Shown piece by piece: positions 1 to 64,000 of a DNA stretch of 64,000 nt. Numbering within the stretch: the first letter of the stretch is position 1; the number at the start of each line of letters is the position of its first letter. A program made the translations under genes and the position numbers. The notes below the pieces were generated by a model. That model did no database searches. It saw only the letters and a list, made by a program, of their open reading frames with translations, and was not told the origin of the DNA. Source of the DNA: Atrichornis clamosus (Eukaryota; Chordata; Aves; Passeriformes; Menuridae); NCBI GenBank assembly GCA_013400975.1, contig WBMZ01011572.1, positions 123,186-187,185 of the forward strand. Direction: 5' to 3'.

Positions 1-128
1 GAAGTGTCCAAGGCTGGGTTAGATGGCACTCTGGGCGACCTGGCTGATGGAAGGTATCCACCCTGCCAGCAGGGAGTTTGGAACTAGATAACCTCTTACA
101 ACTCAAGCCACTCTATGATCCTATTATT
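1..128 (+). repeat. CR1 LINE 3' end fragment
   Basis: The text follows the avian CR1 3' consensus: GGCTGGGTTAGATGG, then a CTGCCAGCAGGGAGTTTGGA-like stretch, AACTAGATAACCTCTT, and the CTATGATCCTATTATT terminal repeats. It continues upstream of the window and lies in an intron of the TMPRSS7-like gene. Confidence 0.75.
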
Positions 129-256
129 ACTTTTTTTTTCCAAGTTAGATATGCTTCATATATTGCTTTAGTTTAACATAGGATTCTTGTTTCAATTTAG
201 GATTTAGGAGTTTTGGAGTGCTTGTGTCCAGTGTTGAAATTGTGATGTTTTCACAG

Positions 257-17051
<16,795 letters not shown>

Positions 17052-17071
17052 CTTGAAAACTGTTTTTGTGG

Positions 17072-17102
17072 AATAAAACATGTCCTGGATATTGTCAATA
17101 AA
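17072..17102 (+). terminator. Polyadenylation signals of the TMPRSS7-like gene
   Basis: Two AATAAA hexamers, at 17072-17077 and 17097-17102, lie 21 and 46 bases after the stop codon. The 3' UTR is therefore very short. Confidence 0.75.
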
Positions 17103-18788
17103 AGTCATATTTGGAAAAACTGTTCAGTTCTGGAATTTCTTTGCATGTCTCTTGCTGATTCTGCAATTCCCATATGGAGGTAATAAATACCCTTTTTTCA
17201 AACCTTGGTTGAAAGAGGGAAGAGGCTGTTCCTTGTGGTGGCTGTTCCATGCAGATGTCTGGAGACATGCGAGGAGGTGCAATAATAAACTTCATTTTCC
17301 AGACTCCAACTAAGTGCAGGTGGAATCATCTGTCCAGAAGCTGAAGACACTTCTGTATTGGCCATACACATCTCAGAAGAAGTGATGACTAAGACTTAAG
17401 CTCTCTGTTTACGTGGCCAGTTGTAACTGTGAAGTAGCAATCAACTGTTGGCACTCTCGCAAAGATGACTTTCCCTGCCTCCTCCACCAAGAACAGCTGA
17501 AGGGAGAAAGGGAGAGGAGACAGTGCAGAAAGTAAACTCAATCCTTTCAAATGCATAGGGCCCTAATTTTTGAAATTCTGCTGCTACAAATAGTGATTTT
17601 GTTGCATGCTTATTCCTTCTCCAGCTTTCATTTTAACTGTATGATTTGGAGCTACTAACTCTTCTTTTTTTCCTGCCTTAATTTCTTTATATTCAAGTTC
17701 ATCCACCTAAGAATTTGAATTCTCTAGCTTCAGGCAAACTTAACAAGATAAGTAAACATGGTGATATGTGTTATTGCAGTGATCTCGTCCTTGCCCAAAT
17801 AAATCTGATGTTTCTGAAAGATCCTGATAAAATTTTTATGCATAAGTGGTTTTGTTTCCTCTTGGCTTTTGCTGTGGTGTTTTTTTTTCTCATTTCCATG
17901 AAGGAAGGGGCAAAGTATCAGTCAGCAGGTTGTGTGTGTAGCAGAGAGAAGCTGCTGAAAATAAAAGGACTTGAACAAAGCCATCTGTCTGCAGGTGTAG
18001 TTTGAATTTCTGAGCTGTGAGGATTGCCTTCCAATTAATCCCTTTTGCAATCTCTATATGATCTGTGTTGGGATTTGTTTGTTCCGTTTTGTATTATTTT
18101 TCTGGGACTGAGATTTCTTTGTCCCGTTTTCCTTTTCTAGGTTTTGTTCTTTGTGCTCTTTTTATAAACGTGTAAAATATGTTACTTCCCCATCAACATC
18201 CTTGATTTTCTTATCTTACATGCAGAATATGCTGAACTTGCTGATTTGCTGACTTAAAACTGCTATTCCTTTCAAACAGGAAATGAGAACAAAAATTGTT
18301 TTGCAATTACATTTATTCTGTTGCACCAGCTTGAAGCTGGAAAATCCAGGTGATCTGTGGAATTGAGCCTTTCTTCTCTCATCATATTTCCATGGATTCC
18401 ACTCGTTATTTACTAGAAGTTGCCTCATTTATATTGCCCTGGGACATTTTCCTGTAAATTGCTTGTGTGTCCTTTGCATTGTGTCGTAAGTTATTTCCTT
18501 ACTCTTGTATTTCTGAAAGAAAAGACATATTTACAAATGATGGGATCCATATCCTACTTTAGCCAGTTAGGAAAACAAAGAGTTACAGTGATGGCAACTT
18601 CTCCTCCCCACCTTCTTTGGCTGCAGATCAGCTGGCTCCAGCTTCAAGCAGTTATGGCAAAGGTGAAATAAGAGAAGCCCGGTGTGTGTGGTGGGGAGAT
18701 TAGCGTGCTGTTCTGAGTTAGGTTTAAGAAATGAGGTTCCTGTAGGGGGTCGTTGTCGGGTTTGTCACAAGGCATTTGTCACGGCACC
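17103..18788. promoter_or_regulatory. Spacer between the two protease genes (probable promoter region of the second)
   Basis: Only about 1.7 kb separates the last polyadenylation signal of the first gene from the start codon of the second. The promoter and any 5' UTR exon of the second gene should lie here, unless a distant promoter is used. I see no TATA box or CpG-rich block that fixes a start. Confidence 0.4.
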
Positions 18789-18866
18789 ATGCTGCGGGCT
18801 CTCCCCTCCAGCCGGATTTCAGTGTACAGCATTCCAGCTCCAGACGCTGAGCGGGCTGCAGGCCAG
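18789..18866 (+). CDS. Matriptase-like gene exon 1: start codon and cytoplasmic tail
   Basis: The ATG at 18789 has a strong Kozak context (GGCACCATG) and stays open to a GTAAGA donor, giving 26 residues that join in phase 0 to the membrane exon. A different frame open over the same bases would leave phase 2 and does not fit exon 2. This start makes the whole 17-exon model divide exactly by three. Confidence 0.75.
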
Positions 18867-21800
18867 GTAAGAGCCACCAGCTCAGCTTTGTAGTGGGAAC
18901 ACAGTAGGAGATCTCTCTGTCCACTCCTGTGTGCATTGCCCCCTGTTCTTCATAAATTGCTCCTAATCGAAGTTATAATTTCCCCCCACACTTTGATAGC
19001 TTGAAATGCATACAGCAAGCAAACAGCCAAGAGAGATGTGGGTTTCATGTGTGTCATAGCTGATAACGTGCAAGGTGTTCTCTCAATTTTAACCTCTTTA
19101 AAACTACGGGAGTAAATATACCAAAATGTGATACAATAGCTTTTTTTTTTTTTGTCATATTAATTGATGCTTTCCATTGTGTTTCTCTAGGAAAGTCTGC
19201 ATTTTTGCTACTGCCCGTCCTACCAAGACGGCTTGTGCCAAAAGTGTCGTTTCTTCAAATGGATGAAGTTGTGTTTCTGGAGGAGATGGATTCTAGGAAT
19301 ATTACCTGCAGTTTCCCTAACAGTTACAGTAATTGTACTAGTCCTGCACTACTCATTCTGTAAGTGTTACACCCCAGCATGATCTGGATGGGATGGGTAT
19401 TTTGCACTGTGAAAAGCTCTGCACGAAGCAGCTGAGCACATAATGTGTGTAAACTACTGACTTTCCCTTCTTTGCTAAAGCAATAAAATGCACAATAATT
19501 CACAGTTAGTAGTTGCATAAGATTAATTCAAGTGTGCATTTTATCCCTAATTATTTCTTTGTCTCTGCTTGTGAATACCGTCATTATTATAACTGGCAAC
19601 TTTTCCAGGAACCTATAGGAATTAGCTGTCGATTTTCTCTTCACTATTTTTATAAACAGAATGAGTACCTAAATTATTTATGTACCTTCCCAAATGTCAA
19701 CACATAGCGATTAAAACCATGCCTCTTCAGGAGGATAGCACTGCAAAAAAATTGGGAGCTTAACACTTCAATCTTTCTGGTAGAAATACCTGCCTGAACT
19801 TGTGTCTCCTTCCTTTCCTTTCCTGCTGGGCATTACTCTGTCAGTGGGACTGACTCAGTGCTTTGGCTATTACTTCATGTTTCTGTTAAGAACTAATACC
19901 TTCAATGCCAAGGACAAACACATGCTTCTGCAAGCCTCTTGTTCTGTAACATTATCAGGTGTCCTAATCTTTTTTTTCCTCAGTTCCAGCTTTCTCCTTT
20001 ATTTATATTGGTGGAAGTGTAGAAATTCCTAATTTGACTTACACAAGTGACCTTAATGATCCAACATCACAGGAATTCCTCCTGCAAGCAGAAGTAATCC
20101 AAAATTATGTAAGTTCCCACATAAATAGAGCAATATTTTAGAAATATTTTTACAGAATGAGACTGGGAATGAGGAAAAGACTCTGGTTAGTTGTAAAGGT
20201 TTTTTTTCCTTTGAAATAGTAAATTTAGAGCTAGCAAAAGCCTGGTAGTTTTCAGATTTAGGAATGTAGCTAGACAGATGGGGCTGTGTGTCTTACAGTA
20301 AAGTCTACATTTTTTAGGTAATAAAGTTTCAAGGTTATGGACAAATTACTTGCCTTAAAGGATATAGGAGAGTGGGTTTTGGTTTGTTTTGTGGGTTTGG
20401 TTTGGTTTTTTGGGTTTTTTTTTGTTTTTACTTTATTCAAACTCTTTTCCTTTTATATTTTTATTTTTTAAAATTATATCCCCAATTCAATGCTTAATTT
20501 TTTGTTTCATTTTCCTTATCGCTCTCAACAATGCTGGCTTTCTTGCACTTCTTATGAGTTTCTATTTGTGAGATCAATACTGCTTCCTAGGTACATGTGA
20601 ACAGCAGTTTTAAAGACAAAGCTGTTCTCTGTTAGCCTGTATTTCCCAAGAGAACTAATCTAGTGTCTTCAAAGATGCTTTGTGCACAGCCAATACAAGT
20701 CAGTCATACTGGAAATTTAAAGTCTGAAACAAAACCATAAATGTATTTGTAAAGGCTTCTTTCTCATGACTAATTATCAAGAGCTATTTCAATGGTCTTG
20801 AAATGTGATATGACTTAAATGCAATTTTTTTTAGTGGAATTTAAAGCACATTTATGATTTTTATTTGATACGTTCTGTGAAAATTATGCATAGTGGTTGT
20901 AATGTGTATGGGGGGTGAGGAAGAGGAAATAAAGGAAAAGACTACTTTATAGTGTGGGAGATATTGGCACTAAAATATAATACTTTACATTTTCTTTTAC
21001 CACTAATTGTCAGTTGGCAGAAACATATGAATCTTCCTTCTTGGGAAAGTACTACTTGAAGTCTGTAGTGGCTGCTTTCAGGTAGGTACTGTTTCAAAAT
21101 CTGGTATAAATTTGAAATATTCAGCTGTGTCTGTCTTTTTTATTTTCATGCATTTTAAATTAGTTATCGGGAAGAACATGCAGAAATGCACTTAAGGATG
21201 TGACCTAAGATAATAGTGTGACTTCAGTCTTGCCCTGTAGAATTGCTGAGAGAAAGGAAGTCTGATTAATTGTTACCGGGTTTATGTGTTGTTTTGCAGT
21301 CTATTAATCTACTTTTAAGTTTTGAAATAACAATTCATACCTTGCAGAATCTAATTTTGGTTTTGTCCATACAAATGAAGTTTCTTTTCAACCTCTGAAA
21401 ACAAAACGTTAAATATATAATTTGGGGCAAGACACTCTATTTGGGCTTCTTGTGAGAAATGTAAATACACTGAACACCTGGTTACAGCTATCCTGGTGGT
21501 TTCTAAAAACTCTGAAGGGTCAGTACACAGGTGATTTCAAAAGGAGGACTATGATGGATTGTCCCTTTGAATCACTGAAGTAATAACTGATATGTGTACC
21601 CACAAAGATTGTTCATTTCAAGAAAAATTGCGTGAAATTCCATATCAAAGTATGGGCATGAAATTATGTTGTCATATGCTGCTAGCCCCTGTTAAGAACA
21701 AGTAAGTACCATGTGTCAGGAGCTGTTACATGACCTTAAAAGTGTATAATAATTCAGTAGGGATGGAAACATCCAATTTCATAAAAGGTATTGTAAGGAT

Positions 21801-24800
21801 ATTGAGGTGTGGTTTGCAGTCTCAGTGTATAGCTGGTTAAGCCACATATTTTCAAAGTATTTCAACTGTATAGCAAAAATAATTGTTAAACAAGAGAGCT
21901 TTCTGCCACCATGTTCAGCTGCAGCAGTTGGCACAGCAATTCAAGTGGCTATGAAACTGTGCCAGCCAAAAATGCAGACCAGTGGAAACCATGTTCAAAA
22001 GAGTTATTAGACTGTATTTAAGATGCTTTTTTTTTTTTCCTTTCACAGTGAAGGAGAATCTGGACTTCGAGCTTACTACTGGAATACATTCTGGGCACCA
22101 CAAGATATGGTTGCTTCTCTTAAAAAATTAACCCCAGTGGAACAGAAAGAAATCTGTAGTAAACAAGCAACTCACTTGTTCAATTCTGGGGAGGAAGATT
22201 TTGATCTTGTTACAATGGAGCTTTTTGGTAACAATGTACCTGTCATTTAATACCTATTCTGTCTATTTTCTTTTCTCCAGTTTGTGTCTTTGGCTTATGT
22301 AGCTGATAGTTATTAAATTTCAGTTTCAGATTCCACAGAATATGATGTGATGCTAAAATCAGGTAATTATGCTTCAATCCCAGCTAATACCACTTTTGGC
22401 ACTGCGGGGAGGGAGGAATCCTGTACCAGAAAAATGGCAGCTTCCCAGTTGCTCTTAAATCTGTAGGCCCTACCAACTAAACCAGACTAGGGAATTTCCC
22501 TGGCTCGTGTTCCAAATGAGAGCTGGATGAAAATACCCTACAGCTTTTATTCTGATGTTCTGACTAGAATGGTTGAAATTTTATAGTTCCCATGAATTGC
22601 AGTGAGCTGTGGCTCCTATTTTTGGCATGTTGAAGAAAAACCAAAACAACTCTACAAAATTATACATAATTTACTTTTCTTGTAATTAGATAATTTTGGT
22701 TATACACAGTGGTCAGTCAGATACTGTAGAGCTTTAATTCACTTTGCCTGATTTCTCCACATCAAGCACACCTCTGGTTTGTTGTTATGTAGTTAGTGTG
22801 CTCATTGCACAAAGAGGTGAAGAGAAAATGGCAAAGGAAGCAATAGGTGTGAAGCAGATTGTAGCAATTGCAGGTGAATCACCACCTGCTCATGGAGAGT
22901 GTGATGAGCTGGTGGTGGGGTGGGTTCTTCCTTGGCCAGAGCAGGAGAAGGTGATGCAGTCTGGTAGGGAAAAGGGAACAGAGTTGTAAAGGTAAGGACA
23001 AAAAGGGATTAGAGTAGTCAAGAAATACGTGTAGGTGATTGTTTCTATCTTGTCTGAAATTTTACCCAAGAACTTATTTTTGAACTTAGCAGTGTTTCAG
23101 CCACTGATCTAGCTTCTTTTGTGTAGCAGTATCCTTTGACCTGTATGCCAAGCCAGGTAACAACAGGACTCTAACTTTGATGAAGCCCAAAAAGTCTTTT
23201 TATCAATGGAGGCTGCGAGTTCCTTCTAACTATGTGGTGAGACTGGTGGTTATCACTTTGCGTGGTGTCACTCCAGGGAGCTGTGCATCACACCACCTAT
23301 CCGCATATGATTTCCTTCTTCCACTGCAGAACAAGATCATTACCAGGTATGATAGACAAAGGTGTTTTATTGACTTGTACAGAAACTCTCTGAAACTGTA
23401 CCAAATTGATAAAATGTAAGACTTGAAATGTAACTTAATTAGAAGTCTTGCATAAGGCAATAAAAAGATTTTCTAAAAAAGTTAGAAGGCACTAATAAGG
23501 GTTTTCGAGTCCAACTCCCTGCTCCTCATAGGACTACCCAAAATGAAACCATCTTAAGAGCATTGTCCAGATGCTCGTTGAACTCTGACAGGCTTCCTGT
23601 CATTACCACTTCCCTGGGGAACCCGTTATAAATTTCTGTGGGGTTTATTCTACATTATGACTCATTTTTAATGGTTTTAATTTCATACAGTTATTGCCAC
23701 AACTCAAGATACAGACTTTTATTTTTTTTAAAGTATTGTATTCTCTTACTTTTAGAAAATATATGTTTTATAGCAGTCCAGTCAAGGCTAATCCCTGTTT
23801 ATGATAGGGGGGTTGTGTTTATGGAAGGCTGCATCCTCAGAGTCACTGTGTAGTTCATTTGAATAAGTGAGTTCAGATGATATTTAAACTTGGGTGTCTA
23901 CACTGCTCACTCTTTTCAGAACAAAACTTAATTTATGAACACAATGAATCTGTCTTCCTCAACAACATAAATACACAAGTTGTAGAATCTGAGGATGGAT
24001 AGTCTCAAGAGGGGAATTTTGTTTAATTTTTTCTTCTAGGAACTTTCAGGAAGAAGTTAGCTGAGCATGAAGATTCAGTTAGGAATCTGAAATGCACTTA
24101 TTTAGTAGTGCTTTAACTTATTTGAATAAGTGGTCCCCTTCAGCTCAATTAATAGATTTATTTCTCTCTACAACAAAACTTGCCATTGTTTGCATGGAAT
24201 TAACATGTGGGTTTTGTAAGGAGTTACGCTCAGATTGTAGCTTAACAAGCAGAATCCTGGTCCTGATGCTGGGCTGCATCTCTTCTGCAACTTATTATGG
24301 AACACTGATGCACTAATCTCTAAATTCAAGAATGTGCATTGATGTCTATCAAAGAACTGAAACAGAATTTGGTGACTGAGATTGTTAAAAGCCTGATGGT
24401 ACCTCAAAAGAGCTGACTTTTTTGGTTGCTTTTATTTAACCCTAGAAAATGTGTTTTGCGTAGTAGTTTTCTACTTGAGTCTCAAGTAGCCTAGTGACAT
24501 ACCTAGGACATATACGGAAGAACCAATCATAATATGTCAAATATCTGACAGCCAGTATCTATTGTAGCCACTATTCCCTGATCTAGGTCTAGGGGCACAC
24601 ACGGTGAATAAAATGATTCTCAGCAGTTTCTGTAAGCTGCAGTAACACCTCTGTTCAGTGACAAATCCCAAAGAGTGGGCAAGCTGAGACGGGGGGGTGC
24701 ACTGTAAGAGTAAGCATCTCGTGTGGACAGCTCTTCTCATCGCTTGCCTGGTGTTCTGATACTGACAGAAGATGCAGCTAGAAGATAAGCCAGGCTGCCT

Positions 24801-27800
24801 ACTGGGTTGATCAAGATGCTGAAAGATTTCCACAGGGCAGTGTGGAGAGGACTCAAAATGTTATTTTTTAAAGGTTTTGTCGGCTATTATGATAAAAAGC
24901 ATTTGATAATGTCTGCAAGAGAGGAAAATCAGGTTCATTTTCTAGTGTCTCACTTTAGATTTGTTCAAGAAATAACCTGCTAAAGCAGGAGACAACTACT
25001 TTAAATTGAAAGTTCAAAAATTTGATTTTAATGCTGCCAATCTGGATCTCAGTGACATCAAAGAACTTGATGCAAGGCTGGGATGGAAATACTCTGTTAC
25101 TCTGAGCTCTAATCTTAATTGCTTTCATTTGCTGTGCATAGAAAAAGAGAAACTTGTTAGAAATTTTTAACAAAGATTCACAGATATCACAGAATATTCT
25201 GAGTTGGAAGTGACCCACAAGGATCATTGGGTTACAGAGAAATGAAAAAAAATACAAAATATTCTGTGGATTTCAAAATGGAATAAATATAAGATTAAGT
25301 ATTACAGATGCAAAAAATAGCATCTCAAATTACAAGTGAAAGTAAGCTTTAAAGCTTCAGGTTATAAATTAGCTCATTATTTAAGTAAAACAACAATAGG
25401 AAGTAATAGTTGCCATGCATGGGACTTCACATTTGGTGTGATAGCTTTTGTGACGTGAAACCAAGCTGAATGTGAATAGATTGGAAATATTTTGGGTTTA
25501 TCTGTTGCACAGATGCTGCTCAATTCTGCTGCCCTGGCACTTTTTGCATTTTCAGTCACTTTTTGCCTTTTTGCCTCTACTCAGTGCCACTATCACTAGT
25601 GCAGTACCATAGTCTGGCATTGCCTTTTTGATGCTTCTATAGGTCTAAAAACTCCAGAGCACTTGTTAAACAAGAAAATGGTGATGTTCACTCAGTTGCT
25701 AAGCCTCAATGCTGGGAAACCCTAGCATGTTTTGTATTGTCAGCTGGGTGGAAGAATAACAGGGAAGTGGTAGCCAAGGGAATGCTTCTGAAACACAGAT
25801 GACCAGATCAGTGTTATTTCTGCCCAGTTTCTCAACACAGGTGATAGGAATGTGAGAAATGTTCTGGGGGGTTTTTTTAATACATTTTTTTGTTAATCTT
25901 CCAGATGGTGTGGGCCTGGGGCCTGGACTCCTTCTGTTGTACGTTTAACTTCGTCAAGTAATGTCATGTTGCTCACCTTCTCACTGGACAGAAGAGAAGA
26001 AAGCAGCACATTAAAAGCTCACTTTCAAGCCATTCCAAAAATCAGTAAGTAGTTAATAGAAACAAGCATGTGATGGAAACACACTTATTCCTGGTTTTGC
26101 CTCTACAAAAGTTTATACTGCCTTGAACATATCTGGGGGAGGGAATGTTGATGTATAAATCAGGGAATTATCGTTCTGATCCACTTTAAAAAAGTCTGAG
26201 AGCTGAACAAAGAACAGAGAATACCCTTTGGTCTGGGAGAGCTTTTTTGTCTTCCTGGTAACTACTCAAGCCTTACTTGCCAGACATTACCCTTACTACA
26301 TGGGTAACACTTCTCTGCAGGCACTATGAGTTTGGCAAAACTAGATAGCCCCAGTGACAGAACAGCACTTTTGTCACTTTTGCCTATGTCACAGGTTGTA
26401 GAATGTGTGTTTAAAGAAACTGAAAACAAGAGCAAACACTTATGTCTTTGTTCCTTTTCTGAAAGTTCAGTGCAGTTAACTGTATAAGAAAAGTGTGTTC
26501 CAGACCTAGGAAATATGTTCCAAACCTATAGGGTTCTATGGATTTTTCATGAGTTCTGTGTGGTGTGGTGAAGTGTTTTGGGTAATGATAAACTGTAGTA
26601 TTTCAGAGGACATAAAGGGACTTCACAAGGCCAAGTTTAGCCGCAGTTATTTGATAAGGTGTAAGTGAAAGAATTTTGACAAGGAATCAAGTGACAATTT
26701 TTTAACTTGTGGAACAAGTCACAGAGGATAAACTCCTCCAAAGTTTACACATTTCAGCTTATGTCTCTGTAGATGCTGCTTATGCAAATATCTATTTCAC
26801 ACACATTACTAATTAAAATGGCTTCACTGTTCTGAAGATGGGCAATCTAGATAATGTTTACCCCAGGTTTTACCACAAACTTTTGTTATTTTCCAAACGG
26901 TCATATTTTCTGTTATATTCATGTTTGCATTCACAATGTTACCTAAAGGGAACAAAAAGCACTAAGGACTGGATATCTAGGAGAGTCTTTGATAGAAAAA
27001 GAAACCTCAAAGATATTGTTCAAATGGGGCATGAATATTCAGACTGAGAACGGGCACACAAACTTCCTGGTTAACATGACATTAATCAGTGGTTTCAGTT
27101 CATTGGGCAGATTTCTTTTTAATTTCGTAAATGCCTATGGAAAGGTCAGAAGTAAATTGGAAGTTGGAGGTTTGTTGCAGCCACATAATTACTTCTTCCA
27201 CTTACCGTGACAGAACTTTTATTTATTTAATTCAGTCAGAGGTGTTTTGTACTCTAATCACCCCTTGCTATAATTTGATCCAAAAATAAGAGAAATTCAG
27301 TGTGATGGGGAGGTGGCAGTTAAGTGATTTTCTGTTAAAACACAAAAAATGTGAGTTTAATACTGTCACAACTTGTTCTTCTAACTCTGTACATAGAGAA
27401 GGGTCCTAGCAAGTGAAGTAGACTCCGCACTTTAGTTCAGCTGAGATAACTGTGTTCCTTGCTGATATATTTCTCTCCCAGTGTGTGGTGGTCATTACAT
27501 TTCCTGGAATGGGACACTGAGTTCCCCTTATTACCCAAGTTACTACCCACCAAACATTGACTGCAGCTGGGTCATAAAGGTAAGTGCTGGGAACTCCTCA
27601 AAGGAGCTAATTTGCATAATAGAAATGCAGTGCTTTCAATCTGGTAATAAGTAAAACAAGATTTGCCATCTTGGAAGCACAGGCCTTTTTCACTTTGTAT
27701 GAATGTGTGTGTCAGGATATTTATCCTTTGATTTTTAGGCACCGTTGCCTGGCTATAAGCTCTCATTGAAAATCCTTGTAATACAGATTCAAGAGAAGTC

Positions 27801-30800
27801 TCCAGGGTCCAGTAAATGTGATAAAGACTGGTTAGAAATTGATGGAGTTAGGTGAGTAACTACATTTTTTTCTGGTATACTAATTTGCATGTTGAAGTTC
27901 TGCACATTTAGGCACCCTGTTTTTTCTGCAGTGTTAGGCATTTACTTACTCTTTTGTTCTCCTTAAGAGCAATAAGGTAGAAAACTACAGGATTTTATGC
28001 AGCTCCAGCTGAACTGTGAACTCCTGGCAGTGGTCCTAATGTGGGTGAAGAGCTTGCATAATCAGAAGTTTCATTTTCTTTACCACTTGCTCTTCAGTAA
28101 TCATTTAGTAATCATCAGTGTAATCATTACACTAACACTAAAAATAGCATTACTCTGAGTAATTTGTTTCTCGGAAGGAGCATATTGAAATAAGCAACAG
28201 CTGGTGGATTTGGCTGTATGATTTAATCCTTTACTGGATTTGTAGCACTTGGGTTTGCAAACCTAAATGGAAAATCTGAAATCAAGCATGCTTGAAGCAG
28301 TTTGTATTTATAAGGTAGGTCCTGATATTGATCATCTTGCTGTATTTGGTTTCAAAGTCTTTTAGTCCAGGAAAAGCTGGAGTTGTGGAGTGGAAAGCAT
28401 TTCTAAATAGGCTTTCTAATACTTCTATTGGGCTGTGTTAAACACCAAAATATAGCTGATCTTTACTGCATTGTCTTAAAGTTTTTGATGTCACTCCCTT
28501 TCTGTAAAAGGAGACACAGCCGGATGGTAGTTGTCAGTTTGCCTAGAAATTAATATTTCTTACTTTTGCCTTGCTAGATACTGCAAAGACCTTGCAGAAA
28601 ACAACAGAAACAGAGAATATGGATATTCTGTTACAATCAACTTCCATTCTGATGAGCTGGTCACCCACAGAGGGTTTTATATTGAGTACAAAGCCTTCAG
28701 TCACACAGACCGTAAGTTAGTAACCACACATACTTTAGTTTTTAACGAGAAACCTTTGAAACCATGCTTGACAAACCAACCACGTACAAATCAACCCGTC
28801 TTTTTTTCTTAACCTAGTTGTAATAGACAAACTTTTTAAATGTTATGTCTTTAATTTAACAAATAGATGTACAAATTTAGATAGATGTAGATATATATAT
28901 ATCTAAATATAAGATGCTTTTAGAAGTGAGTACTTATTTTCTAATTTTTATAAACACTTCTGCAAAATGGGGGTAAAGGCAAAATTTCTCAGTTTCTGTA
29001 GATCTAATTATATGGCACTTTGCTAACACTCTTTGTTTTACTGGCAGTCAAAGAGGACCCCTTGCTAACAGATGTTGCAGAAATATATCTGGGTTTCTCT
29101 AGGCCTTTCCTAACTCCGCAGTCTATATACTTCTGGATCAGTGTTAGATTTTGGGGGACTTTCAGATGGTGGAACAGGAATTTTCAGGAGTTGCATATAT
29201 TTACTTGTGATATTTCTTACAAAAGATAAAGTTTTTATTTTTTTAAATGCTTTTTATTTTCTTTACCCAATTAATGTCTAGGTAGCTAAAGTTCTCTGTG
29301 ATTTCAAGAGATCAGTTCATTTTGTGAAACCTCATTCAGATCCTCAGCTTGCTTGTCTGAATATAGTTCTGTTCATTGTTGACATAGAAACATTTATGTA
29401 TTAAGGTTTCTAGCAAAGATTTTTGTTTCATGCCTTTCATTATAAATAAGTGGCAGGTTTTGTGGTCGGTCGTTCTATAAGACTCGCATATTTTCAGGGA
29501 TTTCTTTTTCCACCAATGTGTCTTTTTCTACTAGAAAAAGTTACCAACTAAGCTGTGTCTGATGGTTACTCTGGTTACTGCCTCAAAAAATGGTTTAAAG
29601 AAGAGTCTAAGCCTAAGAACACCTTTTTTAACAGAGAAAATCCCCAGTCTTTTTTGTGTGTATCTGTGTGCTCTGCTTCTAGCACTGAGCCAGCAAGCAG
29701 ATGGCTCAAAGTTATTTAATCAATTCTTAGTCACAATCATAAGGATCTGTATTAAGACTCATCAGGAGGAGTGGAATTGCTGTACTGTGTCAGTACTAAG
29801 TTGATACAGGAGTTTGTGGAAGGCTGTCTGAGAGACCAGCATGTATGGATAGCACTGGCCTACATCAGCCTTGCCTGTAGCAGTATTAAGAGAAGAAGAA
29901 GAAGAAAAAAATTTTCTCCCACATCTTTAGTACCTGCAGTCATCCACCTCAGATTAGTTTCTTCCCATTTTTGGGTGCCTCCCAAAGCACAGTCATTAAA
30001 AATCACAGGCACTGCTCTGAGCCGACCTGGAAAGCAAATGCCAGTCATCAACTGAAAAACTTCATGGAGTGGTGAGGAGAAAATGGAGACACTCCCACTC
30101 TGAGCTCATGCTGGCTATGTAGTGTGTGCTTTCCTCCCACTGACATCACATGCAAGGCAGTGAAGAGGACTAAATTCCAACAGATGGGAACTGATTAAAC
30201 AACTGTGGGACAAATGGGTTTGGTCCTTCAATCTGTTGTAGGTCTTAATTTGTCTATGATGCTAGGTGGAAAAAGTTTCATTTGACTTGGGTGGAAAGAG
30301 GAATGGTTTTGACTACTTATTCTTTCACAGATTTTTTTTTTTCCTCTCACATCTGAAAGAGTGGAAGAGAACAAGCATGTTTGATGTATTGCAAAGAAAC
30401 ACCTTACCAACTATACTAGTTGTTAGTTTACGTGAATATGAAAGGAATTCTTGGTGAAAGGCTGTTTCATAATGAGATTACCAGATTTGGGAACGGTTTG
30501 ATAAAGCACTTATTCGCATCAGACATTGAGTGCAGCAACACAGAGATTCATTTCTACAACATTTTAATATCAGAAAATATGTATTTGTAATACCAAAGAG
30601 AATGCCTAGTTTTGATTTTATTTTCCTTCTCATTAGATGCTCCTGTGTAAAACAGAGTCCCTTAATAAATTAAAGGAGTTTTTGCTCTCAGTCATTATGT
30701 ATCTGTGCTGAAAGTCTTTCAACACTGAGTGAGGCAATTAATGTGAATTTAAGTTAAGTCCATTTAGGTGAATATTGACTCATTTAATTCAGACTTCTTG

Positions 30801-33800
30801 ATAAAAATTTTTGATGGATTGTGCCAAGTAAGATATGATTTCTTTTTTAACATTTTATAAATGACACTAGCTTTAATTTTTAATAGCCATTTTAATATTT
30901 TTTCATGGTATAGTCCTGCATTAATGCATTTAGCCTGTATCAGCATTTCTAGTGTCATTGATTGCTTATTTTCTAGCTTGTCCTTAGATATGCAGATAGA
31001 ATGTGCATTCTTTCAAGAAATCAGTCTGAAGACCAGGAAGGCTGCTCAGATGGTAGTGATGAATTAGATTGAGGTAGAGCAATTATTTCTTGCATGTTGT
31101 TTTCTGTAAAGAGTTTTTTCCACAAGGTTTAGAGATGGGCTGAAATTATCTTAAAATATTGGTGGCAATCTATAAAATCACATGAAGGATGTGGGTGAAG
31201 ATGTAAAAGTCTGGAGAAGAGGCTGTGTAATGCAGCTCTTTAAAGAGTGGGAGAACAGAAAAATCAAGAGGGAATTTTACACCAATCTTTATAAGTTAAT
31301 CTTCCAAAGGGGAAAAAAACCCCCCACAACAAGTAGCCAAAGTAAGCTATTTGTAAGTAGTGAAAAGAATATTAAAAACCAGTATGGAGTTTTAAAATTT
31401 TGTTTTAGTTCCCCGCTATGAGAGGATAAAGAGAGAAGTTGTACTTTGGCACTGTCTGGTGTGACAAGCTTATCAGTAAGGAAAGAAAATGTGAGGAGAA
31501 AAAAATACAGGAAACTGTTTCCACAGAATGATTAGCCAAGACTCATTACCAAAGGGGAAGGTTATTTTTAATGTAATTCTGCTAGTATTGTTGTGGAACG
31601 TCACTTAATTTTTGTTCATGATCTAAATGATGGATTAGAGTAGATGTTTATGAAATAGGAAAAGTGTTACACAATAGAAAGATGGATGCATTTAAGAGGG
31701 ATGTATTTACAAGTTCTCCTGAGAAGGTGGAGAACACAGATGGAGAAAAAGACAAGAACATGAGTCAGCAGTGCCCTGGCAGTCAGGAGGCCCAACCATG
31801 TGCTGGGGGGCAGCAGGCCCAGCATCGCCAGCCGGGCAAGGGGGGGAATTGTCCCGCTCTGCTCTGCACTGGGGCGGCCTCAGCTCGAGCCCTGGGGGCA
31901 GTCTTGGGTGCCACAATATAAGAAGGATACAAAGCTAATAGAGAGTGTCCAATGGAGGGCCATGAGGATGGTGAAGGGCCCGAAGGGAAAGGCATACAAG
32001 GAGCAGCCGAGGACACTTGCTCTGTTCAGCCTTGAGGAGACTGAGGGGAGGCTTCAACACAGTCTACAACTTCCTTGTGAGAGGAAGAAGAGAGGCAGGC
32101 ACTGATCTCTTTGTGGTGACCAGTGACAGGACCCGAGGGAATGGCCTGAAGTGTCAGGGGAGGTTTAGGTTGGATATTAGAAAAAGATTCTTTACCCAGG
32201 GGGTGGTTGGGAACTTGAACAGGCTCCCCAGAGAAGTGGTCACAACACCAGCCTGGCAGAGCTTCAAGAGGCATTTGGACAATGCGTTCAGGCACATGGT
32301 GTGACTCTTGGGGGTGGTGTTGTGCAAGGCCAGGAGTTGGACTTGATGATCCTTGTGAGCCCCTTCCAATTCAGAATATTCTATGAAGATCTGAACTTAG
32401 GTAGTTAAATACATGTGTGGATTGCCTAAGTTTCTTTTTTTTGCTAAAAAATGGCTGAGGAGATGATAGTCACTCAAAAGCAGACTTAGGAGTCAAAGTC
32501 ACAAAACACTGAGTTTTGTTTCTATTTGGTGTTTTTCTGCTTGGTTGCCTTTGTTTTTTCAGGTTTTTTTTAGTGTCACACTAGGATGTAACACAGGAGT
32601 TTGAAAATATCTTTTTTAACACCAGTGGGAAGGCTTCAGCTAGAGTACTGTATCTAAATTAGGCACTGCATGTCAAAGAAGATAGGGAGCATTCAAAAGA
32701 TGCCAGAAATACTGACCGGAAGGTAATCCAGGGTCAGAGAGCACAGCACAAGTCTGTGTTATCAAGGTTATCAAAACCAAGGTAGATAAATGCCTGACAG
32801 AGATGGCACAGCAACACTCAGGTGACCTCTGGTAGGGGGTGTAGCACATGGCTGCTAGCCTGCTGTTTGTGTTATAAAGAGTTTATAGACCTTTCTTCTT
32901 CAGGTTGCAATCCAGAACAGTTGAAATGTGGTGATGGGAAGTGTAAGCCTCAGTATAAGTCTTGTAAAGATGATGACAGCTGTGGGGAGGACAGTGATGA
33001 AAACAACTGCTGTAAGTCTATATTTTTAGCTACTTTCCAAAAGATGGTGAAAGGCAGAAGCAGGAATATGCATATTTTAAAGGTTAAATGTGTTGTTTCT
33101 AGATAGGAGGAGGTTTTTTTTATGGCACAAATTAAAAGATACAAAAGGATCAACACAAAACATGCAGAGTATAACTGGTTCTTGGGAGAGTTAAGACACT
33201 AATGAAGCAAAATCTTAGATAAGTGATTTTAGTAAGATAAGCAAACCACATCTTGTTGGTGATCCTATTGGAAGAGCACTTTTTCCCTAAATGCTGCCAG
33301 AACAGTACACATAATTTAAGGGACAGATACTTAGTAGGCTGGGAACTTTTGCCACATTTGTGGTCTTTTTCCTGTAGATCCACAATGGTTACAGACATTG
33401 CTGGTACTACCCTAGCAACCTGCTGCATTTTGCCATTATAATTCTTGTCTTGCTTTCAATCTTAGGTCCTTGAGGTAGCCAGCAGTATGTCTTTGTTGAA
33501 AAAAACCTCACTGCCACTATTTAGAGGTCAGAGTAAATGAGTGGTAATAAGAATGATAGTAACGGAAGCCAGTTGCTGAGATCTGTCAGGATTCTCACAC
33601 AGTAAACTGTGATAATCCTTAGCCAGAAATTTATTGGAGGGAGGTATAAAGCTCTTCCAGAATTTTCTCAATTTCACTTGAAAATGAAAAGGTGCTGTGA
33701 AGATTTATAATTTGTAGTCCCAGTAGTGCCAGTGAAGGCAAAAGAACAGATCTGACAAGCCTCACTTACTCAGTTTAGAGCCAAGTAAAATGGGAGTGGG

Positions 33801-36800
33801 GACAGTTGAGGGTGTTTCTGTCGTTTTTCCTCATGGATAGTGGAGACTAAAATTGTTGTGATCATTAATCAGAGTGCAACCTCACCCTATCCCTACTCCA
33901 TAGCGGGGCTAGTTTGCACCAGTATAGGCTGTTACTTCAAGCAAGCTGGAATGTGTCGCTTTGAACAACTTGTTGAATGTGCAAGTTGGTTTTTATAAAA
34001 TAATCTGAAAGCATGACTCCAAACACATGACAGTGTCTTCTTTCTCTTATTTCAGCCTACAGAAGTTGCTCCCCTTATGCATACAAATGCCTCAATGGAA
34101 AATGCTTGCTGAAACCAAATCCTGAGTGTGATGGGAAAAGAGACTGTACAGATGGATCTGATGAAATGAACTGTGGTGTGGTAACATTTATTTAAAAATT
34201 TGTTAATGAATTGGAAAACTAAGTCAGGAATTTGTATTGTTGTCAAGCATTATTGGATTAAGAATTGTTTAAATCAAATAAGAATTTAAAACAATAATTT
34301 CCTGGTAACATCTGTATGCAAATATTTGTCTTGGATTTTGCACCGTTTTTTTCAAATCCACTCATCTATTCTGTCTATGATGACTTATTTCAAGCAATGC
34401 ATGCTTTCAGGATAAGCTGGTAGGTGTTGGTGCTTGTTTGAGCTGAATGAAATGCAGTCGAGGAACTGTGTTTGTAAGGAAGGAAAAGATATGAGGATGT
34501 ATTCAAATGAACGTCTGAGTTGTTCTTAAAAGTCTTTTAGAGTTATTAAACTCTTCAAAAAGCTGCATGGGAGGATAAACAATGATTGATTTATATCTGA
34601 CCTACCCATTGAGAGAAGTGGACACCTACTCATCTTTTTATCAATTGCACAGTAAGAAAAGGCCTCCCCCCTGCCCCAGTTTTGAGGTCTAAAGGTACAA
34701 GTTTGTGTTAAACATGGCAAAGTGAAGTGAACTTGTGGGCTTTGTTACTAAGTTATTCAATTATTTCTATTAGCTTGTGGAAGACACCAGCTAAAGAAAA
34801 GCAGAATTGTTGGAGGTGAAGATGCAAGATCTGGAAAGTGGCCTTGGCAAGCAAGTTTACAGATGGGAGCACATGGCCACGTGTGTGGTGCGTCTGTTAT
34901 TTCCAACAGGTGGCTCATCTCTGCTGCCCATTGCTTCCTGGATTCCGATTCTGTGAGGTATGAGGAAGTTATACTGTTAGAGAGGATTTGCAGTTTAATA
35001 AGATTACATAGTTGCTTCCAGTAGTCTGCAGGAGCTATTCCTTGTCTAGAGAAAGTGATCCAGGTTATGACTTTGTGACCTGATCTCACTGTATAAACAC
35101 TCGATATTGTCTGCTGGCTTCAAAAGTCCTAAGCTTTTGAAGTTATTCTTTTGCTTCCATTGCCAATGAATCCTTTGTGCTAAAACACTGTTTTGTGAAA
35201 TTTAGGGTAAACACTTTTTTTTTTTCCAAAAGGCAATGGTTTTCTGAGTAGAAGCTATCACCTTTTCTCCTAAGTCCTATTTATTGATAAATTGAGTGTA
35301 AAACTCACTAATGTTCAGTTTGGGTAGTGTAAATTGAAAATACATGCCTCCTACATGTGGCAGGGAGGAGACAGAGCCTAATAATACATTTTTATGCTTT
35401 CCAAAGCATGGTGCATTGCAAGGAATTGGTCTTATAGCCCCAGGAAGTTAATGATTTTTCAAGACAGCAAGTAAAAACATTACTTAGGGTTTTAGGAGAA
35501 AGAGTTTACAGCACATATCTCTTCCAAAGTGGTATTCTACTCCATGCACTTTAGTTTTGATGAATCTCATCAAATACTGAAAAGTAGTTAAAAGGGAGTG
35601 AACTAACACTGCTTTGCTTTCCAGTGGGATGTTCTAAAAACATTTTTTTTACAGATACTCCGTTCCTATGGGATGGAGGGCGTATATGGGCTTACATAAT
35701 ATTAATGAAAAGAGCAATCGTGTAGCTATGAGATCAATCAAAAGGATTATTGTCCACCCACAGTATGACCAATCTATCTCAGACTATGACATTGCCCTGT
35801 TGGAAATGGAGACGCCTGTACTCTTCAGTGAGCTGGTACAGCCCATTTGTTTACCCAGCACCTCTAGAGTATTTCTTTATGGAACTGTCTGCTATGTAAC
35901 TGGCTGGGGAGCCGTAAAAGAAAATAGTATGTTCATTTCCTGGATATAATTCTTGCAATTTTGCTTTAGTTTTAAATTCTAACAATGAAATATTAATATT
36001 TGCAAGCAAAAAAAAATATCCCTGTGGTTTACTTAGTGGGTCTGTAAAAAGCTAGAAAAGATCTCCTTAGCCACAGTCTGTGAACTCTGAATGTTTGCTT
36101 GGGTGGCAGGTGATAAGTGACAAAAAGCTACTTGGGTGCCACAGATCACTGAAACGCAAATGGTCACAGATTTACACGAATGTGCCCGTTTCCATGCTCA
36201 TGGCTCATTTTGTCTGGTGTGTACAGATAACCTTGCACGTACAGAAAACAGTGACTTGTAACTACTGCAGAGAAAGAATTTGTCTCTAAGACTGTGATTG
36301 ACAAAATAGAGTCATAAGGAGCAATAATTACAAAGATATTGTGGGGGATCGTTTGTTTTTTCTGTCTTAACTAAAGGCAGTTTAAAATAAACCTCTTGAA
36401 GAGTTCTGCCTCTGTATAGCTTGGAGTAGCCTGCAGCAGTGGGGATGCAGGAAAAAACACACTGAATTGGAGAGGGGCAGTGGGGAACCTGTGGGACCTT
36501 GGCCTTGTCTCAGCATTTAACAGGAGCCACCCAGGGAAACCTGGTCTTGCACAGCATTTCAGCACTTCAGAGGTCCCCACACTTGTACTGAGACCTAGTT
36601 CCTCATGTTTGGTCAGAAGCCATAGGCTGTGGTAATTCTGTCTTACTTAATATGCCTTTAAAAAAAGCATGTAAGCCTCGTTAATGCTGTAATAACCTAA
36701 TGAAGTGCAAATGGTTTTACAGTTGATACCTTCTTCGTACAATGCCTTTCCATCAAAATGATGTGGGTAACATTCAAACTCAATATAAAGACATGTTAAA

Positions 36801-39800
36801 GAAGCATATTTTTCCATGTTAACTGTTTCATTTCCAGCCCCACTCAGAGCTGAATAAGCAATGAACCAAAACCCAGCACTTACTCTGATTATCCAGATAC
36901 TGAAAAGGTTGTGTTCACTATTAGACAAAAACATAATTCAGGATGTTTAGCTCACAATGACTCCTTGTGTCAATACTATAGTACAGAATTAAGCTCTTAG
37001 CATCATTTGTGAGTTACAGACTGTTCTTTGGGTTTGGGGTTTTTTAAAAGTATTTGTTTTTTCCTGATCAGCTTTATTCCTCAGTTTCTCCCCTAGAAGT
37101 GACGGGATGTAAAACAATGTAGAAATTACATTTTGTAGGACTTGAGCATTTTTTGGAGCACAACCATAGTGTAAATAATAGCAAAAAGCTTTTGCATAAA
37201 TTGAAATGGTATTCAAAGGTAGTCATCCTGTGTGGAATCCTATCTTATAATTTGCATGGCACTTTTACTATTTTCTGGCAGAATAATGTCATAAAAATAA
37301 AAACTAGGGAAATGGAAAGGGGGTGCATTGGACCTCTATGTCTATAGGGTAGTGCAGACAACAGCTTTCAAAAGCTGAGTGCAGGCACCATCTGAATAGA
37401 AGAGATTACCCTGCTGTCATTAGCTGGGTAGATTTTGAGCGTGAAGCAATTCTTTTGTTTTGATAAGTGGTATCTTTTAGAAATTTGTACGACCTTAACC
37501 ACTGCAATTCCATCTGTATTTTTTTCTAGGTCATCTTGCCAAAACACTTCAGGAAGCTCGAGTGAGAATGATCAACCAAAGTGTTTGCAACAAGCTGTAT
37601 GATGATCTTATTACACCACGCATGCTGTGTGCTGGGAATCTTAATGGTGGTGTTGATGCATGCCAGGTAATCTGGAACTTGTAGGAAAACTCCATAGGAA
37701 TATTTGCATTCATTGGAAAAATGTTCAGAGTTGTAGGTTTATGTAGGTTTTTTTTTTTTTAAGTAATACAGTGAGATATCATGTGTGTGAGTATATCATA
37801 AATTTAACGTGATAACTAAAGGCTCACCAAAATAAGGAAGGAAATTTAGCACTGATAATTTCTGACTCTCTTAAAAAATGTTGTTTTCCAAAGAAAAGGG
37901 ATGTTGAGAAGAGTTCTTTTTCATCTTCAACAGTTATATTTCATCTAAGAGAAAAAAAAATAGAAGGTAAAAGGATAAAGTTAGGGCCATCTGTGAGTTC
38001 TGCTGTTTGTATTAATTTCTTTTAATCTTTTTTAATATCTGGGTGTAGAATTGCTAAAATACTGTAACAATATGATGAGTAATATTATTACAGTTGCGAG
38101 AAAATACAAAAGGAAAAGCTGAGCTGGGTTTGGGAACTGCAAATACAATGCTGCGTTTTAACTTCAAACGTGCATTCATTTGTATAATTACAAGTTTTGA
38201 CTATGTCACAGTATCATAAGTTATATAACCTTGTTTGTTTACACACACCATCAGAAACTGCTTTCTGGTTGTACTTCACTTGTCCTGACTCTGCCTTCTT
38301 TCTCCTTCTCAATTATTAGACTAGTTGTGTGCTTAGTTTTTAAAATTCTGATGATTAATATCAGCTTTCCAAATTACAAACAGGTTTTTTATAGCAGTTA
38401 CTCTCTGAACGGGAGAGAATTACTGATTATTGGACTGTGGAAAGTTGATAAAATTTTTGAGTAATATATAAATTTTACTATTTAAATGCAATAGGATAAC
38501 TTTGGGAGATTGTAACTCATAATGGGCAAAATTTCTTTATGCACGATAGACTGTTTGCAGAATTTTCTTGCAGTCTCCAAGTTTGCATTAAATTATTATT
38601 TTCATTACTTTTATGTACAGTTTGTCTATAAACTTAGACCTTGGAATTGTTTTGTTAAGACATGTTGGTTTAGAGGCATGATGTTCCTCCAAAAAATGTG
38701 TTGCTTAAGAAATGCCCTTGACTTTTCAGATGGTGATTTTTAACCAACTCAGCTCTATAACATACTGACCAGTTTCCAACCTGATATGCTGTGTTTGAGT
38801 TCTAGCATGTTGGCCCTCTGTGTCTTTAATTTCTTAGTCTGGGTAGCATCTTTGCTATTTTTTTTTCTGTCACTAGTATATACTATATATTATATAATAT
38901 ATAGTATATATTTCCAGTACAGTGCTAGAGAGAAATGATGTTGGGAGTTTAGGAAACCTCACAGAACCCTAAACCCTCTTTACTATGCTTTCAGAGTTGT
39001 GAGCATCCTGTTTGGTTTCATTTCTTCCTGGACTTGTAAACTGTGCATATGTCACACCAGTTATGTGAAGCTTCCACACACCTTTCATCTGTAGAAGACA
39101 TGCAGTGAGAAATAGAAAAATTCTTTTTTCACACCGGTTTTTTTTCACTCTAGGATGTTCTTTGACCTCGGTTCCTCTGCTTAGGATCCCTCCTCTCCCC
39201 ACTGGCATACAGCCCCTCTGGTCTTTTAGAACTGGATGAGTAATTGGTGGGGCTGTGTAGCCTCCTTTCTCAAGCCACTTAGGGATGAGCCTCTTGGGAG
39301 TATCAGAATTTCTAGTGTGACAACAGTCTGAGAGAGAGGAAGAACTCTGGCTTCTTCTCTTGTCTCTAAATAATTTTGTACCACCATAATAGATAATGTT
39401 GTTTGGTTGGGCAATGAAGGCTTTCTGTTGTTACCCCTTTCTCAGTATATGGCTCTCTTATGACCTCCTACATGTTTTGGCTCCAACTGAGGGCAGCAAA
39501 CAAACCCCAGGGTCCCTGGGGAGGTGGCTGAATACCCCGTGTGCATTAGGAACAGCGGCAGAGAGGAGCTGCAGTGTAGCTGCCAAGAGTTCTGTGAGCA
39601 GAGCAGTTCACAGAAGACACACAAGGTTAAAACAATGGAGGATACCGAAGTATTGATGAGCCCAAATGCATTTTGATCCTGTGAACTGAATTGAATGGAA
39701 ATTTTTATTTTTCTACATTGCTGTACAGAGGTGCACATTCCATTTGAGAAGCCAGTTCTTATTTGTGCTTTCCTCAGTCTTTGTTCTTTCTTCTCCCTCT

Positions 39801-40493
39801 ACAAATGTAGGCACAATCTTGATTACGAAATTGCTGGTAATACCTAATTGTTCCTGGCTTGTTTTTTTGGATTTGGGTTTGTTTTGGTTTGCTGGCTTTT
39901 TTGATTGGGAGTATGTGGGGGAACCTTTCTGTTCCTATTTAACACACAGTATTAAGGGATTTGCCTTCAACCTGTGAACAATTTTTGGTCAAATGGTAGT
40001 AGAATTACTTGTTTCTATCCCTGTTGTCTTCTCTCCCCATTTGGGCTGTGGTGAGTTATTTTATGAATCCTGTAATGGGACATTATCAAGGAGTAATTTT
40101 ATAAACTGCTTCTTGCCATCGGCTTTACATTGATTAGTGTCCTACTTTCATAAGTTAAAAAAATTAAATAAATTTGACTATCTAGCTGGGTACATTCTAT
40201 CCAGAAAAAGGATTCCAATATTAAGTTTTAATTTGAGAAAGAGAGGGACAGGTTATTTACTGTTCTTGAATAACTTAACTTTTGTTACAGTGCTCTGTGT
40301 GTGTGCACTAATGGCTGGACTTCCTTCATTTTAGGGAGATTCTGGAGGTCCCCTGGCCTGCACAGGAAAGGGAAATAGATGGTACCTTGCTGGCATTGTG
40401 AGCTGGGGTGAAGGATGTGCTCGGCGCAGTCGTCCTGGTGTGTACACCAAGGTGACAGCACTTTATGAGTGGATCCGTCGGAATACAAACTGA
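18789..40493 (+). CDS. Matriptase-like (ST14/TMPRSS7 family) transmembrane serine protease, complete, 17 coding exons
   Basis: Exons 18789-18866, 19191-19359, 19984-20108, 21014-21081, 22049-22227, 22324-22362, 23127-23346, 25905-26044, 27482-27579, 27739-27851, 28578-28711, 32904-33011, 34056-34175, 34774-34957, 35655-35926, 37530-37666 and 40335-40493 join in one frame: 2343 bases, 780 residues. Rough layout: cytoplasmic tail 1-58, membrane helix 59-79, SEA 88-205, CUB1 222-338, CUB2 342-452, LDLa 456-490 and 494-530, protease 542-780. Activation is at SR541|IVGG; the triad is H583, D637, S731; the S1 residue is D725. The segment [15 protein letters not shown] resembles matriptase (ST14) more than TMPRSS7. 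By family knowledge it is a surface zymogen cleaving after Arg/Lys. It is a tandem paralogue of the upstream gene. It could be an ST14-like gene kept in birds; I assign no symbol. Confidence 0.88.
19191..19359 (+). CDS. Matriptase-like gene exon 2: Cys-rich juxtamembrane tail and membrane anchor
   Basis: Acceptor TTTCTCTAG, donor GTAAGT; phase 0 in, 1 out. It encodes a cysteine-rich stretch (CYC ... CQKC ... LCFWRRW) and then about 20 hydrophobic residues ([18 protein letters not shown]). Positive charge before the helix fits type II topology, with the tail in the cytosol. Confidence 0.88.
19984..20108 (+). CDS. Matriptase-like gene exon 3: start of SEA domain
   Basis: Acceptor TTTCCTCAG, donor GTAAGT; phase 1 in, 0 out. 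It encodes [19 protein letters not shown] and [15 protein letters not shown], the first strand and helix of a SEA domain, with an NLT sequon. Confidence 0.87.
21014..21081 (+). CDS. Matriptase-like gene exon 4: SEA domain
   Basis: Acceptor TTGTCAG, donor GTAGGT; phase 0 in, 2 out. The peptide is [20 protein letters not shown] followed by AF. It aligns closely with the equivalent C3orf52-like exon at 48735-48805 (LTEVYSSSPALGRYFRSAQV). Confidence 0.87.
22049..22227 (+). CDS. Matriptase-like gene exon 5: end of SEA domain
   Basis: Acceptor CTTTCACAG, donor GTAACA; phase 2 in, 1 out. It begins [18 protein letters not shown] where matriptase has the GSVIA-type self-cleavage turn before AYYW; here that turn is changed (see findings). 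Confidence 0.88.
22324..22362 (+). CDS. Matriptase-like gene exon 6: 39-base linker micro-exon
   Basis: Acceptor AAATTTCAG, donor GTAATT; phase 1-1. It encodes only [12 protein letters not shown] between SEA and CUB1. A second TTTCAG ends at 22329, so an alternative acceptor could drop two residues without changing frame. Confidence 0.7.
23127..23346 (+). CDS. Matriptase-like gene exon 7: first part of CUB1
   Basis: Phase 1 in, 2 out; donor GTATGA. It encodes [32 protein letters not shown] and the PGSCAS Cys, matching the first CUB1 exon of the upstream gene (257-485) in phase and length (220 against 229). The acceptor is a TAGCAG tandem, so the start is 23127 or 23130. Confidence 0.82.
23481..23634 (-). 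repeat. CR1 LINE 3' fragment, minus strand
   Basis: Minus-strand CR1: on the plus strand it reads CGAGTCCAACTCCCTGCTC, GAGCATTGTCCAGATGCTCG, TTGAACTCTGACAGGCTTCC and CCACTTCCCTGGGGAACC. It lies in intron 7 of the matriptase-like gene. Confidence 0.8.
25184..25235 (-). repeat. Short CR1 tail, minus strand
   Basis: ATCACAGAATATTCTGAGTT and GTGACCCACAAGGATCATTG match the reverse complement of the CR1 3' terminus. Only about 50 bases remain. Confidence 0.7.
25905..26044 (+). CDS. Matriptase-like gene exon 8: end of CUB1
   Basis: Acceptor TCTTCCAG, donor GTAAGT; phase 2 in, 1 out. It encodes [20 protein letters not shown] and [19 protein letters not shown], the last CUB1 strands. It pairs with 1800-1930 of the upstream gene. 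Confidence 0.87.
27482..27579 (+). CDS. Matriptase-like gene exon 9: start of CUB2
   Basis: Acceptor CTCTCCCAG, donor GTAAGT; phase 1 in, 0 out. It encodes [20 protein letters not shown] then CSWVIK, a clear CUB opening with an NGT sequon. Confidence 0.9.
27739..27851 (+). CDS. Matriptase-like gene exon 10: middle of CUB2
   Basis: Acceptor GATTTTTAG, donor GTGAGT; phase 0 in, 2 out. It encodes [20 protein letters not shown] and [12 protein letters not shown], the CUB strand that holds Cys3 and the D-x-L-E-I motif. The preceding intron is only 159 bases. Confidence 0.9.
28578..28711 (+). CDS. Matriptase-like gene exon 11: end of CUB2
   Basis: Acceptor CCTTGCTAG, donor GTAAGT; phase 2 in, 1 out. 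It encodes [20 protein letters not shown] and [19 protein letters not shown], the last CUB2 strands. Confidence 0.9.
30977..31073 (+). pseudogene. Decayed LDLa exon (lost first LDLa module of the matriptase-like gene)
   Basis: In intron 11, exactly where the first LDLa exon of the upstream gene sits, an intact acceptor (TTATTTTCTAG) and a donor-like GTAGAG flank 97 bases. The last part reads CSDGSDELD and then TGA where the sixth Cys is expected. From CI onward, cysteine positions keep LDLa spacing except that the fourth Cys is Ser. The counterpart at 9841-9948 is 108 bases; the 11-base deficit falls between Cys I and Cys III and breaks the frame, with in-frame TAG codons in the entry frame. 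It cannot be used as a coding exon. Skipping it is phase-neutral (1-1). Confidence 0.75.
31755..32388 (+). repeat. CR1 LINE 3' end, longer copy
   Basis: A fairly well-kept CR1 3' region: TTGGGTGCCACAATATAAGA, GTGACCAGTGACAGGACCCG, AGGTTTAGGTTGGATATTAG, CAGGCTCCCCAGAGAAGTGG, GGAGTTGGACTTGATGATCC, ending at ATTCTATGAAG. It sits in intron 11 of the matriptase-like gene, 0.7 kb after the decayed LDLa exon. The open frames here belong to the repeat. Confidence 0.88.
32904..33011 (+). CDS. Matriptase-like gene exon 12: LDLa module
   Basis: Acceptor TTCTTCAG, donor GTAAGT; phase 1-1, 108 bases. Six cysteines: [13 protein letters not shown], then KSCKDDDSC and GEDSDENNC. It corresponds in position to the atypical module at 10544-10654, but here all six cysteines are present. 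Confidence 0.9.
34056..34175 (+). CDS. Matriptase-like gene exon 13: LDLa module
   Basis: Acceptor TTATTTCAG; phase 1-1. It encodes [20 protein letters not shown], then CDGKRDC and TDGSDEMNC. The donor consistent with the next exon is a weak GTGTGG at 34176; a better-looking GTAACA five bases on would break the frame. Confidence 0.88.
34774..34957 (+). CDS. Matriptase-like gene exon 14: activation site and catalytic His
   Basis: Acceptor TTCTATTAG, donor GTATGA; phase 1 in, 2 out. It encodes [30 protein letters not shown] and LISAAHCF with the catalytic His. Confidence 0.93.
35655..35926 (+). CDS. Matriptase-like gene exon 15: catalytic Asp
   Basis: Acceptor TTTTTACAG, donor GTATGT; phase 2 in, 1 out. 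It encodes [26 protein letters not shown] with the catalytic Asp, QPICLP and YVTGWG. Confidence 0.93.
37530..37666 (+). CDS. Matriptase-like gene exon 16: S1-pocket segment
   Basis: Acceptor TTTTTCTAG, donor GTAATC; phase 1 in, 0 out; same length (137) as its TMPRSS7 counterpart. It encodes [25 protein letters not shown] and ends GGVDACQ with the S1 Asp. There is one NQS sequon. Confidence 0.93.
37667..40334 (+). other. Last intron of the matriptase-like gene
   Basis: AT-rich intron of 2.67 kb with no recognised exon. It holds a perfect 34-base AT palindrome at 38877-38910. Confidence 0.5.
40335..40493 (+). CDS. Matriptase-like gene exon 17: catalytic Ser and stop
   Basis: Acceptor TTCATTTTAG. 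It encodes GDSGGPLAC with the catalytic Ser, [20 protein letters not shown] and ends WIRRNTN before TGA at 40491-40493. Confidence 0.93.
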
Positions 40494-40736
40494 TGAGCCA
40501 AGGAGAAAATGCACATCATCTCCATATGAAAGCTGCTTCCTACAGGAGTCTAACTGATGACATAACATGTAAATGCCATTGACACTTCCTTTGTGAAAGA
40601 ATATACTTTCTTAATGAAGAAGCTACTATTTGTGGTTCACCTAGCAATAACCGTTCAGATTCAGAGCAACTTCAGCTTCCCTATGGATTAATTGTCCTTA
40701 TGCCCATTTGCAGAAACAGCACTGCCTTAAAAACAA

Positions 40737-40742
40737 AATAAA
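40737..40742 (+). terminator. Probable polyadenylation signal of the matriptase-like gene
   Basis: First AATAAA after the stop, 243 bases downstream. A further AATAAA at 42038-42043 could serve a longer 3' UTR. Confidence 0.55.
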
Positions 40743-43393
40743 ATGGATTAGAACCTGTAGCAAAAATCCAGCCAAATCCCTCTTTAGTAAACCTTCTCCT
40801 CTCCTTCCATGTCCCTTGTTATCCGTACATGTTTCCCCATACGCATATCTGGATATTCACGGCCACATGCCATATATACTCAACTCCTTAGTGATTCTAA
40901 ACATAAATAATTATTTCATAGTTCTCAAAAACACAAACAGTGTATAGTGTACAAAGCTGAGATGAATTCATCCTCTAGTTATGCTGCCACTGCATGACTA
41001 TTACTTTCTGGGCTGCAACTTTTGGGTTTTCTACTGTGTTTTCTTAAAAATACCAGATATATAGGTCACAAATGTTAGGATGCGAGTAATTTTCTTTAAA
41101 GAACTGGAAGAGCATAATTTAGGTTCTTTGGGATGATGTCTAAGTAAAAGTAAGGACTTAATCAGTTGTAATTAATTAAACAAAAGGAAACTTTAATGCT
41201 TTCTTAAATTCTCTTTACAATTTGAACATAACTGTAGGGTCTAATGTTTGCAATATGTTACAGATGTATTTCTCCAGCTCTGGCTCTGGCATGCATTGTG
41301 AATTTTTAGCATGTTCCTGGCAGGCTTACACTGTTTTTCCTTACGCCCTTGGTTCACAGCAAGCAGAGTTTCAGGCTCAAGGTTTTGCTTTTGTGTATCT
41401 TTCTGGACTGTGCCCACATGGCCACACTGCATTGAAAGGGACGTAAGAGGAAAATGGATTGATGAGATGGGATACATCCTTAGGCTCAAAGAAAGTAAAA
41501 GAGGAAATGACAGCAACATTCCTTTAAGCCTTCAGTGAATCTAGTTTTGATAATTTTCATCTCCTGATGAGCTGATTGCTCCAAATCTAGCTGATTTGAG
41601 GTTTCCAGAGCTGCTTATGGGACTTCAGAATACTGGTATTTAACTTAATAAAAGATCTGTCTAGATGACCTTAAGACCACTTAGATGGTCTTTAGACTGT
41701 GCTCTGTATTTGGAAGTGCTTAGCTTTCACCTTTAACATGGATATTTAAAAAAGGAGGCTGGCAGTTTGAATGCCTCTCAGTGCTGCCCACACAGCACCC
41801 TTACTCTGCAGTACATAAATATGTGATCTTGGCAGCATGTGGGGAAAAACTTGAAATGAACTAGCACTGTGATCTTCATGCTGTGAGATTCTTCTTTCTA
41901 ACACTGCTATTGCTTTTCCTTCCTTTCTTGTGTTGGGCAACTTGCTCTGACTTGTGTCAAACTTACAGCATAAGCTGTACTCAAAGCCTCTATGTCACGA
42001 GGTTAGTTTCTTTAATGGCTAGTCAATCTTCCTTTTTAATAAACATTTGCTAAAACTGCAATGGTTCTGTTTTATTTGTTTGATTGTGCCTCTGAAATTC
42101 TAATCCCAAGGTGCAATCAGAACTGCATTTGTACCTCGGACTTCCCTCTTTTTGTAAAGTTGAGCCTAGCATCCCCCTATTACTAAAGTGTACATTTAAG
42201 GGCATAAATTTTTTTCCTTTTACTGAAACCAGAGATAACCTGCCCAGGGAAGAAAACATCATTCCTGCTGTTCTATTTTAGATCAAAGCCTAGCCTGGAA
42301 AGTTCAGGTCTGTTCTTGACTCCCCATTTTCTCTGAGCATTTCTCAGCAATGTGTGTCAGAATGGTCAGTACTTCACATGCAAGAAATGCACCAAGTGTG
42401 GAAGTTAGATCTCCAGATGAAAGAAACTCAAGATGTTGAACTCCTTCACAGATATAAATAAAATAAGGACTTTGGCCTTTGCATGGCGAGATCCGTTTAC
42501 TCTTTGACGTAGAAGAACAGTTTTGTCTTCAGACAATTCAGTAGGAGGGTAAAGTCTTGTACAAGGAGTGGAAATGGAATAAATGAAGCTGATGTTCAGC
42601 AGGATTAGCGAGAGCCAGATAAAGGCTTTTCAAGGGTAAGGTGTCCCAGGTAAGATCTTGTGGATCCAGACAATTTTTATCTTGATGACTGCTCAGTTTC
42701 ATCTTCAGTCCTCCAGAGCTTTAAGGATTCTCAGAACCAAAATATGTGGGGTATACAATTGATATTTTTACTTGCTGAAAAACCTGAGATGTGCTCAGTT
42801 TCATGGAGTGCCTTTGCCTGGATGGCTGTGATGTGACATGAGGAATTTGCACCCTGGGTATGCTTCAGGCAGCAGTAGCCAGGTGAGTTGCACAGAGAAA
42901 ATTGAAGTGGCGGGGTGAGGGGAGAGCATCCTGAGTTTTTGGCAGGAAAAAGGAGCAGTGCTGTCAGTGGATACCCAGGCAGCAGGGCAGGGATATGGGG
43001 AGAGAGTCTTTGTTTGTTTCTTAATGCATGATACTTCTACTCCCTGTGCTGGGACAAAAGAGTGAATAAGAGTGCAGTTACCAACCGTCTGCCCAGACGT
43101 TTTGATCCAGAAGGAAGAGAGGTGCTCTGTGAGGAGGAAGGAGAAACATGAGGATGGAGTGGGAACAGGAGAAATAAGAGGTAGTAGGTTGAAGGATATT
43201 GGGAAGGCTGGGGGAGTAATCAGCCCCTGGTTGCTGTAAGCTGTTGTGAGTGATTCTAAGTGCACATGAGAGTTCATGTGGGAAGCTAGTGCAGACAGGA
43301 TCACCATGATTGTTTCATAAAAGCATGCCCTGTAGAGCATGGGATGAAATTGAAGGCCATATTCTTCTTCTCTCCAGACATGTGCTTTGTTTT

Positions 43394-43501
43394 TGTGTGT
43401 GTGTGTGTGGTTTTTTGGTGGGGGGGGGGGGTTGTTGTTCTGTTTGTTTGGTTTTTTGGTGGGTTTTTTGGGGTTTTTTTCTTGGTGGTTTTTTTTTTTT
43501 T
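43394..43501. repeat. Low-complexity TG, poly-G and poly-T tract
   Basis: A short (TG)n run, a G12 run (43420-43431), GTT/GGTTTT-rich sequence and a T13 run (43489-43501). The G-rich strand is the plus strand. Confidence 0.85.
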
Positions 43502-43990
43502 ACCTTCTTGGGTTTAGGCTAAATAGATGTAAATGTTTAATAGACACAAATAGTTGTTTAACTACCAGATATGATTTTAGGCTGTATAACAGCTAGATAA
43601 AGAACAATTTACAGCACAAAGGTCAGTCATGTTTACTATACAGCGAGAATTGCAAAAGTTGGAGCGCTAGCCTAAGAAAACAGCATGCTTTTCTTATGAT
43701 CTATTACTCAGTTTGTGCTGTTCAGCACTACATCTGCTTAGCTGCATGGATAACAATAATACTATTTTATTGTTTTGCCTGAGAGCAGCAGGAAAAGCAC
43801 TCTGGCTCCTTTCAAAATCCCCTCAGCAAATGACAGCGTAGCTGAAAGTTTAGTCACTTGCTTGCTAAGGGCTAGTACAGGAAGGTAGGCAAACTGGAAA
43901 GCCTGGTATTGCACAGCTGGGAGCAGTAGTTCTCACGGCTACACAGGAATCGATACTTCCTCCGCCTCTGGTTCCTCTGCAACGAGGGCA

Positions 43991-44103
43991 GCCAATGTGG
44001 TTTTTTTCTTCCAAGGAATTCCCTTATTTATCAGTGTTTTGAGATCACTATCCCGACTCTCCCTGCTGTTACTGACCATAACTGCAGCTGAAACCAGGAG
44101 GAG
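43991..44103 (+). promoter_or_regulatory. Candidate proximal promoter of the C3orf52-like gene
   Basis: A CCAAT box (43992-43996) and, on the minus strand, GGGAATTCCTT (44013-44023), close to an NF-kappaB site, lie about 80-110 bases before the ATG. There is no clear TATA box. The assignment rests on motif matches and position only. Confidence 0.3.
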
Positions 44104-44271
44104 ATGAGTTGCCTCCGTGCTTACTTCAGAGACAGAGGTCCTCGCAGAGAGAGAGAAGCAGTGAAACAGCAAAGCTCTGCTCAGGAGCAGGAGATTATTG
44201 AATTACAAGAAGATAATGTGGAGGAAAGTGAGGCTGATCATGACAAGCCTCTAAACACTCAAACAAGAAAG
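44104..44271 (+). CDS. C3orf52: C3orf52-like exon 1: start and acidic cytosolic tail
   Basis: ATG at 44104 has a purine at -3. It encodes MSCLRAYFRDRGPRREREAV then a Glu/Gln-rich stretch, and ends in phase 0 at a GTAGGA donor. The next exon opens in phase 0 with the membrane segment. The tail is poorly conserved in the family, so the start is likely but not certain. Confidence 0.68.
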
Positions 44272-47200
44272 GTAGGAATTTCACTTGTTCGTTTGATCCT
44301 TCCTGTTGGAGAAAATACTACACAGCAACAGAAGTTAACACTTGCAGGATCTTGTAGGGGTGGTTTAATTTGTTGTTTGAGGGAGAGGGAAAGAGGCTGA
44401 AAACCAAACACTTTCTGTTTTTCCTTCTTATTGATGAAGTGTTCTAACATCAGAGTAGGATTTTAAGCTTTAACTTAGGAACTGAAGTAGTTGATAATCT
44501 GAGTTTTGCTTTCTCTTTTCACGTCATGGCAGTGGAGTTGGGCTTACAACTTGAAAGGAGAAAAGTTGAAATCAGTTTTGAAAACAGGCTTTTCTTCAGT
44601 ACAAATTAACCAGAAAGCAGTGCTGCCAAAACAAGAATAAGATGTCCTCCAATGGAGCATACTGGATTCTCTTTCTTTTTTTCTTTGGGTAATTTGCAGC
44701 TGTTAATCATTATGAATTTGTATTATTAGAATGCTTCAAAGCCTGAGTTAAGACCACCATGTGAGTCCTGAGGGAGGTAGCTCCCAGTACTTAGCTTAAA
44801 GCTATGGAACAGACTAGCGCTGGCAGAGGAATAATATATATTCACAGCTGACTGTCGTATAACGATTTACATTACCTACTCAAGGAATGTTTATGGCAGA
44901 GCAAAGAAGTTTCCCACTTTTCTGTAGGCATGGCTGAGCCCTGTGGGGGCTTTCTGTGTGAGTCACAGCACCCCTCCCTTCCCGCTCCTGGTGAGCAGCG
45001 ACTGCTTCCTTGTGCCAGCCCCGCTGATCATCTCTCGGGCTGGTTCATTCCCCTGAATAGGCAAACCCCCCGCTTATGCTACCACATCAGGAGTCTGTTC
45101 TCCTCTCATCTGGTAAGCTCAGTCAGCTTGCTGCAGGGTCAGACAAGGTCTAGGGAGATGCAAAGAAGAGCAGAGGGTGGAGGAGAGGCAGGGGTCAGCT
45201 TGATCTGCTAGGCTATCTCAAGAAACTTCACCCTTAAGTTAATCCTTCCCTTTCCCAGAACTGGGTTTTCGTTTGAGCTCTGTTTCTGCTGATTCTAGCA
45301 ATTGGCTTCCTCTCCTACAGGGACTGCTGGAAAATTGTCAAGCTCCGCTTTCTGCTCAATTGGCAGGTTAATCAGAACTGCCCTGCCCATCAGGGAGAGT
45401 TTTTCTCTGCTGCTGTTGCTTCCCCTCAGCCATCTTGTGATGCCTATGGGCAATGTCCAGAGGGTGTTGGACTAGCTGTGGAGCTGAATGTTTTCTTGAG
45501 ATCAAGTCAATTTGCTATGAGTGATTAAGAATTCTACTTTGTGGTAGTCTAAATACGTGGTGGTGGCTCAATCAAAACTTGGGCTGTCTGAAGTGATATT
45601 ACTATGGCTGATTTCATAATTGCATTCTAGGCAATAATTACTGGCTTATAAACATTTTTAAAATACAAATGATATGCTAGTGTTAAGTATTAAATTGAAG
45701 ATTCATTCTTCTAAAATATTTTAAAAATCAAAGAAAAAAATATGTGAATGTAATCACAGCTGAAAGCATGCTGTAAGTGAAACCATATTCACTTTTTGCC
45801 TTTCATTCTCCAACAAAGCAAAGTTCTGTGTGCAGAGGTGTCTGCACAGCGTGTTTCCCCTCTTCTGCCTCTGCCCCTGAAGGAATATCTCTGGTAAGAT
45901 CTTTTTGTGTGTGTCTCCCTGTTCCCCTGCCACCCCCACAAAAGCTTTTATCCTGCCTGTCAATTCAGTTAAATTTAGTGAAAGCCTTTCTGTGATGTTG
46001 GGGTCTTAGAAAGTTCAAAAACTAAAGGAAGGTAACTTGGATTAGTGCTTCCAGCCAGTAGCTGGCTCCTGCCATCTGCGTGTGTGCTGCCCAGACAACC
46101 TACAGCATGTGATTTTCCTCACCAGGTACAGATGTCAAAAAGGACATGGAGTTTACTACTGGCTTTATGGTGAATGGAGAGGGGGGAGGAGGAGGACTTA
46201 AAAGGGCAGCATGGTCTACTTACGGATTCAAGCCCTTCCTTCCGTCTTCTGAGTCTTCTGCCTGTGGAACAAACAGTTGAAGCTTTCTGTTTTGCTGTCA
46301 TCCAAGTTTTGGTGGTTTTTTTAAGTTTTAAGATTCACCTTGCTGGGTTAACTCATTAAAAGACTAATTTCTGCCATGGTTTAAAATCTTATTAAAAATT
46401 AAATAACAAGTAAGGTATCGTCCTTTCTCTTCCCCAGGAATGTACATGTATGCACAATTGCTTTGAGTACAATTTTCTTATGATCTCCTAGAACAGGTGA
46501 GAATTGCATTAAACTCTCTGTTAAATATATTCAATAGCCTTCAAGTTCACAATCTTCTGAAGAAAAAATAAGTCAGCTACATAAGTCTCAATTATTTTAT
46601 GGAGGGTTTAATGCAATAGTACCTATCGAATAGCCGTCCCTTGCTTTTGGTGTCGGCACCCAGAGGTGAATGATTTTGGAAATACCTCCATAGATGCCTT
46701 TTTGGTTGGGAGAGATGGTAAACATTAAAAGGAGAGCTTGTGGAATACACCAATCAAATTAATGTAGAGTAAAAAAAAAAAAGGAGCTAAGAAATCACCT
46801 TTGTAACACTTTAGCTTTATGGGTAATTCAGGAGTTGGAAATTCTGCACAAAGGGGAATGATATGTCTTTCAAGTAATAGCCTGCCTGCGAATGTCCTTT
46901 GCCTTCTGTAGGTCTACATTCCCACCTGCAGCAGTAGTTAAGGGTGGGAACCTCCGGTGTAAGGCATTCCTTACTAATGAGGCTATGTAGGTTTTTTTTC
47001 CTAAATGTGACAGTAGAGACAGGTTTCAATACTTTTTCCTGCCTTACTTCATTAATCAATATGCTCTTCTCTTTTATACCTAGGAGAGGAATCACTGGAA
47101 ATCGTGCAGTAATGTCGTTTTCTGGAAGTGTAAACTATGGATGGTTATAACTGCGATATTTCTAGTAATCTTCCTGGTCATTCTCATTAGCCTAATTCTT

Positions 47201-50200
47201 TACTCTAGTAAGTATCTCACTCTTTGTTACACTAATACAAATGTGCAATATGTACAATCTAATAGAACACAAATGTAACAGCAGCATCCTTTAGACTCCC
47301 TCAGTAACCTGCTGAAGGAATTGGGATACTGACTGCAGAGGGTGGTGTGCTCAGTAGGGGATGGGAATACTTTGATCTTTGCAAACAACTTCTGTCCTGG
47401 TCCAGTGGCAATTCCAGTTTGTAGCTAAGCGAGAAAGTATTACAAGAAGTGAGTTGGGTATGAGGATGGAAATGATGCTTGTAATATTGCAACAAGTGCC
47501 ATGGATGATTTAGATCCCGTCGAGTGGTGTCATTGCCTGTCAGGCTCCCAGAGCAGATGACTTTTGCTAATGGGAGTGGGTGGCTGACCTCCATGTGCTG
47601 TCACCTTATTTCAGGTGACTTGCACTTTCTTTCTGTCATTCCCAGTCAGTCCTTAGGCAGGAATTTTGTGAGAAAGTCACCCTGGACAAAGCCAAGAGGG
47701 TTTTTTTTCTAACACTTCAGCTAACTGAAACTTTTTCCTTCCCTTTCTGTTTCCTTTTGATTATTAGATGTTTACACAGATGAGGATGACTATTGGGATC
47801 CTGATGAACTACTAAACAGTGGAAATTTTCACAATTTTTCAGGAACATTGGAGTTAATGTGTGGTCTCCCACACTTTTTCTCTGAGGACATTACTAAGAG
47901 GGTATGTGTTGATGTTGTTCTTGGCAAAGTTAATTCTGCTTAGAACATAGTTTCAGTGTTTTGCCTTTTAAGAAGTTTCTTTTTCTCTGTGTAGCAACTT
48001 AGTCATTTGCAAGTCCACAAGTACAAAAAAAAGTGTTGTAACTTTTGAAGTTGCAATCTGGAAAGAAAGATTTGTCTGCTTTTAAACACACAAAAAATCT
48101 GATTTCCCCCCTCCCCCCAAATTTGACTAATGGTTAAGACACAGTCTTCACTTTTTTAATAGAATCACTGACTAATTTAGGATGGGCCTGTAAAAGTCAT
48201 CTGTGCACCATATGGGCTAAATATACTGCATTCTTTCATGAGTAGGCAATTACAGCCTGGGTTTATAGCTGTGATTTTCACTGAACTGAGGCACAGCTGA
48301 AATAAGCTCAGCATACACAGCAGTGCTCATTTGGACATGGTGGGATGGGGGTCTAAGTAGAGAGACTCTCCCCTCTGTGAAGTAAGAGTTGGAAGGGCTT
48401 TTTGGTACTAATTAGGTCTCAAAACCAACAACATCAATTGCACATGGCAACACGAGCACATACTTGTAGTTCACCCTGAATGCCTCCATTGTGTTAAGGT
48501 TATACGGCAATCACTCAAATGCACAATTAACTTGTCTGTCAAACTTAAAGGGACTATGTACCTTTTCCAGGACAGATATTAGCTGTTCTTTGACCTTCAG
48601 CACCTGCATTTATGCTCCTTAAAGCACCTGATAAAAATGATTTGCTGTGCTTTTTTTTTGTTTGTTTTTGTGGGGAAAAGAGAGACTGAATAGAAGACAT
48701 ATGTTTTTCTGTTTATTTTTTTTTTCTCTCTCAGCTAACAGAGGTCTACAGTTCATCTCCAGCTTTAGGACGTTACTTTAGGTCAGCTCAGGTGGTTTCT
48801 TTCAGGTAAGCAATTTCTGTCATCAGAGTTCTCTGAAAATGACAGGCTTTTGATGAGACATATATATGCCTATGTAAATACGTAAAATATTTAAAACTGT
48901 GAAAAATAAGATGTTTGGGGTAAAATTATGTGTATAGGCAGTGAAAACTGGTCAAGGGATCCTCTGGTGTAAATGGCAAATGCTGCTAATATTGTATAAT
49001 CATATAATATTATAATATAATCATGCTGCTAATATTATCATTAGATGGGAACATATTTTTGCTGTGAAGTATCATCTCTATTATCCTTGGTTCTAATTGC
49101 AGCCCTTAGTAAACTTGTTCAAGTACGCTTATTAATAGGAAAATGAATTGTTAGAGACACTTAAGATGGATGTAGCTTAAATAATCTTAAATAAATAAAA
49201 CAGGGTTCATGGGGAGGGGAGAATTATTTTGTTCCCAAAAGAGTTAAAAGCGACAGGAATATACATGTTTGCTGCCATGGAGAAAGAGCAGAGAGGCAAG
49301 GAAAGACAGAGAGCTTCCCTAAGGACTTCTGAAAAAGAACTCTTACTAAAGGAATTAGAAAGGTAGGAAAAAATCAAGGCAAGTATGTTGCAAAGTCCCA
49401 AGGCCTTTGAGCTAGCAAGGACAGAGGAACAGTCACCTTGGGCTGTGGCAAGGGACTGAGCGTACTTTGCTCCCTTGAGGGAATATTCTGCCTTGCCCTG
49501 CCAGCCTTGGGCGTGCCAGCTCTGTTTACTGGTGAACTGTAGCTCCCTAGGCTTATGGGTAATAATAATGATTTAGGCAATCAAGTACAAAGCTGTAGTT
49601 CTGCACATATACTGATTAGCTGATCTCTTCCTCTCTGCCTTTTTGTTGTCTCTCTCTCGCTGCCTCTCTCTTTCTTTCCTTTTATTTTCTCTCCAAGTAT
49701 TTTTTGAAAATGTTTTAAATTCTGTGAGTACAAAACGTAGCTGTTGAATTGTAGTAAGCGGATTTGGTAGACTACAAACAATGAAATCTCCAGAGATGGT
49801 CTTAAGTTCACTGGTTTGTGTAATCCACACCAGAGCTGAGTCAGGAGCACAGCTGGGTGGTCCCAGGTACTGCTAGCAGGAAAGCCAACCTTTCTGCAGG
49901 TTCCGAGCTAAACTGTGCCCAGGATATTGCAACACCTCTTATCAGTAGGTTCTTGTGAAGCAGGAGGGCTGGAAAGCACCCCCCATTAAGGCGCATGTCC
50001 AACTGCTCTTTGTGCATTTGAAAACATGTCTCTGGCTGGCTTCAAGTACGTACCTGATTCCACGAGCTGTTCTGAGAAGGGAGGGGGAGGAGAAAGCTGG
50101 AATCTTTGGCAGTTTTCTTTCATAATGCTTTTCTTGAGAAAATGTTTTTTGAAAAAATCCATGCCAACATTGATATGAAAAGTCAGTCTTCTCAAAAAAA

Positions 50201-51377
50201 AAGGATCCAATTGGAACTTGAAGGCATTCATATTTGACTTTGTTTTTCAGTAATGAAAGCTCCACTGTAATTTATCAGCTAGTGTTTTCTGTGCCACCAT
50301 CAATAGAGGGATTTATGGAAAACACTATGAACCCAGATTTGATAAGGAACATTTTACGTCAAAATATTTATGATGAAGATAATACTTCTAATCCTGGGAC
50401 ATCTGAATGTGACAGGTTAAAGCTTGACCCAACTTCACTCACATGTAAGTGCTGTACATTAGAGAAAATGTTTCTTTACAAAAAGCAGAAGTATTTATGG
50501 GAAAGGTGGTAATATTTCTAGAAAGATATTGAGATTTGTTGGTAAATATATTTTGCACCATGGTATTAAGAATATTTTAAAATAGTTTTCAGAAAGTCTT
50601 GATATGCTTAACTTACAACCTAGGACTCATCTCCTCAGGTAAGAAAGGGAGTAGTGTTGAGACTGGTTACTATGAACTCCAACCAAACTTTTCAGATCTA
50701 ATATTGCATTTTATCTATTAAAAAAAAAATTTCTTCTCGTGTGTGTACCATAATGGGGAAACAAATAATTAAAAATATGTCTCCTTATTGTACATTCATT
50801 TTTGAATGCTAACAAAACAAATTTTAAAGCAAGGGATGAAAAAGACTCCTGATTTTTGTCTTCCTGTATGTTTTTTTTGAAAACTTATTATGCACAGAGA
50901 TACCTTTTAAAGGAACTAAATATTCATTCTTCCAGGTTTTCTAGGTAGCGATTCCAGTGGCTACCAGTGACTAGGCAGTGATTCCAATGCATTTATAGCT
51001 GTCTTGATAGAAATGCTAGTATAAAAGTCCCATAAGCTTTGAAGTTACACTGAAAACAATGCATGAAGCTGCTTCCCCCCACCCCAAACTTACAGAGCCA
51101 CGCCTACATGCTTTCAGAATAATCCTAGGCTAACACTTCAGCATGCAGTGTATATAAGTAAGATTTGCATTTAACTTGTTTTGATTTTTCTTGCAACTCT
51201 TATCAAGGAACAAGAGATCAACAAGTCATGAGTTCCAATTTTCAGAAGCATTTTTTTCTGTATATAGTGACAGGATTCCTAGAAAAAGCAATGTAAAAGA
51301 GAAAGGAAAGGATATGTTGAAACAAGTAATTAAAGTTTCATTTTAATATTTATATTGTTCTGTTTTAACTTTCAGAG
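44104..51377 (+). CDS. C3orf52: C3orf52 (TTMP)-like single-pass SEA protein; one exon frameshifted in this sequence
   Basis: Exons 44104-44271, 47084-47207, 47769-47901, 48735-48805 and 50251-50444, plus a split stop at 51376-51377. The protein has an acidic cytosolic tail, a membrane helix, a DED-rich linker and a SEA domain of about 110 residues ending LKLDPTSLT. The anchor region (FWKCKLWMVIT) and the LDPTSL end match human C3orf52 (TTMP) as remembered, and the gene lies next to TMPRSS7 as in human. The coding sum is 692 bases, one short of a multiple of three; the missing base is in a T-run in exon 3. It may be a real loss or a sequencing error. Restoring frame would give about 230 residues, close to the human protein. 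Human TTMP is described as phorbol-ester induced; its biochemical role is unclear to me. Confidence 0.8.
47084..47207 (+). CDS. C3orf52: C3orf52-like exon 2: membrane anchor
   Basis: Acceptor TTATACCTAG, donor GTAAGT; phase 0 in, 1 out. It encodes ERNHWKSCSNVVFWKCKLW and then about 23 hydrophobic residues (MVITAIFLVIFLVILISLIL). The KCKLWM motif directly before the helix matches the human protein as I recall it. Confidence 0.85.
47769..47901 (+). CDS. C3orf52: C3orf52-like exon 3: linker and start of SEA, with frameshift
   Basis: Acceptor TTATTAG, donor GTATGT. The entry frame reads VYTDEDDYWDP ... NFSGTLELMCGLPHFF. The frame that joins exon 4 reads SEDITKR. The two frames meet at the six-T run 47876-47881, where one base is missing relative to an open frame. 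In the entry frame the next exon gives TAA almost at once. The exon is 133 bases; phase 1 to 0 would need 134. Confidence 0.78.
48735..48805 (+). CDS. C3orf52: C3orf52-like exon 4: SEA helix
   Basis: Acceptor CTCTCTCAG, donor GTAAGC; phase 0 in, 2 out. The peptide LTEVYSSSPALGRYFRSAQV continues VSF. It matches the human C3orf52 SEA segment and exon 4 of the matriptase-like gene (21014-21081). Confidence 0.88.
49620..49696. repeat. Pyrimidine-rich CT tract
   Basis: A long CT-rich stretch (TCTCTCTCGCTGCCTCTCTC with TTTC runs) in the last coding intron of the C3orf52-like gene. Simple-sequence origin is likely. Confidence 0.6.
50251..50444 (+). CDS. C3orf52: C3orf52-like exon 5: end of SEA and C-terminus
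   Basis: Acceptor TTTTTCAG, donor GTAAGT; phase 2 in, 1 out. It encodes NESSTVIYQLVFSVPPSIEG through LKLDPTSLT. The last base T joins AG of the exon at 51376 to make TAG, so the protein ends LDPTSLT. If the intron is retained, the frame instead runs 22 residues to a TAA at 50510-50512... in that case the ending is not conserved. Confidence 0.82.
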
Positions 51378-54237
51378 AAATGATGGAAAGATTCCTCATC
51401 TTCATCACCACCTACAAGAGATGGGATCTCTTATCTATTAGTAATCCCAGGGCAAGGAGCTATTCCTTAGGTAGAAACTTTTCTAAAATTGTTGTCCTAT
51501 GAATGCTGCCTGGGATGCAATATTGTAAATGGAAAATGTGATGTATTTATAACAGTGTTGTACTACTATAGCACCACTACCACCTCCTTTATTTTTGTCC
51601 TGATATCTCAATAATCCATTTCACCCTTGAGAAAATCATGTATTTGATGCATGCTCTTTTGATTTTGAAAGCTCTGCTTTGTCTGGCCTTATGATTAAAT
51701 TTGAATGCTCTGTGCAAGCTTTAAAAGCATTCTTGAGCATGGCTTTTTTCTTCTTCTCTTGGCTTACCCAAAATTATCTGCACACCTTCATCCTTAATGC
51801 TCACTTCCACCCATATTCATATCTGCTACTTTTTTCCCTCCTAACTTCATATGCCATGTTTTCTCACTGCCCTTTCCTTGTAAAACAGCCTGAAAACTTA
51901 AATATATATATACACATATATATGTATTTGTATTCTTTAAATACGTGCAAGACCTTTGCAGTAGCTTCTTAAGGAAGATTCAACTCTCTTAATTTCCTTA
52001 TTCTTCCTACGGTCTCCCTGGATAAGGTGGCATCTACTCTATTTTTCTCTTCTTCAATGTGAAATCTAAAAGAAGGAGGAGAAAGCATGAAGAGACATGT
52101 CTTGTTCACTAATGCATCTGAATGTCAAAGGAATCTTTCAAGGGTTGAGTTAGCTGTGTGCTTGAATAATTTGCTACTGCTACTAGTGGATAGACAGGTA
52201 TTTGACCCGCATTTGTAAATCTGAATATAGACAAACTAGTCTACACCCTTAATTATAGTCCCTGCCCAGCACTGGGGATAAAAAAGAACAGATGCAAGGT
52301 ATTTGCCTTAATAAGACAGTAAATAGTTGTTCTTGTTGATGAGAGGTCAGATGAGACAGAAGGTGCTGAAGCAGACCACATAGGTCAGTGTCATGAGAGT
52401 TATAGACAGTAACTCTCTGTAACACGAAAATGAAGCATTAATTTTATGCAGAATGGAATGTATTCGCTACCGTGTTAGTGAACTATATCTTCTTGTCATG
52501 TATTTATAGGCTTATAAAAGTAAATACTGTTGGATAGACATTTATTTTAAGAAATGTTTTGTATTGTATGAAATATGGAAATTTTTATATTTTTCTAATA
52601 TTACTAGTTTATTTAAGGAGCAATCTCACAATGTTATCATGCATTAAATTATTTCTTTTTACTCCTAAAGAAATTTTTTTCATTCTTCAGGGGCTTCAGT
52701 CTTCTGTTTGAGTTGGAAAATAACCATTGGAATTCTAAATGCTGGGAGCTGTAGGGAGTATCTGTCTGACAAAGCTGTGCACTCAAACATGATGTTGCAT
52801 GTGTTTAAACTGAGCTTGGGAAACATTCTGGACCAAATTAGTAGTTTGCATGACTCTCATATTTGTGGCAAATTCTGATCCCATCTTGGTTTGTAAGATA
52901 TAGCATTGATTGTAAGGACCATAATTTCTCTTCATAATTTCTCTGCAATATTCTATGCAGCATACAGCTAGAAGAGATATTCCTTTTGATTCTTACACTG
53001 GGGAAGGATAAACTTAATGGCTTATATGGTTTGTCTCAAAAGCAGCAGGCTATGAAAGTACCAACAGCAAAGAAATAAGTTGCTATTGAGATGCTGCTCA
53101 ATCTTATTTCTCTTACTGAGACACCTGATCCTTTCCTTGAACACTTCTTTATCTTCATTCTAAGAACTGAAAAATAATGTAATTAGACTTCTTTATGGTG
53201 ATACTCCTATGAGCATTAAGAGTTGAGAGGAAAGGAAAAGAAGCCAAGCATTCATTTTTTTCTCAGCCATTCTCCTCTGTCCCCATAACTGTTTTGTTAC
53301 AAAAATGGAGAGAGAAAAAAACATGCTTAAGCAAGAACACAGGCACATAATCACTTTATGAGCTCTGGTAAACAGCTGAGTACCTGGTTTTAGTCCTTTG
53401 CACATGTCCAGAAATGCTGCTTGCAGAGGGTGATGGGCTGGGAGGAGGTGATATTCTAGCATTGCAGAAAGCCAAACCAACTCCAGCAGGAGTGAGCTGG
53501 AAGTGTTGTGTCATGGAAGCAACACCTGGACTTCTGCTACTGAGAGGTAGTTACCATCTGGGCAGCATCAGTATTCACAGTCTTCTCAGTGGGTGGAATA
53601 TTTCTTTTGCATGCAGTTTATTGAGGTTTTAGAATTTTTTTTATTTAATTCCAACTACATTAAGACTTCTCACTCAGATAAGTAGTATTACATTAAAATG
53701 GTAGGGGGGAATTTGAGGAATGAATTTTTTATACAAATTGTGCATTGTATAATGGTACAAATCAAGCAGGCCAGAGAAATTTTGGACAAGAATAAGTTCA
53801 TCTAACACAAGGTTTATGCTTTCATTTAAAACATGAAACATTCCCCAAACAAACAGGAAAATCCTGTTGTTATTGCATTTTTGAGATTTATACCAGTAGT
53901 TCTTTAAGACCCCTTTAAAAAAAAAAGTATTATAAAAGTCAAGAAAAATGTGCAGCCTCAGTTGTTTCAAATGTTGTAGCTCCTAATTTTCTGTAGAGGA
54001 ACTTTGTCTTTTGATGGCAGTTGCTACAGATGCCTCCTGGTTTAACTGTCAAGTCCTGTACCCTGTCCATGTTTCTCTCCCTGATCACCTTTTCATGGAC
54101 AGCTTTGTCTCATAGTAAATCACTGGTAGATGTATCCTAATGAGTAAACTTGGTAACGACAGATGTTTGTTTGAAGGCCTGACAGTAGAAGTAGGATGGT
54201 TATCCTGGCTGCACAGGCTCAGGTAAAAGACTGCCTT
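51376..54237. other. 3' UTR exon of C3orf52-like gene and intergenic sequence
   Basis: AT-rich sequence with no open frame I recognise. ATTAAA variants at 51694 and 52643 could end the transcript; the true 3' end is not determined. It probably also contains the 3' UTR of the minus-strand GCSAM-like gene next to 54238. Confidence 0.4.
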
Positions 54238-54435
54238 CTAAGTTACCAGGACATCGTCATATTCACTGTGCTCTTCAGGGCTGGCGACATTTTCCTTTCT
54301 CTTGGGCACACTGACAAGTGCATATTCTGTCTGATTATTGTTGTCAATCACAGAGACTTCATGTTTTACATCGTGGCTGACAGTCGAGTACCACAGTTCA
54401 CTGGAATTCATAGAATCTTTTTTGGCAACACGTTC
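54238..54435 (-). CDS. GCSAM: GCSAM-like adaptor, last coding exon (partial gene)
   Basis: On the minus strand a pyrimidine-rich tract and CCCCTCAG precede 54435, and an open frame of 65 codons ends in TAG at 54238-54240. It encodes SSELWYSTVSHD, TEYALVSVPKRK and SPEEHSEYDDVLVT. The spacing of the three Tyr motifs and the TEYxLxxxP and SPE...EY blocks match the C-terminus of human GCSAM (germinal-centre signalling adaptor) as remembered. Position and orientation after C3orf52 also fit. Upstream exons should lie at higher coordinates, but I could not identify them. No membrane segment or enzyme domain is seen; the tyrosines are probable phosphorylation and SH2-docking sites. The related GCSAML is an alternative name, less likely by position. 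Confidence 0.6.
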   Translation of the reverse strand, partial: ERVAKKDSMNSSELWYSTVSHDVKHEVSVIDNNNQTEYALVSVPKRKENVASPEEHSEYDDVLVT

Positions 54436-57400
54436 CTGAGGGGAAAAGAGGGAAAGAGGGAGTGAAGCTTCAACATTATTATACCCTGAAGAAGTTTGGA
54501 GACGTGAGCAGGTCTGGTCTAGCCTGTACACTCACGCAGTGCTGTTGACCAATACACACAGCACTGAGAAGGGTTGGTACATCCACGCTCATTTCCCCAC
54601 CGCCCGGGCTGTGGCTGCACACCTGGAGAGCCCAACCAGCCGCGGCACTGCTCAGCGGTGGTTACACGGTACAAGCTCATCACCACACGAGGGAGCACAG
54701 CAGCACGACTGGAGCCGGGGAGCCTGAACCACCCCGGCCCGGGCTCTCCCCTGGGCTGTCCCGGCAGAGAGAACACCCCGGTGAGCCTAAGGTGGCATCC
54801 ACTCAAACTGGGATGGGAGCTGATGGAGATGGGGTGACACTTACATGGGACAATTGATCGATGTATGTGAATGGAAAGCATTTGGAATTTGCACAAGACT
54901 TAATATGGGATGTTTAGGGGGTGAACTAAAGGGAGTGGGTCAGAGTTACTTGCAGAGTAGAAAGCATAAGAAAACAGGAATAAAGAGAGGCACAGAGGAG
55001 CCACAGCCAGCTTCCAGAGAGACTGTAAGGTCTGGGAGGCAATTGAGACCCCAAGTTTGTGCATGAGTGCATATGTCTGTGCAGGAGAAACACTGTCCTG
55101 GAAGGCCTGGTCTCTCCAGAGATGAAGTGATGGCTAATCCCTCCTGGCAACCCTCATCTAATGCTCTGCTTGAGAACAGAGGGAGGAGAAAGAAGAGCCA
55201 TTAGCGAAAGAGGAGGTAAGGTTGTGTGGGCAAATGCCTTCCCAACCCTGTTTAGACTTGCCCCTCCTCTTGCCTCCTGAAGGTGTTTGCTAATGGGTTG
55301 TGGGTGATTGTGCATTGAACAGCTAGCAGGATGACTCATTAAATCTAAAGGGACAATGCGCACTGATAAAGTTCTTGGAGCCAGAAGTTAAAAATTTGTT
55401 TGTCCTTGTGTTGAATTTGAGCGCAGGGATAGCGAAGGCAGCAAGTACCAGCTCTGTAGCGGTATCCTCTCTTGTCTGCAGTAGTGGTAGTGTTTTAAGG
55501 GAATATTGCTGGGTCTGTGGTGGCATTTGTAGCTGCTTTTCACACTCTAAGTTCAAGGGTTAAAAACTCCATAGGGTTAGCTTTTCTTTTTCAAGCATAG
55601 AAGCGAGAAAGAGTTCTTAGAATAAAATTCCTGCAGGATTTTTCTTGCATTTTTCAAGTTTACGTAAATCATATTGTCTGCTTAGATTCCGCTTTGTGTG
55701 AAACATCTCCTGACCTTGAGGACACTTCACTGAAAGTAAATCAGGCGGTTTGATTTGAGTTTTTGTAAAATTTTGAGATTTAGAAATTCTGGGAAACTGG
55801 AGCAGAACAATCAGGGGAGAATTGCTTATCACCAAATGCATTGCTCTCTCCTCCCCTCGTCATGATTGCAAAGAATTGGGAGGACAGCAGTATTTCTCTT
55901 AATGTGCCTGTGAAATGAGAACAGGTAGGCTCTTAATTTTCATGAGTGACTGGCTCCCAATCCACTGAGTGAAGTCTGGAGCACCTCTTGTCCCTTCAAA
56001 TACACAGGTCTAACCAAGACTTGCTCATAGCCACATTTTCCAGAATCTTTCCAGTCTTCATGTTTTGAAAGGCTGTTATCACCAACCTTCTCTTATCAGT
56101 GGGGAGACTGAAGTGCAGAGGTGGAGGGATTTCTCCCACACATCAATGGAGCAAGTGTGAAAACTTTCCTTAATTCACAGGCCAAGTTTAACACTCAGAA
56201 GGGGTGTCTCTCCTATTGCACTAACAGCCCTGCCAGGACTGTCTTCAAATCACGCTCTGAGGCTTTTACTCAGGACACCCAAAGCTCATAAAACCAGACA
56301 GCTAATTGGCAGGTTCCCCATCACAGTTCCACCCCCTCCTCTTCCCCCACAGTCCATCCCACACTCACAGGTACAAATGATGAGCTCATTTAATCACACC
56401 CTTTTCTGTCATCTTGCCCACTTTCTTCAAAATTTTCTGAAAAACACCCACTTATCTGCTGGGCACCAACTTTTGTTTTACTGACGTATCTTTATTTAAA
56501 AAAAAAACCCAAACAACCCGGTTAGGATGCTAAATGGCAGCTACCTTCTGTGGTGCTTCTGGTGATCACATAGGGTTTCTGGTATTTGCTCATCATCAGT
56601 GACTCAAGAGGCAACTTCACTTTCCCCCTGCTAAAATGAACTATTTACAAAGCAGAAGCAGCAAACCACAGGTATTTTGCTGCTGCCTCTCGGAGCCCAG
56701 AGTGTTAACATGGACAAACAACCACAAAAAAACACATAAGACTCTGAAGTGCATCAGTTGAAAAGTGGCTGTTCCCCCACCACGGCCTACCAGGATGATA
56801 AGTTTGGGCAGAGAAGCAGGGCATACACCATGTTATAGAATGACCTCTTAAATTACTCTGGGGTGCAGTGCCAGAACTCCTAAAACTAACTCCAAAGTAG
56901 GGAGGTAAGATGGACTGGACAGTGTGTTTATTATACCAGTCTTTTCTGGGTTGTAATGCAACCATTTGCTCCATTCTGATTTATCAGAAACTAAGTGTGA
57001 AACCTGAAAAGGCATGTTTGGTTTTTGGGGTTTTTTTTTTCTTCTAAAGGCAGTTGGGACATTGTAAAGAGAAACCTTATTCTTTTCCAACAGAGACTTA
57101 GAGATTTGTTGAGACATTTGCTAATTTTTTATAGTGGAAATATTAACCAAAACCTTTAAAGCCTTGACATATTAAATCTCCCTTCATTTTTTAACTGAAG
57201 ATTTCTTTATTACTAAACCAGGTTGGCAATAGTCCAGTTAAATGACTTTTAGAAAATGTTATGTTGAAACTGAAACTTTTTGTGGAAACTTGCTAGTAGT
57301 CAAGAGAGGCTTTGCTGGCTACCGGAAAGCTGAGTGGAGAAGGGAAGGAGGAGGAGGACAGAGAAGCACCCCCGCAGCCATAAGTTGTGTGGTGGCTGGG

Positions 57401-60400
57401 GACACTCGCCCAGGATGTGATCACAAGGTTCAGCCCCCTGAACTGTCTGATTTGGGCCAGACAACCTTGCACTCAGCCTCAGAAACTGTGACTGAGTGCT
57501 GCAGTCTGCTTGGCCACTGGCTGCCCAAGAATGGGGCTGTATGTCAGCTACAGTTTGATGTGCATACACTTATTTCTTATGTAGGCTTAAACTGGTGGTT
57601 TTCTGTATCCTGAGCAAATAGTCTGATTATTCTAAGCAAATAGTCAGATTATGGACTTTTCTCTCTCTCCTGTGGGAACACGATGGATACCTTGTCTTTC
57701 TAATAGGGGGATGTTTTGGACTCAGTTGCCCCAGAGAGCAGGTAGAAAACAAAAAACATGTTTAGTCTTTACCTTGATTGTACCTGGTGAATAGCTGCAG
57801 GTCTGTGCTGAGGAAAGAGGAAGAAAACACATGTGATTGTCATTCTTTGGTGCAGCAACACAAGACAAGGATTTTTGCCAGTATAGGATTTACTCAGCTA
57901 CAAACTGAGCATAGGCTTTGCAAAAACATGAACTCATGTGACATTTGGGGAAAGGTGTGAACCTTTGAGAGCTAAATAAATCTGATGATTTTCAAGAGTT
58001 ATCTTTTCTCTACTTTACACATACTTGTGCCACACAGCACTACTCACCGACCTTAATTAAACCTAGATGTGCAATCTTCTCGTGTTTTTCTTTTAGTTTT
58101 GTTTTCAGTGTTTTAATTAACTGAAATCAGTTTCACACGTCGCCTGAGAAATGGATGTTCTTGCTTGCTCTCTGACTGTATTTTAGCTTTATGGCCAATG
58201 CAGCCCTACTTTTGCCTGGGATTACTGTCTAGTCACTGGGGTGCAGAGGCACTGTGTGATGTGACACAAGCACTGGGTGTCTGTGTGCCTGGGCTTGGCA
58301 GCCTTGAGCTTTTCTGTGAGCTTGTCTCCTGGCCCATAAACCTCTAAGTGGCAGAGGGCGGTCATTTGCACCATGCTTTCTCCCAGCCTTGCTTTTATCA
58401 GTCTAGCTGGTTCTTGTTGTGAGGTTGATTGAACAGGTTGCTCCTGTAAAATTTCAGAGATGAACTTTCACTTTTGCTTACGATAACGGGGGTTTTAAAG
58501 CATACTTGTTTTGCAACCTGACAGAAGGAGAGATGTCAGTCTCTCAATATGACGTTAAAGCTGCAATTTTAGAGAATTTACAGTGGTTTTAAATATTATT
58601 GTGCTGCCTTAATAATGCCATGAAACTACCAGTGTATATGACCAAAAAGAAGCTGGTTTTTGCTAAGCAAGTACAGTAACTTGTGAAAGTGATAAAAGTA
58701 CTACACCTTTGCTACATGAATGGCTTTACCCACAAGAGAGAAAATCTCAATCTAAACCAAGACCTCCTGATTCACGTGAACGCATGTGATCCTGGCTACC
58801 ATGTGAGTCTTCCCTATTTGCATATTCAATATGCAGAAACTATTTTATTAGGAGAACACGTCATACTGACATCTGTTTAGTGAAAGTCCTAACTGTGCTC
58901 GTGTATGGGGAATGGGGGCTGGTGTGTGAGCAAGTGCAGGTTCTGCTCTGCTGGCAGCCCCCTTGCTTCAGCAGCCCACCACCTTTTTTGCAGGGGAGGA
59001 AGCAAGGGCATAGCAGAGGTTCCCCTGCTGTGGTTCAAGGGCTTGCAAGCCTCTGGGTCTGGTTCTGATGTACAAAGGCCAAGTTCACCACTGCAGGAAG
59101 CAGCTGCAAGGTGGTGGCTGAGGCACCTGTGGTTTAGTAGCTGAAGGGGATGTCTGCCCCCTCATGCTGCCTTCTCCACAAACAAAAAAGACCAAAGAGG
59201 CCCCAAGTAATCTGGCACCAGGTGGTGCCTTGCATTCACCCCCTGGATGCAAGGAGGCTTCCCTCAGCTGGGATGCAAAATGCCTTGTCATGGCTGCTGC
59301 CCACGGCTATGCCTGCCAGCTGCCTCCACAGAGCTGCAGAGGACTCCCCCATGCCCCCACTCATGCCGTGCCACACCACCTCCGAGGGGCGCATGCAGCT
59401 TCTTTACTTACTTTGCTTATGGGAGTTTCTTTTTCTCCTGGTGGGGACGGGCACTTTCCACCTAGGGCATGGAAATAAGGGTCAGCAGGTAGATCTGGCA
59501 CTTTTTAGTCCTCACTACCCGCTGCCAACCCCTGGGCACTCGCAATCCCGTATGGAGGTCCCTTCTCCAGCTTTTTGGACAAGGCATTTTATGCAGTTTC
59601 TCTGCCCCTGTTCTCCCCGGGAGGCAGCCCCTGGCAGGCACCAGCCTTGCCCTGGAGGCTGCAGGAGCAGGGGCTGCCACAGGGGAGGAGAGGCACAAAT
59701 CACGGGTCCAGGGATGGAGGGATGGAGGGAGGGCAGGGACAAGCTGGCAGCAGCTGGCAGGTGTTACAGCCTTTAGCTGTTCCTGGGAAGTACGGCCTTT
59801 GTCCCCCTGCTGGAGCCTGGCAGTACAGCAGCAAAGTTCGTGGATTTGAGGGGCAATCAGCCTTTGTTCTTGTCCATATTAAATAGCTCTAGATGGGTGA
59901 GTGAGCAGTAAATATGGGGAAGAGAAAGAAGAGAACCAGTCTCATGCGTCCACAAATAATCTACATCAGTCTGACTTCGAGCATGTTTGGGGGCAAAGGA
60001 AAAGGAGGAAAAACACGGCGATTGTGTGACAGAAACTGCAAACACATGGGGGTGAGTGCAAGGCTAGAGGATTTCATCACTAGCAGTTGAAATGATGCTT
60101 GCTGGTTCCAGCAGAAACTATACTTCCAGTTTTAATTACTGGAATTATTTGGCAAATTTAGAACCTTTACCTTATATTCAGATTGCTGTTAACAAGTTTC
60201 TCGGTAATAAGAGCTATGCTTGCTGTGGCATACAATACTGCTTATAATTTAGAGTTTTGTGCTTGTAAAAGGCCTGTAATTTACAAACATTTTGCAATGT
60301 AGTGTTAATATTTATATGCTAAATTCATATACATAATAAAAATGTGCTAAGGGTATAAAACTGCCAAGTCATATGAATTTGGGAATTACACCAATTTACT

Positions 60401-63400
60401 GGTAGAGGTACATTGTGAATCAGTCTCTAATTGCATATTTGCATATGTTTTTCTTTCTCGGGACTGAGGTAAATAGGTAATGCCAGCATTCTTTTTTGCT
60501 GTTGATACTTTCCTTGCTAAATGTGTGCTCTTAAGTCTTATTTCTTTCATAAACTGCCTAAATTTGGCAACTCACCTGGAACAATTTCTTTCTGCATGTC
60601 CCTGGTGCTCTTAAAAGAGTAGCAGAAATTTTTGCAAATATCAGTGAACTTTCTACTTTTCTGTTTAGTGGGAGAATTTAGATAAGTTTTATTACAGCTG
60701 TGTATAAAAACAAAGCTATAATCCTACCTCGTTCCAGGTTACCCACCTGGTTTTCTTTGGTTATATATAGTGTTTTGCCTATACTGAACATAAAGTCCTC
60801 TAGCTTAGATGCTAGCATGATCATTTCATACAATTCGGTCCTAGAATTCCTTTGAGATACATCTAAAATAAAATATGTATGTGTATTTATAATACACAGA
60901 ATTCACATTAGGAGTCTTTCATAACTGTCAGATAATGTGAGTTTGATATAAGTATTTTTGTTTTCTGATCCCTATTTGTCACTTTTTCTTGTTTATATTC
61001 AGTCAGCTTCTGACTTTTTAGTCCCTTGCTCAGATGAAAAGGCTGTTGGGCTTGGGTAGCTCTTCCCCTGACCTGTCAAAAGATACATAGTATATGTTCT
61101 TGCAGTAAATTAGGCTTGTAAACTGCTGCATAGCTCTTAGATAAATTCTATTTAGTCAGTCATGTGTAATCCTGTGGGAAAACATGTCACATGGTTTGAG
61201 AATTTAGAGCATTTCTCAGCATCTGCATTTATGCTACAGACATGCTGACACTCTGAGGAAGGTCCCCAGCACTTAGAGGAAGGGAGCCCAACTTGCCTGT
61301 GCATAGAGAGAGGTTCTGAAGGTTTGGTTCCTGTTGGGTTTTTTTTTTTTGAGGCAAAAGTATAGGTTTATCAGTAAAAATGCTGGGAAATAGTTCTGGC
61401 CAGCAGTTGCAAAAGAGGAGAAACGTGACTCAACTATTAAAATGAGAACAAAGGCAAATTTCCTTTTCTTTCATCCTATAGTTTCACTTTGCTCTTTGCA
61501 GAGTAGCTGCATGAACTGTGTTACAAGGTACAGAGGCTGTCGTGCTCGGGAAGTGGTCAAACCAAATATAGAAATGCCTCTATAAAGTAAGCACTCCAAA
61601 TTGAAGGGATGAAGTGGCAGACTTGGGGATATATTAGGAAGAAGGAAAGAGCATTAAGAAATTAACTCCAGAGGAAGCAGCAGAGTTTATGGATAAATGG
61701 TAGGGTCTGAAATCTGCAACATTTTCTCCCACCAGCTGCAGCTGCTGTTAAAAGCTCAAGTTTGTGTTAGGCCTGCTGTGCACACCAGAAACTAAGGTTG
61801 CCTTCAATCTGATTTTACTTTGACCCAGCTGCCAAAGGGCCAAGAGACAAGGTGGTGGATGTCCTTTCTGTCCCTGAAGGGGGACTTCCTGGGCAGAGGT
61901 AGTGCCATGCTGCTGGTAAGGTCACACAGACACCCACAGAGCCACCTTTATCAGGGATGATGCCAGCCTCACCTGCTTCCAGAAATATGATATTCCTCTG
62001 GCCTGCTGTGGGGCATGATAGCACCGGCCTTTAGGAGGGAGGGCTTCAGTGGGGAGCTGCTGCAGCTGTTGTTTCCATCTAACCTGGTGTGCCTCGAGGT
62101 TACTGGTCCAGAATCAGCTGGACCTTCTTCCCAAAATATTCAGCTCCTACCTGAATCCTTAAATTTACCACCTCTGACACAAAGCTGCCTAACTCTCAAA
62201 AACCCCACATCCAAGTAAAAAAGGGCCACCCTTGCTCTCTGGCTGGCAGCTTGGCAAAGAAAGCCCAATGCCCCATCACTTCAGTACATTTTAATGCCTG
62301 CCATCCCTGTAGTTGGCCCTTCACCCTCCTCCCTTGGACCCCACCAGCCAAGCCCGGTTGTCACCTACATGTGGGCTAATTAATCTCAAGCTGATGAACT
62401 TTGCCTGCCCGTTTCACTGGAGTGATAATTTGGGGTTATTTCTTCCAACTGGCTGCCAGTTTTCCCAAGACTTGTAGACACTCTCCCACCTGTAGGTGCC
62501 CATCTACTTTGATTTTTTTGCAGATCTAGTTAAAGTTACTTAGGAGAGATGCCGACACCTGGATGATGTACCTGAATGAGCCTCATTCCTCAGGAATTTG
62601 GTGTAGATGGGCTGCCTGCTATGAGACACATATAAACTTTGTTGTAATCTGAGCTTTCGCTTTAGCCTGACTTTGAGCTGGCCCTGTGCTGTAGAGTAGA
62701 GGAGCCTTTCCTAGCTGACCCTCAGTCTCTGTCTCTCACGCTGCCTGGAGAGCAGCAGTGGTCAGGACTGGACCTCTGCAAGACCAGAGCTTTGCAAGGA
62801 TGCTGAGTCACTGCATAGGAATGACTATTTCTGGGGAAAAAAAACCCCAAAACACAAAACCAAAACAAAAACCCCACCCTCGTCATTTCTCCATCCCTCT
62901 GAACCTCTATAAGGTCTATGACTTTTCTGAAAGCTTTGTCAGCAATTGGGCAGCTCTGACTGAGGAGAGACATGCTACACAAAAGTCACACCAAGCAGGC
63001 ATGGCTCATTGACAGGAGCTGGAGAGAGAGGTATTGCAGTTGCTCTCTGCCCTGCAAGAGCAGCTGGTCAATGCTCCCCCCAGATTACTTCTCCTGGCAG
63101 TGGTTCGTTAGAGTTTTTGAAAGTGACAAAAACAGGGCGAGGGGCTGCATGAGCACAGCCTGAAGCTGTCTGTTACAACAGTGGTCCTTCCTGCCCTCCC
63201 CTCTGATGGGGAATAAGGGTTTCACGGCACCATCAAGATAGCAGGAAAAATCTGCTTTACAAAAACCTTTCTTGCAAGGTTCTTGTAAAGAATTCTGTTC
63301 TGATTGCTTCTCCTGGAAAGCAGTCAGGATTTATTTCAAAAGCAACCTAAGTCCCACATGTTGGCGTGGCATGGCCACTTAAAGCAGTGGGGATTCAGCA

Positions 63401-64000
63401 AGCTTGGGAGCTGAGAACCTGGAGCTGAGACCCTGAAGGCGCATGAGTGGATCACTGCTCCTTGCTGCCACAGGTGAAGACACATCAGTTTCACATGGAT
63501 TTTGTTGGCCTTGAATCAAGCTGCTTCTTAGAGCAAGGCTTCATGCTTTGGGGAATTTTGCCCTTTCCCTCAAGGGCAGGTAATATGGTCATGACTTAAA
63601 CATCTGGGCACAGACCTGCAGGGATGTGAGAGATGCACTCTCTTTGGAAAAAAGCGGAACATTTAATTTTGGCAAGGGAGAGCCTTGTCTGAACTCCTTA
63701 ACACCAAGTAAGCAGCCAGGGTACAGTATTTAGAGGTTGCATGACCTTTTCTTTGACCTATCAAGAAGACAATGGAAAAGAAAGGGAATTTTCCACCTGT
63801 CCTAGGTGGCTCCTGCTGAGCATCCTCCTCTATCCATATAGCTCCTTAGGAGACAACCTACTCCTAACCTCTGATGTACATAACTATAGTATACTCATAT
63901 ATCCTGTGTACAGCATTTAAATATATTGTACAATTTAGTCTATTTCTATATAGTGTATAAAAAAGCTTGTCTTCATGAGACACTGTCGTGGTTTTGCTAG
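54436..64000. other. Region beyond the GCSAM-like exon; no gene recognised
   Basis: Should hold upstream (5') exons and introns of the minus-strand GCSAM-like gene, but none could be supported. A GC-richer part lies at about 58900-59850. Open frames here lack recognisable domains and splice context. Confidence 0.4.

Follow-up and report, generated by a model that had tools for sequence, protein, structure and literature searches.

C3orf52 (TTMP) of Atrichornis clamosus is probably a protease-less tandem duplicate of the matriptase lineage, with an uncleaved SEA domain that probably docks lipase H. The 64,000-nucleotide stretch analysed here (the window) carries TMPRSS7, an ST14-like protease gene (ST14L) and C3orf52 in that order, all on the plus strand, with coding gaps of 1.7 kb and then 3.6 kb between them. 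The source would be one of the matriptase-type genes in this array, or an ancestor of it, copied in tandem; the copy would comprise cytosolic, transmembrane and SEA exons, stop at the last SEA exon or shortly beyond it, and lack the CUB, LDLa and trypsin parts. The initial annotation had proposed a tandem duplication of the 5' half of a TMPRSS7/matriptase gene. From that proposal we retain that C3orf52 immediately follows two matriptase-type genes, in the same orientation, and that its SEA domain resembles those of matriptases; intron phases as a diagnostic, TMPRSS7 as the gene compared and any named parent are given up. No mention of a matriptase-array origin of C3orf52 came up in the literature searches made.

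The TMPRSS7-ST14L-C3orf52 array

The features of the array are listed in Table 1. The gene whose exons had been set beside those of C3orf52 is not TMPRSS7 but the separate gene ST14L, and TMPRSS7 lies further upstream, with its anchor and SEA exons upstream of the window. When recomputed with their splice sites, the exon coordinates and lengths reported earlier held except for the start of C3orf52 exon 3, which had been placed at 47769 (133 nt), one nucleotide too far, with the AG occupying 47766-47767. The serine split across the phase-2 intron was correctly described in both ST14L and C3orf52, as was the exit of both first coding exons in phase 0.

Table 1. Coding features of the array within the window
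Feature	Position	Strand	Length (nt)	Phase	Remark
TMPRSS7, 3' part (CUB, LDLa and trypsin exons)	257..17051	+			
ST14L (cytosolic exon, TM, SEA, CUB, LDLa, trypsin domain)	18789..40493	+			ST14-like protease gene
ST14L first coding exon	18789-18866	+		exit 0	
ST14L anchor exon	19191..19359	+	169	0->1	
ST14L first SEA exon	19984..20108	+	125	1->0	
ST14L second SEA exon	21014..21081	+	68	0->2	
ST14L third SEA exon	22049..22227	+	179	2->1	
Decayed LDLa exon relic	30995..31075	+			inside ST14L intron; stop codon at last Cys position
ST14L GDSGGPL exon	40335-40493				trypsin domain
C3orf52 coding exon 1	44104..44271	+		exit 0	N-terminal (cytosolic) part; homologues
C3orf52 exon 2	47084..47207	+	124	0->1	juxtamembrane and transmembrane anchor
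C3orf52 exon 3	47768..47901	+	134	1->0	first SEA exon
C3orf52 exon 4	48735..48805	+	71	0->2	second SEA exon; Pfam SEA
C3orf52 exon 5	50251..50444	+	194	2->1	last SEA exon

C3ORF52/TTMP is a known gene, and the bird gene is its orthologue: the best full-length matches were annotated TTMP proteins at 86-88% identity. Of the 105 matches, three carried no name; the others came from birds, reptiles and one marsupial and were TTMP/C3orf52, SEA-domain, uncharacterised or hypothetical proteins. In 49 of the 75 nearest database proteins the sequence stops at the junction that closes exon 5. These protein ends suggest, but do not prove, that the stop codon is split by the last intron; a strict pattern search for a short terminal coding exon gave no match. 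The protein consists of an N-terminal part, a single hydrophobic anchor (predicted helix 57-99) and then the SEA domain, from which we infer a type II membrane protein carrying a single SEA domain. In this order of N-terminal part, anchor and SEA stem, and in its likely orientation, C3orf52 resembles a type II transmembrane serine protease, but the trypsin-type catalytic domain is absent from C3orf52 proteins and none was seen downstream to position 64000. Also missing, compared with matriptase-type proteases, are the CUB and LDLa domains. Five protein queries for relics of the lost CUB, LDLa and protease exons beyond position 41000 returned a best E of 0.83, a weak negative since C3orf52's own SEA exons were likewise missed. 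The duplication may have been partial, or complete with later loss of the 3' part.

We infer that the change ran from protease to protease-less gene. The reverse, in which a short anchor-SEA gene like C3orf52 was ancestral and the protease parts were gained later, is very improbable: exon data alone give no direction, but ST14-like proteins come, among the matches listed, from birds and from groups as distant as sharks and rays, whereas the C3orf52 matches with an organism name, among the best 120 of 251, were all from amniotes. One paper, in the part consulted, lists C3orf52 in gar (PMC6170504).

Intron phases of SEA exons

The anchor and SEA exons of ST14L and C3orf52 share, on recomputation, the phase series 0-1, 1-0, 0-2, 2-1 that the initial annotation had reported, and both introns inside the SEA domain occupy identical columns when the two families are aligned by profile. 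This agreement exceeds chance, as homology of SEA modules. The full series was also found in TMPRSS7 and ST14 of the same genome, where the first SEA exon of TMPRSS7 was taken as 131 nt although a 186-nt candidate tied. The phases are nevertheless not diagnostic of TMPRSS7/matriptase descent, as had been claimed, and we dropped them as proof of a TMPRSS origin after a same-genome control, in which some exons were picked by homology among splice candidates of equal or better score. MUC16-like SEA repeats show phases 1-0, 0-2, 2-1 with a middle exon of 68 nt (tied with a 48-nt candidate in one repeat) and, in three repeats, 173-nt third exons that tied with or scored one below other candidates. 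A fourth repeat (L005) is likewise 1->0 at its first SEA exon, the only exon covered in repeats L004 and L006. A TMPRSS11-like gene has SEA phases 1-0 and 0-2, probably preceded by an anchor exon. The search for that exon covered exit phase 1 alone and gave equal scores for entry phases 0 and 1, so its 0->1 is tentative; no third SEA exon turned up in this gene. In the IMPG2-like gene, with entry phase 0 assumed, the second of the SEA exons measures 54 or 72 nt and, in contrast to the other genes, exits in phase 0. The phase series marks SEA modules at large, since MUC16-like and TMPRSS11-like genes have it too; SEA exon phases show SEA homology, not descent from one particular protease.

The shared phases and 68-nt middle exon of the MUC16-like repeats would also fit independent acquisition of the same SEA exon module by C3orf52 and the proteases, for example from a mucin-type gene, with adjacency a coincidence. 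We consider this improbable. MUC16 is built of tandem SEA repeats whereas C3orf52 is one anchor-SEA unit, and the sequence score between their SEA domains is low.

Similarity and trees of SEA domains

By HMM scores, the SEA domain of C3orf52 is nearer to the matriptase family (ST14, TMPRSS6, TMPRSS7, ST14L) than to TMPRSS11, TMPRSS9, MUC16 or IMPG2-like domains. Several rival rows are fragments and score lower for it; the fragmentary rows were, on the rival side, one TMPRSS11, one MUC16 and the IMPG2-like and, among the matriptases, TMPRSS6 and one TMPRSS7. Matriptases also ranked above the other SEA families in the fold comparison and in an exon-anchored comparison of 26 hand-cut rows: seven C3orf52, six of 21 ST14L, two of three TMPRSS7, one ST14, one TMPRSS6, three of four TMPRSS11, two of four TMPRSS9 and four MUC16 (one a fragment). 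When the second SEA exon was compared by itself, TMPRSS7, TMPRSS11 and MUC16 tied. Matriptase-type proteases are closest to C3orf52 in SEA sequence and predicted fold, and two of them, TMPRSS7 and ST14L, stand in the same tandem array. In the family-profile comparisons, one matched ST14L over 7 columns alone and a larger profile pair reached a probability of 78; the family sets left out two of the 29 chosen C3orf52 rows (P0227, P0240), which lacked the cut motif.

Within the matriptases, ST14 scored highest by HMM, and the direct neighbour ST14L was not the top-scoring family. C3orf52 and ST14 share a second SEA exon of 71 nt (68 nt in ST14L, TMPRSS7, MUC16-like and TMPRSS11-like genes) and, with TMPRSS6, a short hairpin after the phase-2 intron. 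That C3orf52 is specifically a copy of a matriptase-1 (ST14) type gene rather than of its present neighbours is nonetheless unlikely: differences of one codon or in hairpin length arise easily, ST14 lies on another contig, and the exon-anchored comparison ranks TMPRSS6 and ST14L above ST14, with hand-chosen hairpin gaps that may favour ST14 and TMPRSS6. We name no parent within the matriptase lineage because ST14, TMPRSS7, TMPRSS6 and ST14L are inseparable on about 100 residues.

HAT/DESC (TMPRSS11) is a protease family. Derivation of C3orf52 from a gene of this type would accord with the SEA phases and likely anchor exon described above, and the lowest ST14L rows overlap with TMPRSS11 in HMM scores. 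However, TMPRSS11 is less similar than the matriptases in sequence and fold (HMM scores of 4.7-7.4 bits, Z of 7.2, exon-anchored score of 20.0 against 33.7-43.7) and the TMPRSS11-like exons are on another contig (C149), which makes such a derivation quite improbable.

Trees of SEA domains, the check proposed with the original idea, were built four times (37, 38, 40 and 25 rows; domain of ~100 residues), and none was decisive. C3orf52 and the matriptases formed one side of a branch with support of 96/95, 88/79 and 71/98 in the first, second and fourth builds. The matriptases without C3orf52 also formed one side of a branch in the second (78/34) and fourth (79/42) builds, and the grouping in these two trees depends on the position of the root because C3orf52 falls in the middle, with the matriptases on one side and the other families on the other. 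The third build (own-genome rows, automatic alignment) broke up the matriptases, placed TMPRSS9 inside ST14L and joined C3orf52 to TMPRSS11 with support of 26/0. AU tests on the second, third and fourth builds rejected no alternative: C3orf52 with MUC16, as an independently acquired module would have it, survived at p 0.24-0.34 in all three, and C3orf52 with TMPRSS11 at p 0.42 in the second and p 0.54 in the fourth, where the tree constrained to that pairing scored better by 1.07 log units.

The SEA domain of C3orf52 and lipase H

The Pfam SEA score of C3orf52 was 28.0 bits against a gathering score of 26.4, and 39 of 66 orthologues matched Pfam SEA at E<=0.01; some UniRef and Pfam entries of C3orf52 already carry an automatically assigned SEA label. 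The predicted structure has the beta-alpha-beta-beta-alpha-beta fold of SEA domains. Neither C3orf52 by itself nor a C3orf52 profile matched a SEA chain in sequence searches of the PDB. The autocleavage motif G-[ST]-hydrophobic was present in none of the 66 orthologues; ST14 has such a motif, whereas ST14L, like C3orf52, is without one. In contrast to matriptases, C3orf52 has a conserved extra cysteine pair in its SEA domain, kept in 66/66 orthologues. The domain would thus not cleave itself and is probably fastened by a disulphide of its own, C129-C219 as numbered in P0002.

Loss of C3ORF52/TTMP causes localized recessive hypotrichosis, and the gene plays a part in human hair growth, according to the portions of the literature consulted, and a 2025 review (PMC12715598), as far as consulted, calls its exact function unclear. 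C3ORF52 interacts with lipase H (Malki 2020, as given in excerpts of two later papers). The most likely mechanism is that the SEA domain of C3orf52 would act as a membrane-fixed docking module, holding lipase H where lysophosphatidic acid is made. The SEA domain itself may be the contact for lipase H, and it would not serve as a protease stalk. A wider and rather doubtful extension would make C3orf52 a matriptase that has abandoned proteolysis, its SEA stem becoming a stand-alone membrane dock for lipase H; stem domains of matriptases may then bind independently of cutting, and the hair phenotypes of C3ORF52, LIPH and matriptase genes may share a mechanism at the cell surface. An origin in the matriptase lineage would give C3ORF52, a human hair-disorder gene, a fold, a topology and a list of relatives, together with the testable idea that its uncleaved SEA domain is a dock for lipase H.

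Gene array and exon phases

The window (positions 123186-187185 of contig C7226 in a 1.01-Gb genome) runs to the end of its contig. Three genes follow one another on the + strand: the 3' part of TMPRSS7, the ST14-like protease gene ST14L, and C3orf52, whose best full-length protein matches (86-88%) were birds without exception. Fused models of neighbouring array genes occur in the database (P0137, P0180 and P0193; ST14L with C3orf52, or TMPRSS7 with ST14L). The initial annotation had derived C3orf52 from the 5' half of a TMPRSS7/matriptase gene on the basis of a shared phase series in the anchor and SEA exons; the gene actually compared with C3orf52 is ST14L, not TMPRSS7. Splice sites and phases of both genes were computed anew, which confirmed the shared series and an exit phase of 0 for both first coding exons. 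All exon coordinates held but one, a C3orf52 exon start that lies at 47768 and had been placed one base off, at 47769. As a yardstick within the window, TMPRSS7 and ST14L agreed in the entry and exit phases of the resolvable comparable exons at best-scoring splice sites (two CUB1, first CUB2, LDLa and three trypsin exons; one CUB2 exon per gene was unresolvable).

Positions in the window, and lengths and phases (entry->exit) of anchor and SEA exons
Gene or locus	Position	Strand	Anchor exon	First SEA exon	Second SEA exon	Third SEA exon
TMPRSS7, 3' part	exons 257 to 17051	+				
TMPRSS7 anchor and SEA (L010)	just upstream of window		193 nt 0->1	131 nt 1->0	68 nt 0->2	194 nt 2->1
ST14L	18789-40493	+	169 nt 0->1	125 nt 1->0	68 nt 0->2	179 nt 2->1
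C3orf52	44104 to 50444	+	124 nt 0->1	134 nt 1->0	71 nt 0->2	194 nt 2->1
ST14 (L031)			160 nt 0->1	128 nt 1->0	71 nt 0->2	161 nt 2->1
Three MUC16-like SEA repeats (L002, L003, L007)	contig C8723			143-149 nt 1->0	68 nt 0->2	173 nt 2->1
TMPRSS11-like gene	contig C149			116 nt 1->0	68 nt 0->2	

The phase series of TMPRSS7 and ST14 were consistent with the proposed duplication. The MUC16-like repeats and the TMPRSS11-like gene carry the same SEA phases, some of these control exons having been chosen by homology among splice candidates that tied or scored better. The series thus characterizes SEA genes generally, mucin-type genes included, and shared phases fail as a diagnostic of protease origin; phase differences in other vertebrates could not have separated a protease from a mucin origin either. 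Because MUC16-like repeats and protease SEA domains have these phases in common, the series probably predates both families. The likely anchor exon of the TMPRSS11-like gene necessarily exits in phase 1 and enters in phase 0 or 1; the third SEA exon of this gene was not found. An IMPG2-like gene apparently deviates, with exit phase 0 for its second SEA exon. The labels MUC16-like, TMPRSS11-like and IMPG2-like are based on likeness to PDB chains or known proteins.

Identity and spread of ST14L

In birds and reptiles, ST14L is named inconsistently in the database, as 'suppressor of tumorigenicity 14 protein homolog' or 'TMPRSS7-like'. The matches listed also include similar proteins of axolotl, a caecilian, lungfish, rays, sharks and fish, those of fish and sharks being putative orthologues. 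Mammals seem to lack ST14L as far as the best 120 of 248 matches go: named mammals occurred there in just three entries, all TMPRSS9. A decayed low-density-lipoprotein receptor A exon lies in an intron of ST14L at 30995-31075 (DRMCILSRNQSEDQEGCSDGSDELD*G, compared with turtle DRTCIPLNNQCDGWKDCSDGSDELDCG); this repeat is kept by turtle, crocodile and lizard and is missing from the three bird proteins examined. ST14L lacks the SEA autocleavage motif in the region 22049-22080 (0 of 32 ST14L rows with a pattern stricter than that used for C3orf52), whereas ST14 of the same genome retains it.

Placement of C3orf52

Four unrooted SEA trees were built, the first using a human ST14. C3orf52 and the matriptases (ST14, TMPRSS6, TMPRSS7 and ST14L) lay on one branch side in the first (support 96/95), second (88/79) and fourth (71/98) trees; they did not in the third, built with own-genome rows and automatic alignment, in which long branches scrambled the families. 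The matriptases without C3orf52 likewise occupied one branch side (78/34 in the second tree, 79/42 in the fourth), so in these two trees C3orf52 sits between the matriptases and the other families, and the position of the root decides. AU tests rejected none of the alternative partners for C3orf52 (p 0.19 to 0.54). Comparison of C3orf52 with family profiles gave 36% for ST14, 33% for TMPRSS6, 14% for TMPRSS7 and 4% for TMPRSS11, down to 0.7% for MUC16, 0.2% for ST14L and 0.04% for TMPRSS9. The second SEA exon, 71 nt in C3orf52 and ST14 and 68 nt in the others, and a short hairpin common to C3orf52, ST14 and TMPRSS6 hint at ST14 as the parent, but could be shared by chance.

On evidence other than the phases, the likeliest origin of C3orf52 is a protease-less duplicate of the matriptase lineage, which we consider quite probable as regards origin alone. 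The initial annotation was thus a sound lead built on real shared phases, which do not serve as proof. The SEA domain of C3orf52 carries an automatic label in some UniRef and Pfam entries, and no statement of a derivation from the matriptase array was found in the searches made of open-licence papers.

The C3orf52 protein and lipase H

Two ectodomain cysteines are kept in 66/66 C3orf52 orthologues (birds, reptiles, mammals and one entry without a species name), and the G-[ST]-hydrophobic autocleavage motif was found in none of these 66; ST14 of Atrichornis clamosus retains SEGSVIAYYW. With the motif absent and the cysteines kept, the SEA domain of C3orf52 should stay whole, uncut on its anchor, and is perhaps locked by a disulphide. 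Among the 75 database proteins closest to it (P0001-P0075), 49 have their C-terminus at the last SEA exon junction, as do 53 of all 140; C3orf52 of mammals and lizards has a few residues beyond it, and others carry read-through or isoform tails. This fits, without proving, a protein that ends at an old exon border. In the window this phase-1 junction lies at 50444; given the many proteins that end there, the last intron may interrupt the stop codon. Several entries from birds continue into that intron.

The C3orf52 gene and its disease link are already known; the interaction with lipase H reportedly goes back to Malki 2020. In humans, mutations of ST14 lead to ichthyosis together with hypotrichosis. 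According to two papers, loss of C3ORF52 causes localized recessive hypotrichosis, and lipase H is co-expressed with and bound by C3ORF52, which is believed to be required for LPA synthesis by lipase H (PMC12715598, PMC12098026). A related idea, mainly non-proteolytic action, is reported for the matriptase TMPRSS6, and mouse TMPRSS6 mutants likewise lose hair (PMC10551898). The SEA domain of C3orf52 may act as the docking part for lipase H, a mechanism that we hold tentatively, as slightly more doubtful than probable.
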